Assembly: GCA_027577595.1 (NCBI GenBank)
Contig: JANBRJ010000002.1
Span: forward strand, 310,001 to 374,000
Origin: Coemansia sp. RSA 487
Taxonomy: Eukaryota > Kickxellomycota > Kickxellomycetes > Kickxellales > Kickxellaceae
Direction: 5' to 3'
DNA: 64,000 bases
The position numbers were made by a program, and so were the translations under genes. Shown in pieces: positions 1 to 64,000 of the stretch. The notes beneath the pieces were generated by a model, which was not told the origin of the DNA, did no database searches, and saw only the letters and a program-made list of their open reading frames with translations. Positions within the stretch are counted from its first letter, which is position 1. Each line of letters begins with the position of its first letter.

Positions 1-50
1 CAGATATCGTATCGATACCGTTCGCTGATTACGCTGCTTTAGAAAAAAAT

Positions 51-551
51 ATGAAACTTGTTTCGAAATTTACAATAGTCTGTGCATCTCTGCTTACAGC
101 GTGCGCAGCAGCCAGCACACGTGGCAGCGCTCTGGACCAAATCGAGGTCGAACGTGTCCGGCGCTTGGCCAACGCACTGAATGTGTCAGATATGGGCACG
201 CAGGACATGCTAAAGGCTGCTGGAGATGCAAAGCGCGAGTTCCCTCATCTTCTTCGGCTTGTCGACGATGTCCTTGAAAACAACATAGTCAAAAGGATTG
301 TTGACCCGGTTGTTGATCGTGTACTTCCGGTGGTTTCCAACATTGTAAACCCTGAGCACGTTTACAGGTTTGCTGACAATGCTGTTAATGCTGGATTCGA
401 AGTAACAGATGGGCTTTTGCGTGCCGTGTTTGGCAGTGACTCCGGTCTTGGTGATATCCTTTACCGGCCAAGACCAAAAAAGCCTGCTACCGTTGTTCCA
501 CCTGTATTATCGCCGGCATACAATAGGATAGAAACAATCCGCGTATCTTGA
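51..551 (+). CDS. Small secreted protein of unknown function
   Basis: This is an intact 166-residue reading frame opening with an A-rich context before the ATG. Residues 1-21 form a classic signal peptide (short basic start, then a hydrophobic core ending in small residues CAAAS), so the product is probably secreted or cell-wall associated. The mature part is mainly amphipathic helix, with a Val/Leu-rich segment around residues 88-105 (VDPVVDRVLPVVSNIV), and it ends in a short basic and proline-rich tail. It contains no cysteine after the signal region, so disulfide-rich effector folds are unlikely. I do not recognise a family. The next gene on the same strand also encodes a secreted protein, but the two mature sequences do not look alike by eye. 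Confidence 0.7.
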   Translation: MKLVSKFTIVCASLLTACAAASTRGSALDQIEVERVRRLANALNVSDMGTQDMLKAAGDAKREFPHLLRLVDDVLENNIVKRIVDPVVDRVLPVVSNIVNPEHVYRFADNAVNAGFEVTDGLLRAVFGSDSGLGDILYRPRPKKPATVVPPVLSPAYNRIETIRVS

Positions 552-1059
552 TTGCTACTATTCACTGGCTGATGTTTTGATTCAACCATTTCATAGATTA
601 ACTGTTGGATACAGCTTTTGTGTAGCATCAATATTTGCGTTATTTTTCTTCTTAATACAAACACTCTCAATTCATATTACAACCGGGCTGTCTTCCAGAA
701 CAATGTGTCATATATCCTGTAAAACGTGCACAGTCTGTCGCTAACGTGCTACTTGATTATCCTTCGCAATCAATCGTTTCCATCCAAGAACACTGAGCAC
801 ATGTGTGACGCAGATGTTTGTGTCTGGGGATTGTGGCTAAATGCATGGTATGTGCACTAAATATTAGCCACATAATTGTCTGCAACAGATGCCGAAACGA
901 TTTCTAGCAAAGGTTCATGACAAAACGTAAGAAAATGTGTACTCTTGTGCGCCAGAGCTCTTTCCTATTTCCAATATAGCATCTTAATGCCTGTGGTTAA
1001 AATTTTACGTGAACTTTTATTTATTTTAGAAGACAACAGTACTAAATTAAATACCGAAA
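552..1059. other. Intergenic, 508 bp
   Basis: The space between two secreted-protein genes on the plus strand presumably holds the 3' end of the first and the promoter of the second. It is AT-rich near 990-1050, with runs such as TTTTATTTATTTTAG just before the second gene. No RNA gene or repeat was seen. Confidence 0.5.
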
Positions 1060-1947
1060 ATGAAAGTCGCCAAGTGTGCCACAATCGGCTTTCGGCTATT
1101 GATCGGTATAGGCTGCGTGTTTGCTTCTGCCGAGACAGAGCCATCTCCGGTAGAGCAAAATGATCCACCCGTACATGGCGCCACAGCGCAGCCGGCAGGT
1201 TCTTTCTCCGAAAGTTACATTCAGCCGGAAACACAAACCCCCGACACACAGCAAAGCATATGCTTCGAGTGTGTGGTGCGGAACATCGTGCCTATCGATG
1301 AGCTTCATATAGACCAAGCTCAAAAAGAAATATTGGCAAGTCAGCTTGCCGAGGAATATGCCCGTCTTGTGGACGAGACTGCAGAGTCTTTGCAAAGATC
1401 ACGCATCGAAGTGGCGAACGGCGTAGAGTCGGTTATCCGAGCCAGAGGCGGCGGCAGCAGGTTCAGATCACGGCCGCGTTTTAGACCGGTTGAATTTTTC
1501 AACTCGCTGTACAACGAAGAGGGAAAGAGGTTTGTCGACCGCATGTTTGACCTTTTTAAAAAATTTGTTGGCGCCTACGCAAAGGCTGCAGCATCAGATG
1601 GTGACTCTGTAAGCCCAAGCACTTCCTCAGCAGACAACCTTAAAAATTCTATCTCCCAACCAGCATCTACAGGTGAAGACCCTAAAAAATCTGCCGAACA
1701 GAATCCACCCGTTCCAACAATAACAACAAAGTCAGAATCCACATCGAAATCCACGTCGAAATCGCGCTCGCATAGCAAGAAAAGCCAAACGAGTACAAAA
1801 TCTAATGGCAATGATGATGAAGATGGCGACGATGACGATGACGAAGATGATTATGATGACGATGACGACAAAGATGCCAAAAATAAACACAGTGACAGCA
1901 AGAAAACCCCAGATACAAGCAAGAAGAATGGCACCAACAACAACTAA
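1060..1947 (+). CDS. Secreted protein with Lys/Ser tail and acidic Asp run
   Basis: This is a 295-residue frame with a signal peptide (about residues 1-24, core IGFRLLIGIGCVFASA). The mature part begins with a Pro/Gln-rich stretch, followed by a Cys-x-x-Cys pair (CFEC) near residue 65 and a helical region around residues 85-180. The last third is low complexity: Ser/Thr/Lys-rich, then a run of Asp/Glu with GATGAC-type repeats near 1810-1880, then a Lys-rich end. The CxxC and the charged tail are visible facts; a wall-binding or mineral/polycation-binding role would be speculation. No recognised domain. It lies downstream of another secreted protein on the same strand. Confidence 0.65.
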   Translation: MKVAKCATIGFRLLIGIGCVFASAETEPSPVEQNDPPVHGATAQPAGSFSESYIQPETQTPDTQQSICFECVVRNIVPIDELHIDQAQKEILASQLAEEYARLVDETAESLQRSRIEVANGVESVIRARGGGSRFRSRPRFRPVEFFNSLYNEEGKRFVDRMFDLFKKFVGAYAKAAASDGDSVSPSTSSADNLKNSISQPASTGEDPKKSAEQNPPVPTITTKSESTSKSTSKSRSHSKKSQTSTKSNGNDDEDGDDDDDEDDYDDDDDKDAKNKHSDSKKTPDTSKKNGTNNN

Positions 1948-2229
1948 TCAGTTACACCACAATCTCAGACAAACATTTTATAAAAATACATTTTTCTACA
2001 ATAAATAGTCCAAGTATTTTCCTTCGCAAAATGCACAAACTTCCCTTAGCAAACAATTGAACCTCAATAGATGTTTTGTCGCTATATCATCGCAAATAAA
2101 TCAAGGAGTAGAAAATGTGCAGAGCCTTCAACAGTCCTTGCATTTTAAACGAAAGTCAAAAAAAAGTAAACAATGCTCGAAAAAAATTAGCGAAAGTAAA
2201 TATTAGACCTTTCAAACGTGCTGCAGATA

Positions 2230-5200
2230 TTAGCAAAGGGCGGAACTAGGTCCATCAGCCAAATGACTCGTGCCAAAATTTCCAGCATTTGGATCCTTCA
2301 GCTTTCCCATCCGCCGAAGCGACTCGATCATGCGCATATTATCCTTGATTTGCGATGCCCTGCTTGTCCGACGTAGATTCACCTGTGTTTTCTTGGCGAT
2401 TTTCTGAGGGTACGCGGCTATCGATACATTACGGATGCTAAATGGGATAGGCGAGGGCGAAATGTGCAGGTGCTCAAAGGACTGTGCTGTATCGTTGGCC
2501 AGTCCAACCAAGCTTCCTGACGATCCTCGCTTTGCTGAGGCGAGCTTAGAAAAAACTGACATGTTGCTTAGTCCTCCAGCTGCTGACTGAGCTGGGCGTA
2601 GCTTGCCAACAAACACAACGGTGTCTTGTTGCGCCAGGCCCGTGTTCTCGGCATCACTATCACCGCCGTCGCTACTGATATCGGCAGAATAACTGCTATT
2701 TCTTTCTGAGCTGCTATCGCGATCTTTGAGTCCTTCAAAAATATTCATCCCATCCTTCGACTTCCACTGCCAGTCGGACAGATTCACAAAGCTCGGCGAC
2801 TCATCAAGCTCGCCGTGGGGAAGCTCACCTTCATGCGCAGCACGGTCTTCCTGCGATATGACGCTTCCATCGTCGACGTCGTCACGGATATCGTACTCGT
2901 CTGACTCCCAATCTTTATCGGCATCAGACCCGGGGGACGATCCACGCGTAGATTTGCCTCTGCCTGGTTTGTCTCCGGCGGGTTTGATCTCGCCGTGGGT
3001 TGCTATAAATGACGAACCAATACTGTTGAATATATCTCGACCCTGCGGCGAGAACCTGGGGTTGTGATATACCGAGCTGCCAGAATCTCCAACCGTCTGA
3101 CTAGCTGCAGATTCAACAAATACTAAAGGCTGGGTAATATCGAAGTAGTTGTGGCTATCACTCTCGCCAGACACCGAGCCAATGTCGGAATCTCCGTCCA
3201 CCCAGCTGTCAACATCACCTATGCCGTTGCCGTGAGTCAAATATCCGTCGTCGCCGCCGCCGCCACTTTCCGCGCTATACAAGCTATATGACGTTTCAGA
3301 GCCCTGTGCGCCTACAAACGAATCGGCAGTTGCATTTGACGCAACATCGTCGGAACCACGATCACAAATCTTGTTGCTGCTGGCTGAGCCGTTGCTGTAA
3401 TAGCTGTCGACGACATTCGCAATATCATCGACATCTTCAGCACCGTCGCTCCCCACACACTGTTTGTTGCAATTCGATGAGCCTGGCGTCGATGGAAGCG
3501 TCAGGGGTGAGAAATTGCTTACCAGGCGAAACCCAGCGCTGCCTCTTAGAAGAGAAGCTGGTGGCTGTAGCTGCGCTGCATATTTATCGCTTCTCAAGCA
3601 GCTTTCACTAGACTGTCTATCCGACACAGATGCAGGTAATGCGCTGCTACTGTTGGTGCCACTACCAAATAGATACTCGTTCCTTGTTGAGGGTGTCGTG
3701 TGCAAGGACAAGCCATTAGCGCCTTCTTCCGGAGATCCCCTTGGACCGATAACAGATGGCCCAAGAGATATCCGATCAATATAGGCACCTTGGGTAACAG
3801 CAGCAGCAGCAGTATCGGAACTGCCATTCTTGCTTTCAACAAATGTCCTGCTGTGGCTGTGGACTGACCTTGTAAGCGGAACTAGTCCATCGTCGCTGCA
3901 ATCGCTAGTGATACCACAAGACTCGCCAAATTTGTTTTGGTAGCTCTGACTCTGCTGGACAGGTCGGTGCTGCTGACGCTCACTAAGCAAGTAACTGCGC
4001 TGCGTTCCATGTCCTGATGTCGTTGTTTTATAGTCATACAGACTACCAGCTAGAGTTCCATGGTTGCCCATCATGCCCAGTGAATGACTGCTGCTGTTGT
4101 CGTAGCGGTTAATAGCCCAGCCGTGGGCGCTCTCTCCAGAATAATCACTGCCGCTTCGAGAGATAAAGTCAGAATGACCCGATATACCTTGCGCCTCGCT
4201 GTCGGCTGTCAGCGGATTGCCTATAAAATATGTACTCGGGTCAACGCCTAAAAAACTGCTGCCTATTCCTTGTTGTTGAGAGGGAGGCAGGGCATAGCCA
4301 TGCCCGAACAAGCCCTGCTCATTCGGGTTTAAGCTTGTACTCTGCAAGTGTACAGCTCCTCCTGACGGATAGCCAATTGTGGTTGCTCGAACACGGCCTT
4401 TGCTGTCCCGGCGATAGAACTGCTGCACCGTCTGTGTTGTGCTTTGCCCGTGGTCTGTACTGTTCGATTGGTCGATGCTCTTGTTGGCCGGAAAAGATCC
4501 AGGGATTGTCAGATTTTCGTCCATTGAGGAACGGCCAGAGGATATTGGGTAGGCATACTTGTACACCGAGTCATTCTCATTACCAGTGTTTCCGTTCGTA
4601 AAATCAGCCGCAGAATGCTGATGCTGGGGCTGTTTTTGGGTAGCTCCATAGCTAGCTGCGTGTGTATGACCGGTCATGTTGCCACTAGCGCCGCCACTGC
4701 TTCCTTGAACTTGGTAATGCCTGCCCTGGTTAGCATGGCCACTAAATGCACTAGGAGTGTTGCTGTTATGGCCGCCGCCAATGCTGTCTCCACCACCGCT
4801 GCCACTTTGATGGCTACCTGATAAGTGTGGTGGAATAAATGCACCAACAAGAGGGTCCCCGGTGATAAACGGATGCATTGTTGCTTGCTGTGGAGACCAC
4901 CGCTTGGCAGGATCCAGCTGCAGCAGCCCACGTAGAAAGTCAACCAGCGCAATCCGTGACTGGTACTCGCGCTGCTGTTCTGCTTCAGTCATACGCCTGC
5001 GAACTGGATATGTGGTTATCAGCTCCTCAAGCGTTGTCGCAGCAAAATAGCGTTTCGATTCCTTCTCGTCAGTATTGCGTTCACGCGAGTACTGGGTCAT
5101 CGACTTGTAGTCCCAGATATTAGGTCCCAGGTAGTTGAAAAACTCCTCCGTCCGTCTGGCCTTTTCTAAAATATTTGCTGGTGGACTTCCCAACAACTCA

Positions 5201-8200
5201 ATAATACGAGAGAGCTGGTTGTATTCGGAAGATCCAGGGAACAAAGGAAGCCCAAGGTAGAGCTCAGCGACAATACACCCCAGCGACCACATATCAATAC
5301 GCGATGAGTAAGGGAGGCCAAGGAGAATCTCGGGCGATCGGTAGAAGCGCGACTGGATATACGTAAATGTGGTCTGCCATTCGAAGCAAGCCGAACCAAA
5401 GTCAATGACCTTTACAACTGGCTTCTCCATGCTTTCAAGAAGAATATTCTCGGGCTTCAAGTCGGCATGGATGATCTGTGCGTTGTTAAGCACAATCATC
5501 GCGTCTAGAATCTGCTGGACGAGCACACGCACAAGGTTTGTTGACAGCCCCTGGTACTGGTTTTGCTTGAGGAGATCGTAGAGATTGATGGACAAGAGCT
5601 CATTGACGAATACAAGATGGTGACGGAACACAAACCACTCTTTTAGTCGCATAATATGGTGCTTGTCGTCGATGTCGTACTCCTTGTTGAGAAGATCAAG
5701 CATCTGAACCTCCATCATGCTTTGGTTGTAGTACGCAGACTTGTTTTTGATCACCTTGACAGCAACCATCTCGCCAGTCCGAGTATTTTGGCACTTGACA
5801 ACCTGTCCGAATGTTCCGCTACCCAACATCTCGAGAATCAAAAACTGATGGCCATCCTTGTCTCCGATAATGTCATTCACGTAAAGAATATAGTCCGAGT
5901 TTTCGTTGTCGAAGCCATCGTTCTTTACTCCTTCAGATGGGTGTGTAAGCACCCGGCGTGGCCGACGAGCGCTTTCGTAATAAAACTTGGGATGACACTT
6001 ACGGTAGGTCTCAACAATGTCAACAGTCAGATTCAAGATAGGCTTGTAGTTGCGGAAACGAATGAGCTCCTGTTCCTGGGCCATCCTCAGCTTGAGGCGT
6101 TGCTGTTCCATTGCCATATGAAGCTGCTCCTGTTGAATCCTTTCATGTTGCAAGCGGTGTAGATAGTCCGCGTGTGCCTGGGCTTGAGCTTGCATTTGAG
6201 CTTCTGCTTGAGCTTGCGCCTGCGCCCGTGCTTGGGCTTGCGCTTGCGCATATACAGAGGCACGAGGATCAGTCGACACATAGTTATCAGGCAATACCAT
6301 ACCATACGACGACGAAACCTGTGGCGACTTGTACGAATGGTGAGCATATGGATCCTGCTCTACCATAGATGAAGGCGAGGCACCCATTGCTGCTGAGGAG
6401 TTTAGTGCAGTGTGCCCCTCAACGCCATAGCCGCTTGCATGTTGTGTATCTGCTGAAGAAGAAGCTGGTCCATTATTTGAGCGTGATACCGAATTTCGAG
6501 CGCTGACATCTACAGCGCTACCACTTCGTTTGCGGTTGTGCATCGTTTGAGTTAGTCGCCGACGCCGACGGTGCAGGTACTGCTGCGAGTCCGCATTGAT
6601 CTCGTCCATATTGCTGTTCGGAAGCTGGAGCAGCCCCTTATTGACTTCAACTGTGGGCAAGAGCGATGTCGAATCGGCTCTGGACACTTGGGAGTCGCTA
6701 AACGGCTGGTCACTGGGTGACGATATTGAGTAGTAGTCCTTGAGAATACTCGGCGCCTGCTTCCCATGCGAATTCTCTTGGCTGACTTCGGAACCTGGAT
6801 TCTGGCCAGGCTGCGCATCCAAAGAATTGAACGAATACACGCTACTGCGCCGCATGCTCTCTGGCTGGGCGTTGGCCGTGTTCTGTAGCTGCTGATTTGA
6901 ATAGCCGCTCTGGTCACCAATCCGAGGCGATAGCTGTGACCAAGAGCCATTATGAGAACCACTAGACGCTGACATATCCATTGGAAGCTGAGTACGCACA
7001 AAATTGGGCTCAGATGATCCTTGCTGCGCCAGGTAGCCTGTTCGCGGAAGTGTAGCATAAAGCTGTGAAATATGCTGCTGCTGCTTAAGATTAAGCGTTT
7101 CCGACGAAGATGTTGGCGCACTTGCCCTTGCTGCAACCGTGGCACTTCCTGCCGACAAGGAGTGCGGCATCATCGTGCTCTGCGACACGCTTAGAGAACC
7201 ACCACTCCCTAGGACTCCAGTTGCAGACTCTGCAGGGCCTAGTTCCATCCGAAGTGGAGAACCTTTGGATGTCGGGTTCCAGCGGATATGAGACATCGAC
7301 CCAACAGCGCTTGGATATTCTTGGCCCTGTTGTCCTTGCTGTGCCGGCGAGCCATAGTACCGAGCATCAGAGCCGGGACCTCCTGATGGCGAGATATTGC
7401 TACGCGTACCGCCAATTACAGCGCCCTGGCCATCACCACATACATTGCCGATTTGGTCGACAGCCATTTCCATCTGGTCATGGTTCGACTCGTGCTGTGA
7501 GATGTACATCTGCGAGTCTTGTGCAGCACTGCCAGACCGGTATCCCATCTCCGGATAGTTGTACGTTGACGTGGTGCGCATTCCCTGGCTGTCGTTAACC
7601 CCACCTCCAAACCCTGTCGATCGGGTGTTGTCTTGAGCTCCAAATTCAGAGTTGACTGACCCGTGGAACGACTGTGTCGATAAGCTGATCTCTGACGATG
7701 GCTGCCGTCTAACGATATCCGAAGCACCCAGTCTGCTGCTGTTAGAATCGGCAGGACTTTCTGCTGAGCGTGTGGGACGCATACCTGGCGGCAATGATGC
7801 ACCTGCGCCCGCAGCAGGAGATGAGCCAAGCGGGTACGGATCTGCTGCGTTCGCATCGCTATAATCATACATGTTCTGAGGCATTCGACGGCCGCGAGCA
7901 CGAGAAACCAGAGGCGAGCGGTTGCTTGCAGCATACGCAGGGAGATTGGCAGACGCAGGGCCAGCAGGAGGCAAGCCTGGCTGAGACACGGGGTACAGCT
8001 GTCCTGGGCCAGTATTTGGACTTGCATTAGCAAAGCCTCCCATCGCCAATGCTTGGTAACTAGTGTCAGAAGCCTGGTACTGTCCACTTTGGTGGTTATG
8101 TTGCTGCTGTTGCTGACTGCTGCGGCTGCTGTGTAATGCATGATCGCTTGCTGCAGAGCGCAAATGGTTATTCGCAGCATTGCCAGATGGCGGATAATTC

Positions 8201-8973
8201 GAAGAGGAACTATGCCCCTGGCGCCCGAATTGTTGGTTCTCCATTCGACCATATCCTTGCATGTGGCTAATCCCAGGCGAGGGCAGGGGCGTTGACCAGT
8301 CGTCGGGCTGGTTGTTTGGATTGAGCGCCGGATAGGCAATATGCTGGTACAACGATTCTCTCTGTGAGACCGTGTCTGTTGGTCGCATATGTGCTGTGTT
8401 CGATGCGTTTGTTCCAGAAGCCAGACCGCCACGCATAAACGGGTTTCTGGAAGGCAGAGAAGATGACAGCGATGGACTAGCACGATGCTGCTCTATCATG
8501 TTACCAAAACCTCCAACAGAGTCTATTCCCTGCTTTGGACGGATCGGCATACCAAAGGATGCATTTGTAGATACTCCTGCTGATGGATTCTGTGTGTATG
8601 TCGGTGGCTGTGCGTTCTCGCATATAAGTATAGCATGGAATGAACGGTCTGAATTGGCGGTGTTTGGCGCAGTCATCGCATGCAGCTGGTGGTCGTTATT
8701 ATCAGCAGCAGCAGCCAAAGTCGATGACATGGATACTGCATCTGTTGCAGTGGCAGCGTCAAACATGGACATGGGACGCGGGCCAGCGCTGTTCCTAGAC
8801 CCTGATGCCTGAGCCATCATCATGGGCGATGTTAGTGCGTTGTTTGTAGATGATGTGCTGTCCAGTCGAGTATGGTCAATGTAGCTATTGTAGACGTACT
8901 GTGTGTCTAAAGAAGATGTTGGAGGAACCACAGGCACGTTGCTGTTGCGTGAGCGAGTATTGTTGTAGTCCAT
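2230..8973 (-). CDS. YAK1: Very long YAK1-type DYRK protein kinase
   Basis: Predicted product 2247 residues, intronless. The kinase domain spans about residues 1040-1375 and has every catalytic element: glycine loop GSGTFG at 1051-1056, ATP-anchoring K1073, catalytic loop HADLKPEN with D1171, DFG with D1191, and the DYRK activation loop TYIQSRFYRSPE with Y1205. The usual first tyrosine of the YxY pair is Phe here (FTY). Upstream lies the DYRK-homology stretch RPRRVLTHPS...NDGFDNENSDYILYVNDI, preceded by a Gln/Ala repeat coiled coil. YAK1 kinases are nutrient-responsive growth regulators acting downstream of PKA/TOR in fungi. Family members are usually far shorter. Here about 1000 N-terminal Ser/Gln/Asn-rich residues and about 870 C-terminal residues, including an acidic patch, look mostly disordered. 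ATG start is clear. Confidence 0.93.
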   Translation of the reverse strand: MDYNNTRSRNSNVPVVPPTSSLDTQYVYNSYIDHTRLDSTSSTNNALTSPMMMAQASGSRNSAGPRPMSMFDAATATDAVSMSSTLAAAADNNDHQLHAMTAPNTANSDRSFHAILICENAQPPTYTQNPSAGVSTNASFGMPIRPKQGIDSVGGFGNMIEQHRASPSLSSSLPSRNPFMRGGLASGTNASNTAHMRPTDTVSQRESLYQHIAYPALNPNNQPDDWSTPLPSPGISHMQGYGRMENQQFGRQGHSSSSNYPPSGNAANNHLRSAASDHALHSSRSSQQQQQHNHQSGQYQASDTSYQALAMGGFANASPNTGPGQLYPVSQPGLPPAGPASANLPAYAASNRSPLVSRARGRRMPQNMYDYSDANAADPYPLGSSPAAGAGASLPPGMRPTRSAESPADSNSSRLGASDIVRRQPSSEISLSTQSFHGSVNSEFGAQDNTRSTGFGGGVNDSQGMRTTSTYNYPEMGYRSGSAAQDSQMYISQHESNHDQMEMAVDQIGNVCGDGQGAVIGGTRSNISPSGGPGSDARYYGSPAQQGQQGQEYPSAVGSMSHIRWNPTSKGSPLRMELGPAESATGVLGSGGSLSVSQSTMMPHSLSAGSATVAARASAPTSSSETLNLKQQQHISQLYATLPRTGYLAQQGSSEPNFVRTQLPMDMSASSGSHNGSWSQLSPRIGDQSGYSNQQLQNTANAQPESMRRSSVYSFNSLDAQPGQNPGSEVSQENSHGKQAPSILKDYYSISSPSDQPFSDSQVSRADSTSLLPTVEVNKGLLQLPNSNMDEINADSQQYLHRRRRRLTQTMHNRKRSGSAVDVSARNSVSRSNNGPASSSADTQHASGYGVEGHTALNSSAAMGASPSSMVEQDPYAHHSYKSPQVSSSYGMVLPDNYVSTDPRASVYAQAQAQARAQAQAQAEAQMQAQAQAHADYLHRLQHERIQQEQLHMAMEQQRLKLRMAQEQELIRFRNYKPILNLTVDIVETYRKCHPKFYYESARRPRRVLTHPSEGVKNDGFDNENSDYILYVNDIIGDKDGHQFLILEMLGSGTFGQVVKCQNTRTGEMVAVKVIKNKSAYYNQSMMEVQMLDLLNKEYDIDDKHHIMRLKEWFVFRHHLVFVNELLSINLYDLLKQNQYQGLSTNLVRVLVQQILDAMIVLNNAQIIHADLKPENILLESMEKPVVKVIDFGSACFEWQTTFTYIQSRFYRSPEILLGLPYSSRIDMWSLGCIVAELYLGLPLFPGSSEYNQLSRIIELLGSPPANILEKARRTEEFFNYLGPNIWDYKSMTQYSRERNTDEKESKRYFAATTLEELITTYPVRRRMTEAEQQREYQSRIALVDFLRGLLQLDPAKRWSPQQATMHPFITGDPLVGAFIPPHLSGSHQSGSGGGDSIGGGHNSNTPSAFSGHANQGRHYQVQGSSGGASGNMTGHTHAASYGATQKQPQHQHSAADFTNGNTGNENDSVYKYAYPISSGRSSMDENLTIPGSFPANKSIDQSNSTDHGQSTTQTVQQFYRRDSKGRVRATTIGYPSGGAVHLQSTSLNPNEQGLFGHGYALPPSQQQGIGSSFLGVDPSTYFIGNPLTADSEAQGISGHSDFISRSGSDYSGESAHGWAINRYDNSSSHSLGMMGNHGTLAGSLYDYKTTTSGHGTQRSYLLSERQQHRPVQQSQSYQNKFGESCGITSDCSDDGLVPLTRSVHSHSRTFVESKNGSSDTAAAAVTQGAYIDRISLGPSVIGPRGSPEEGANGLSLHTTPSTRNEYLFGSGTNSSSALPASVSDRQSSESCLRSDKYAAQLQPPASLLRGSAGFRLVSNFSPLTLPSTPGSSNCNKQCVGSDGAEDVDDIANVVDSYYSNGSASSNKICDRGSDDVASNATADSFVGAQGSETSYSLYSAESGGGGDDGYLTHGNGIGDVDSWVDGDSDIGSVSGESDSHNYFDITQPLVFVESAASQTVGDSGSSVYHNPRFSPQGRDIFNSIGSSFIATHGEIKPAGDKPGRGKSTRGSSPGSDADKDWESDEYDIRDDVDDGSVISQEDRAAHEGELPHGELDESPSFVNLSDWQWKSKDGMNIFEGLKDRDSSSERNSSYSADISSDGGDSDAENTGLAQQDTVVFVGKLRPAQSAAGGLSNMSVFSKLASAKRGSSGSLVGLANDTAQSFEHLHISPSPIPFSIRNVSIAAYPQKIAKKTQVNLRRTSRASQIKDNMRMIESLRRMGKLKDPNAGNFGTSHLADGPSSALC

Positions 8974-11180
8974 GGCTCTCGTCGTCGTTTTTTTTAAACC
9001 CGAGAATTCTGTGCAAAGATTCCCCCAAGCGTGTGGTATTGAAGCAATACTCTTTTTTTTGCTTTTTTTTTGCTGTCGAGGCTCTCGTGCTTGTTGCCAA
9101 GTATGCAGCCACTGGTTTCAAATAATAGTATAGCTGGAACTGCTGCTATGCACTCACTCGTCTACTCGCACGCACTCACGCCTATGTTATGAATTTTTAA
9201 TAATCAAGCCGGGTTTTAGAGTGCCCGTATTAGCCATTGTGTAATTATAGCAATGCTTTGCAAATAAAGACATGTTGTGGATGCGACACTCTTTTGTTTG
9301 GAAAACATTTCAATGTCTAACGCACGACGCACGCCATTGTGCTGAGTGAACTGATGTGATAAGAGAGCGAAAACAAGACATGTGCGGAAAATAGTATGGC
9401 AGCTTCTTACCTTATCGGATGAGTGCTATGGAGATGATAAAGCACTGGAGTTGCTTACAGCTGTTGGGTTGGAAAAAGCAGCAGCCAGTCAGACAATTGG
9501 CAATACGGTTCAAGGAAAAAGCGATAAGGACGTATAAAAGACGGATATAAGTGAATATCAGGATCCAAGAAGGATGAAAAAGGGGAGCCGAATAAAGGAT
9601 AGATGTCTTAGGCACTGCTCAACGCTAAAAGTAAAGCAGGCGTAGAGCAAAGAGCAAAAAAACCCTTGCACTTTGTACAGAAAGATACACACTGCCAGCG
9701 CGTGCGCGCCAGTGAATCTTCGTCCCTGCTTCTGGGAGATGTGCTGGAGGCAACAGGCCAAAGAGCCAATTCCTTCAATGTCTTCTTAGTAACAAACAAA
9801 GATAGAGGTACAGCGCACGCCAGGAATTAACAAAGTGTCAGAGTATCTCCGCGCACTCAATAAAGGCAAGAAAAATGGTGGGAACCCGGAAAATGCCTCT
9901 CGCCTCCTCAACTGAAAAGAAACGTGTGCCAGGTACTACATAGATAAATGGATAGCCAAAAGGAAGCTCGACGGAATTAGTACATGTGTGCACATAAACA
10001 AACGCTAAAATTCTGAAAGCAATAAGGCATACGGCGTCGTTGGGTAAAGGGGGAATTCAAATTCAAATTCAAATTCAAATTCAAATTCGGTTCAAAGAAT
10101 GTGCGCATATACGTCTAGGCTTCTTTCGACTCTAGATGGGTTAGGTTGACCCTCAATCCGCGGATTTTGCGAGACGATTCAGCTGCCCGTTTGGCAGACT
10201 TGTGCTGTTGTCAGCCTTTGTTTCTTTTTCAGCTGCTGCTGGTGTTTGCAAGCCTTCACGCATGGTTCTTACCTGCAGGTTCTGCTGTTGGCGAAACTTG
10301 GGGAGATAGCACACACCGCGAATAATTAAGAATAATGAAAAGTTTAAAAAGACGAAATGCAATAGCAGTCAGTAGAGCGTAAAACAAAGACAACACAAAA
10401 AGAGAAAAACAAGATGGGCCACAAATTCAGAAAACAACACAAAAAGGAGGGATGGGTGCAGTGATGTTTATAATGTGCTTTCTTTCTGGCTTTCGAAGAA
10501 TAAAAAACAAACACAGGCACATCAGTCAAATATGAGAAATGGCAAACAGATGATGCAGCTCATAAAACAACAGCCCATTCATCTGTGTGTGTGCATATCG
10601 CTCTCTGGATTTTTTAGTTTTTCTTTCCGCTGAGGCCAAATCGCCAAGCGCTGCATTCTCTTTGATCTCGGGCTCCAAGCATTCTCCTCTTTGAAAAGCA
10701 AGTAAAAAGGGGAGGCAGAATAGCTTGCTACGCGCAGAGCGGTGGTCGCCACAACATTCTGTGCCTGTAGCAGACTTGGCCAGTTTTGTGATCTGACAAT
10801 AACAATGAGTGCAATGCAGATTCAGCCAACCAGCCAGAACCACTTTACAAATCCCCCCTACAAACATCCCTACAAATCTCACCTGCTCCGACCTGTACAT
10901 CGTCAGCAGCCTGTCTTTACTTGCGTATTTTGTGTCCCACATGACGGAATATGAATATTATCTTTTAGAGGGTGCCAGCTGGACACCCAATCCTTTTACC
11001 AATGACGAAATTTCCGATCACGTACTTTTTTCTGGCAACAAGCTTTGCCTTTTCCGCCAAAAGCATTTCTTTCCTTCTTTTCCTTATTTTATTCTGTTAT
11101 TTATTGTCCTAGCAGAGAAATAACCAGCCATCTCTTTTTCAATCTTTATTTTAGCCCCTTTCCTTGTTAATTACTGCGCA
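8974..11180. other. Long divergent intergenic region between YAK1 and GGT
   Basis: About 2.2 kb without a gene I can support. Next to YAK1 are T-runs (9050-9072 on the plus strand) that would be A-runs in its leader. An (AAATTC)n tract lies at 10054-10088. Several short open frames exist on both strands (for example 10526-10942 minus and 10153-10362 minus), but none resembles a known protein. It probably holds two promoters and long untranslated leaders, as expected for a regulated kinase gene. Confidence 0.5.
10054..10088. repeat. (AAATTC)n hexanucleotide microsatellite
   Basis: A perfect tract of nearly six AATTCA/AAATTC units lies in the YAK1-GGT intergenic region. The same hexamer occurs as five units at 59815-59844, directly upstream of SOM1. 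Confidence 0.9.
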
Positions 11181-13037
11181 ATGGCTCGCATACCGGGATC
11201 CGACGTACAGGGCTCATCACCCGATGATTCTTCTACGACACTATTGTCCCAAAACAATGATGTGCTTGCTTCCGCTGAAGCTGGTGCGTTTACATCCGGT
11301 CGATCTGCATCCACTGGAACTCCTGGTGCCACCCACAGACGTGTGCTGACTGTGGGCACAGCGGCTGTTTTGATATTTGCCTTTATTGGCGGTATTTACT
11401 TTGTCGCTGGTATGCACGCAACCTTCGAGTCCCAGTCCACACTCATAGCCGCACGGAACGGCGTCGTGGCCACTGATGAGCCACGATGCTCGGTAATAGG
11501 CGTCGACACCTTGCGCGATGGCGGCAGTGCTGTTGATGCCGCAATAGCCAGCGCGCTTTGCATTGGTGTTCTCCAAGCCCACTCTTCGGGCATTGGTGGT
11601 GGCGGCTTCATGCTTGTCCGGCCGCTGGCCAACAAGCGCCCCGTTCTGGTTGATTTCAGAGAGACAGCGGGCACTGCAGCCACAGAAGACATGTTCATCA
11701 GTGATATCAAGCTTGCACAGATAGGCGGGCTGGCTGTTGGTGTTCCGGGTGAGATCGCTGGGATGTACAGTGCGCATCGGCGCTTTGGAAGGCTTCCATG
11801 GAATCGCTTGTTTGAGCCCTCTGTCAAGCTAGCCAGAGACGGCTTTACCTTGAGCGAGCTGGTGCATAACCAGCTCATGAATATTGAGACACACGTGCTT
11901 TCTGCTCCTGGATTCAACACCACGTATACTGACGGTCATGGACGTATACTGAAAGCAGGCGCAACAGTCTATCGCCGCGAACTAGCAGACACGCTCGAAG
12001 AAATCGGAGACAAGGGGCCGTCGGCGTTTTACAGTGGCCACATTGCGAAAAGCCTAGTAAGGGCCGTTCAGGACAACGGAGGCATTCTCACCGAAGCAGA
12101 CTTTAATGGCTACAAATCTGTGGACCGCAGGCCGGTCGAAACATTTTACCACGGACGCAGGGTCATCACAGGATCTCCTCCGACAAGCGGGTCTATCCTG
12201 CTCAACATGCTGAATGTTCTGGAAGGATACACACTTGCGCGGGACGGGCCAACGGCGCTCAACTACCACCGCATTGTCGAGACCATGAAGTTTGGTGCCG
12301 CACAGCGCACATTCCTTGGCGATCCATCTTTTATTGACATTGCCGCTAATGTGACACACCAGATCGATAAGCACTTTGCAGCGGCCATCCGTGCAAATAT
12401 CTCTGATACGCAGACGTTTGATGTGTCGCATTACGATCCCGAGTACGACATCCTCAACAACCATGGCACAACGCATATATCTGTTGTTGACAAGGATGGT
12501 GTGGCTGTTTCGCTGACATCGACTGTCAACTTGGGGTTTGGTTCCCGTGTCATGGACCCTGTTACCGGCGTTATCCTGAATGACGAGATGGATGACTTTA
12601 GCACGACCAACAAGACCAATGGCTTTGGCCTTCGGCCGTCGCCAAACAACAAGATTGTGCGTGGAAAGCGGCCACTGTCGTCGACTTCGGCTACGATCAT
12701 CGAAAACAACGGCCAGGTGGAGCTTGTCTTGGGTGGAAGCGGCGGCAGCCGCATTCTGACTGCTGTTCTCCAAGTCATCGTCAATGTGCTTGACTTTGGC
12801 ATGCGCCTGGACAGGGCTATCGACAACCCACGCCTGCACCACCAACTGATGCCAAACCTGCTCAAGGTTGATCCCCTGTTTCCATCTAGCCTCACGCATG
12901 CGCTATCTGCGTTTGGTCACGAGATAGCACCGCTAAAGCATGCTAGCTCGGTGGTCCAGGCGGTTCACATACTGCCCGACGGGCTGCTCCACGCTGTGAG
13001 TGATGCTCGGAAGCACGGTATCGCAGCTGGCTACTAG
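11181..13037 (+). CDS. Gamma-glutamyltransferase, membrane-anchored
   Basis: The product of 618 residues is a gamma-glutamyltranspeptidase precursor. It splits the gamma-glutamyl bond of glutathione and related peptides and transfers the glutamyl group to water or an acceptor amino acid. One transmembrane segment at about residues 54-76, after a Ser/Thr-rich cytosolic tail, gives a type II signal-anchor topology with the enzyme in the vacuole or outside the plasma membrane. The substrate-binding start is seen in GGSAVDAAIA and SSGIGGGGFM. The autocleavage site is HG/TTHISVVDKDG, so T430 becomes the N-terminal nucleophile of the small subunit; downstream, the GFGSRV and NDEMDDF motifs and the oxyanion-type GGSGGSR are present. 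The length is close to the usual 570-660. It looks functional. Start ATG lies after a pyrimidine-rich leader. Confidence 0.93.
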   Translation: MARIPGSDVQGSSPDDSSTTLLSQNNDVLASAEAGAFTSGRSASTGTPGATHRRVLTVGTAAVLIFAFIGGIYFVAGMHATFESQSTLIAARNGVVATDEPRCSVIGVDTLRDGGSAVDAAIASALCIGVLQAHSSGIGGGGFMLVRPLANKRPVLVDFRETAGTAATEDMFISDIKLAQIGGLAVGVPGEIAGMYSAHRRFGRLPWNRLFEPSVKLARDGFTLSELVHNQLMNIETHVLSAPGFNTTYTDGHGRILKAGATVYRRELADTLEEIGDKGPSAFYSGHIAKSLVRAVQDNGGILTEADFNGYKSVDRRPVETFYHGRRVITGSPPTSGSILLNMLNVLEGYTLARDGPTALNYHRIVETMKFGAAQRTFLGDPSFIDIAANVTHQIDKHFAAAIRANISDTQTFDVSHYDPEYDILNNHGTTHISVVDKDGVAVSLTSTVNLGFGSRVMDPVTGVILNDEMDDFSTTNKTNGFGLRPSPNNKIVRGKRPLSSTSATIIENNGQVELVLGGSGGSRILTAVLQVIVNVLDFGMRLDRAIDNPRLHHQLMPNLLKVDPLFPSSLTHALSAFGHEIAPLKHASSVVQAVHILPDGLLHAVSDARKHGIAAGY

Positions 13038-14798
13038 CCGCTTCATTTTGATTAAAGGGGTTTGCATAGATACAACCTTCCGTACCGTATTTGGTTTGAC
13101 GAATTTCGAGTGAGAATAAGAGTATACAAATCCATACACAGCTTGTGAAAATAATTCCCTTGGGTATAATCCATGCACTAGACGATTTGTCAGCTAACAC
13201 TCCTGGAATTCCGCAAAAATATGTATAAATCGTCTTCATGTGACTATTTTCCTGTATATATTATATATTATATTCGATCCGATCCTACTGAAGTCCTATC
13301 ACAAAAGCTTTAAGGGGACTAATTTTGCCAAAATCGGAAGTTGACATTTGCCCGTTTCCTCTCTTTTGTCCAAGGCATATCTGCCTTTGAATACAATGGT
13401 ACTGGTTTCAGTTCTTGGAGACACTTTCTGAATAAATCTTTATCAATCTAATATGTGACTTTGCTTATTCCCAATCGTATTTATGTTCGAGTGCTTTAGG
13501 ACATGGTGACGTATAAATAAGCCAGCATTGCTTCATAGACTTGCTGTTGTTTGTTTGTTTTGTCTTATTTACAAACATTTTTAAATGTATATTATTCTTA
13601 TACCTTCTTTTAAAATGGATCAGCAACAGATCCTATCTGGCGACTCTACCAGTGATGTACTACCTACACATCACTTGTATATGTACACTTGAGATTAGCT
13701 TTAGCTCACCATTCCACCAGATGCACAGCTGTTTCCGCTGCTTCTGCCACTAATGCTCCTTCAGCCATTGAAAATGCTCAACTGATATGTTGCTCCAAGC
13801 ACATGGCTTCTCCAAATGCTAGCATCATTCAGCAGAGTGGTAGCACCAGGTGCAGAGTTGCTTTCACAGTAATATTTGTTCCCGAAGCCCAACCATGCAG
13901 CCATCTCAAGCGCAAAGCTGCTATGGCCACAATGTACGCTATGACTGCATCAGAGCAGGAGGTTTATTGTTGACGGTCCACTCAGCCGAGAGAGTGGTGG
14001 GGGATGTATTAGTGCCATTTTAAGCGTGCAAGTATCCTGTGTTTGCTATGGTTTATATGCGTGGGATTGAATAATACATATGAGGAAGGTGGTGGTGGTT
14101 AAAAACGATGTTTAGTTCTTAATTTAAAGGAAACAAGCAGGGCTAAAGAAGACTCCGGCTCTTGCAGCTGTGGAAAAGCTAAACAAGCCGTTGCTACTGT
14201 GTGTTTCTTTGTATATTTCAGATTGAATGTTTTGCTAACACTCATCAACCTTTTTTATCGTCTGCTTTTCTGAATTTTTGTATTGGCTCGGTTTCTCTCG
14301 CAAGCAACCTGCACAACGCTCGCTTCTTGCACGATCCACAAACACTTTGTCTTTTACAAACCTCCCTTTCTCACGAATAGTAGAAGCTTACTTTTTGGAT
14401 CCTCATTTTAGATGAAGTTTGTGTTAAGAATGTGCCCTTTTGACAGTAGCGAGCAAGTAATAAACATGTAGATTTATTTGTTAGTTTTAATTAGCGCAAC
14501 ACTTTGCCCCCACATTAAACTAGCATTGAGGCAAGTCAGCTTATACTACCATTGTTCAGTAATTGTAAATATATCCACAGCGTTAGGTAAATGCACATTA
14601 GTGAAAATTGTAAATGAGATAGTATAATACAGCTATCTACAACCAAAGCAAATGCAAGTCCATATAACCAACTACCAACCCCAAAAAACAACCTTTTATC
14701 TTTGGTTTTTTTTAACATTCGAAAACTAGGCACAAATAGAAATAGAAATTTATACTTGCATATAGTCTTACAAATACTAACGAATATAGCAACAAAAA
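13038..14798. other. Intergenic, 1.76 kb, with a TATA-like site and small open frames
   Basis: A good TATA-like sequence (TATAAATA, 13512-13519) precedes a short ATG frame at 13615 (25 codons). Downstream, a Cys/Ala/Ser-rich open stretch continues to a stop at 13973, in another frame. A splice from GT near 13657 to CCACCAG near 13729 could be imagined but does not join these frames convincingly. This may be a decayed small gene. The rest (14000-14798) is AT-rich promoter-like sequence for the small secreted protein that follows. Confidence 0.35.
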
Positions 14799-15167
14799 AT
14801 GAGAACAAGCTCACTTGCCACCATTGTCGCCTCTGCAGCTGCCATCGGACAGACCACAGCAACATTGGATCTCCTTACTGGAAGGCCGCTTTCAGAAGCG
14901 ATCTTTGGGATGAGTCCTGAGCAGGTCAAGAGAGTTGATGATGCCGTTACCCGTGCCGAGCAAAACATCCAAAACGATATCCTAAACGCCTACGCAACAG
15001 TGACAAAGACACTCGGCAAGATCATTTCTGATATCGAAAAGAACAGCTCAGCATCTGTCACCGATGCAGCAAGCGCGCTAACAAAGGCGTTGACCCCAGA
15101 TGTCAGGCAAAAGATCAAAAAGGCCATTACTTCTGTCGTAGACTCTACCCTTAACGCGCTTCTTTAG
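14799..15167 (+). CDS. Small secreted helical protein, copy A of a tandem pair
   Basis: A 122-residue protein with a signal peptide (about residues 1-22, cut before TLDLLT). The mature part is entirely helix-favouring, without cysteines. It is a clear paralogue of the gene at 16123: both share ATLD-LLT at the mature start, LSE--FG-S-EQVK--D-AV in the first helix, and ALTP-VR-KI-----------TL at the C-terminus. I do not recognise the family. Codon use is mixed, with many A- and T-ending codons, in contrast to its neighbour. Such small secreted proteins may act at the cell surface or on a host; that is inference only. The start is the ATG after an AACAAAAA context. Confidence 0.75.
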   Translation: MRTSSLATIVASAAAIGQTTATLDLLTGRPLSEAIFGMSPEQVKRVDDAVTRAEQNIQNDILNAYATVTKTLGKIISDIEKNSSASVTDAASALTKALTPDVRQKIKKAITSVVDSTLNALL

Positions 15168-16122
15168 ATCTTTTAAATATTTCTTTAGATTTACGCCTTT
15201 CTCTTAACTCTTCCTTATTGCTAAACGTAATAAATTAGCAGCTTCGACTTTACACTTTTGCAACCGCAATAATGCATTTGGGTAATTTGATCAGCTTCTG
15301 CCCAATCGAACAGCCCCAAAAACATCTTCAGCTGTGATGATGTAGAAGCGTATCTGGTTTCGTAGTTCAAACTGTGGCTAGAACGAGCATGTCGCGGAGT
15401 GCACAATGGTCTTATATGTTGCATGGCGTTTTCTTTTTGATTTACTGCTTTTGTGTATTTAAAAATGCGCATGCTGTACTGTTGCTTGTGCATCTCCAAG
15501 CACATGTATGGCTATCAAACTTTTATATATATATATCATAATTTTTGGCATATGCTTAAATATCTGTGTACGATTACTTTTTTTCTTATCACTAATTTTG
15601 CCTTAATAATAAAGGGGTTGGTGTGGCGTCCGACTAGAGCTATTAAGATGCCGATGGAATATTTTGGATTTTGTCTTTTTTAGCTCTACAGTCGGCAAAG
15701 TCAAAAGAAAGCTAGATCCGATGCCAGTCGTTTTTTGCCGAATTCAGTGGCTGCATAGTTGATTGTGCGATAATAGAGAAATATGAACTTACCAGAAAAC
15801 CCCCTATGTATTTTTTGTGGCCGAAACTCAGAAGCTGAACTAATCGAGGCTGTATTGCATGCAATAACATAACAGAAGAAATAATGGCGTTCTCCATCTT
15901 GCATATTATATTGCATTACAACCAGCCAACATGCGGTCAAGTTTTTTTTTACTTCAAAAAATCTTGGTTTACTTGCACAATGCTTCTGGCGTCGTTCAAA
16001 CGTTATAAAAGGCTATACATCGCAACTGCTTGTCCCACATTCATGTTCAGATCTACTTACCATCGACAATTGACTATCTTCCTCTTTTTAAAGAAACTTT
16101 CAATCGCCACCAAAAACTAACA
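15168..16122. other. Intergenic between the two paralogues
   Basis: About 950 bp of AT-rich DNA containing the terminator region of copy A and the promoter of copy B. A strong TATA box is at 16004-16010. A short (TA)n run sits near 15524-15536. No gene was supported. Confidence 0.5.
16004..16010 (+). promoter_or_regulatory. TATA box of the small secreted protein gene
   Basis: A consensus TATAAAA lies 113 bp upstream of the ATG at 16123, within GTTATAAAAGGC. Its perfect match fits the strongly biased codon use of the gene it precedes and suggests high expression. Confidence 0.6.
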
Positions 16123-16467
16123 ATGCAGTACAAGACTCTCGCAATCGCAGCCGCCGTCGGCCAGGCCTCCGCCACCCTCGACATCCTGACACACTCTCAG
16201 CTGTCTGAGCGTCTCTTCGGTCTCTCTACCGAGCAGGTCAAGAGCATTGACCGCGCTGTCCAGGAAGCCGCCACCCCAATTGCCCAGGTCGCTGGCCAGA
16301 TTGCCCGCAACCTCAGCGGCACCGGTGAGGAGATCCTGACCACGGGCCAGAAGGTTGTCCGTCAGGCTGTCCAGGCCGTCCACGAGGCTCTGACCCCCGA
16401 GGTCCGCTCCAAGATCCGTGCTGGTGTTGCCAACGCTGTCAAGACCACCCTCGACACCTACTTCTAA
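16123..16467 (+). CDS. Small secreted helical protein, copy B of a tandem pair, high codon bias
   Basis: A 114-residue protein with a signal peptide (about residues 1-17, cut before TLDIL) and a cysteine-free, helix-rich mature part. It is a paralogue of the upstream gene at 14799, with matching first and last helices. The ATG at 16123 is chosen because it gives the signal peptide directly and has the fungal-like context AACAATG; a non-ATG extension upstream adds a non-hydrophobic stretch and is not credible. Codons end almost only in C, or T/G of abundant families (GCC, GTC, ACC, CTC, AAG), as in the ribosomal protein gene of this window, so this gene is probably very highly expressed. Function unknown. 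Confidence 0.85.
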   Translation: MQYKTLAIAAAVGQASATLDILTHSQLSERLFGLSTEQVKSIDRAVQEAATPIAQVAGQIARNLSGTGEEILTTGQKVVRQAVQAVHEALTPEVRSKIRAGVANAVKTTLDTYF

Positions 16468-16783
16468 ATATAATGACCCCCTTACTCCTCCTATCGCGTT
16501 AATCCACTTCATTGAGCGTACGAAATTAAATCCAGAAAAGCGTATTTGATAACTTTTGCATGGAGTACTTCGTTGCTAATGGTTTGAGGTGTGTCAATAT
16601 ATTACATTTCTCCTAGTCCAAGTGCTTTTTTTTAGGATATTAAATTTTTAGCATTTGTGTTATTCGTCATTTTTTGCATTTTACGGATCCATTAACATAT
16701 TAATAAACAAGTGAGAATGTGCTAGAAAAAACCAAAAATATTTAATTCGCACTTGGAACATGAAAACACCACCATCTTTATGG
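16468..16783. other. Convergent intergenic, 316 bp
   Basis: AT-rich 3' flanks of the secreted-protein gene (plus) and the decarboxylase gene (minus). No gene seen; it likely holds both poly(A) regions. Confidence 0.5.
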
Positions 16784-18265
16784 CTAATCTGCTGTTACCT
16801 TTGAAGTAAACTCCTTAATCACTTGAACGAGTAACTCAATGTTCGCCTTGGTACTGAAAGTCGAGCCGATTGCGACTCGTACTACATCACAGCCTTTTAA
16901 TTTCGTTCCGACCAAAAATACGCGATTGTCTTCCTGGATTTCCTTTACTAGCGCAACATTCGTGGCATTGACCTCATCCGTGCACGAATGTTCACCAAGA
17001 ACTTGTGGTTTGATGCAGAAAACCACAAGTCCAAAGACAACAGGCGCCATAATTTCGAAGCGGCCATCAGCCAAGAGCTGCTCTTCCAGCCACTTTGCGT
17101 GATTTACGTGGGATCGGATATGCTGGCGGATTCCAGAAGCACCATACATACGCATAACAAACCACAGTTTCAGCGCACGGAACCTTCTGCCAAGAGGCAG
17201 CTGCCAGTCACGATAATCCTTGACAAAGGAAGTATCGCCCTTGACCCGTGGAAGATACTCGCGATGGATGCCAAGTGCGTTGACAAGATGTGTGGAGTCT
17301 ACCACCCACAGCGCAGAGCAGTCAAAGTTTGTCAGCATCCACTTGTGTGGGTTAAAGTTGAACGAATCTGCACGCTCGATTCCTTCTGCAAGTGGGCGGA
17401 ATTCGGGACAAGTCAGTGCGGATCCAGCGTATGCAGCATCGACATGGAACCACATGTTCTCGACAGCAGCAGCTTCTGCAATTCCAGATAGGTCATCAAT
17501 GGCTGCGGTGTTTGTAGTTCCAAAAGTGCCACACACAAAAAAGGGAACAAACCCAGCATCCCTGTCCTTTGTCACGGCCGCGTCCAATGCCTTTTTTGTT
17601 AGCCTGAAGTTGGAATCTGCACTTATAACATGCGTCTTGCAGCCAATGATCTTGGCACCCTTTTGTGTTGCTGAGTGCGTCTGATCAGAAACATATGCGA
17701 CAAACTTGCTTTGCAGCTGTTCGACTTCCTCTGCGCTAACGCCCTGCGAGAGAAGGTGCGCAGTCATTCTCTCTCTTGCAGCGATCATGGTGACAATCTG
17801 GGCCTCACTGGCGCTTCCCTGAATGACTCCACCACCAATCCCTTCGGTGCCGTCCTCCTTTATCGACAAAAAGCGCTTATCCAGCCCAATGAGCTTGCCA
17901 AGCCAGTCCATCACCACGGTCTCAAGCTCCGTTGCAGCAGGCGAGCAAATCCAATTGAAACCGACAATGTTGAACATGGAGCTGTACATGTCGCCCAGCA
18001 TACCGGGGAATGATGAGTTACTTGGGTACCACCCAAAAAAGTTGCCAGACTGCCAGTGGGTCATCCCGGGCATAATCTTGGACTCGATATCATCTTGTAT
18101 AGCCTCAAAAGTCTCAGGGTCTTCCGGTGCCTCGTGAGGAATCAGCTTGTAAAGATAGCCTGGGCCCACTGCCGATTTGGGTGGTCTCTGATCGAGCGTC
18201 TCGTAGTAATCGGCGATGGTATCGATCATCTCCTTTCCTCGCCTCCTAAACTCGTTGACATCCAT
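16784..18265 (-). CDS. Aromatic-L-amino-acid decarboxylase family (group II PLP)
   Basis: The 493-residue product matches the DDC/TDC family along its length. The enzymes remove the carboxyl group of DOPA, 5-HTP, tryptophan or tyrosine to give the amine. Seen: N-terminal helical segment with GKEMIDTIADYY, substrate and cofactor motif HWQSGNFFGWYPSN, ASEAQ after GGGVIQGS, the aspartate/histidine strip WFHVDAAYAG, and the PLP lysine K308 in NPHKW. The mobile loop contains the tyrosine (Y337, in REYL) that in this family favours decarboxylation; aldehyde synthases carry Phe there. Length is typical (about 480). Substrate cannot be told from sequence by eye. It is intronless, cytosolic (no signal), and convergent with the small secreted gene. 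Confidence 0.92.
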   Translation of the reverse strand: MDVNEFRRRGKEMIDTIADYYETLDQRPPKSAVGPGYLYKLIPHEAPEDPETFEAIQDDIESKIMPGMTHWQSGNFFGWYPSNSSFPGMLGDMYSSMFNIVGFNWICSPAATELETVVMDWLGKLIGLDKRFLSIKEDGTEGIGGGVIQGSASEAQIVTMIAARERMTAHLLSQGVSAEEVEQLQSKFVAYVSDQTHSATQKGAKIIGCKTHVISADSNFRLTKKALDAAVTKDRDAGFVPFFVCGTFGTTNTAAIDDLSGIAEAAAVENMWFHVDAAYAGSALTCPEFRPLAEGIERADSFNFNPHKWMLTNFDCSALWVVDSTHLVNALGIHREYLPRVKGDTSFVKDYRDWQLPLGRRFRALKLWFVMRMYGASGIRQHIRSHVNHAKWLEEQLLADGRFEIMAPVVFGLVVFCIKPQVLGEHSCTDEVNATNVALVKEIQEDNRVFLVGTKLKGCDVVRVAIGSTFSTKANIELLVQVIKEFTSKVTAD

Positions 18266-18722
18266 TGTTCAAAAAAGAGTTCTAGATGTTTGGTGATATT
18301 AATTTAGTAACAATGGAAAATAATATTGGTATTTTCAGTATTGTAAAGATAGAGAAAATATAATAAAGATCGAGAAGTGAAAACGAAGAAACGGAACATT
18401 GCTTGAATTTTTTTTGTTCTTTTGATCGCCAACAAAAGCGTGCATTAGGCCAATACTGACATCTTGGCAATACTGACATCTTGGCCAATGAACGCTTGTA
18501 TAGATTAGTTTGTGCACCAGAAAAATACTCTCATTTTTTTCAACTGAAACAGGACCACAACAAGCATTTTAGATTTTGATATGAAAAAACGTCTGGGCGC
18601 CACTTGTGTGTTTATTTTATAACCACATAATTTATAACAACGCATCCAAGTTCCACATATACATGTGAAAAGCAAAGGACGCATTTAGCGCTTCCGAAAA
18701 AAGGACATTCCGGACAAATGTT
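18266..18722. other. Intergenic, 457 bp
   Basis: Lies between the start of the decarboxylase and the end of DBF4, both minus. It carries the decarboxylase promoter and a perfect 17-bp tandem duplication at 18451-18484. Otherwise AT-rich and featureless. Confidence 0.5.
18451..18484. repeat. Perfect 17-bp tandem duplication
   Basis: The unit CAATACTGACATCTTGG occurs twice head to tail, about 190 bp upstream of the decarboxylase ATG. It could double a regulatory site or be simple slippage. Confidence 0.85.
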
Positions 18723-21407
18723 TCAAAAAGACTCGTTCTCGCTATGCAGCAGACGGTGGTGCGAATGGATAGTGTTTACAAGAGGCTCGTCAGAGCCTTC
18801 GAACTTTGCATGTTCAGGAAGCAGCCGAATACCCGTGCGATTAGGCCGGTTAAGCGTAGCGCCGTCAAGGATGTTTAGCGCATTGTTCCGGGTAGGGGTT
18901 TCCAGCGCAGCGGCATGCTTGCCATTAGGCGTAAGGTGCGACTGTCTTGAGTAGCGGTCTAAACGGCTGCCGACAAGCGTGGTAGCCTCGTCGCACTGCT
19001 GCGCAAAGCTGTTCTCCCGGAAATCGGGTGTCTCCAAAGACGAGACCAAGGCTTCAATGCTGTTGGACGTGTCAGTAGTACCACGCCGAGGAGCAGGCGT
19101 TGCAAAAGAAGTAGCGCTGTGTTTCCGAGAATCACTTGCGTGGTCACCGTGCAACAGTGGCCTTGGCGAAACACATGATGAGTTGGTGTTCGAGTTTGAA
19201 AAGCTCAAGTCAATGATGTCATGGCCGCCTGATACGCGGGTTCCGCGGTGGCGATTAGGTGCTGGCGTGGTCATGGTGGTAACAGCAGCAGTATCAGTGT
19301 TGTCCACTGTCTCGGTGCTAAGGCGTCCCGACGCAAGCATCTGGGTGCTGGTGGCCATGTACGATGGAATAAGAGATCGGTGGATTGGCGTACCAATGCT
19401 CCAGTTTGCGCCAATTGAAGCAGGGGCAGACACTGTGGTAGCCGCATCGCCGCTAGCCAGGTTCAAAGCGCGGCGATGTGTTGCGCTGTTGGCGACTGCA
19501 GGCGTCTGTGGGATGCTACTGCCGTCGTCAGAAGAAAGCACAAGAGCCGCGTAGTCGGAAACATTACTCTGTAACGCAGACTGGGGCTTCTTCAGGGGTC
19601 TCTTGACACGCTCAAGCAGCGAGTCAAGCTCCAGCCAGTTGCGGTCGTTGTTTGCAAACCGCAAATGCTGGGGAGACTTTATGTGCTCCATCATATCTTC
19701 AAACTTGGCGTGGCAGTTCTCGCAGTACCCGCGCTTTGCAACGACTGGACGACGAGCGGGAACGCGTGCCTTTTTGAAACGCGGAGCCGGCGGAAGGCGC
19801 CCACTCTTGCGCACAGTCGGCTGTGCGCCGGCAACGCGTGGCCCAGCCACAGGTTGCTCAAGCTTAGACAGGTGCGTGACTCTGCCGCCGTTAAGGTTCT
19901 GCAACAGACTCTGCTGCATGACCGGGTCAAGCGCATTGACATTGAAGGCAGTCGATGTGGATGTCACACCATGAGACTGACCGATTCCTGAGGCATTCGA
20001 GTCCATGGCCATACTTGCAACAATGGTGCTACTATGAACGCCGCCGCCAGCTCCACGCGTAGCAGAAGCAGCAGCAGATGCAAAGGCAGGAGGCATGCCC
20101 AGCGGTGCCCTGGGAGCAAGCCGAGAAGGGCGCGTGGGCGTGTGCATGTTTTCGCGGTCCTCATCGTCAGAGTCATACCGGGGCCTCTTCTCGGGCGGCG
20201 TGGCAGCTTCCTGGCCGTTGGCAGCAGGGTGCACAACGCTAGGCGCCCACGTCTTGCGGCGAGGGGTGTTTACGCGGCTGGCAGGGGTTTTGCTAAGCAG
20301 ATGTGCAGTGGGGAGCGTGTCGTCGGGCTCGGGCGTCATGTTCTCCTTGTTGTACTCGGGGTCAGACTCGCTGCCCTTGCTGGAAGTGGTGGGATCGTCA
20401 TACTGGATAAACGGGCATCGGCCCTTGGGTACCATGTAGAGCTTTGGCCATGGCGGGTCATTGCCCGGCTCTGGCGGACGGTAGTCCTCCATAATTGCGG
20501 GGCGGTTCAGATGCGTGCCATCCTCGACCAGAACGTAGTAGTACTTAAAGTAGTAAAAGTCGACGCTGTGCGCAACAGACGTGCCCTCGAATGTCTTGTG
20601 CCGCATCGCGTACATTTTCTCCGCAGAGAATGCCTCGTTCAGCTTGCGCTTGACAGAGGGTATCGACGGGCTCTGGGTGGCAATGTCGTTGTAGCCAGGC
20701 AGGATATATGCGAGGATTCGCGTCTCCAGCTTTGTAAGATCCCAGATCTTGAGCTGGAAGCGCTTTGCAAGGGATACCACATGTGAGCTGCCAGCACCGT
20801 TCTCGTCATTGATTTTGCTAATGTCGTCGACAATGACATGGGTAACAGCCTGCGCAGAGAAGAATGTCTCCACCTTTGCGCCCAGCACACGGATGGGCGC
20901 AGCGAGACGCCGAACTGTGTTTTCGTCGACACCCTCAAAGTAGAAAACAAAGGATGGGAAGGCACGGCGGTAAGCAAACACCCACTCTGCAATCCGTGCC
21001 TTTTGCTCACGCTGCTGCTCGGGCGTCGGGTATGCAGCTGAACGCGCCAGCGGTGCCAAATTCTCGTTGGCCTGGTGGGGGATCTTGAACACGTCGGTAC
21101 CAGACGCAGCTCCACGCGGTGTCGCGTTCGGTGTAGTGATGCGATGCTGTTGCTGATGGTTGCTGCGCTCGCGCTCCTTTTCGGTTATTGCTTGCAAAGG
21201 ATTGCGCCTACCCAAGCTGCCGCTCTGTGGCAGCCGCGAAAGCGATGCGCGCTGAGCTGCACGCGTCGGGGTTGCCAGTCCCCGCGTCGGCGACAGAAGT
21301 GCAGGGCTCTGTGAGGTGGACAGCAAAGTGTTGCGCGCAGCAGGAGACGCGCCAAGGTTCCTCGTGGATGGTCTTGACGCGTCAAAGGTCAGTCTGCGGC
21401 TGGACAT
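18723..21407 (-). CDS. DBF4: DBF4/Dfp1-type regulatory subunit of CDC7 kinase
   Basis: The 894-residue protein has the three-part DBF4 plan. Motif N is a BRCT-like region at about residues 150-235 (FVFYFEGVDENTVRRLAAPI...VTHVIVDD). Motif M is at about 285-345 (VLVEDGTHLNRPAIMEDYR). Motif C is a CCHH zinc finger with C562-x2-C565-x9-H575-x5-H581 in GYCENCHAKF...HIKSPQH, followed by FANNDRNWLELDSLL. In yeasts and animals this subunit activates CDC7 to phosphorylate MCM helicase at origins in S phase. The linkers are Ser/Thr/Pro-rich with many TP/SP sites near the N-terminus, likely CDK targets. The length is near that of other fungal members. It is intronless and the start ATG is clear. Confidence 0.92.
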   Translation of the reverse strand: MSSRRLTFDASRPSTRNLGASPAARNTLLSTSQSPALLSPTRGLATPTRAAQRASLSRLPQSGSLGRRNPLQAITEKERERSNHQQQHRITTPNATPRGAASGTDVFKIPHQANENLAPLARSAAYPTPEQQREQKARIAEWVFAYRRAFPSFVFYFEGVDENTVRRLAAPIRVLGAKVETFFSAQAVTHVIVDDISKINDENGAGSSHVVSLAKRFQLKIWDLTKLETRILAYILPGYNDIATQSPSIPSVKRKLNEAFSAEKMYAMRHKTFEGTSVAHSVDFYYFKYYYVLVEDGTHLNRPAIMEDYRPPEPGNDPPWPKLYMVPKGRCPFIQYDDPTTSSKGSESDPEYNKENMTPEPDDTLPTAHLLSKTPASRVNTPRRKTWAPSVVHPAANGQEAATPPEKRPRYDSDDEDRENMHTPTRPSRLAPRAPLGMPPAFASAAASATRGAGGGVHSSTIVASMAMDSNASGIGQSHGVTSTSTAFNVNALDPVMQQSLLQNLNGGRVTHLSKLEQPVAGPRVAGAQPTVRKSGRLPPAPRFKKARVPARRPVVAKRGYCENCHAKFEDMMEHIKSPQHLRFANNDRNWLELDSLLERVKRPLKKPQSALQSNVSDYAALVLSSDDGSSIPQTPAVANSATHRRALNLASGDAATTVSAPASIGANWSIGTPIHRSLIPSYMATSTQMLASGRLSTETVDNTDTAAVTTMTTPAPNRHRGTRVSGGHDIIDLSFSNSNTNSSCVSPRPLLHGDHASDSRKHSATSFATPAPRRGTTDTSNSIEALVSSLETPDFRENSFAQQCDEATTLVGSRLDRYSRQSHLTPNGKHAAALETPTRNNALNILDGATLNRPNRTGIRLLPEHAKFEGSDEPLVNTIHSHHRLLHSENESF

Positions 21408-22741
21408 GTTTAAGGATGTGGTTTATGCGTAACGCTTCAGAATATGTATACGATAAGCGTCGTCTAAACTGCTGCGAAAACGCGCATTCGAAAGGGGGAA
21501 TCAAACTAGGAATTAGCAACAAACAAAAGTTACAGCGGAATTATGTGTATGTGCTGAACGCGTATTTGAACAAATGATGCGCGGTCAAATTGAAAACAGA
21601 AGAGAATAAATGCTCAGTATAGTAGCAGAAAATGTGTATGGAAAGAAAGGTTGAGTTCGAATAATCGGCGACAAAGTTACAAACAATGGAAAACCCGATG
21701 GCAGAGACAACAAAGAGAAGAGATTATTTTGCTCGAAAAGTAAGGTTCTCAAAATATTTTCTCGTGTTGTTGTGTGTAAAAAGAATGCATCCCAATTTTT
21801 TTGAGACTGATGAGGCAAAAAAATGGAGTGGTGTCGCAAAAGCAACGCATGCATGCCATTCTCGCTTCTTGTTTGGGGTTTGGCTGAAATATCGACACGC
21901 TGCAACTGTTGCTGGTGGCAGCGGAGAGCGAACGGACACATACCTTTGGCGAGTTACCTGATGTTAGATGATGACCCGTGGATCAGCGGGGAGGCTTCTG
22001 GTTGTCGGAGCTGAATGCTGCCTGATATGGGCGACTGGTTTGCTCCTCTTTGCTGCCGTGCACTCTTGCAATAAAAGATAATAAACAATAATATATAGAT
22101 TGCAACAGAGTAGGAAGAAAGATCAGAACTAGAACTCGAGTGCTTGATATCTCGGCGTAGCTTGCTTCCCCTTTTATACCGCCGGTTGCAGGAGAGAATC
22201 AAACGTCTAAAGCACGACGACAGGCTGGCTGTGGGCTCACGGACACAATGTGCCAGTGAGTGTGCAGGTGCTGCGGGTCCGCTGAGCTTTACGATAGGGA
22301 CAGGAGAAGGGGAGGGAGAGCAGAGGAAACGGACGGCAGTACGCTTTTAGAACAACTGTTTCGTTCGCTCGGCAAAAACAAACAAATATTTGCAGAGCCA
22401 AAAGGGGGCCAATATGTCCAACAGCGACTGCGATCCCAGTTGTCTATCAGCTCTACTTCAGACAGCGACACTCTGTGCAGTAGCGCCAATGCCCTTGACC
22501 CCTCACGCCAAAACAAAGCTGCCAGTGAAAGAGCTTCATGCAATGCAGAACGCGTGTCCAACGCGTCCCGATGATCGTCTGTTGTTGTGCTTTCAAAAAA
22601 CTCTTGATCTCCACTGCGCGCGTTGTTTTTCATTATCTCTCCTCTGACTGCTGAAGAGATATCCCAAAGCTGCCTGTTTCTGAATGGGAGATGCCAGGGT
22701 GAAAATTTTTATTTTGACAAAAAGAAACAAGACCGAACCGG
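21408..22741. other. Intergenic, 1.33 kb, upstream of DBF4
   Basis: Holds the DBF4 promoter and the 3' flank of MPP6 (both minus). Open frames on both strands overlap at 22260-22633 (plus frame Ser-rich but without an ATG; minus frame of 114 codons with an ATG), and neither looks like a known protein. No repeat or RNA gene was seen. Confidence 0.4.
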
Positions 22742-23340
22742 TCACTCGTGCTTGCGCTTGAGCTGGCTGCTCCGCTCTCTCAGCGACTGCGGCGTCTGGG
22801 GTTTCGGAGATGCTTTGCCACTGGCGCTGCTAAGTTTGGATGGCCGCGGTGTTTTCGACTTCTCCGATCTGATCTGATCTTCAACAGCTTTCTGTACCGA
22901 TGCATCTTGTTCCGATTTCAATGCTTCCGCGTTTTGCTTGAATGAATTGAAAGACCGCCTACCCACGGCCGTATCATTGGCAGCCAACGCGCTTTCGGAC
23001 GGCATCTTGAGATAGCTTGTCTCGTAGATGACCTGTACCTTGGGCCGCTCTTCGGATACAACGTCGTTCGAATATACTGCTCGCCAGTGCGACTCATCGA
23101 TCATTTTCCTTTCAAGCTTTTTCTCGGCATCCGCCTTCGCCCTGTCCGCCGACCGCTGCATAAACTACATTATACATGGATTCGTATTAAATCGTTTTTG
23201 TATTTTGAGCTTGTTTCTGTGTGCACCTTTTCGCTTTGTATTGTCTAAAACAGAAGCCCTCATACCTTCATTGTTTGCAGCTTTGTTGAGAGCCGCCTGT
23301 CGTCTGTCGCTAGCTCCGTCGATTTTGCTTCTGATGACAT
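22742..23340 (-). CDS. MPP6: MPP6-like RNA exosome cofactor, two exons
   Basis: Exon 1 is 23266-23340 and exon 2 is 22742-23155. They are joined in phase 0 across a 110-bp intron (5' site AAG/GTATGA, 3' site TTTATGCAG), giving 162 residues. The match to M-phase phosphoprotein 6 is a pattern along the N-terminal half: LSTKLQTMKR (family LS-x-LLxMKFMxR), a Lys/Glu helix, IDESHW (family SEEHW), and GRRSFNSF (family GRMSFxGF). The C-terminal part is Lys/Ser-rich, ending in KRKHE. MPP6 tethers the Mtr4 helicase to the nuclear exosome for RNA decay and 5.8S rRNA maturation. Without the first exon the conserved LSTKL..MK motif would be missed. The gene is divergent from malonyl-CoA decarboxylase. 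Moderately sure because the family is short and variable. Confidence 0.7.
23156..23265 (-). other. Intron of MPP6
   Basis: A 110-bp GT-AG intron inferred from the phase-0 junction that unites the two halves of the MPP6 pattern. It contains an in-frame stop directly after the 5' site (GTA TGA), so it must be removed. Confidence 0.65.
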
Positions 23341-23766
23341 CTTTCTGGTTAACCAGTTGACGTGGTATCTATATATATATCTATAATTTAGTGCTGGATT
23401 TAAGCAGGTGCTGGACTTTAAGAATTGGGTAACGCTATCTTGAGAACCGCCTGATCGTGTGCACATGGCAAATCGCAAGTGTTAATTGGCATACTCGACA
23501 AAAGGTGATTTCCTTGTGTATAATGGGGTATACCTCTATGCGTCACATGCCCATGATATTGGTGCACAAAAGCTGAGCGTGGAGCTGCCAGACACAAATA
23601 TTTCTTCACTTTCTTCCTAACGACTTTTAAATTGAATCAAGAGAAATTTCAAAAAAGAAACCACAGAGCAAACTCGCAGAATACATTCGTTTTTATCTTT
23701 ATCTTCCTTTTCCTGTTACTTTAATCTGCAACTATCATTCCCTGCACGCGACATCCCTATCTGGCT
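23341..23766. other. Divergent promoter of MPP6 and malonyl-CoA decarboxylase
   Basis: 426 bp between two divergent starts. It has a (TA)n-like stretch at 23370-23385 near the MPP6 side and a pyrimidine-rich leader (TTTTATCTTTATCTTCC) before the decarboxylase. Confidence 0.5.
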
Positions 23767-25446
23767 ATGTCTGTGAAGAAACAGGGTTTATTGCTGTCCA
23801 GCCTACGAACGATACACACGCTTGGAACACGCAGACACAAGAATATAACTACAATACCAAAAAGCATGCTCAGCCCAGCTGTTCCTCTGGATGCCTTGAT
23901 CCATACCAGTTCTTACTGGCAGAAAGGCGCACCTACTATGCGCGACGGATCCGAGCTGAGCCAGCCTCTTGAACCGGCAAACGTTCGTGCCTTCTGGGAC
24001 AATCTCCATCACGAAGACGAGACCAACAGGCCCGTAGTGACTAATGCACAACAGGATTCTGGGCTGATGGGCATTGCAAAGCAGCGCGGGCTCGTTTCCA
24101 CAATCATCCACAAGAAGGACCACAAGGGCGCCGTCATGCTTGGACTATACACACAGCGTCTGTGCGATGTATATGAAAGAATTGGCCAGCACGCCCGCGT
24201 TGTCTTTTTGCAAATGCTTTCGCGCGAGTTCTGTGCGACCAAGGGGCGCGCGCAAGAGTCGGCCAGAAAATACCTAGACAGCATTGCGCAGTCTAGCGAT
24301 CCGGCTCAGAGTGCACTTTTGGCACGCAGTCTTCGCGACGATCTCACACCACAGTACACTGAGCTGTTCGATCAAATAAACCGACTTCCAGGCGGCTTTG
24401 CATTTCTGGTACACATGCGAGCAGATATGCTTGCGCAGATACGCAAAGACCGCGACGATATGGCGCTCAGAGCAATGAGTGATGGGCTGATGAAAAAGCT
24501 CGAAACATGGATCATCGGCACTCTGGATCTCAAGCGCATTACGTGGAACTCACCGGCATACACAATAGAAAGGCTCGGTCAGTACGAGTCGGTCCATGCA
24601 GTAAAATCGTGGCTCGATGTAAAGCGCAGGCTTGGAAACGGCCGCAGGTGCTTTGGATTCTTCCACCGTAGCGTGCCGATGGAGCCGCTGGTCTTTGTTT
24701 GGGTTGCGCTGACAAACGAGATCTCAGGAGATGTACAGGGCATTTTGCAAGAGCGCGAGCCCACAAGCGCGCTTGGTGAGAACTCGGCCAAATGCGCTAT
24801 TTTCTACTCGATCAACTCGCAGCCTGGTCTTTCGGGAGTGGACTTGGGAAACTTTCTAATAAAACGCGTGGTTGCTGTGCTGCGGGCCGAACTTCCAAAC
24901 GTCAATGTCTTTTGCACTCTTTCACCAATGCCGCGGTTCCGTGCGTGGCTCGATCAATGGCTTACGCAAGAATGTCTTGCCTCTCCGCCCAAAGAAATAT
25001 CCATCGATACGAAGACACGAGATACGCTGTTATCAAGAGTACCCGATGTGACTACCTGGACTGCTGCATTGAAGCACATTATCGACAGCCACGGCTGGAC
25101 AAGCGACCAGCAAACCTTAGATGCTATGGAACCAGTTGTTCGCGCACTGGGCGCACACTACCTAGTCAATGTCAAACGGGGAAAGGTCAATTCCGCGTTC
25201 GACCCTGTAGCAAACTTCCACTTGCGTAACGGTGCATGTCTTCATCGTGTCAACTGGCGCGGAAACACCTCCTACAGCGGACTGCGCCAGTCACTTGGCC
25301 TGATGTGCAACTATAACTATGTCTTGGATAGGATCGAGGACAACAACGAAAACTATGTTCGTGATGGGACAATTGCTCTGTCTGGAAATGATCCTTACAT
25401 AGCTGCGGCCATGATGTCCTTTCCGTCTGTATCTGCCAAGCTCTAG
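23767..25446 (+). CDS. Malonyl-CoA decarboxylase
   Basis: The 559-residue protein belongs to the malonyl-CoA decarboxylase family, which turns malonyl-CoA into acetyl-CoA and CO2 and so removes the inhibitor of fatty acid import and oxidation. Seen: helical N-terminal domain to about residue 245, then the catalytic acetyltransferase-like domain with RRCFGFFHRSVPMEPLVFVW, FYSINSQPGLSGVDLGNFLIK, CTLSPMP with S386, and NFHLRNGA with H485; the last two correspond to the catalytic Ser and His of the human enzyme. The C-terminus is AKL, a peroxisomal PTS1 variant of SKL. The first 40 residues are basic and hydroxylated without acidic residues, resembling a mitochondrial presequence, so dual targeting is plausible. 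Intronless. Confidence 0.93.
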   Translation: MSVKKQGLLLSSLRTIHTLGTRRHKNITTIPKSMLSPAVPLDALIHTSSYWQKGAPTMRDGSELSQPLEPANVRAFWDNLHHEDETNRPVVTNAQQDSGLMGIAKQRGLVSTIIHKKDHKGAVMLGLYTQRLCDVYERIGQHARVVFLQMLSREFCATKGRAQESARKYLDSIAQSSDPAQSALLARSLRDDLTPQYTELFDQINRLPGGFAFLVHMRADMLAQIRKDRDDMALRAMSDGLMKKLETWIIGTLDLKRITWNSPAYTIERLGQYESVHAVKSWLDVKRRLGNGRRCFGFFHRSVPMEPLVFVWVALTNEISGDVQGILQEREPTSALGENSAKCAIFYSINSQPGLSGVDLGNFLIKRVVAVLRAELPNVNVFCTLSPMPRFRAWLDQWLTQECLASPPKEISIDTKTRDTLLSRVPDVTTWTAALKHIIDSHGWTSDQQTLDAMEPVVRALGAHYLVNVKRGKVNSAFDPVANFHLRNGACLHRVNWRGNTSYSGLRQSLGLMCNYNYVLDRIEDNNENYVRDGTIALSGNDPYIAAAMMSFPSVSAKL

Positions 25447-25793
25447 AGTTGCTTCAACTCGTCAATGGGTTTATACATTTGTGCAATCTGAAACCACATC
25501 AGCACCATCAGCCATCATGTGATTTTGGCCACAAGTATAAATTTGCTGTGGGTTTGGCTCTGGTTTTGGACAGAACCTTGGCTCGTGCTCCATATGCGAA
25601 CCGCCCCATTCAACAGCCTCCATGCAGTACTTTAACGTGTTTCTCCAGCTCCATTATATCTTTTTTGGTGCACTTGTATAGATATTTTTGTAACCCTATA
25701 TTGGGGCTTGTTTGTGCCTTTTTATCGTTTTGGACCTCCATCTATACACAAAAGTACTGTCTGTGCAGATATCAAGCAGTTTCGACGAAAAAA
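25447..25793. other. Intergenic, 347 bp
   Basis: 3' flank of the decarboxylase and promoter/leader of the following nuclease. The nuclease frame is open through here, but the translated upstream sequence has no family similarity, and the ATG at 25794 sits in an A-rich context (GACGAAAAAAATG). Confidence 0.5.
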
Positions 25794-27098
25794 ATGGTCA
25801 GGATTCCAAATGCATGCGCGAAAAGGACATGGCTTGAGGTTGCCAAGAACCTACCTTCTTCAGAAAAGGACTTGCTGACAGTCATGTCCTACAACATTCT
25901 GTGCCAAACTCTCATTAAACGAATCCGCTATCCGTATGCAAGCAAGGGGAGCCTCAAATGGAAAAGCCGTAGAAACACTCTGCTTAACGAGTTGGAGTAC
26001 TGGTGTGCCGACGTTGTATGCCTTCAGGAGATGGGAATCAACCACTGGAACGAAGACTTTGATCGCTTTTTTAATGCGAATGGATACAAATCACGGTTTT
26101 TCTTCAATATTTTCAAGTCACATGGCGTGACCATTTCTTGGAAAAGCAAGCAGTTTCACATTATCGACGAGCTGAATGTTTCTATGGACCGGTCGGCGGA
26201 AGTGTGCGGCGAGTCTTTGAGTACGCAGAACGTAGCACTTGTTGTTGTCTTGCGCAGGGGGCCTGAACCAGGCAGTGCGGGTGCTTCATCGACGGAAACG
26301 GGCACTGAAGAACAAATTAATACTTTCGGAAAAGCTCCTGGGGTGATTATATCCAACACCCATTTGTATTGGCTCCCAGGAGGCTGCTATGAGCGCCTAC
26401 AGCAGCAGATTGTACTACTAAGAGGCGTAAAGGCTATGCAGCAGAAGTACCCGGGATTTCCTGTCATCTCTTGCGGGGATTTCAACACTACCCCTGATGA
26501 CGCAGGATATGATCTGCTGACAAAGCCGCGACCTGTAGAGCTAAACGAGTGGCAGCTAGATAACCTTCTCCCGCGCACTCTAGAGGACGATGACCATGCT
26601 GAAGACGATGATCCGGACAACAAGGACGACAAAACGGTGCCAAAAGGGGTTTTCGGTGGATCAAATAACGCAGAGCCTCTCCCAAAGAGCTATGCCGATA
26701 TCACCGCTTCTCCATTTGATGAGGAAGGTGCTAGGATAAAGAGGATCAAGCTGGAGGAACAAGAGCGCAAGCTGGAGGAGCAAATGAAAGTAGATACTGA
26801 GCGGGTACGAAAGCTTGTTTCTACCATCCAGCGAGACTATGAGCCGCTTAAGAGCTGCTACAGTACTTACACCGATCTTGATAGTGCCTATCGCACAGAA
26901 CAGTGGCAAGGCGAACCGATATTCACCAACTATACCGACTGGAAAGGAACTCTAGACTATATATTTTTCACATCCGGCTCTGGTATTTCTTTACGCGAGG
27001 TCCTTTCGCTCCCTGAAGAAAAGCGCATGAAGCCTGGTTTGCCCAACGATACCTTCCCTAGCGATCATGTCTCCTTGATTGCGCGCTTTGACTTTTAA
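25794..27098 (+). CDS. Ccr4/Ngl-type endonuclease-exonuclease-phosphatase protein
   Basis: The 434-residue protein has the Mg-dependent EEP nuclease fold used by Ccr4, Ngl and Angel proteins, which trim RNA 3' ends. Catalytic residues are visible: N34 in MSYNILC, E79 in CLQEM, D229 and N231 in GDFNTTPD, and D424/H425 in SDHVSL. There is no LRR domain, so it is not Ccr4 itself. The Ngl2-like arrangement (role in 5.8S rRNA 3' end formation in yeast) is the closest I can suggest. An acidic and then Lys/Glu coiled-coil insertion lies at about residues 255-345 between the third and fourth motifs. The ATG at 25794 is chosen over the longer open frame because the family-like sequence begins there. 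Confidence 0.85.
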   Translation: MVRIPNACAKRTWLEVAKNLPSSEKDLLTVMSYNILCQTLIKRIRYPYASKGSLKWKSRRNTLLNELEYWCADVVCLQEMGINHWNEDFDRFFNANGYKSRFFFNIFKSHGVTISWKSKQFHIIDELNVSMDRSAEVCGESLSTQNVALVVVLRRGPEPGSAGASSTETGTEEQINTFGKAPGVIISNTHLYWLPGGCYERLQQQIVLLRGVKAMQQKYPGFPVISCGDFNTTPDDAGYDLLTKPRPVELNEWQLDNLLPRTLEDDDHAEDDDPDNKDDKTVPKGVFGGSNNAEPLPKSYADITASPFDEEGARIKRIKLEEQERKLEEQMKVDTERVRKLVSTIQRDYEPLKSCYSTYTDLDSAYRTEQWQGEPIFTNYTDWKGTLDYIFFTSGSGISLREVLSLPEEKRMKPGLPNDTFPSDHVSLIARFDF

Positions 27099-27257
27099 CT
27101 GTTGTATCTAACTGTCGTCGACATTTCGCTTACACTTTTTGTGATTAGATGTGATTTGTCAAAGCAGATTTACGATTGAAAAAGGTGTGCAACAAAGTCA
27201 CAGCAACCAATATGCTGCATAAAAAAACCAGGCTATCTGTTATCAATTCCTTTCTTT

Positions 27258-27318
27258 CCTTCCTTCGTCCTGACTCCTCGCTCTTTTCCTTCCTTCATTC
27301 TGACTCCTCGCTCTTTTC
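27258..27318. repeat. Imperfect 30-bp tandem duplication in pyrimidine-rich leader
   Basis: Two copies of a CT-rich 30-bp unit containing TGACTCCTCGCTCTTTTC lie 30 bp apart, about 60-120 bp upstream of the NPT1 ATG. The TGACTC core resembles a Gcn4/AP-1-type bZIP site, present twice. This is a resemblance only. Confidence 0.75.
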
Positions 27319-27378
27319 ATTTTTCTCTTATTGATTGTTTTAATTTAGAAATATATTTGAACTTTCTCTTATCACGTC

Positions 27379-28605
27379 ATGCAGAATATCGAGGAATGTG
27401 CACCACACTCAATACTCGATCAGGATTTGTACAAGTTCTGCATGCAGCAGGCAGTTTTGGAACACTATCCAGATGTTGAAGTTGAATATGGATTTATTAA
27501 CCGTGATCGATCAACAAAGTTCACCAAAGAATCATTTGCATGGCTTCAGCACAAGATATCAGAGCTATCCAGCTTAGTTGCGACCAGCGAAGACATAGCG
27601 TATTTGAGGACAGCCTGTCCTTACCTATCGCCAGAGTATTTGGATTATTTGTCGCAGTTCAGATTCAATCCTGCAGCCGAAGTGTCGTGTGAGCTGAACA
27701 AGAATACGGGCTCGCTAGATCTGCGGATCAAGGGGAAATGGTGCCAGGTTATTCTTTACGAGATCATCTTGTTGGCACTTGTTTCGGAGTCGTACTACAA
27801 ATTCGTTGATATGGATTGGGGCTACAACGGCCAAAAAGAAAAGATAATGGCCAAGAGCGCCGCGCTTGTTTCAGCAGGGTGCAGGTTTGCAGAATTCGGC
27901 ACAAGACGGAGACGAGACTTTAAGACGCAGGATATTGTGATGTCTGGCCTTTTGGAGGCTTCCACAAAGTCTCCTGGCTATCTAAGCGGAACTTCAAATG
28001 TATATCTGGCGCGTAAATACAAGGTTCCCCCTGTCGGAACCGTAGGGCATGAATGGACAATGGGAATTGCAGCCCTGGAGGGCACCTACGAAAACGGAAA
28101 CAGCTTGGCTCTGAATATGTGGCAAGCAACATTCAACGGCAGCCTAGGCATAGCGTTGACAGATACATTTGGCACAGAGGCCTTCTTTGCAAACTTTGAC
28201 CACAAACTTGCGTCAAGTTATGACGGGATTCGCCACGACTCTGGCGACCCTATAAAGTTTGTTGAGTCTGTCTACAAACATTACAGGCATCTTGGTATCG
28301 ACCCCTCGACAAAGGTTATTGTGTTCTCAGATAGCCTGAATCCCGACATAGCTATTCACATCAAAAAACATTGCGAACAATATGCAATGAAGTGTTCTTT
28401 TGGTATCGGGACAAATTTCACGAACGACTTCAGTAGAATCTCGGACCAGTCAATGAAAAGCAAGGCAGTAAATATTGTGATCAAGCTCCTCCGGTGTGAT
28501 GATAAACCTTGCGTCAAGCTAAGCGATGTAAAAACAAAGCACACTGGAGATATTGCCGAAGTAAACCGTGCTCAGATAGAATTAGGGCTACATGATGGTG
28601 AATGA
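27379..28605 (+). CDS. NPT1: Nicotinate phosphoribosyltransferase
   Basis: The 408-residue enzyme joins nicotinic acid to PRPP, forming nicotinate mononucleotide in the NAD salvage (Preiss-Handler) pathway. Family signatures in order: ILDQDLYKFCMQQAVL at the N-terminus, FGTRRRRDFKTQ, SNVYLARKY, GTVGHEW with the probable phospho-histidine H224, the PRPP-binding region YDGIRHDSGDP, VFSDSLNPD, FGIGTNFTNDF, and the C-terminal NIVIKLLRCD...KLSDVK. Length is slightly under the usual 420-430. It follows the nuclease gene on the same strand, separated by 280 bp. The start is the ATG in CACGTCATGCAG. Intronless and apparently intact. Confidence 0.95.
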   Translation: MQNIEECAPHSILDQDLYKFCMQQAVLEHYPDVEVEYGFINRDRSTKFTKESFAWLQHKISELSSLVATSEDIAYLRTACPYLSPEYLDYLSQFRFNPAAEVSCELNKNTGSLDLRIKGKWCQVILYEIILLALVSESYYKFVDMDWGYNGQKEKIMAKSAALVSAGCRFAEFGTRRRRDFKTQDIVMSGLLEASTKSPGYLSGTSNVYLARKYKVPPVGTVGHEWTMGIAALEGTYENGNSLALNMWQATFNGSLGIALTDTFGTEAFFANFDHKLASSYDGIRHDSGDPIKFVESVYKHYRHLGIDPSTKVIVFSDSLNPDIAIHIKKHCEQYAMKCSFGIGTNFTNDFSRISDQSMKSKAVNIVIKLLRCDDKPCVKLSDVKTKHTGDIAEVNRAQIELGLHDGE

Positions 28606-29004
28606 AACCAAATTAATGATACCTTTCTCCCTGCACACGCTTTTCGACATTTCTATTTTTCTCATGTCGATGATATAGAGTTTATTAAATATCCATGCGA
28701 ATACAGTAAGATTTTTGGGAAAATTCCGAGATGCTGCTGGATGGTCTCTAAGACGTCCTATATGCCCGGTTAAAGAGTAGCTTGCGCCAACCTCATGTCT
28801 ATAGGAATTAAATCATGACTAGATGCCTTTACGAAGCCTGCCATTTTTTGGTACACCACGATGGTTATTTTTCGCAGCCCAGCCTCACCAGTCCTGGTTC
28901 GCGGCCAGCAGGGAACCCATCAGCCACACCGCTTATCCTTATTTGCTTCTTCTTCATCGGCTGTCGTCGTCGTCCTGGATGTTTGAACTTTCTTCCTTAT
29001 CTAT
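28606..29004. other. Convergent intergenic, 399 bp
   Basis: 3' flank of NPT1 (plus) and of the small minus-strand gene at 29005. It contains a (TATC)n-like short run at 28999-29010 at the edge of that gene. No other feature seen. Confidence 0.45.
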
Positions 29005-29319
29005 CTATCTCTCGTTCCTCGCTAGCCATCTATCTTTCACATACGCCAGGTGCTTCCTGTACGCCAGCTGTAGTACAGATTGTACCATGGCGGTCATCGG
29101 GTCTCGTGCCATCTGCTGATGTAAATGCATGCCCCGTCGTAGGGCCTCGAAGGCGTTCCCCCTGTTCGCTTGCGTTATGCCCACCATGGGTTTCCGCTTA
29201 CGCACATACTCACCAGTCCACGCAGCTACTGCGCTTCGTATCTGCGGTGCTGGCAGCTCCAGATCTCCTATCGTACACCCGATGTCACTACAAAAATTTA
29301 AGCAAGGAGGAAAAACCAT
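29005..29319 (-). CDS. Hypothetical small basic protein (104 residues)
   Basis: The minus-strand frame starts at an ATG with a strong context (ACTCACAATGG) and has a credible protein composition after residue 18: LELPAPQIRSAVAAW, then a basic helix EYVRKRKPM and a helical C-terminus rich in Arg, Gln and Leu ending RWLARNER. The opposite strand is also open, but its translation is Ser/Cys/Pro-rich and looks like a shadow. The N-terminal 16 residues are odd for this frame, and TTTTTGTAG at about 29293-29301 could be a 3' splice site, so the first residues may belong to an intron and an upstream exon may be missing. Family not recognised. Confidence 0.4.
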   Translation of the reverse strand: MVFPPCLNFCSDIGCTIGDLELPAPQIRSAVAAWTGEYVRKRKPMVGITQANRGNAFEALRRGMHLHQQMARDPMTAMVQSVLQLAYRKHLAYVKDRWLARNER

Positions 29320-30985
29320 TGTGAGTGTACATTGGTAAAAGCGAGCATATTTTTGGTCAAGTGGGAAGAAGTGGCGATGCTGTGTGTAGGACAGCAGTGA
29401 CGAGTGCTAGAAAGAAGCGTTGGCGTTGTACGTTTAAAATAGAAGCGAAGAGCGCAAGTAAACAATGATATAAACAAGAGACGGGTTGTAGAATTAGCAC
29501 TTTGTAAACGCTGAATAAAACCAAGCAAAATACAGCATTAAATATCAATAAAAGCTCACCTAGAGCAAACATCTCACCATGCTCACCCAGCGGTCATAGC
29601 CAAAAGGGCTCTCACACCAGCCCTAAAGTCCCAACTGAGGACAGCGACGCATAGCCCGGAAAAGTTGCAGGAGTTGACTACATAAGGGCATGAGCATCGC
29701 TGAAAGGATTTTGTGTGGACAAAATAAAATGTCTAGAACGACCTATTAGTGAAACGGCAAGAATAGTGAGAATAGTTGCTTAGCAACTAGACAAGTATAT
29801 TCACAACCGCGTTTTACAGGTACTAACCTTTAAACATCATTTGTGTAAATGTATCGTTTACTTGTACTCTGTAAGCTTTTCACATTCAAGCATCGTCAGA
29901 GCAACAAGGTAAATGAATTCTGCTTTTAAAAAAAACTGGACATGCTTCAATCAATATATAGATTCAAGCAAAGTGTCTCTAAGCATCATTTTCATTGTTT
30001 TCACTCTACAAGCAAGTGGCATTGTCCACACTAGCTCCTAGCTAGAAAACTGGTGGGTCCAGTACCACGCAAGCAATAGTATTTTTTGATATATAGATTT
30101 CTATTTCAATATTTCCTAATAGACCAAATCAAAACAAAAAGTCTAAAACTTGAGAAAACCGTCGATTTTTGAAACATTTTGTGAATATGGCTTAAAACGG
30201 CTGCACGTGATTAAAACCACAGACTCCAAAAACCACAAAATAATTCATGCTTTCCTCAGGGCAGTAATGGCATTTCCCCGCACTACAAAAATGTTTGAAT
30301 ATTTTTCTCAGCTCTGATTTTGCGGAGATGGTGACAGATTTTGCAATTTGCTACTATATAAATAGATGAATAAATTCTGGAGTGTGAGTTTGTGCCCATT
30401 TATTATAAAATTATTCATTGAGCGAAATTAGACCCGCGGCTGTGTTATTGAGAATATTAAAGAAATTAAAATCAGTTTGTTGGACAACAAAAATATCACA
30501 TTCTCCACCAAAGCGCACCGAATATTTTGGAGTTCACACGTACAGAGAGTATATGAATATTCCATACTACTGTTCGTGTAAACAGGTTTAATACTATGAA
30601 TAAATGGGGAGTAATCAATGCACATATTACCAATTCATACCGTCACGCCAACTGAATGATCCATATCTGTGGATATGAAGACATTGCAACCAGCAGAGTT
30701 CGTTGAAGAAATTCAATGGCTGTCACCGATTATATCATCGCGTCATACTTAAGAGCCGCGGTCTACCTTTTCCATCTGGATGGCCAAAGCAAGCATTACT
30801 CTTTGTTAAATGTCCTTTATATTATACGCTTGCTTTGGCATTGTTCTTGTTAGCATCACATTGCCTGTCATTTGCACTTGCTACTGATATTAAATAACTT
30901 AATATTCAATACATCGTAAACCCTCGTCTAGAGATTTCTGTTTGTCTTTTTGGTCGAATAGCATTGTTCAAATTAATATCTCAAA
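29320..30985. other. Intergenic, 1.67 kb, AT-rich
   Basis: No supported gene. AT-rich with many stops on both strands. The last 100 bp form the promoter/leader of the secreted protein at 30986. No tRNA, repeat array or transposon relic was recognised. Confidence 0.45.
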
Positions 30986-32752
30986 ATGGTCCGCAGATCT
31001 ACAACCACTTACTCGCTGGTGGTCTTTGCCATCGCGCAGTCGATGATTATTGGCAGTGCTGAGGCGGCTCCCGTGTGCAATGAGCCAAGACAGAGCGAGC
31101 GCCCGCTGTTCTCTGGACTTGCACTGTTTGAATACAACACCAGCAGCTACGTGCCCGTCCCAACCCACCACTCGAGTGCCTACCATCCTGCTCCTACTCA
31201 GCCGCCCTACAACCCTCCGTATTCTGCTCCGGCTCCGGCTCCTGCTCCTGCCCCTGCTCCTGCTCCGTATGGCGCCAAGCCTGCTTCTGTTCCGTATGCT
31301 GCCAAGCCTGCTCCTGTTCCGTATAGCGCCAAGCCTGCGCCAGCTCCGTACGCTGCTAACCCTGCACCAGCTCCAGCTCCATATGGCGGACATCCAGCAC
31401 CCGCTCCTGAACCCACTCCTGCTCCGTATGCTCCAGCTCCAACTCCTGCTCCATATGCTCCAGCTCCTGCGCCGTACGCTCCTTCGAACAAGCCGCACTA
31501 TACGGCAAAGCCAACATACGTTGCGCTTCCTCCCCCTTCCTACGAGGATGACGGTGATGACGAGTCGGCGTACCCGGCGCCCTACCCAGTGGCATATCCA
31601 GTGGCCTATAAGCCGCATTACCACACCCAGCCTTACTCTTTCCACACGCCGACTATCTACTCGACTCACACGGAGACATACACGCCTCGGCCAGCGACTA
31701 TCATCAGGTCCAGAACCGACACCACATGCATAATCATCCCAACTACGTATATCGAAAACAGACCCACCACTGTTATGCACACGACGCCGCTCTACATGAC
31801 GCAGACACAGTGCTACACAGTTACAGATGTCCAGCCGACGACCATCCACCACTGCATTCCTACGTACCTGACTATCACCGAGCCATGCTACATCACTCGT
31901 GCTGTCCCATGCCCTACAACTGTTGTGCAGCAGATTCCAACCTCGACAACGACAACCGAGATCTACAGGCAAACGTGCACAACCACGACCTCTGCTACAC
32001 TCACAAACACGGCCACGCAGACATATGTGACCACACAGAGGCTGACTGGCACCGTCACCGAGGTCTACCATCATACAGAGACGCAGCATACCACTCTACA
32101 CCACACCGTTGTTGATCAACATACCTCTACCAAGTATCAGACCGACACTGAGACCCAAGTCAGCGTCAAGCACCACACGGCTACGGAGCAGGTAACAGCC
32201 GTGAAGACCGTCTATGACACCTGCTGGGACACTATTGTTGAGTGCTGCCCTATCACAGTATGCCAGCCAGTCCACGAGACCTGCTACGAGACATCCGTCA
32301 AGACGTGCGTGGAGTGCTACCCAGTTACTGTCGAGCGCCCCTGCACCGTGGCTGTTCCTACGCCGGTTTCAGTCACCGAGACCGATGTCCAGACAGTAAC
32401 CATGTGCCAGCCCGTTACTGTTTCTGTCCCAGTCACCGAATATGACACCATTTGCCAGCTTGTTACGGTCGATCGCACTGCCACAATGACCAAGCCAGTC
32501 CTCGTTGTCCAGAATGTCTGCACCGAGACATGTTGCCCTCCACCACCACCCGCTCCTTACTACGGCGGCCAGCAGCCTTACGCCTATGGTATGTATTCCT
32601 CGGGCGAAAGACATGCTGCTGAGTATGACAACGCCGATCCTGAGGAAAACAAGCCCCTGAAGAAGGCCACCCGTGCCAAGACCACTGCAAGTATTAAGAA
32701 AGCCAAGGGTCTCCACAAAGCCATTCACGCCAACAACGTAGCATACGTTTAG
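30986..32752 (+). CDS. Secreted Pro-Ala-Tyr repeat / Thr-Cys-rich matrix-like protein
   Basis: A 588-residue protein with signal peptide residues 1-27 (cut before APVCNE). Residues about 70-170 are degenerate repeats of the type APAPYGAKP and APAPYAP, typical of structural cell-wall proteins. Residues about 235-520 are Thr/Val-rich with many short beta-like units (TVTE, TVT.C.PVT) and regularly placed cysteines, including CCPITVCQPVHETCYE, CVECYPVTV and CTETCCPPPPPAPY. The C-terminus changes to a charged Lys-rich tail. Dense threonine predicts O-glycosylation. No catalytic domain was seen; a wall or spore-coat structural role is inference. No GPI signal at the C-terminus. Intronless. Confidence 0.75.
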   Translation: MVRRSTTTYSLVVFAIAQSMIIGSAEAAPVCNEPRQSERPLFSGLALFEYNTSSYVPVPTHHSSAYHPAPTQPPYNPPYSAPAPAPAPAPAPAPYGAKPASVPYAAKPAPVPYSAKPAPAPYAANPAPAPAPYGGHPAPAPEPTPAPYAPAPTPAPYAPAPAPYAPSNKPHYTAKPTYVALPPPSYEDDGDDESAYPAPYPVAYPVAYKPHYHTQPYSFHTPTIYSTHTETYTPRPATIIRSRTDTTCIIIPTTYIENRPTTVMHTTPLYMTQTQCYTVTDVQPTTIHHCIPTYLTITEPCYITRAVPCPTTVVQQIPTSTTTTEIYRQTCTTTTSATLTNTATQTYVTTQRLTGTVTEVYHHTETQHTTLHHTVVDQHTSTKYQTDTETQVSVKHHTATEQVTAVKTVYDTCWDTIVECCPITVCQPVHETCYETSVKTCVECYPVTVERPCTVAVPTPVSVTETDVQTVTMCQPVTVSVPVTEYDTICQLVTVDRTATMTKPVLVVQNVCTETCCPPPPPAPYYGGQQPYAYGMYSSGERHAAEYDNADPEENKPLKKATRAKTTASIKKAKGLHKAIHANNVAYV

Positions 32753-33147
32753 AACTGCTTAAACTCGCTTATAAGCAAGCATCCCGTTCCAACATGGATG
32801 CAAAAAGGCGAAACCATGCGTTCCTTTTCCTGCCTGTGCATATTTACAACGTCCACCATCTAATAAGCTCCATGAACAATGCTAGTAATAACGCATACCT
32901 AATATCTTGTTACGCTATCTTTTCCTCACTAATAGTTTTATTTTGTCTTCCAGTTTCCTTTTTTCCTTTGTCAATCCCCGTTTTATACACCGTTTTAATA
33001 CAGTCACCCAAATCTTATAGTGGTTACTTCAAGCATTACATGATAAAGCATGTGTATAACATTTGTTGAAACTAAAAACGAAATATGATGGTAGAAAGCT
33101 AAGGCAAATCTTTTTAGAGGACCTTGGTTGAAACTAATATCTTGACT
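32753..33147. other. Convergent intergenic, 395 bp
   Basis: 3' flanks of two secreted-protein genes facing each other. AT-rich; no gene seen. Confidence 0.5.
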
Positions 33148-35721
33148 TTAGTTGCTGTCGCTGCTAGCCAGAACAACCTCGATTGCGGGAGTGACCATTC
33201 TCGTCACCATGACTGTTGATGCTGGAGCGGCGGTGATGCTTGATGTCGCAGGCTGCGCCATCGGCTGTGGAATCCCAATGACCATTAGGCTCGGGTGTGC
33301 GGAAGCAACGCCGTTTGATGGAGTGGCCACGAACGGAAGACTGTCTCTGGGAGGATAGCCCTGGGTTCCATAGCTAAGCGGATCAAGCTCATTGACGGCA
33401 TGCGGCATGCTGTCAGCCGAAGATGCGCTAATACCAGCGGCATCGCGGGAAAGTGCGGCATCGGCACGCATGTTGACAAAGTTGAACGGCTTGCTCTGCG
33501 AATCATAGTCGTGGACCGTTTCGCTTTGGCTGTCCGAGTACGGTGTGTAGTAGTTGTCCGAGTACGTGCGAGTCTCGGCTTCCAACACAGTGAAGCTGGA
33601 GCTGGAGTCGTCGGATGCCGAGTAGACCGTCGGGTGGGGTCCATTGTAGCGCACTTTCCAATCGCCATTCTCGGTGCTGTCCTTGCTTGCCTCATCGTAT
33701 GAAGCGCTATTGTGCGCGTACTTGTCGTAGTCATCGTAAGAATGCTCATACGGGTGGTACGACGTTGTCTGCGAGTCGTCATCATACCCTGTTGAGTGAG
33801 CACTTGCCCAGGACACGGCGTGATGCACATCCCAGGTACTGGTGTCCTCCTTCTCGTCAGAGGCATACCGTCCAACTCCGCCGCCAGAATATGTATCTGG
33901 GTAATCCGTCTCCTTGGCATTGTTGGCTCTCTGCAGCCTCTCGCGGGTGTGGTAGTCCTGTGGTGAGTCGTAAACAGGGCTGGTGCGCTCAGAGCTGGCC
34001 TCTTCGTCGCGCACAATGGTATTTACGCCGATATTAAGCTCAGACGACGCTTGCAGTGCTGCTTCGGCCGATGCTTCGGCACGAACTTCGGAAAGAACAG
34101 CCTCCCTTGCCTCGGCGGACGCCTCGGACTTTATGCGCAGAGCTTCCGCGCGCAATCCGCCGGTCGCATACCTGGTTCGCGACGCGTGAGCGCGATTGTA
34201 GGCAGGGGCTTCGCTATACTCAGAAACACTGGCATCGTCAGCTGTATCGTCGGCATTGGGTGAGGAAGTGGCCTTGAAGTTTGCAACAGATGCCAATCTT
34301 TGGTTTTCCGGAGCCGAATCTCTGTTTGCGCTCTTTCTCCTTGGCTCAGAGGTAGCATATCTTCCAGTAGTTGCCTTGCTCTTGCGTCCGGTATTTGAAA
34401 CTCCCACAGGATCGCTATCGGCCTGATCGTCCTGGACAGGGTTGGGAGCGTCGTAGTTGGGAGCCTCTGCATCATCGGCGTAAGTATCGTCTGCAGCCGC
34501 CTTGTTCTGGCGATATTTGGCACGAGACGTTGCAACTCTGCCAACCGCTCTGCTGCTACGACGAGGATTGGCAGGCACGCTATTGTCGTCCTCGGGAGCC
34601 GCGGTTGCCGAGGCGCCGTCATCCTCGTCGTTGTCGGCCACAGAGTCAAGGGTAGCAGAAGACGTCGAGTGCAAAGCCTTGGAAGACAAGGAAGCAGATG
34701 CTGGCGCTGCGGACTGCGTTAGAAGCTCAGCAAGCGACTGGTCCAATGGGATGACTGCCTGTGGAAGTGCCTGGTTGCCATTCAGGATTATCGCTGGCTG
34801 GAGCGAATTTCCAAATGCTGCTGCTGGCTGCTGGTATATCGGCTGGACAGCACCAGCAGCAATTGGGTAGAACTGTTGCTGAGCATACACGGCCGCGCCA
34901 GCAGGTTCGGCTACACCTGCACCTGTTGCGGCAATGGGCTGGGTGACCACGCCTTCGGACAAATTGGCAGCTGGTGCTTGGACAGTTCCTGGAGCTGCTG
35001 CCTGTACGGCAAGCTGTGCCGGCGCGGCAGCGAGTGCGGCGGCGGCGGCGGCAGGGACTGGGACAGCAGCCTGAGCGACAGGGGCAGTGGCAGCCTGGGC
35101 CATTGCTGGTGTTATGGCTGGAGCAGTTGCAGGAGCAACGGCCGGCGTAACGGCCGGTGCTGGTGCCTGTGCCTGCGCCACTGGTGCAGCTCCAGTGACT
35201 ACACCCGCGGCTGCTTGGTTAGTAGCAACAGGAAGTGCGGCGGGTAGCTGAACGACAGTCGTTGGGACTGCATTTGCGGTTACAGTCTGAACAACGGTGA
35301 CCGGTGCGGCCGATGAAGCGGCTGGTGCTTGGATGACGATCTGCGTCGTATCCGCGAGGCGCTGATTCGACACTGCTCCCTGTGCCTGTATCTGTGGAGA
35401 GAGCATTACTTGCGACAGTGATTGTCCGGGCTGCAAAACATTCAAAGGAAGCGCATGGGCATTGGAGAGCGAGCCATCAACTATCACCGTTGCTGGTTGA
35501 GCTACCTGGTAAGCAGAAACAGCAGGCACGTATTCTTCGACGGCAGCAGCGGCTGAATCCACGGTATGTGCCGCGGTTGCATCCGCAGAGACTGTCAAGC
35601 TCTGTTCGCCAATAGTAATTTCGCGCTTGTACACACCGCCCCTATGTCTCTTGGCGATTGCGGGCTGTGCGGTGGTCGCAAGCGCCACGATCAAGACAGA
35701 GATCCCGAGTTTAAACTTCAT
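33148..35721 (-). CDS. Secreted Ala/Val/Pro-rich protein with dibasic processing sites
   Basis: An 857-residue protein. Signal peptide residues 1-23 (MKFKLGISVLIVALATTAQ core) is followed at once by two dibasic sites, IAKRHRGG and VYKREITIG, as expected for Kex2-type maturation of a propeptide. Residues about 130-330 are very rich in Ala, Val, Pro and Gln (AQAPAPAVTPAVAPATAPAI). The C-terminal half is Ser/Asp/Tyr-rich with Arg-Tyr motifs spaced irregularly (GRVATSRAKYR, GRYATSEPRRK, SRTRYATGG, GRYASDEKE) and an Ala/Glu helix (EASAEAREAVLSEVRAEASAEAA). There are no cysteines in the mature region. It is probably an extracellular structural protein; no known domain. Intronless, ATG clear. Confidence 0.75.
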   Translation of the reverse strand: MKFKLGISVLIVALATTAQPAIAKRHRGGVYKREITIGEQSLTVSADATAAHTVDSAAAAVEEYVPAVSAYQVAQPATVIVDGSLSNAHALPLNVLQPGQSLSQVMLSPQIQAQGAVSNQRLADTTQIVIQAPAASSAAPVTVVQTVTANAVPTTVVQLPAALPVATNQAAAGVVTGAAPVAQAQAPAPAVTPAVAPATAPAITPAMAQAATAPVAQAAVPVPAAAAAALAAAPAQLAVQAAAPGTVQAPAANLSEGVVTQPIAATGAGVAEPAGAAVYAQQQFYPIAAGAVQPIYQQPAAAFGNSLQPAIILNGNQALPQAVIPLDQSLAELLTQSAAPASASLSSKALHSTSSATLDSVADNDEDDGASATAAPEDDNSVPANPRRSSRAVGRVATSRAKYRQNKAAADDTYADDAEAPNYDAPNPVQDDQADSDPVGVSNTGRKSKATTGRYATSEPRRKSANRDSAPENQRLASVANFKATSSPNADDTADDASVSEYSEAPAYNRAHASRTRYATGGLRAEALRIKSEASAEAREAVLSEVRAEASAEAALQASSELNIGVNTIVRDEEASSERTSPVYDSPQDYHTRERLQRANNAKETDYPDTYSGGGVGRYASDEKEDTSTWDVHHAVSWASAHSTGYDDDSQTTSYHPYEHSYDDYDKYAHNSASYDEASKDSTENGDWKVRYNGPHPTVYSASDDSSSSFTVLEAETRTYSDNYYTPYSDSQSETVHDYDSQSKPFNFVNMRADAALSRDAAGISASSADSMPHAVNELDPLSYGTQGYPPRDSLPFVATPSNGVASAHPSLMVIGIPQPMAQPATSSITAAPASTVMVTRMVTPAIEVVLASSDSN

Positions 35722-36739
35722 GTCTTAATTGGCTTGCAAGGGTATATTATTTCTAGTGCAAATATGTGGCAAATTAAGATGTGAGCGTGCTTCTGCTAGC
35801 TTTAGAGCAATGAGGAAACTGCTGGTTGTTCGTGTCTTTGGTAATACAACAATGCTCTGCAATAACTGGGCACAATATTGGGAATCACAACGACATAAAT
35901 GGCAAACGTAATAAACTGAGTAAATAAAATAATTACCAATAAATTTTAAAAAGGTTTAAACAGAATATTTCCATAAGAAAAGGAAAGGGATCGGACCGCG
36001 AGTAACTGGTAATATGGAAAGGCGCTATTTACCAGAAATAATATTTCTACAAGCAATGTTTCCATTATTCGAACTTTGGCAGAGTTCCAGAGTTTGTACA
36101 GCCCCAGGTATAATACATGTGTTTCAGAGCTATTTAGAAGACATTTGACTTTCCTTACACCAACACATACTTCGCTTATTAATGTACTTTGTGGTTTCAA
36201 ACCACAGTATATATGCGTTGTTTTTAGCTCTTTATTTGGAACCTAAAGCTACGATCAACAATATGCTACTACATTCCGTTTCAGCAAAGCAACTATGGCA
36301 GTAATTGACAGTTTCTCCACAAATGGGAGGGGAGGTTGCCTATTTTTATAGCAGTTTACCACTTTTGTGGCTAAGTTTTTGTGGAGTTTAGAATAAACCC
36401 CTGAGAAGGGTTCAAATGTTAGTGCCATGCCTTTCTCATTAAGCGTGTTTGGAAAAAGGAGTGTGCGAGAATACTAGCCATTTATATAGAGCGCATTTAT
36501 ATCTCAAGCCTTGTTTAATAATCCACAGGAAACACACCATTAGTATCAGTACTTAATTCCAGCAAAAATATAGATGCCGATTTCCGCCGTCAAAGGCGAT
36601 GCTTGGGAAATAGAATATTTAGCTAAATGGTATGAGAAAACGCATTCAAGCAAAAAGGAAGTGATTGAGAAAAATAAAATGTTTAAAAATAAATTACGAA
36701 GAACTATAGTATTAGTATGTTTGTTCCCGAAGCTTGTGC
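35722..36739. other. Intergenic, about 1 kb, AT-rich
   Basis: Promoter of the Ala-rich secreted gene and 3' flank of the next minus-strand gene. Only short chance frames. GGGTTCAAATG at 36408-36418 resembles a pol III B box, but no tRNA can be folded around it. Confidence 0.45.
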
Positions 36740-39040
36740 TTATGTTGACAAAAGCCTAGCAAGTCTAAGTAGACTGCTTACGGACTCTGCGTTTTCTGTT
36801 GTCGTTGAAGACGACGATGGGCTTGGCGATATGGAAGACGCTATTGATGACGATGAGCTTGATGGCGATGCGGCTGGAGAAGTCGTGGTGTGTGTTTCAG
36901 ATGGTACTGTAGAGGAGGATGATGTTGCCGAAGGCGATGACAAGGTCAGAATACTGCTGGAACTGCTTGTCGTGCTTTCTGTTGACGACAGTGTAGTGGA
37001 TTCGACATTAGCAGATGTGCTAGATGTTAAAGAGCTTACCGATGAAGAAGATGTACTGCTTGACAGGCTTGGGTCATCGGTCGCATCATTGCTGTCGCTG
37101 TCATCGTCACTGTCGCTTGCACTGCCTTCGTCGTCGCTATCATCGTCATCGTCACTGCTTTCGCCGCTTGCATCGTTAGAATGCGTGCTGCTGTTCACAT
37201 CGAAATCAATGGTCTTTGAGCCGATTCTTCGATGGTTCCGTGCTCTATCAACGTCAAGCATGTGCGTGGTCGTTGATTCGTTGTCTGAGTCCGCATCCAG
37301 GTCATCATCGTTATCATCATCACCACCATTAACCCCAAGGCCTCCAACGCCCTTGCCTCCGACAATAACGATATTCCCTTGGCCCTTGTTCCCCACAGAA
37401 ATGTTGCTATTTTCCGATATCGGTTTCCCGTTGATTGTGATTGCATTTGCTGGGATATGGAGCACGTTTTCCAGAATGCTAGCCAGTCCGCTCGCGTTGA
37501 TATCGCCCTTGACTTCTTGCGTCTTAGTTTCTTGCGGGGTAGGCACCGGTAGCCTTGACCCGTTAGAGATGAAGGGAATTATTGGCGTGTTCTGCTGTGA
37601 GGTGCTGTCAACAAGCATAGCAGGAGAGTTGGCAAGAAGTGGGGGAGGCGGGGTGACGGTAGTTTCGGACGGAGGGGGCATAAGCACAACATGCTCTGCT
37701 GATGAAGAAGCCTGTGGCTCTAATGCTGGCGCCGCCACGTGTGTTGGGTGCAGCAAGACAGTTATCACTGGCGGTTGCGAATATTGCAGGACGATGGATG
37801 ATACCTCTTGTTGTGGAGAGTGCGATGGCATATAATAAGACCTAGCCGGAGGCGATGACGCTGGTAAAGGCAGCGATTGCGACTGTGGCAGTTGTAGCAG
37901 AGAGGAAGATGGAACCGAGGGCACATACACCTTTTGAGTTGCAACTGCTCGCGAGCTTGATACAGGAACGGCCTCTCCAGCAAAAGAGTCGGCTGTTTCA
38001 TCTACAACCCCAGGAACAACAGGATCCGGAGGCAAGCCAGTGAATGCGCTTCTGTGTGGTTTACCCGATGACAAGGACATAGGGCGTAGACCACCTTTTG
38101 ACCTATGGCGGGAAGTTGGCCGCGAGCGCGATGGCTCAACAGTAGATGTTGCTGGCTGTGGTAGCGGCAGATTCGGGTAGAGAGAAGGCACACTGAAAAC
38201 TGGAGCGCTGCTTATTTCCTGTGCCACAGAAGGTGTTTGCATTGGCAGTCCGTAAAATCCAGCTGAAGGAGCGGTCTTTACAACCATAGGTGCTACGCTC
38301 TGCATGTGCAAAATGCTAAGCAGCTCCATCTCGTCCAGTGTTATTTCGTGGCGTTGCACTGCAGCGACGGAGGGATTTCGATCCGGAAAATAAAGCGGGG
38401 TTGCAGGCTCTGCTGTGAACCTGGCGACAGGATCAAAAATCCTTTGGCTTTCTGGTGTCGCTTCTGCAGCATCAAAAATTGGGATTATTCGTGTGGACTC
38501 TTCCGAACTGTTGATGAATGAGGCGATTGTTATAACAGTGTCTACGTTGGGTGCGCCTGGATCTTCGGTAATCCTAATTGCAAATGTCGGCATAACAACA
38601 TTGACCGATAGCACTTGCGGCGCAGAAGACGTGGGTGTTCCAGACTGCTGTTCGTCTGAAATGATGGAAGAAGTGGAGTCGATATCGATGCTCTCAGATG
38701 GAATGATTGGAGAGTCTGTTAGATGAAGATTGACGTTTTTAAATTTGAAAATATCCTGCTCCATCTTTTTTCTGATACGCTCGTTTACCAGGTTGAGAGG
38801 TAGAGGTAGCTCCTGTGCGTGGTCGCCATCTATTTGGTCGCTCGGGGCTGCTGAACCAGAACTATCATTGTTTGGAGCCAGCTGTGTTGGAGATTCAGGC
38901 ATCGTAAGCGTCGTAAAGGCCACGATTGGCATGTCAGGTGCTTGGTCAGGCAAAGTGTTGGTTGACTGGATGTCCAGCGAATATGCCTGAGACCTCGGTG
39001 CAAGAAGCACGAGCGCAAATGCACCTAGCAGTGCTCTCAT
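36740..39040 (-). CDS. Secreted Ser/Thr/Pro-rich acidic protein
   Basis: A 766-residue protein. The ATG at 39040 is chosen because MRALLGAFALVLLAPRSQA makes a clean signal peptide; a non-ATG extension of 21 codons upstream is not needed. The mature protein is Ser/Thr/Pro-rich throughout. A small Gly/Val/Asn segment at about residues 535-605 (NVLHIPANAITINGKPISE...GGKGVGGLGVNG) could be a folded beta unit. It is followed by a long Asp/Ser run (DDDNDDDLDADSDNES, SDDDDDSDDEGSASDSDDDS) and a Ser-rich tail. This resembles O-glycosylated wall proteins. The C-terminus is not a clear GPI signal, though its last 25 residues are moderately hydrophobic (SVSSLLRLARLLST). Family unknown. Confidence 0.72.
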   Translation of the reverse strand: MRALLGAFALVLLAPRSQAYSLDIQSTNTLPDQAPDMPIVAFTTLTMPESPTQLAPNNDSSGSAAPSDQIDGDHAQELPLPLNLVNERIRKKMEQDIFKFKNVNLHLTDSPIIPSESIDIDSTSSIISDEQQSGTPTSSAPQVLSVNVVMPTFAIRITEDPGAPNVDTVITIASFINSSEESTRIIPIFDAAEATPESQRIFDPVARFTAEPATPLYFPDRNPSVAAVQRHEITLDEMELLSILHMQSVAPMVVKTAPSAGFYGLPMQTPSVAQEISSAPVFSVPSLYPNLPLPQPATSTVEPSRSRPTSRHRSKGGLRPMSLSSGKPHRSAFTGLPPDPVVPGVVDETADSFAGEAVPVSSSRAVATQKVYVPSVPSSSLLQLPQSQSLPLPASSPPARSYYMPSHSPQQEVSSIVLQYSQPPVITVLLHPTHVAAPALEPQASSSAEHVVLMPPPSETTVTPPPPLLANSPAMLVDSTSQQNTPIIPFISNGSRLPVPTPQETKTQEVKGDINASGLASILENVLHIPANAITINGKPISENSNISVGNKGQGNIVIVGGKGVGGLGVNGGDDDNDDDLDADSDNESTTTHMLDVDRARNHRRIGSKTIDFDVNSSTHSNDASGESSDDDDDSDDEGSASDSDDDSDSNDATDDPSLSSSTSSSSVSSLTSSTSANVESTTLSSTESTTSSSSSILTLSSPSATSSSSTVPSETHTTTSPAASPSSSSSSIASSISPSPSSSSTTTENAESVSSLLRLARLLST

Positions 39041-39678
39041 GTCGGATGATGCTATGCTTGATTTGAGCTTGATTATAACAACGATGCAAGCACTAAACAA
39101 CAAAATAAAATATATTGCAAAGTATGTCTAAAATAGTTTTACCGGAAATAAAAAAGGAAATGTTTTTGATGAAATCTTCAGAAATTGAGTGACAGAAGAC
39201 AAGAACACTTGTTGGAATGCAAATGGGTGAGTACTGTTAGCACTATATTTCCAACAATATACTAAAGCTATTATCGAATGATCGGAAAATATGTCATTAA
39301 ATCCCAGAGATACTTTGCAGTATACATGCGGCGTTTTTGATAGACGATCTATATTTCAAAACGCATTTCGTCGCTTGTCCTTTTTAATAACTACATTTAG
39401 TTAAGAGTGCTCTTACTACCATCCTATTATACAAACACCTTTTTCCCCAGATTCACAACAAAAATAATAACATGATAGGGCGAAAGGGGGTGTGGTTGCT
39501 AATTATGTATCTTAGCAGTAGACAAAGCCTTGGCTGCACTTGGGTACGCTTGCCTCCACACCAATTGCCAGACAATAGACAAGAAGTAGTCCATTTTTAG
39601 CCAACTTCAAACGTATAACAAGGTGAACCAGATACACCAGCTAATTCCTCCACCGACAGCCCGACGCTTTCTCTGTTG
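39041..39678. other. Intergenic, 638 bp
   Basis: Promoter of the Ser/Thr-rich secreted gene plus the 3' flank of the small membrane protein, both minus. Nothing recognisable. Confidence 0.45.
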
Positions 39679-39999
39679 CTATTCGTCTAGGTTGCTCTTA
39701 TCGGACGATTTCCTCGGAAGCTTGGGTAAACCCGCAAGGTTGTCCACCAGGTACGCACCATCAATGCCACCCTCTCTAAATGTCTTCCTTCTTTCTTCAT
39801 CGAGAACAAGCCGTCTGTAAACAATTCTGGAGAATACAGCTACCAAAGGAACTGTAACGATGATTACGGTCCAACATAACCGGCGCTTAGACATGCCAAA
39901 AAAGTTGTCTCTGGGAAGCTTGTCCAAATGCGGAAGGGTCTTATCGCCAAACTTGAAGCGCTTGTTGCGTGCGGCAAAAAGAGGCCTTGTGAATATCAT
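39679..39999 (-). CDS. Small single-pass membrane protein, possibly mitochondrial
   Basis: A 106-residue frame. Residues 1-40 are basic without clustered acid residues (MIFTRPLFAARNKRFKFG), as in mitochondrial proteins. Residues about 41-61 form a hydrophobic segment (LCWTVIIVTVPLVAVFSRIVY), followed by an Arg/Glu helix (YRRLVLDEERRKTFREGG) and a short GAYLVDNLAGLPKLP end. This plan is common among small inner-membrane assembly factors and complex subunits, but I cannot name a family. The start ATG agrees with the basic N-terminus. It overlaps no better frame on the other strand. Confidence 0.6.
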   Translation of the reverse strand: MIFTRPLFAARNKRFKFGDKTLPHLDKLPRDNFFGMSKRRLCWTVIIVTVPLVAVFSRIVYRRLVLDEERRKTFREGGIDGAYLVDNLAGLPKLPRKSSDKSNLDE

Positions 40000-40552
40000 C
40001 GCTATTATTTATATGACACTGAGATAGACCTATGCTTTGTATTCGAGCAAAGCAGAATTGAATGAGGGGAAAAAAGAGTAATTTAAAATGAAGGAAATCC
40101 GTTTTTTCTAGAGATAAAACAACTTTGATTTTGTTTTTCACTTTGAAAAGTTGGACCTGAACTTTTCTAAAATACTGATTTGATTTGATTGGTTCGCTGA
40201 ATCAGAATATGCTTGACAAAAAATGGATCAAGATAAAGATCTACATGCCAAAATGTCATATTTCTGCTAAATATATATGTATCTGAAGGCTGACATTTAT
40301 TATTACTATCAGTAGGATAGCAGAGACAACTAATAAAACAATAAAGGACAAGTAAAGACTATGAGTTAACTAAAAAGAGAAAAAGCAAATAGTTTGGGGG
40401 GATTAGAAGCTTTGTAAGATATATGGTCTATGGTTTTGGACGGGTCGGTATAATAAGAAAGGAAATGAGGTTTTTATCAATGGACCATGAGATAGAATCT
40501 CAAAGATAATTTGGATAATTTGGATTTCAACGATATTTGCACGACCTATGTT
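40000..40552. other. Intergenic, 553 bp
   Basis: AT-rich flank between two minus-strand genes, with a short duplicated AATTTGGATAATTTGGAT near 40508-40526. No gene seen. Confidence 0.45.
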
Positions 40553-41404
40553 TTATACGCTTAGCACTATCATGTGGCTTCTAAGCTCAATCGGTGGATG
40601 CTTTTCTTTGTCGTTGGACTTGCGTACAGCAGCGGACGATTTAGCAACCACGCTTACAGCTGAATAGTCCTCATCTGGCCAGTCTGGAATATAACTGGTT
40701 CGTTTCCCGGCATGGACAATGATATCGCTCACATCAACCTTTTCAGAATCGTAACTGGTGCACGCAACTAGGAAGGGAGGAGATTCGTCAATAGGGAGAA
40801 CTGGCACCACCACGTTAGTGCACTGGTCAGAATCCGCGCAGATGAGTGTATGGATCTCACCACGAATGAGAATATCATTCAGAGCAGCCTTCCAAATCTC
40901 GTAAATACGACGGGTGCGTATCTTGCGACTTTGGAGCTGGCGTTCCATACGCACACTCTCTTTGCGTGTTCTCTCAACGATGTCCTCGCTGTTCAGGTTA
41001 GATTTGCTTGGGTCATCTGGCCCGGCAGTTGCGGTAAGAGTCGCCACAGGAGTGCTAGCAGCTGTAGTAATTCCCAAGCCCTGAGCTTCAGGAACATCGC
41101 AGGCTGTATAGCCAAGAAAGGCGAAAGGGGAGTTTCACCATATATGTTATCCGATATTTCAAAGTTTACCTGTGAAAACGGCTCGACCATGGTCTGGTTC
41201 TCGTTGGCCATGTATTTTGATACAAAAGAGGCAGTTTTGTTGGCTTTGCCGCACTGCAATAGAAGAGGGAGATGAGTAAGAGAAGATTTGAGATCGTGAA
41301 ATAGCAGTGCTTGTCTCGCCTTAGCTAGTGCGTTCGTCTATATTGGCCACAGAGCTAGTGACAGCATTTACAGCTTGGAAGGATGTTTTGCCAAAAGAGT
41401 CCAT
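40553..41404 (-). CDS. Unknown spliced gene (three exons proposed)
   Basis: Proposed exons: 41372-41404 (MDSFGKTSFQA), 41170-41253 and 40553-41080, all joined in phase 0. The best signals are the second 5' site (TCACAG/GTAAAC) and the 3' site CTATTGCAG before 41253. The first 5' site (GCT/GTAAAT) and second 3' site (GAAGCTCAG/GGC) are less certain; an earlier TATACAG breaks the frame. Every GT within the first exon is in the same phase, which supports the phase-0 model. The final exon encodes a basic coiled coil (EDIVERTRKESVRMERQLQS) and a mixed domain with ADSDQCTNVVVPVLP and GKRTSYIPDWPDEDYSAV. Function unknown. The C-terminal reading frame is well supported; the first exon is weak. Confidence 0.45.
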
Positions 41405-41625
41405 AGTGGAGGATGGAATAAATGCAGTAACTATTGCCAAAAACAAGCAGGCATCATTCCTTGTGGCTCGATGCTCCAGATGAACCGCAACAAATAAAAC
41501 ACCAAATTCAATGAATTTAATGAATTTGACAAAAATCCAAGCAGTGACTTTTTTATTTAGGCTGAATATAGAAAATTGAAGGAGAAAAATGACGGTTGGA
41601 GTGGCCAGACACTTGCAACCACATT

Positions 41626-42354
41626 TTAGAAAGCCTCAGCGGGTGCAGCAGCGGTAGGAGCAGCAGCAGCATCAGGAGCGACGGGCTCGGCGGCGACCTT
41701 GGAGACAGAGCTAGGGACGTCGACGGAGACCTCATCCTTGCCATCGTTGTCAAAAATGGTGATGACATCGGGCAGTGGGTTCTTGGGGCCAAGACGACCA
41801 GTGGGGTCGTGGTCGAGCATGATCTTAACCTTGATACCGAGCACACCCTGCTTCATCTCGACGTGGCGGACAGCAGAGTCAATGAACTGCTGAGCGGGGT
41901 AACCGGAGTGGAGCATGAAGCCCTCGCTGAACTTCATGGCCTTGGCACGAGCAGCACGCAGCTTACCCGAAACAACGACCTCGCAACCCTTGGCGCCAGA
42001 CTCCATAACATAGCGGACAACAGAGTAGGCAGCGCGACGCACAGCAAGACCCTGGAGAAGCTTGAACTTGAGGGACTCGCACTGGGAGACAGCGCTCAGA
42101 CCGCGGGCGGCAACCTTCTCGGCATAAAGCTCGACGGTGCCGTCGGGGAAGTTGAAGCGCTTCTGCACAAGCGAGGTAAGCTCGCGGATGCGGCGGCCCT
42201 TAACACCAAGGATGTCCTGGGTGTGGTTGGCGCGGATAATGATCTCGGTACGAGCGGGGGTAACACGGACCTCGCAGCCCGAGTAGCCCTCGGCAGCCAG
42301 CTCGCGCTGGAAGAACTCGTTCAGCTCAGCGTAGAAGACGCCGTCAGCAACAAA
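41626..42354 (-). CDS. RPS3: 40S ribosomal protein uS3 (second exon; first exon not located)
   Basis: The exon encodes 242 residues covering uS3 from [15 protein letters not shown] to the C-terminus. The N-terminal KH domain ([11 protein letters not shown]), the S3 C-terminal domain ([19 protein letters not shown]) and [12 protein letters not shown] are all evident. The protein sits at the mRNA entry channel of the small subunit. Family members start with about 10 residues ending KKRK directly before FVADG; here TAG, part of a 3' splice site (GATTGATTGGTGTAG/TTTGTT), precedes Phe, so a short first exon must lie upstream, between 42361 and NAR1. I could not identify it. Codons are strongly C-biased. 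The Ala-rich tail ([17 protein letters not shown]) is longer than in many fungi. Confidence 0.93.
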
Positions 42355-43665
42355 CTACACCAATCAATCAGTTCAAAATATAAATGACGGTAAATCCGTA
42401 AAGGCATACAGCACAATGCAAGAGAACACACGCATTAGTAGAAAGGTAATTGAACAACACTAGGCATGTACAAAAAAGTGCGTAACACTCTCAGAGTTGT
42501 GTAAAACGGAGCTCGGTCGGTAGCAGCGGCGGATCGAGTTTGGTTACCAATGGCGATTAAACCTTTGAAACCTCAGAGAACCACGGGGACAGGAGGGAAA
42601 GGATGCTGTGGAAGTAAAACGGAGTGGATGGAACAAACAACGTCTAGTTCATGCCTATTCAAGATGGCTATAGGCCATAAACTGTCCGTCTGCAACAAAG
42701 AGCCAACCCGTACCATCAGCAGCTATTCAGCAAAAACGGCAAAACTGTGCAGCTACACAAGGGCAATTTTTGCGCTCAGAATCAAATCATATTCATTGTA
42801 CCATCCGAGTCGCAAGTCTGACAGAAACCATGTAACTGCAGCTCCACGAGATTCGGTGGTACTCAAATAAGAGGTGCCAGATGCAACAAGTAATCATCAT
42901 AGCAAAATGCCGCTGTCTGCCGTCGCTTAAAACAAAGCCTGCTGTGGTTGTGGGCCGTTAAAGCACAGGTTGTTTAGAGTGCTCCAAGCGCAAATTTCTG
43001 AATCGAAGAGCTGAAATGAAAAGGCAGGCTTCCAAATTCAAATTTCGTATTTGCTGAATTTCGCAGGAATGCATTTCAATGCCCTCATTCAGTAAACAAT
43101 CGCCATTTCTAACGAAGCGCATCTATCGCAATAAAAAGGAGGCATCCATTATGTCGAATCCAACACGTATATCTTTCCATCCACTCGCCGCATCCATCCC
43201 TCAGACTGAAATCAAACTGCTCGCATCGATTCGCCAAAACTCGCATCCTTCGCGCTACTCCACCACACGATCGTGCCATATACAATATAAAATATGATAT
43301 TTGCCTTCTGCTTCTTGGACACCATGGTTTAATTATGTTAGTTGCGGAGAAAAGAGGGTGAACTTGGGAGGACTTTTTGGATTTGGCACTCTTTTCTTTT
43401 TGCTCAAATATTTTTTTGGCAGGCTCAAGCCCAACACCTTCCCCTCTTTCATGGAAATAAATCGTTGTGATCTGGTGATCCTAATTTTCTGGTTTCAACC
43501 AATAATCTCATCTCATCTTAAAAAATCAATTACTAATCACAACCACATGCAGCCAGTTGTTGCCTGTGACAGACTTGCGCTTTCTTTTCCACCTTCAACA
43601 ATCGCACATTTCCTTCTTATTTCTTGAATAAACATTTTAATTCAACTCCAAACAGCATACGAAAA
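42355..43665. other. uS3 leader intron/promoter and NAR1 promoter
   Basis: About 1.3 kb between uS3 exon 2 (minus) and NAR1 (plus). It must contain the first coding exon of uS3, so the uS3 first intron may be long. One possibility (weak) is an exon ending GGGGAAG/GTGTTG near 43438. No other gene was seen. Confidence 0.5.
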
Positions 43666-45195
43666 ATGTCGTTTTCAGGCGGGATTCGGCTCACAGACCT
43701 CAATGACTATATAACGCCCGGCCAGGAATGCATAAAACCCGTCAAGGTCAAGAAAGCAGAACAAGCAGACGGATCATCGATCAAGGTGGGACAGGAAGGC
43801 GACTACTATGAGGTGAGCAAGGACGGCGAGGAAACAAAGCTCGAAAAGGCCAGCATAACACTGAACGACTGTCTTGCGTGTAGCGGGTGCGTTACATCGG
43901 CGGAAACAGTCCTTATAACCATGCAGTCTCACCACGAGCTGCTGTCTGTGCTCGAAGAAAACCGCCAACTTCACGAAGGCGGCAACGGAGATATGGCAAA
44001 GTACGTTGTGGTCACGGTGGCACCGCAAGTCCGAGCTTCGCTGTCACTTAAGTACCAGCTGTCCCCGCTTAGCGTGGCCAAGCGCATGACGGCGGTGTTG
44101 AAGGGGATGGGTGTAAACCAGGTTGTAGACTCGGCGTTTTCGCGCGATCTCACTTTTGCAGAGTCTGCGCGTGAGTTTGTAGAGCGCTTCAGAAGGTGTG
44201 AGGGCAAATTGCAAAGCGAACAAGACGGCGCCCTGCCCATGTTGGCGAGCTGGTGCCCAGGATGGGTATGTTATGCGGAAAAGACACATGCAGGGGTTCT
44301 CCCCTGGATGAGCACAACAAAGTCGCCACAGCAAGCAATGGGATCTGTGATTAAGGATTACCTTTCAAAGAAGCTGGGGCTAGCACCAGATAAGATCTAC
44401 CATGTTGCGGTTATGATGTGCTATGACAAGAAGCTAGAGGCGTCTAGAAACGACTTTTACAACGATATTTACAGGACACGCGATGTGGATTGTGTAGTAA
44501 CAACGGGCGAGTTTGATCGTATGCTTACAGAGACATCGACGTCGCTGAGCACCGCACCAGAAGCAGCATTGGACTCGCTGTTCAAGGTGCAAGAGACGGA
44601 TCAGGATCATCTGTACTCGAGCGCCGGTACGTCTGCAGGTGGTGGGCTAGAGTATATTCTATCTTATTCGGCACGCGAGCTGTTTGATGTCGACATCACA
44701 CCAGGTGAAATTGCAAAAGCAGGTGTCGGTGAAACACAGCACCCACTGCTGCAGGTCAAAGCAGTGCGTAACCAAGCGGACCACCGCGAGATCACACTAC
44801 TCGATCCCGCCACAAGGAAGCCGCTTCTTGTGTTTGCAGCTGTCTATGGTTTCCGGCACTTACAGAACCTAGTGCGCAAGTTAAAGTCTGGACGCTCGGT
44901 GTATCAGTACGTTGAGGTTGCCGCATGTCCCAGCGCCTGTTCCAACGGTGGAGGGCAGATACAGCCTGACGACCCAAGCCCCGCAGCGAAAAAGCAGTGG
45001 GTGGCTGAAACAGAGCGCATATACAGAACAGCTTCTGATGAGCACCAGCCACCTGAGAAGAACGGCGTGCTTGGCAAGCTCATCTACGATTGGTTTGGCT
45101 CCGAAGGGCTTGACTCGGCTGCTGCACGGCAGATACTGCACACGGAGTTCCATGGCGTCGCTGCCGAGGTGAACCCGCTTGGTGTGAGCTGGTGA
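43666..45195 (+). CDS. NAR1: NAR1, cytosolic iron-sulfur assembly protein
   Basis: The 509-residue protein is Fe-only hydrogenase-like NAR1, which links early and late steps of cytosolic and nuclear Fe-S protein assembly. The N-terminal [4Fe-4S] ligands are C22 and C69-x2-C72-x2-C75 (DCLACSGC). H-cluster-type cysteines lie in SWCPGW, MMCYDKKLEASR and the C-terminal CPSACSNGGG. KSPQQAMGS is also conserved. The chain ends in GVSW, matching the aromatic C-terminal signature of CIA clients and adaptors. The ATG at 43666 is chosen since homology starts at SFSGGIRLTDLNDYI; the open frame extends 14 codons farther upstream only from a non-ATG codon. Intronless; divergent from uS3. Confidence 0.96.
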   Translation: MSFSGGIRLTDLNDYITPGQECIKPVKVKKAEQADGSSIKVGQEGDYYEVSKDGEETKLEKASITLNDCLACSGCVTSAETVLITMQSHHELLSVLEENRQLHEGGNGDMAKYVVVTVAPQVRASLSLKYQLSPLSVAKRMTAVLKGMGVNQVVDSAFSRDLTFAESAREFVERFRRCEGKLQSEQDGALPMLASWCPGWVCYAEKTHAGVLPWMSTTKSPQQAMGSVIKDYLSKKLGLAPDKIYHVAVMMCYDKKLEASRNDFYNDIYRTRDVDCVVTTGEFDRMLTETSTSLSTAPEAALDSLFKVQETDQDHLYSSAGTSAGGGLEYILSYSARELFDVDITPGEIAKAGVGETQHPLLQVKAVRNQADHREITLLDPATRKPLLVFAAVYGFRHLQNLVRKLKSGRSVYQYVEVAACPSACSNGGGQIQPDDPSPAAKKQWVAETERIYRTASDEHQPPEKNGVLGKLIYDWFGSEGLDSAAARQILHTEFHGVAAEVNPLGVSW

Positions 45196-46494
45196 TGTCC
45201 TAAATGCCTGCTCAGGGTGCCTGTGCGCGATCGTCTGCTGCATCTTGTAAAGTCGATAGCATGCTTTTTTTTCTTGTTTAGACTTCTTTTGTATACATAT
45301 ATTGGTTGCCAATAAAGACGCAGGCAGATGTGTGGGACGTTTGCCACCACACACAACATGGGGAAATCATCTTGCTGCGTGTTGTGTGCACGCGAGCAGA
45401 GAATAATATGCCATATGCGTATTCTAGCCACATTCCACGCATTCGCAATAAATGGCAGTAGCAAAAGTGGCAGCTACAAAGAAACCAACCAGGGCCCCCC
45501 TCTTATCTGAGCCCATCTATAGGGCTTGTGGTTGGAAAAGGGACAACTAGGATATAAAACATGCGCTTGCAACCTACTCCTGAGCGGAGAATAGAAAATT
45601 TGGCTTTCAGCTTTTGCACGGCTCGGTTTGTGAAGATGGGGGCCATCGATAAGAAACGTGAGGAAAACGCATGCATGGACCAGGAGATTGCGAGTCATTT
45701 GCTCACCAAAAGATGTGGGTTGATGCCATCAGACGCTAGTTAAGCCACCACTTTTCTGACAAGCGCTGAGAATGCGGAAGAGAGAAAGAAAAATTGCATA
45801 TCTGGAAACAAAGCAAAAACAGCTGCGTGTATTTTCACATTTCTTCATTCTTGTGGCTAGAATACAGCAATCCGATCTGTGTGGTTAAAGCGCTCATCAT
45901 ATCTTTATGCCAACACACATCGGAGAAAAAAATACAATAGTCTACACAAATATAGGGAAAATGCTAAGATCGATAAGGAAAAGTGCTCAGACGACACCCT
46001 ATCCCCCGATATTTTTAGAAACGTCCAGATGTCGTTTCAGCATGGCTCATTATTTTTTGTTTATTTGTATTGTTGTACGCATTCTTGTAAAGTGTAGTAG
46101 TGGCTGCAATATACGCGACAAGCAAATAAGGGGTAGAATGCGCTTTTTGTGTGAATGAAAGGACAGAGCGCACAAGTGCCTTTGTCGCAGTTTTTTTGCG
46201 ATTCAACTTATCTAGCCCTGGCCATATTGCACTTATTATCTTTTATAATTTGTGTTGGCAGTAGTATTCTTGCTGTGGTCATTCATATATTATTCCTCAC
46301 TTGCCGATGTATAAAAGCAGCAAAGCCTGGCCGTGTTTTTCCCATGTCCAATCTTGCCATTCATCTAGCTGTACCATATTATTCCGCTGGCCATCCACTA
46401 TTTATCCCTTGTATCGCAACAGCATTCGCAATACAGACGGGTTCTTTTAGCTCTATACAACCACTATCTCTGAAAATATAACCTAAAGATACCA
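45196..46494. other. Intergenic, 1.3 kb, with a TATA-like site
   Basis: NAR1 3' flank, then promoter of the LRR gene. TATAAAAG at 46310-46317 lies 178 bp before the next ATG. A 108-codon hydrophobic frame at 46155-46481 covers this promoter and is probably chance. Confidence 0.45.
46310..46317 (+). promoter_or_regulatory. Possible TATA box of the LRR gene
   Basis: TATAAAAG lies 178 bp upstream of the ATG at 46495 and is the only good match in this promoter. Functional use is inferred. Confidence 0.4.
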
Positions 46495-47778
46495 ATGTCG
46501 CTTAGTACAGCTATCCCCGCTTCTTCGTCTGACGCCTCCTATGGATCGCCCATGGCTCTTCCAAAGTCCCGTTCGTCTGTTTCTCTAAAGTCAACAGCTA
46601 CAAGCATGGAAAACGATCGTACATCGGCCAGCCCCACGCTGTGTAGTCTGGAGAGAGCCGAAGGGATCGAATGCAACGCCGGAAACAGTCGTGAGATTTT
46701 GTTTTTGGATCTCTCGCCCGCGGATCTCGACATTTCAGAAGCTCTTGGCACACGTGCACCTGAGACAATTGAATGTGTTCGCATCAACCGTTGCCGGATG
46801 ACCGGCGAGTTTTTCGCATCCACTGTGGATTCCCTGTGCCAATTCGACCTGCCTAACCTGCATACTGTAGATATTTCCCAGAACCATGTCGGTGGCGCAA
46901 AGGCGGCCCATGCCTTGCATAAGCTTCTGACCCACGCACCAGCCATCCGCTTTCTGTATCTCGGGTGGAACCAGCTGGCACTTGCCGATCTCAAATACTT
47001 GGCGACTTTTCCTTCTCACACGTTCAAAATCAGCTACCTTGACCTGCGCTCGAACCCGCTATCCACCGCCTCGCAAAAGCGCAAGGGCAAGAATGGCTCA
47101 CTGGCCAAGACCGCAATCTCAAACAACGTCTCGTGCGCAAAGTGGATAGATGGCCTTGTTGATTCACTCCCAGATCTTACACATGTGCTCATGGCTCAAG
47201 CATCTATAGATGACCAGACTCTTTCTGCATTTATGTGCGCGCTTACCCGCCCCCAATCCCATGTCGAGTACATTGGGCTTGAGTGGGTTGGCCTTGGTAG
47301 TAGACTAGCTACGCTTAATACTATCATGAATGGCATTGCACCCTTGCCGTCAGATACTTTGGCACGGCCACTGCACCTCAACCTGGCATCAAACGACCTC
47401 GGCGACAGCGGCGCCGAAATAATCTCGCACTCAAGCGCAAGGCTCACGTCAATTACACTGGCATGTAACTTTATTACTGAGCGTGGCACGGGATTTCTGG
47501 CAAAATGGCTGCTGGAGTCTGGGCTGACATCCTTGGACCTTTCAGATAATTATTTCGGCGACCAAGGGATTGTTTCCCTTTTAGATCTTGCCACTGTGCG
47601 CAAGAGCCCTGACACCTTTGCAACGCAGCTAAGGTCGCTTGGTCTCAACAGCTGCTGTCTAAGCGACGTTTCGCTGCGCATGCTTGGCGAAGCGCTGGAG
47701 TACAAGTGGGCTCCGCTTGAAACACTGCGTATTCTTCGCAACAGCAGGATATCTCCGGGTGTAAAGATTGCAGTTTAA
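46495..47778 (+). CDS. Leucine-rich-repeat (RNI-like) protein
   Basis: A 427-residue protein. A Ser-rich N-terminal tail (about residues 1-65) is followed by a series of ribonuclease-inhibitor-type leucine-rich repeats: LPNLHTVDISQNHVGG, IRFLYLGWNQLALAD, ISYLDLRSNPLS, LHLNLASNDLGDSGAE, LTSITLACNFITERG, LTSLDLSDNYFGDQG, and LRSLGLNSCCLSDV. The 28-30-residue spacing is typical. No catalytic domain, signal peptide or membrane segment was found, so it is probably a protein-binding scaffold in the cytosol or nucleus. Similar RNI proteins include RanGAP, but the repeats do not show its arginine-finger loop. The start ATG is the first in frame. Confidence 0.8.
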   Translation: MSLSTAIPASSSDASYGSPMALPKSRSSVSLKSTATSMENDRTSASPTLCSLERAEGIECNAGNSREILFLDLSPADLDISEALGTRAPETIECVRINRCRMTGEFFASTVDSLCQFDLPNLHTVDISQNHVGGAKAAHALHKLLTHAPAIRFLYLGWNQLALADLKYLATFPSHTFKISYLDLRSNPLSTASQKRKGKNGSLAKTAISNNVSCAKWIDGLVDSLPDLTHVLMAQASIDDQTLSAFMCALTRPQSHVEYIGLEWVGLGSRLATLNTIMNGIAPLPSDTLARPLHLNLASNDLGDSGAEIISHSSARLTSITLACNFITERGTGFLAKWLLESGLTSLDLSDNYFGDQGIVSLLDLATVRKSPDTFATQLRSLGLNSCCLSDVSLRMLGEALEYKWAPLETLRILRNSRISPGVKIAV

Positions 47779-47987
47779 CATTTTTTTCATTTGTAATAAT
47801 TTTATATATCACGACATACCACAAAACCACATGCTCAGTAGACAAAAAAATACTGTTTGGCAGAAAGTGACAGATGAAAAAGAGCAGCTGCTCTTTCTGA
47901 TATAAACTAAATACTAAAACATTGGCAGCTAATTAAATCTCACCAAAAAAACAATTGCAACAGCCTAGATAGAGCGAGGAAAACGGC

Positions 47988-50900
47988 TTAGCTTGGCGGT
48001 TGTATTCCATGGCTAGAGAATATGTTTGCTGGAGAACTAGCGATCCTGGTATGATGTGCGCTTATAGACGTTGTCTGGCCAGACTCTTTCATAACCCAAG
48101 CCAATGAAGTGTCAGCATTGTTTGGCTCGCGTGGATCCACGTAGGCTGACAGTGAACCACTTGGTGCAATGTTAGATATTTGAAAGCTTGTATCGGCAAG
48201 TGTCGCCGAGGCAAATCTTGTACTGATCTCACTAGGACACGCCAATATAGTTCCCTCTGTTTGGATTCTGCCGATTGACAATGGATCCGCACTAACAGAT
48301 GCTACAGTGGGAATGGGTGCCATTATGTGGTTCGGTAACGGTGGTGGATATAACAACGGACTGCTGCATGTATTACCCATTGCTGTTGCAGAAGGTAAAC
48401 TAGTGTTGCTGGGGTACTGTGTAGAAGTCATTAAGGCAAATGGAGAATCGTCACTTGTACTAATTCCAGTGGCACACTCGAGTGGTGAGGATGCGATACT
48501 ATTGTTACTGCTGTTATTTCTACAAGCAAGCGCGTTTTCTTGGAACGACGGGATCTGAATATGGTGTATTCCATGTGCTTGCATATGTGAGAAGCCGTTA
48601 AATGGATACAGCCCGGGGGTTGAAGCGATGGTGGTATTCACGTATGGTGGTTCTGTCATTTTGATATCCATTAGCGTTTGCGAATGTCTACTACTTAAGA
48701 ACGCCTTATTTTGTTGCTCAAGTACACCTTGGTGCGCAAGCAAGTGCGACATATTATCCGGTGTCGCAATCACCGGCCCAGTGACAATACCAGTATTTAG
48801 ACAAGCAGTTCCTGTGGATGTACGCAGAGAAACTGGTGGACAGTTTGACACGACTGGAGACAAGGGATGACCAGCAACCGTGGTTGTGGTTGTAACAAAT
48901 TGGGGGCAACTGAATCCAGGGGGCGCTGGGGCATGTTTCCTAGTGCTCAAATAATTCGGCGAGTTCAAGCTGAAAGGCGGACTATTGGGGCCGGGTGCAG
49001 CAGGAATATTCACTGATAGACGTTGGTCCTGTGTTTGCTGCCATTTCTGTTGTTGTGGATCTCTAAGACATGCACGCCCTTCTTTGTTTTGCAACCTTTC
49101 GCTTATCAATGTCATCGTCGTTTGCAGACTGGTTTCCACAAATTGCAAAACTACATAGAAATCAGTTAGTCGTGGTAGCAGGGAAATGCGGGGTGAGAAA
49201 GTAATGATTAGTACATGCTTACACAAAATGACAGAGAAAAAACCGAATATTAATATTCAGAATAGAAAGACGGTTGTCATTGGCACACGCATAAATTAAA
49301 ATGAACAAGAACAGAGGGCGAAGAGTCCTGTAGAAAAGTGAAATAGCTAAAGAGGAAATGTCGCATCGGTGTTTTGGAAAGCAACATCAAGGTGGGCATG
49401 GAAAAGGAGGCACATTGATTTCTTCTTATCGGCCGAGTTTCAGACAAATGGTACAAAGGAGGACAATTTGGCACGGATTCCCAAAAAAATAGATATAATG
49501 GTTCATTGACAGAGCTTCAGCAGGATGTGGAAATTTGGCCATTCCAGATTTAAACAAGTTACAAAAAAACAGGATCAGATGCAATGTACGGAAAAGAAAG
49601 CACCAAGATGGGACTGTCCAAGCATTTTCTGATTACGGATGGCAGGGGGGTTTAATGATGAGTCCTGCAGCATATGTATTAAGTCGCGCCGATCCAAAGG
49701 ATTTATGTTGAGTAAAATGTCGAATTGAAAGGGAGAAAACAGCATACATACTTCATTAACAAAAGGATGTGCGAGTAAACTTATCAGCGTTTCACGAAAA
49801 AGCTACTGGAGTATGTATCATGTATTATGTATCATGTATCATGTATCATGTGTCGAGAAGCAGAAAACAATAGAATAAGCAGAAACAACAGGATCAATCC
49901 GACTTAATGGATATGTATAAATAATATATCCAGAGCAGCAGCAACCCAAGAAAGGTAGGTAACGGCATCTTGTGGGATTGGCTATTTGTGTGAACAACAT
50001 TTAGGGTGCCAAGTTGCTTAATAATTGTTCTGTGCACATAGGATAGACACCCTATAAAAAGAGGGCAAGGAATATAGGCAGTTAAGGTCTCAGGTGCAGA
50101 TAAATAACTCAATGCAGAAACAGATGTCCGAAAACAGGATATTTGTGAAAGATGAACAGGAGGTAGAGATGCGACCCCATGCAAATAATAGCTTCTGACG
50201 CATGCAAATGATTGGTCGCGCCTCTAATAGGGAAAGCGAAAGGAAATAGAGAAACAAGGATAACACGCTCATACAGCTAATTATAAAAATATAAAGCTGC
50301 AGCCTTCGGCTGGGCACAATAGTTCAGAAACCATCTGTATTTGCGCAATATACAAACAGCGATCTCTTTGGACATATACAGCCATCTGTTTTATATAGTT
50401 TCGATGCTATTTCAATGTAGATCCAAAATATATGGAGACGAGAAATGCAGATTTCATAAGGAAGCTAACATAAGGAAACATGATATAGCTTTTAAACAAC
50501 AAGCAACGAACAGCAATACGTCATTTGCTGAAAATAATTTTTAGCCGCGAACAAAGCAGAATCTGCTTATAGCGATCAATGAAACAGTGAGCAATTTGAA
50601 AAGGATCCGCCACAGCAGAATTGCAGTGCCAAAAAGGTTTGTCTGTGAAAGAATCGTGTGTCGTGAGGACATTTTCATGCTACTTACCAGCAGAGTGTGC
50701 AGAAATAATATTATCATTAAGAGCCTGGAGTATATAGACCGTCTGCTTGGCCTCTGGCGTGTTGAATATAGCAAGCAACTCAGATGGCATCTTCTCCTGG
50801 CTGGTTAAAATTGTCGGAGACATTTTGGGTTCCGGTTTCGAAGTAGTTGGCGATTCTGGATGTTGAATATTACAAGATCCAACAATATGTTCCATCTCCA

Positions 50901-51600
50901 AGGCATTCACGGCAGGCACCAACATTTCGGCGACAGTGGGCATGTGGGGTGTTGCTGTGGCTGCTGAAGCAAATTGTAGTGGGTCTGACTTTGGGCTGGG
51001 CGCATGTTTCTTACCCTGGGCACAGTTATTTGGATTTTTACTCTTTTTGTGGCGAACATGAGAAACCAGATCGGGGTTATTCTGCAGTAGCTCTGAGCCG
51101 TATTGCTTCTTACTGGGCTGGGTACGCGTGATTGTTGATATTAGATCTGGTCGGTCTCGACGGAAGGAGTCGTGCTTGAACATGGTAAATCCGGTGGGGT
51201 GCCTGTGCTTTCGACCGTCTGTTGTTCTGTTAAACCCATAGAGATGAAGCTGACGACTAAAGGATTTAAAGATTTTGGTCGTAAAGTGTTTGGGTAAGAC
51301 ATCTTCGGCCACTTTGTCCCGGTCCTCTATCACTATTACAGTTCCGTCTTCGTTCCAATGAATATACTCGTATTCGCTGGAGCAAAGAACTCTACACAAG
51401 ATACAAACACCACAGTTTATATAGTATATTTCTTAGCAATGACACGAGCCATCGAACGGACATATTAAAACTAAATAGAAAATATGCACAAGTGATACTT
51501 ACTTGTATAGTTTGTCCGTGAACCGTTCCTGGTTTCTGACTGAAATTGGGTTGCTTTCTCTCCGTTTGGAGATATGTTTACTGCTACTAGCTTTTGGCAT
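47988..51600 (-). CDS. HSF-domain transcription factor, three exons
   Basis: Exons 51503-51600, 50688-51391 and 47988-49150 join in matching phases (2, then 1) to 654 residues. Intron 1 is 111 bp (AA/GTAAGT...TTGTGTAG). Intron 2 is 1537 bp, from GCTG/GTAAGT to GACTAACTGATTTCTATGTAG, with a perfect CTAAC branch site. The HSF DNA-binding domain spans both first exons, at about residues 25-110: RFTDKLYK (split across intron 1), EYIHWNEDGTVIVIED, VLPKHF, FKSFSRQLHLYGFNR and RHPTGFTMFKHDSF. A leucine-rich helix around intron 2 (TVYILQALNDNI...LQFVETSLQTTMTLI) could be the oligomerisation region. The rest is Ser/Pro/Thr-rich. It likely regulates stress or development genes; not clearly Hsf1 or Skn7 (no receiver domain). 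Confidence 0.85.
49151..50687 (-). other. Long intron 2 of the HSF-domain gene
   Basis: At 1537 bp it is over ten times longer than the other introns in this window. Its ends are strong consensus sites and the flanking exons are in compatible phase. It contains a heptamer repeat at 49813-49854 and no recognisable nested gene. A small extra exon cannot be excluded. Confidence 0.7.
49813..49854. repeat. (ATGTATC)6 heptanucleotide repeat
   Basis: Six head-to-tail 7-bp units, four exact and two with one change, inside intron 2 of the HSF-domain gene. Confidence 0.9.
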
Positions 51601-54600
51601 TGTCGTTATGTATGTTGTTTAGACGACTTGTATATGGCCAATAAAAAGAGTATTAAGAAATATACAGTTTTAGAGCGTTTATTGTCAGCAAGAGGTGCTC
51701 TGTTTATTGTACACAAACTAGAATATGCCTGCGAATTATAGTTTGGCTGAGCCAAAGTGTTGAAAAGGAGGGAGAAGGGCGGGTTGTATAAGCTTGCTCA
51801 AGACGCTGGTACAATTAGTGACTGGCAAAAATATTAAAACTGAGTATATACGAGATAGGCGAATGGCTCGATGACATGGAGGTATCGAATTATAAGAGAA
51901 GCAATTGTGGAAACCTGAGCCTTGAATATCTAGCGCTCACAGGAAGGAATACGTTTATATGTATAGAAGGTATGGGGGCGTCAATGAAAGCGGAATAATG
52001 GCGATGAGGATGTCAGCAAAGACAAACAGGCTTCTTGATATAGCGTTCATCAAACTCCTTTAATCGCCATTGCATTTTTGGGCACACAGAGGCGAGCCTT
52101 TTAGCATTAAAATAGCCAGCCAAAATATCCAAATGTTGTATGGCAAATAATGGCTGCATGTCAGGGTGGAAAGGAAAAGGGAACAAGCCCAGCTGTGAAT
52201 ACAACAATGTGGTAGGAGGGGAAGGAGGACGAGAGAATGGCCGACTCTTTTACGCCTCAGTAAAAAAGAGGACAAAATAGACGAAGACGCAAAAAAAAAG
52301 ACGAATCGGCAGTGCATTAAACTTAAGGGAAATAAAACATACACCTGCATGCACAACGGCGGGTCCTTAATCCTGTGGGAGGGAGGTATCGGTCCATGGG
52401 GGAAGGAACAACCCCCTCCTGCTTCCTCTCTCTCTCATTTGCTTAATTTGTCTTTTTTTTATTTTGTGGGTGTCCTGCACGAAACCGTTATTGCAAAAGA
52501 AAGAGGCACGAAATACGGACTTGGGAATCACTGTTGACACAGGATCCATATAATTTGCGTAAATTTGAACACATGTCTGCTTTCAAGGCAAGCGCGTGTC
52601 TCTACACCACAAAACCAAAAAATATGCATTTTTCAGCAGAGCATTACGAGCAAGACACAGTTTACATTTCTGTTCTTCACAAGGGATATTCCATTTTATC
52701 CTGCGCTCTGCGCCTTTCAACAGCAATAACGTATCAAGCTATTATTATTTAATGACTTCTCTTATTCCCCGCGATATAAACAGATACTGCTATGCATTCT
52801 CAGATCACTCGAGCATAGTTGCATTATGTACAGGCCACCTTACAAGATGAAAAGAGTTTGCATTCTTGCGTGCTGTTGCTTGGTTTATTTTTTGTCCAAT
52901 CTGCCGCTTTTGGACTGCTTGACAGTCAACAGACAAAGAGAAGCATCTCTCCAATATTCCTTATTGCGTCCTTGCCTGGAGATATGCCATTAATCGTATG
53001 CTGCTGAATGAATAGGCAAGATTAATGCATGGCACCACTGTGTAGCTGGGGCTAGCGCTTATGCCGAAAAGTCGGTACTGGTTTACAGTCAAGCTTCCTT
53101 TCATATTAGCTGCATTTGGCGAGAAGAGGAAGCAGTTTTCTTCTGACACGGTTGCCGTAAAAGTGCTCAATTTATGCACCACTATTGTATATATAGCTCC
53201 ATATACTCCTTTATTGTATATCGTCAAGTGCTTCTATTTATACTTTAAATGTACAATGAACATTGTATTTGAGTGGAAAGTTTAGCCCCAATTTGCCATG
53301 ACATTCCCCCAGCATCGTGGCTATACGGTATGGCGCACCATGCGCTTTTGGAACAACCAGCAATCGGTACAATGAGAAAATAAGCATCCAAGACCATTGA
53401 CCAGACAAAGGTAGAGACTCAATACGCCATGTCTCTTTCTCTCATCGACTGTACAATCATTTGCGCCAATTAATCATTTGTGTACACCCTATTCCATTGA
53501 ACGCATGGCGTGCGCCATGGTATACGCACACGTCAGACAGAGCAAGAAATATGTGCAATAACACACCCACGCACCTGTGGACTGGAAATGAAATAATGTA
53601 CTTACTTTCCGTTTTTTTGCCAAAAAAGGGGGTATCGTTGAACATCGGCCTGCGCTTTTCTTTTCAAAAATAGCCTTGCTTTTATGACAGCAAGTGGAAC
53701 AAGCATATCTTGTTCACAATATCATGTGTCTTTATCCAGTTGTTTGTTTTAAGGTCATCTGTGCATCGCGTGCAAGGAAACAAGGAAAACGAGCTGAGAC
53801 AGGTACTTGATCCACAAGCAAAATAGAGTGTAGATGTGCCTTTCAGTCGCCACAGTTGAATCGCAAATGCCCATAAAAAGTAGCCTCTAGTGGAAAAGGG
53901 CATATGATGTGAATAGTGGCAACAGATTGTGAAAATTGACATAAAATGACGATGCGGAGATGCACAAATGGTATTATAAACAACAAGACAAACTGCAACG
54001 CACTCTTGTGCATGTGCTTCTTTCTTGTTATGATTGAGGAAGGTGAGGCATATCATATTGTTGCTATTGCTGTTTTGTTTGTTTGTTTAGTTGGAAATTG
54101 CTACATCAATACCTATTTGAATTGGGCAAATTAAAACACCTGATGGCATTGGATTTTTTTTATCTTAGCCACAAAGTGCGCGAGTCAACCGTCTTTTACA
54201 CGACATAAGTGCACGAGTATATATATTCTGGGACTACCACACATCATGTGAAATGGTGAGAATATTTTATTCGGGATGTTGGCGATAACTGGCTGGCAAG
54301 AAAATCGACTAAGTTATGTACGTTTACTTTTCCATCCTTCCTACAGCAAGCGGCAACCAGTGTATGTTTATGATTAATATGATGTGGAACAAAAACAAGA
54401 TTTGCCCTTACAGCTGCAGGCTATAACCATATCCGCATTACTGCTATTGTCTGCAGCCTTCTTAGAAAATGAGCTAGCCAATAGGCTTAGCCTTCAAGAT
54501 GGCGTATTCTTGAGGCCATGTACAGCTCTGGCTGCGTAATGAAAAATATGATACAGAATGATACTAAGCAAATAAAGTGCTCTACTCGCAAAACAAACTT

Positions 54601-56291
54601 GTCTATGTTGGCCAGAGACCGGCGCATACTTATGATACTTTTGGCTACTTGTCGTCAATTTTAAAATACTTGTATACATTGAAACAAAATGCATTGCCAA
54701 AAAATCCTTCTTTTTTCTTTGGAGCTTTTGCATTCTCGCAATTCTGATATCATTTTTGAAGAAAAACCTTGTTGGGTTGTTTTTTTATTCATTGACAGTG
54801 ACATTTGGTGTTGAGAGCAGCGCCTGCAAATATGACCATGCCCATTATTCTTTTATTCTCCGTCCATATTTATGCTGAATGCTAGGCTTTTCAGTTTCGC
54901 GTATGTCATACGTTAATTAACGAGCTACGGCACGGATACAACACTGTAAATAGCCGAAACAGGTATTTGAAGCATTTAGAAAAAAGAAAAAAGAACGATA
55001 TGGTTGGCAACCGCATAAACTGAGGAAAATGAGTATGATCGCGATCATTCGTTTTGCGCGTATTGGAAATGAATTACCTAAATCAGATTAAAATTTAGCT
55101 GCAGCATCTAAAAAAACTGAAAATGTAGCAACATCAACAGCAACAAAATTAAACTGCATTTGCTCCATGTTTAAAATGGCAAAGGTATCCTCCAAATTTA
55201 TTTTCATGCACACAACCTCGCATTAATTTGATGCAATGAGAGTAAGCAAGTTATCAATTAAAAAATACATTTTAGCGGATAATACCATGCAATGAGCTTA
55301 GCAAACCATCCATATCTTGTGCATGGTATCGATGCGTTGTATAAATTGACAATGTGCACAACTAAAATGTTTTGGAGATGGCGACATAAAATGAGTTTTG
55401 CATAAGCTGTAATTACACGGATCACAGGGCTTGCTTACATGCTTCGAAGCAAGAGTGTAACTACCCAACATTATAACAAGTTGTTTTCTGAGCCAGTAGC
55501 AGAAAATGATACATATAGTCTGTGCGACATAACACAACAATAGGATAAATGACCAAATGTTTGCACGGGATATGCAATGCGCTGGCAGATCCCCCGTTCC
55601 TCATACTTGAACAGAACAAAGGAGCTTGTGCCGAACAGTTACATGTAAGGCAGTGTGGTTTTTTATCACACGTGGTCTCGCTGTCTTTGCTCGTCCTTGA
55701 AAGAAAAGGCACAGCGCACGCACATGAAATGTCTTTTTCCGCAACGCACAAACAAAACAAAATGTCCAATGTACACGTCACTTGTCCTGGACAACTGGAG
55801 AAAAGCTAGAGCGCCAATTTAAATGGCCGTTGTACACCAATTCGGCTCTCGAAGCTCAAGTCATTGTGACAATGCAAGCTAATCATGTATGCAAACGCAA
55901 TGCTAAATTCAGGCGTATGTGAGACGGATATGGCGTATGCAAATAGAGCATATATTTCAGTGTCCTCCAGCAAATAAATATAAACAACCCATGCTGCCAG
56001 CCTTTTGCAAATGTTGTTTCTGGCAGCTCTTTCTCTCGCAACTAAAGGATAAAAAGACATGTTGCACCTGTATATGCATGGTGCACATAAAGCTACATGA
56101 AAGATAACAGCACATGCAATTAACACACTACAAGGCACATCTCTCTTGTTCTTCGCATGCACCTCACAATGTAAACAAAGCTGCACAGGAAACCAATCTG
56201 CCTTTTTAAGGAAATAAATAAAAGTGACTATGAAAAAAACCTTTGTCTTTCACACACATCGCATTCGTATCAGGTGAGCAAATAAAAAAGG
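51601..56291. other. Gene-poor tract, 4.7 kb
   Basis: No gene can be supported. Open frames are short, on both strands and without family resemblance. An imperfect inverted repeat of about 30 bp lies at 53316-53345 and 53499-53530. The first part carries the promoter of the HSF-domain gene. The tract continues into the Fanzor relic, so it may be a site where mobile DNA has landed and decayed. Confidence 0.5.
53316..53530. repeat. Imperfect inverted repeat pair, about 215 bp span
   Basis: The arm at 53316-53345 (with GGTATGGCGCACCATGCGC) matches the reverse complement of the arm at 53499-53530 (CGCATGGCGTGCGCCATGG). Each arm is also partly palindromic. It could be the ends of a small non-autonomous transposon or a cruciform. 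The interior shows no coding sequence. Confidence 0.45.
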
Positions 56292-56540
56292 TTAAAATTT
56301 GACGCAATTGAACAACGCAACAGCTGGAAACTCCAAAATAAAGATTTGGCTGCCATATTTAATCCCACTCTCGTCATGAGCATTGATCGCCGATGCTGTT
56401 TCCTTGCCGAAATGTCTTTGGCAACCAATGAAAGAAATCAAGCTAGGGACACACATGTTTGCTTGTTCAATCATTTTGTCTTGTAAAAGTCTCATATCCT
56501 TTTCAAAAAGTCCATCCTTGACGACTTTGGGAAATGACAT
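56292..56540 (-). pseudogene. Protein-like open frame, possible gene fragment
   Basis: An 82-codon ATG frame has ordinary protein composition, including a helical start (MSFPKVVKDGLFEKDMRLLQ) and mixed charged and hydrophobic residues afterwards. No family recognised. It lies just left of the Fanzor element's left inverted repeat. It may be a fragment of a transposon gene or of the locus into which the element inserted, or chance. Confidence 0.25.
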
Positions 56541-56621
56541 TATTTAGCCGTTGACGCACTGTCATAAAGCAAGCGATCTTGGTGATGCAATGTCAACAGT
56601 GCAACAACAGCTCATCATCGA

Positions 56622-56750
56622 TAGCTATACTGTGCTGTGCAAGACTGGTTGCATCGAATAAGAAGGATGTATACGTGCCGAATGGTGAAAGGTTTGCAGT
56701 GGTGATAATGCATTTTGCATTCCAACAAAAAGTTGTTTGCGTCAGTTGGC
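56622..56750 (+). repeat. Left arm of inverted repeat flanking Fanzor
   Basis: Aligns with the reverse complement of 58015-58164. Shared core: TCGAATAA, ATGTATACG, CGAATGGT, GTGGTGATAA, GCATTTTGC and GTTGTTTGCGTC. At five aligned sites the right arm keeps CpG where this arm has TpG or CpA. It lacks about 21 bp that the right arm has as a partial internal duplication. Confidence 0.8.
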
Positions 56751-56922
56751 ATTATATCTGTGCTTGGAAGCAAGTGGCGCAAACTGGGCTTTGTGGAGAA
56801 AACTGTTTGCTGCACGCCTATTATTTCACTTTTGTTTCTCCTTGGATTTCCTTTGACATTTTATTTCTACTAGTAATGCCAAATACATCTTTCAATGCAT
56901 ATATTATATTAGCCATCTGCTT

Positions 56923-57815
56923 TTGTTTGCTCACCCATCCGCAATTAACAGTGAGAATATATCAGACACAGGAACACGCGTTATAAAGCGCCCCCTAAAA
57001 TCTCTGGTAAAAGACAGAAACGTCATTACCAAGGCAAACAACTATGTTGTAGCGGCCAACACAGCCTCTACACACATGCATGGGCTGGCTCGGTGGATAT
57101 TTGTCCATGAGCTGGCTACTCATAAGCAGTTCTTTCCAGGTAAATATGAGCAGTATGTCAGGACGCGTGCTGCTTTTTGGCCAGTGCTGAGTAAATTCTA
57201 CACGAACAGCATGACTGCCAGCAACAATGGGAACAACCCTCAGCCAATTCATCGCAAGCTTTGGCAATCCGCCCACATCAAGAAGCAACAAGCTGATGAG
57301 CAGCTAGCAAAGTGCATTCGGGCGACATATAACTATGAAAAACCCACTGTGATCTTAGGTAGCTGGAGTACGCCAATGGTTCGCTACTATGAGCCTATAC
57401 AGGGGATCGGATTTCGGCGAATGCTGAGGAAGAAAGAGCGCCAAATCTATCTTATTGACAAATTCAGAACATCAAAGACTTGCCTGAACTGCCTCACCGG
57501 TGCTCTTGAGAAGTTCCTGAAAGTGCCCAACCCCCCTACCAACGCGGGAAGATGAAAGAAGTGCTCTGCCACGGTCTCCTTAAGTGCACCAACGAACCAT
57601 ATATGGATCCTGTGGAAGCGGATGGTGTTTTGGCTCCTCGTTCATGCATGTACAACCGAGATCTTGCAGCTGTTCTCAACTTTAGGCATATTTTCCATGG
57701 CCTTCGCAGCCACGGTGAGACTCCAGAGTACTTTTGTCGCAGTCAGCTTGCTGCCATTGCTACCACTGAACAGCAACCTAAGAAGAAAAGGAAGATAGCG
57801 AGAACAAACAAATAA
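56923..57815 (+). pseudogene. Fanzor (eukaryotic TnpB-like RNA-guided nuclease) relic
   Basis: Two adjoining frames (56923-57555 and 57552-57815) carry Fanzor pieces in order. The N-terminal part has TRVIKRPLKSLVKDRNV and a helix LARWIFVHEL. A C-terminal part follows: HRKLWQSAHIKKQQADEQL, VILGSWSTP (family usually GDWS), EPIQGIGFRRMLRKK, YLIDKFRTSKTCLNC, CHGLLKC, then YNRDLAAVLNFRHI, the RuvC-III motif with its aspartate. Fanzors are about 600-700 residues; here the middle with most of the recognition and first RuvC parts is missing. There is no ATG, and the frame changes once in a C-rich run near 57530. The family's D-E-[YF]-x-T-S is D-K-F-R-T-S, and the second zinc pair is incomplete. It is therefore a non-functional copy. 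Confidence 0.8.
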
Positions 57816-58014
57816 CAACTGCCACGAAATTCAGCCAAGGTTATAACCGCGGCAAACCCTAGTTCTAGGATAGGAGGATGCTGATGGTGTTCCTTTTCCA
57901 GGTAGGTGCTCGAATGAGAGCCGAGGAGATAAACATCTGTGACTGCTTCTAGACAACAGCACTAATCATTTGTGTTTTCACTGTTTTCCTGTTTTGCGCT
58001 GACGCATATTCCAC
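57816..58014 (+). other. Fanzor 3' flank, candidate omega-RNA region
   Basis: In known Fanzor and TnpB loci the guide RNA is read from sequence at and after the nuclease 3' end. Here the 3' flank contains a small perfect hairpin, CCTAG-TT-CTAGG, at 57858-57869 and a GC-richer stretch to about 57950. No comparison with other copies was possible, so this is only a candidate. Confidence 0.25.
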
Positions 58015-58164
58015 GCCAACCGACGCAAACAACTTGCCACGCCTGCGCAAACAGCCTTTTCTTGGAACGCAAAATGCGTTATCACCACCGCAACCCTTTG
58101 ACCATTCGTCGCGTATACATTCTTTTTATTCGACGCAACTAGTTTTGCAAAACACAGCATATCT
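58015..58164 (-). repeat. Right arm of inverted repeat flanking Fanzor
   Basis: Reverse complement of the left arm, with more CpG retained and an internal partial duplication (GCTGTTTGCGCAGGCGTGG next to GTTGTTTGCGTCGGTTGG). It lies inside a 96-codon minus-strand frame at 57978-58268. The peptide in it (LVASNKKNVYATNGQR) resembles the left-arm translation (LVASNKKDVYVPNGER). Confidence 0.8.
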
Positions 58165-58355
58165 GCGGAAACAAGTAGTAACAGGAGAAAATAAATGAGG
58201 AGAGGACATTGGCAATTGTACACTTGGAATATAAAAGAAAAAAATGGAATAAAGTGATTTAGGTCCAATAGTTTTTGTGTGGTATCTAACAGCTCTGGAT
58301 AGGCGTTATCTCTCTCTGCGTGTGTGGCAGAGGGAGAAACTGCCGTGGCTCTTTA

Positions 58356-59465
58356 TCACGCCAGTTTCATTACCAGTTGGTAAATAAGACGCCTATACGC
58401 AACATCCTCAGCAAGCACCTGGGCAAAGGTAGAATCGCGCAAGTGCTCTGTTATCCCTTCGCGCATTTCCTCCTTGGCCTTATCGTTGTCGGCAAGACGA
58501 ATAAGACACTTTGTCACACTCTTCAGCAACCTTCCCGAAGGAGCAACAACCATCTGGTTGATTACGTTGTTGAGAATAACCAGAACCGTGTGCATTCTTT
58601 TTGGGTGAGAGGTGACATAGTGGAAACCTCCGTCATCGAGGATGATTTTTTGGAAGATAAAAGTAGCCACCACCTTACACAGCTCGCTTCCAATATCCAT
58701 GATCTTGAGGCACAGAGGTAAAAACTCTGTAGCGACAAAAAAGCTGATCACTTCATGGTTGTCGTATTTGACCAGGGCGCCGATAACACCCAGACTCGTG
58801 AGCCGCAGGTTGTCGTATTGCTTGGCCTTGCTTGTCGTGCTCAAGAAGGGATAAAGGAGCTGTGGCACATTCGCTTTGAGCAGTAGCATGCGTGTTTGTT
58901 CGTGGGTGGCGACAAGCTGGAGAAGAGCCAGCGAATTGCATGCACGATTAGACACGGGCATGGTGAGGGCCGGCGGATTGAGTAACGGATAGATGGCGAT
59001 GATCTCCTGGTACAGTATTGTCATCACTCCGTACGAGTTCCACAAGGCAACTCCCAAGTCTGGGTTCTGGTCGCGTCTCCGACTAAGCTCCGTAAGAGCC
59101 TGCTCGCGGTTGTTCGCCGAAAACAGCTCTATCATTAGTTGGTACAGCACTTCATTGTCTGAATTTGAAGTTAATGTTTGAGGATTTCCCGCGCCATTCC
59201 CAGTGCCACCGCCAGTGCTGCCACCGCTTGCTGGCGCAGAACCAGCAAACATTCTATTGAGCATCGAACCAGATGCAGGCGTGCCTTGTTGGCCACCAGG
59301 TCGCGAGTAGAGCATTTGGTTTTGGTAATTCATTGCCTCGATGTCTTTAGAATACAATGGTATTTGCTGTTCTTGCTGCTGCTGTTGCTGGGTGTAAAGA
59401 AAGTTACGAGTAAAAGGCTCCAAATTGCGATATACCTCGACCTCCGTGCTAGCGCTAATGTTCAT
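58356..59465 (-). CDS. CAF40: CNOT9 / CAF40 (RCD1) subunit of the CCR4-NOT complex
   Basis: The 369-residue protein is the conserved Rcd1/CNOT9 armadillo-repeat subunit of CCR4-NOT, the main mRNA deadenylase. The signature runs from about residue 95: VLYQLMIELFSANNREQALTELSRRR, DLGVALWNSYGVMTILYQEI, YPLLNPP, RACNSLALLQLVATHEQTR, FLSTTSKAKQYDNLRLTSLGVIGALVK, ILDDGGFHYV, and LRLADNDKA-type sequence near the end. The N-terminal 95 residues are Gln/Gly-rich and disordered (QQQQQQEQQ), as in other fungi. The ATG at 59465 is chosen; the open frame continues upstream with a non-ATG, hydrophobic stretch that is not conserved. Divergent from SOM1. Confidence 0.95.
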   Translation of the reverse strand: MNISASTEVEVYRNLEPFTRNFLYTQQQQQQEQQIPLYSKDIEAMNYQNQMLYSRPGGQQGTPASGSMLNRMFAGSAPASGGSTGGGTGNGAGNPQTLTSNSDNEVLYQLMIELFSANNREQALTELSRRRDQNPDLGVALWNSYGVMTILYQEIIAIYPLLNPPALTMPVSNRACNSLALLQLVATHEQTRMLLLKANVPQLLYPFLSTTSKAKQYDNLRLTSLGVIGALVKYDNHEVISFFVATEFLPLCLKIMDIGSELCKVVATFIFQKIILDDGGFHYVTSHPKRMHTVLVILNNVINQMVVAPSGRLLKSVTKCLIRLADNDKAKEEMREGITEHLRDSTFAQVLAEDVAYRRLIYQLVMKLA

Positions 59466-59885
59466 TATTTCGCTTGAAAGCGAAGAAAGATTGGAAAGAT
59501 GAGACAAGAAAAATAAATATTCAACAGGAAAGAAAGAAATGATTTTCGAGCTTGTGAAATGCAAAATTAGCACACAATTCCCTTTTGCCAGCGGAATGAG
59601 ACGCTGTCCTTAGATTTCTACCTTTGTTATAAAGAAACGGTACGCAATCCAATGATCCAAAAAGTACAAATATTATGTCAAGTTGAATAAACAGAGGAAA
59701 AGTTCAAGCTGAACACTATTGGCCAGCGAGATACATACACCTTGAGCTTTGATCTTTAGGCCTTTTTGCGTATGTTCGATCTTCCTCCTGTCAAACGCTC
59801 TTTCCCTTCTGCTTAAATTCAAATTCAAATTCAAATTCAAATTTACACTTTGCATTCTCATTCCTGCTCTACTGTTGCGACAAGC
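59466..59885. other. Divergent promoter of CNOT9 and SOM1
   Basis: 420 bp shared by two divergent starts. The AAATTC hexamer tract at 59815-59844 is 42 bp upstream of the SOM1 ATG. Confidence 0.5.
59815..59844. repeat. (AAATTC)5 hexanucleotide tract upstream of SOM1
   Basis: Five units of the hexamer that also forms a tract at 10054-10088. It lies in the short SOM1 5' flank (41 bp before the ATG) and may be transcribed. Confidence 0.85.
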
Positions 59886-60164
59886 ATGCCGTCTTATGCT
59901 GGAGCCGAGTGCTCTGAAGCACAGCCTGATCCGTCCAAAGAGTGCGTGCTTTATATGATTCCTGGATACACGTGCGAAAAGTACCCAACCAAAATTATCT
60001 GCAAGTCATTCAATCGACTATTCAAACAGTGTCCAGGACAGCCCAGGGTGGAGATGGTTCCTGAAAATGGCACCTTTGTCGATATCCAGAACCACAAAAG
60101 CCTTAGTTCATGGCAGCCCAGTTTTACACCTGCTGTGCCTAGCGCAAAGAAGGATAGCAACTAA
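59886..60164 (+). CDS. SOM1: SOM1-like inner-membrane peptidase subunit
   Basis: A 92-residue protein matching the fungal Som1 pattern: CVLYMIPGYTCEKYPTK, then CKSFNRLFKQC, ending a cysteine-rich core (C-x9-C and C-x9-C spacing), and a Pro/Ser tail. In yeast Som1 is needed with Imp1 and Imp2 for cleavage of some mitochondrial precursors in the intermembrane space. The short, cysteine-rich form without a presequence fits intermembrane-space import. The ATG at 59886 is used (GCATGCCG); an extension 12 codons upstream starts at a Met-coding ORF position but adds no homology. The family is small and variable, so the call is good but not certain. Confidence 0.75.
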   Translation: MPSYAGAECSEAQPDPSKECVLYMIPGYTCEKYPTKIICKSFNRLFKQCPGQPRVEMVPENGTFVDIQNHKSLSSWQPSFTPAVPSAKKDSN

Positions 60165-60386
60165 CGAGGCTGGATGATCACGATCAAATCACGCTCTGCA
60201 TTTTAAAATTTTTCCGGAGGGTTCTTCAGCACACAAATCTCTTGTACAGTCTATGGATCTAGTTTTCTTCTTCAAACCTTTCTTCAGTATCACCTTGCTT
60301 TGCCTCTTTCTTCCCCCCTGATATTGTCAGTATATAGAATATTACAGAAACACAACAACCATTATTCTTTATCTCTTTGACAAAAC
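60165..60386. other. Short intergenic region
   Basis: 222 bp between SOM1 and the methyltransferase. A pyrimidine-rich leader (60262-60320) precedes the latter. No feature. Confidence 0.45.
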
Positions 60387-62312
60387 ATGGCTGTGGAAAG
60401 TGCAAATACAAGTGCCGACAAGCTAAACGCACTCTTGAAATGGTTTGAGGAAAACAAGGTTACGTTTAACCAAGAGGCCATAGAGATCGTACCATTCAAG
60501 AGCGTATCGCGGTCAAAGAATAAGAGCAACATTGTCTCAGCCGATGGGTTTGGTGTTATTGCCCGGCGCGATCTCCTCGATGACGAGCCACTCGTAGTGA
60601 TTCCTAAAGCGGCTGTGCTCTCGGCAGCAAGCAGCGCACTGGCAGCCCTTCTAAATGACGAAAAGATAGGCGACACTCTGGCTTTACATATGGCCATAAT
60701 GTACGAAATGTCTCAGGGACACCAGAGTCCCTGGTACGGATATCTGCAGTCACTGCCAGACTGCGCCGATGTTCCGCTTTTGTGGGAAGCAGAGTCAAGG
60801 AAGTGGCTCCAGGGCACGGATGTCTCAAAGTGGGTCGAAAAAGACGAGGCCATGCTAAAGCGGAACTTTGAGCAGCTTCAGGATGTGGCTGCCAGAAACC
60901 CATTTGTGTTTGTTTCGCAAAACGGCGTTGCTTGGAACGATTTTACATGCTTTCTAAAGGTTGCTAGTCTGGCGTCGTCGCGTGCATTCCTAGTCGATGT
61001 GTACCAAGGCAGCTCCATGGTTCCGTTTGCGGATATTTTTAACCACAGGACAAATTCTGAGAATGTCCACATAGAAAGCGAGGAAATGGTGTGTCCTTTG
61101 TGTGGCGAAGCTTTTGGATGCGAGCATATTGATGGGCTGGAGCAAGGAGAAGAAGAGAAGGGTGGCGAGAACACTGGTGACGAAGACGCAGACATGGATT
61201 CAGACCACCACGGTCATGAACATGCCGAATCTGACGACGGCAGTGGATGGGAAGATGACGGTGGGGATGAGCATGATGAGGACAGTGACGACGAGGACGA
61301 CGAGGAACCTGGCGAGGAACTTCCTTTGCTTTTGGACGAGACTGGTAACCCACTTGCAGATGAAACGCAGACCGACTCGAATGATACCGAGAGCGACGAC
61401 CAAGACAGTCGCGATGGAATCGATGAGGACGATGATGAGGACGACAAGTGGATTGATACTCTTGATATAGTTGTATTCAGACCCTGCAAAGCCAAACGCG
61501 AGGTCTTCAATACCTACGGAAAGCACAGCTCTGCGGCTCTTCTGCATCGGTACGGATTTTGCGACACTGATAATCCGTTTGACTCGGTCACTCTTGACAC
61601 GAAGGATATTTTACAGGCATTCTCAAAGCTAGTGTCTGAAAAGCGTGCTGCTGACATTGGTCGGATTATTGATCTGTATGCCGATGTTCTTGAGCCTCGG
61701 CACAGGGCCAAGGGCATTGAAGATGATAACGACGACGAAGATGATGATAAAGATGAAGACGGCTCCGACGAAGAGTCTGGGGAAGAAGACACCCCAATGA
61801 TGGAAGACGAAAACGACGAAGATGTTAATAGCACTGACGACGTTTTGGTTACATTCTCTATTGATGCGCCTGGTCATCCCGATCTCAACCTCGCTGCACT
61901 CTTGGTTCTCGGGTTGGCAGAAGAGGATGTATTTGCACAAATGGCCGAATCGCAGAGCATATTCATGCACTATTTCCCGCTTATGCGTCGCTACTGGGCT
62001 GTGTTCCAGGACAAGGTCGATTCTGGCGCATCCATCGAGGCTGCCTATCGCAAGGCTGGAAAAGCTACGGGTTTGACTGTCAAACAAGCCACAGCAGCCG
62101 CCGTGTGCCGTGCTGCAGGTCTCCTTGCAGAGAGCCGCTTGACAGATGTAGCTGATGACATGGTACTGGGCCAGCGTCCTGCTGGCAATGCACAACAAGA
62201 CCATTTGGTGTCGCGGTGGGAGTCGGCCAAGCTGATGCGTGAGAACGAAAGAAGTGTTTTGAAACATTGCGCAAAGTTGTACCAAAAGATTTCAGCCAAG
62301 CTGTCGTCATAA
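60387..62312 (+). CDS. SET-domain lysine methyltransferase, SETD6/RKM-like
   Basis: A 641-residue protein of the SETD6/RKM branch, which methylates lysines in ribosomal or other non-histone proteins. The SET domain starts near residue 30 with GFGVIARRDLLDDEPLVVIPKAAVLS; the insert follows. MVPFADIFNHRTNSENV (N217/H218 region) and the C-terminal catalytic FNTYGKHSSAALLHRYGF with its tyrosine (about residue 375) bind AdoMet and the target. The Rubisco LSMT substrate-binding-like helical domain follows at about 390-640. Two long Asp/Glu runs interrupt it, one at about residues 255-355 between the NH motif and the NTYGK motif and one at about 450-485. A possible Zn site, CPLCGEAFGCEH, precedes the first. 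Intronless. Confidence 0.88.
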   Translation: MAVESANTSADKLNALLKWFEENKVTFNQEAIEIVPFKSVSRSKNKSNIVSADGFGVIARRDLLDDEPLVVIPKAAVLSAASSALAALLNDEKIGDTLALHMAIMYEMSQGHQSPWYGYLQSLPDCADVPLLWEAESRKWLQGTDVSKWVEKDEAMLKRNFEQLQDVAARNPFVFVSQNGVAWNDFTCFLKVASLASSRAFLVDVYQGSSMVPFADIFNHRTNSENVHIESEEMVCPLCGEAFGCEHIDGLEQGEEEKGGENTGDEDADMDSDHHGHEHAESDDGSGWEDDGGDEHDEDSDDEDDEEPGEELPLLLDETGNPLADETQTDSNDTESDDQDSRDGIDEDDDEDDKWIDTLDIVVFRPCKAKREVFNTYGKHSSAALLHRYGFCDTDNPFDSVTLDTKDILQAFSKLVSEKRAADIGRIIDLYADVLEPRHRAKGIEDDNDDEDDDKDEDGSDEESGEEDTPMMEDENDEDVNSTDDVLVTFSIDAPGHPDLNLAALLVLGLAEEDVFAQMAESQSIFMHYFPLMRRYWAVFQDKVDSGASIEAAYRKAGKATGLTVKQATAAAVCRAAGLLAESRLTDVADDMVLGQRPAGNAQQDHLVSRWESAKLMRENERSVLKHCAKLYQKISAKLSS

Positions 62313-62412
62313 AGAAAGGTTTTGTAAGATGGATATGTTATAACACACTATTAAACGTAATTCCAGTTGATATTACATTACTACTTTTTTTGTTGAGAAT
62401 GTTTTCGGTTTG

Positions 62413-64000
62413 TTACATTGAAACCCAAAGCAGTTTGCCTGACTTGATAGTGACCAGTTCATGGTTTTCATCCAATACCGAGTCCAGGTATATTCCAAAC
62501 ACGACTTTGCCGTCGACTCGCATTCGTCTTGCCAGAGTAGAATATGGCGCCTTGAGTGTCTTTGCAGAGCTCTGGTCGATCGAGATCATTTGGCATCTCC
62601 TGCACGGACCAGAAACATTGAATATTTGTTCGAATCCGATATTGACGGACTCCCATCTCAGTTCCTCGAACGGTTCGATTGCACGCGTTGTTGCTTTGGA
62701 GGCAGCCGCCGATTTGACGATAATGTTGGGCCGGTACTGCATGGGACCGACGCTGACGATTTCGGATGACGGGTTTTCGCACAGCGATTCTTCAGCCACC
62801 CATTCCTCCACTTGCTTTGCGCTTTCCTGCGTCACCAACAGAATCTGCGACTCGTTTGCAAAGGATATATTGTGGCGTCTGGTACACGAAATGCCGATTT
62901 CTTGGACATCATCGCTGCTTCCAAATGTCATCGTATCCGAGGATGTATCAGTCAGCTCGCTGTTCTCAGATCCAGCACTATCCCGAAGGAGACGCTGATC
63001 GCATGCCAGGTAGCAGGACACCAAGAGCGCCGACGAGAGCCACGACGATATCTCGTCTGATAAGATGCGCGAGACTTGCATTACATCGCCACAAACACGG
63101 GACTCTGTTCCTTGCAGTGCCAGGTTTTCAGGAAGCAGGCTGATCGCTAGTGGTTGTTGACCTGGAAACTCTAGGACGAGAACCGAACGCTCAACGTCTA
63201 TGCTTGGCCGTATCAGAGCCATATTTGGGTATCTCTTTTGTTGCATCGGGACTGTGCTGTTCTCGCGCATTATTATGAACGATCTGTCGAACAAAAGGCC
63301 AAACCGAGTGATCGCCCAATCCATTCCAGCTGGCACAGACCAGCCATGGCACGACTTGACCGGGTATACCACTATCTGGTCGATCTCGACTTGTACATCG
63401 TCGTTTTCTTGGCTGTCATCCATTGTTCTGGCAGAGTGCAGCGTTGACGGAGTAACAGGTGTCGGGCTGCAGCTCCTCTGCGTAAGCGCGTAGTTAGTTT
63501 TGTCCGATTGCTGCGGTACTTCAATGCCAGTCTTATTAGCGACCGACCCTGCGCTGCTGCCATCGAATAGCATATAATCTTTAAAGTGATGAGCCAGGAA
63601 GTCGCAGAATAAGTCAATGTCCATTTTGCTAGTCATCGCGCCAAACGAGATCCGCAGCGCACCAAGAGGTTTTCCGCCCACAAGGTCGTGGTCGTCGCCG
63701 CAAACAATTCCCAAGGACGAATACTTTACGACCTCGTCAGCATCCAGGTTCAGCCATTTTTGTGACGAGCCAGGGTTGCAGAACCGACCCGTGCGAAGAG
63801 CGATTCCAGCCATCACAGCCAGCCGCTCCACCTCGACATAGCCGACAAAGCAGTCCTGCGCATCCTTGACATTGAATGCCATTGTTGGTCCGTAGCTGGT
63901 GCCTTCCGAGTGCCCGTACACGAGGCACACTGGCGAGCCGTTTGAATGGCAAAGTGCATTCATTGCATACTCAGCATATCGGCTAACAGAGTTGACATGC
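62413..64000 (-). CDS. Molybdenum-cofactor sulfurase, 3' part (runs off right edge)
   Basis: The gene enters from beyond 64000; the open frame continues upstream to the edge, so the start is not in the window. Visible are the end of the PLP-dependent cysteine-desulfurase-like domain (GPTMAFNVKDAQDCFVGY, LAVMAGIALRTGRFCNPGS, LGIVCGDDHD, LGALRISFGAMT) and then the C-terminal MOSC part (IDQIVVYPVKSCHGWSVPAG, FDRSFIIM, GPCRRCQMISID). This enzyme puts the terminal sulfur on molybdenum in xanthine dehydrogenase and aldehyde oxidase. The linker between them is Ser/Thr-rich. The MOSC cysteines CRRC are present. Convergent with the methyltransferase, about 100 bp apart. Confidence 0.93.
   Translation of the reverse strand, partial: HVNSVSRYAEYAMNALCHSNGSPVCLVYGHSEGTSYGPTMAFNVKDAQDCFVGYVEVERLAVMAGIALRTGRFCNPGSSQKWLNLDADEVVKYSSLGIVCGDDHDLVGGKPLGALRISFGAMTSKMDIDLFCDFLAHHFKDYMLFDGSSAGSVANKTGIEVPQQSDKTNYALTQRSCSPTPVTPSTLHSARTMDDSQENDDVQVEIDQIVVYPVKSCHGWSVPAGMDWAITRFGLLFDRSFIIMRENSTVPMQQKRYPNMALIRPSIDVERSVLVLEFPGQQPLAISLLPENLALQGTESRVCGDVMQVSRILSDEISSWLSSALLVSCYLACDQRLLRDSAGSENSELTDTSSDTMTFGSSDDVQEIGISCTRRHNISFANESQILLVTQESAKQVEEWVAEESLCENPSSEIVSVGPMQYRPNIIVKSAAASKATTRAIEPFEELRWESVNIGFEQIFNVSGPCRRCQMISIDQSSAKTLKAPYSTLARRMRVDGKVVFGIYLDSVLDENHELVTIKSGKLLWVSM

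Follow-up and report, generated by a model that had tools for sequence, protein, structure and literature searches.

The 1.53-kb unit at 56628-58159 is, with a probability of roughly 80%, the relic of a DNA transposon bounded by terminal inverted repeats (TIRs), with a TA target and most like Tc1/mariner, which would have carried a Fanzor1 gene, now decayed, and would have been moved in trans. All positions refer to the window, by which we mean the whole 64-kb stretch of DNA that was analysed. This reading upholds that of the initial annotation, a decayed Fanzor element between inverted repeats: the unit combines homology to Fanzor1 and a broken gene with a clear pair of inverted repeats. The coordinates of its features are collected in Table 1.

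The homology to Fanzor1 is found in two frames on the + strand, which we refer to as P0001 (56956-57552, 199 codons) and P0002 (57510-57812, in a different frame). Against the PDB, P0001 matched the Fanzor1 of Parasitella parasitica (PpFz1; E 6.4e-15, with the best stretch at residues 100-194) and that of Spizellomyces punctatus (SpuFz1; E 5.2e-5), and no other PDB sequence reached E 1 or better. PpFz1 was also the best match of P0002 (E 4.4e-9, residues 9-78) and the only one below 0.2; up to E 1, P0002 had ten further matches, nine of them chains of ribosomal protein S19 (0.24 and weaker) and one SpuFz1 (0.93). Across the aligned 95-residue block, identity to PpFz1 is 40%. The profile collections do not name the pieces: with Pfam, P0001 gave a sub-threshold match to the Cas12f1-like TNB domain (E 0.079, 13.6 bits versus a cut-off of 26.3) and P0002 gave none, while NCBIfam matched neither. 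For both P0001 and P0002, the homology is to Fanzor1 and not only to TnpB/Cas12f, and on these alignments the predicted peptide is a Fanzor1. A lack of similarity to Fanzor, which the initial annotation had named as one of two ways in which its identification could fail, was not observed, as PpFz1 and SpuFz1 both match.

The peptide had also been described as keeping its N- and C-terminal hallmarks. The claim stands for the C-terminal part, where the NRD of RuvC-III is kept after the zinc ribbon (NRDLAAVLNF, from 57654), and more weakly for the N-terminal part. There, P0001 residues 31-60 align to PpFz1 chain residues 539-568 (P 0.003) and a second, weak block, residues 63-84, follows in the right order at chain residues ~962-983 (P 0.028), where the chain numbering includes a fusion tag and the P values come from a shuffle test on two blocks already chosen by phmmer. 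The null consisted of 1000 shuffled queries, each compared with a random 850-residue chain of similar composition. When residues 1-100 of P0001 were searched alone against the PDB at E up to 10, there was no Fanzor among the 22 matches, all of which were glycogen phosphorylase chains (best E 0.25). This search counts against the N-terminal claim, whereas the shuffle test counts for it, and we consider an N-terminal Fanzor1 hallmark to be probably present.

Table 1. Features of the Fanzor1 relic, in order of position in the window.
Feature	Position	Strand	Evidence or remark
Candidate left target-site duplication, TA	56626..56627	.	Flush outside the arm
Left terminal inverted repeat	56628..56750	+	Pairs with the right arm over 112 nt (84.8%) and in a 21-nt block (95%)
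Probable N-terminal Fanzor1 remnant (P0001 residues 31-60)	57046..57135	+	PpFz1 539-568, P 0.003
Approximate joint of the missing central part	57136..57141	+	Both flanking alignments are weak
Weakly matched Fanzor1 block (P0001 residues 63-84)	57142..57207	+	P 0.028, PpFz1 ~962-983
RuvC-II region and first half of the zinc ribbon (P0001 residues 100-194)	57253..57537	+	P0001: E 6.4e-15 to PpFz1, 5.2e-5 to SpuFz1
Position of the alternative RuvC-II glutamate (Ealt), codes K	57460..57462	+	Alignment; Ealt as defined in PMC10711439
First zinc-ribbon cysteine pair, CLNC (kept)	57481..57492	+	
Second half of the zinc ribbon and RuvC-III, other frame (P0002 residues 9-78)	57534..57743	+	E 4.4e-9 to PpFz1
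RuvC-III motif NRDLA, aspartate kept	57654..57668	+	
Right terminal inverted repeat	58015..58159	-	Extra stretch of ~22 nt, about 58036-58057
Candidate right target-site duplication, TA	58160..58161	.	Flush outside the arm

The inverted repeats that were reported to flank the Fanzor remnant are real, and their similarity is far beyond chance. A repeat search paired 56623-56741 with 58046-58164 in inverted orientation (119 nt, 84% complementary), and the arms proper, 56628-56741 and 58046-58159, have 18 differences across 114 positions. Gapped local alignment of the arms gave a score of 144, compared with a maximum of 28 in 500 first-order Markov shuffles, and BLAST of the left arm against the window recovered its partner (84.8%, 112 nt, E 1e-31). 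A second paired block, 56730-56750 with 58015-58035 (21 nt, 95%, by BLAST), is offset because the right arm has an extra ~22 nt. The added stretch resembles the adjoining arm sequence, as if a subterminal unit (TGTTTGCG...) had been duplicated. As limits of the element, 56622 and 58164 had been proposed; each of these lies slightly too far out, including the TA plus another three to four bases of flank, whereas the arms start at 56628 and 58159.

A TA stands flush outside either arm. As it is only 2 bp long, is palindromic and also reads as part of the inverted repeat, it is modest evidence by itself; together, the long TIRs and the TA target site make the element most like Tc1/mariner. We infer that the TA is the target-site duplication, that the element belongs to Tc1/mariner and that it was mobilised in trans, with both the ends and the movement resting on the single copy examined in the 64-kb window. 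No direct repeat of at least 3 bp was found flush at the TA-marked outer ends.

The alternative that survives best, unlikely as we judge it, is that the carrier belonged to another TIR superfamily such as MuDR, with a target-site duplication that has since decayed. In support, MuDR elements often have long arms, and those of the present unit exceed 110 nt. As described in PMC3627910, some Mucorales have Fanzor1 within MuDR elements, and such carriers are flanked by 9-bp duplications in Rhizopus, Phycomyces and Mucor. Against this assignment, the arm similarity ends at a perfect TA, and a search in register at offsets from -25 to +39 gave, flush with a possible end, neither an exact direct repeat longer than 4 bp nor one of 7-12 bp with a single mismatch. 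Over these offsets, exact direct repeats reached at most 4 bp, in two cases that both lie within the arms, while slips of up to 4 bases gave matches of 4-8 bp that all lie within the arms or more than 10 bases outside. A 9-bp duplication of the MuDR type was absent at the offsets tried, although it may have decayed.

It is very unlikely that the arms have no connection with the Fanzor remnant and enclose it by chance, for example as a Fanzor relic within a different palindromic repeat. The arms are linked to a Fanzor in this one copy only, but the Fanzor pieces lie between them and leave ~0.2 to 0.3 kb free at either end, which is the layout of SPu-1-like Fanzor1 elements.

The gene within the Tc1/mariner-like relic is broken in several ways, in agreement with the earlier statement that its middle and some key residues are gone. 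The Parasitella alignment passes from chain residue ~568 to ~962, so that about 390 residues would be missing from the center of the protein; this extent is approximate, the alignments to either side of the gap being weak, and the missing part would have held the WED domain and RuvC-I. The fingerprints of Fanzor1 described in PMC10711439 are a DPG motif in RuvC-I and an alternative RuvC-II glutamate six residues before the zinc motif. There is no DPG motif in P0001 or P0002, and since the segment for it seems to have been deleted, its absence marks decay rather than another family. At the position of the alternative glutamate, the copy has a lysine where PpFz1 and SpuFz1 have a glutamate, with the surrounding motif otherwise kept. 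The zinc ribbon, whose metal-binding cysteines were judged from sequence alone, lacks a full C4 set, having a tyrosine where PpFz1 has the last cysteine, and the reading frame changes within it, near 57534. The first ATG of the P0001 frame, at 57076, is already within the homologous region. The interior between the arms, at 1264 bp, is too small for a full-length Fanzor, because SPu-1 takes ~2.1 kb to code for 633 aa (PMC3627910, where the element is described). Given these lesions, we would expect no working nuclease to come from the gene. A single-sequence structure model of P0001 had a mean pLDDT of 40.8 and was useless.

The arms differ by a K2P divergence of 0.182 (13 transitions and 5 transversions, with 5 of the 18 changes of the CpG to TpG/CpA type), which suggests an old insertion. 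The coding part looks better kept: the P0001 frame has no stops in 56956-57552, and 279 codons without an in-frame stop have a neutral P of 0.08 at half the arm divergence (9%) and of 0.007 at the full divergence. The gene may have begun to decay somewhat later than the divergence of the arms implies, or the arms may never have been identical. We do not take the zero stops as evidence for selection, as a P of 0.08 is not significant.

The same stretch could be read as a retained, cut-down and nuclease-dead Fanzor that still makes protein, like bacterial TldR, a group of RNA-guided transcription factors (as described in PMC13418256), which we find hard to credit. Catalytic positions are lost while RuvC-III and part of the zinc ribbon are kept, and there is a 232-codon stop-free frame at 56857-57555, a length reached by 0 of 2000 Markov-simulated stretches, while across 56956-57552 the other two frames have 12 and 13 stops. 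The tail of the remnant also keeps PKKKRK (57777-57794, + strand), which we take to be of the classical nuclear localisation signal form. The remains of any coding gene are expected to include an open frame, however, and the neutral P at 9% divergence given above is in line with this; moreover, the frame is broken within the zinc ribbon, one of its conserved cysteines is lost and the first ATG falls inside the homologous region. Most improbable of all is the fuller version, in which the host would have kept the centrally deleted, nuclease-dead Fanzor for binding DNA or RNA. Such a protein would be the eukaryotic equivalent of the TldR repressors, with its own nuclear localisation signal, and would perhaps be expressed from the transposon end beside CNOT9.

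Under the preferred reading of a decayed Tc1/mariner-like relic, the unit would have been a cut-and-paste DNA transposon spanning 56628-58159, with long TIRs and a TA target site, that carried Fanzor1 as a passenger. As a point against this reading, no transposase domain was detected by Pfam in P0001 or P0002, nor in 10 of the 21 ORFs of at least 70 aa listed for 51500-56600; most of the ORFs scanned in this way lie outside the unit, and inside it the scan covered P0001 and P0002. Two of the 10 nearby ORFs gave sub-threshold Pfam matches, which were taken as chance. The element would have been non-autonomous, moved through its repeats by a transposase encoded elsewhere, while Fanzor1, together with an RNA made from the right end, would have targeted and cleaved DNA, aiding the persistence of the element. 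With the middle of its coding region, its reading frame and two residues of catalytic or structural importance gone, this copy would now be inert DNA 196 bp from the stop codon of CNOT9 (Rcd1).

In the known systems, as described in PMC10432273 and PMC10711439, the guide RNA runs through the right end and stops about 15 nt beyond it. The right end of the present unit folds no better than shuffled sequence (z 0.69 for 57990-58170 and 0.38 for 58040-58165), with 148 and 121 of 200 shuffles, respectively, folding at least as well, which argues against a conserved structured RNA. Rfam gave no match in 56500-58300 at E up to 1, nor in the whole 64-kb window at gathering scores. With neither a fold signal nor an Rfam match, we therefore claim no omegaRNA.

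The hope expressed in the initial annotation, that the repeats would lead to intact copies and to the name of the carrier, was disappointed: there is no second copy in the window and no relative in the collections searched, and the TA is the only clue to the transposon type. In the window, no further copy of the arm stood out by BLAST, the next-best match being 15 nt long (E 0.021). In the viral contig collection, a protein scan with P0001 gave 6 candidate stretches and scans with two alignments, A1 and A2, gave 96 each, with none confirmed; the A1 scan of the genome contig collection gave 195 candidates, again with none confirmed. P0001 had no match in phages by tblastn at E up to 1, and no DNA relatives were found in plasmids and phages in distant mode. 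As these collections hold viral and prokaryotic DNA, they say little about copy number in the host. One stretch of a viral contig (L001) carried the core pattern of the TIR, with a left-arm alignment of ~27 bases (score 32) and a right-arm score of 36; we took it to be a chance match in so large a collection.

The unit lies among ordinary eukaryotic genes. Nine proteins of the window were scanned with Pfam, which gave a name to 8 of them: gamma-glutamyltranspeptidase, a pyridoxal-dependent decarboxylase, a Dbf4-type protein, an endonuclease/exonuclease/phosphatase-family protein, nicotinate phosphoribosyltransferase, ribosomal protein S3, an HSF-type DNA-binding protein and CNOT9/Rcd1. The ribosomal protein S3 scored best with 9p8h, a 454-residue chain matched in two stretches, and next with 7olc and 7r81, which are fungal, making a fungal host probable. 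CNOT9, a housekeeping gene, is on the opposite strand, and its stop codon (58356-58358) is 196 bp from the end of the right arm. Between 58100 and this stop codon, the only TTTATT (AATAAA on the minus strand) is at 58125-58130, in the right arm, and by its sequence this hexamer of the relic may serve CNOT9 as a poly(A) signal. Elsewhere in the window, a proline-rich coding tandem repeat with a 27/54-bp period (31226-31482) sits in a long open frame at 30977-32752, which by eye is possibly a surface or cell-wall protein, and a single open frame of 2295 codons on the minus strand (2230-9117) shows, also by eye, a putative protein-kinase domain between long low-complexity stretches.

The relic is real but ordinary, of a fossil type already described in fungi. 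As a single dead copy, it changes no view of Fanzor biology; it provides end sequences, the arms and the TA, for a Fanzor1 element of a probable fungus, and these would be a ready query in the host genome for intact copies, a partner transposase and "ghost" copies that lack a Fanzor. The closest comparison is SPu-1 of Spizellomyces punctatus, the element of SpuFz1, which PMC3627910 describes as likewise a fungal Fanzor1-only element with TIRs, putative TA duplications and a single ORF. SPu-1 differs in its ~33-bp TIRs, its length of ~2.1 kb and its multiple copies, 9 of the 17 full-length ones having intact ORFs (PMC3627910), whereas the present element has arms of more than 110 nt and a gene that is both deleted and broken. 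PUl-4 and other Tc/mariner Fanzor1 elements are similar in carrying Fanzor1 without a transposase between TIRs with TA duplications, but their TIRs match confirmed mariner families, while the present element is tied to mariner by the TA only; ESv-1, also with TA duplications and with variable TIRs, is another Fanzor family (all as described in PMC3627910).

At the protein level, PpFz1 is the best match for both pieces, but the Parasitella enzyme is active in DNA cleavage in vitro and contains a RuvC insertion (FRI) domain, as described in PMC11423790. The PpFz1 stretch from chain residue ~983 to 1097 is longer by about 100 residues than its counterpart in the present copy. There is also a likeness to the "ghost" SPu-1 loci, which are TIR-bounded relatives without a working Fanzor. 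In Spizellomyces, 134 ghost loci have similar repeats and no Fanzor ORF (as described in PMC10432273), so that arms found elsewhere without a Fanzor would not overturn our reading, as the initial annotation had supposed they might. Compared with these ghosts, the present copy has kept more of its gene, with about 217 codons in the matched blocks (30, 22, 95 and 70).
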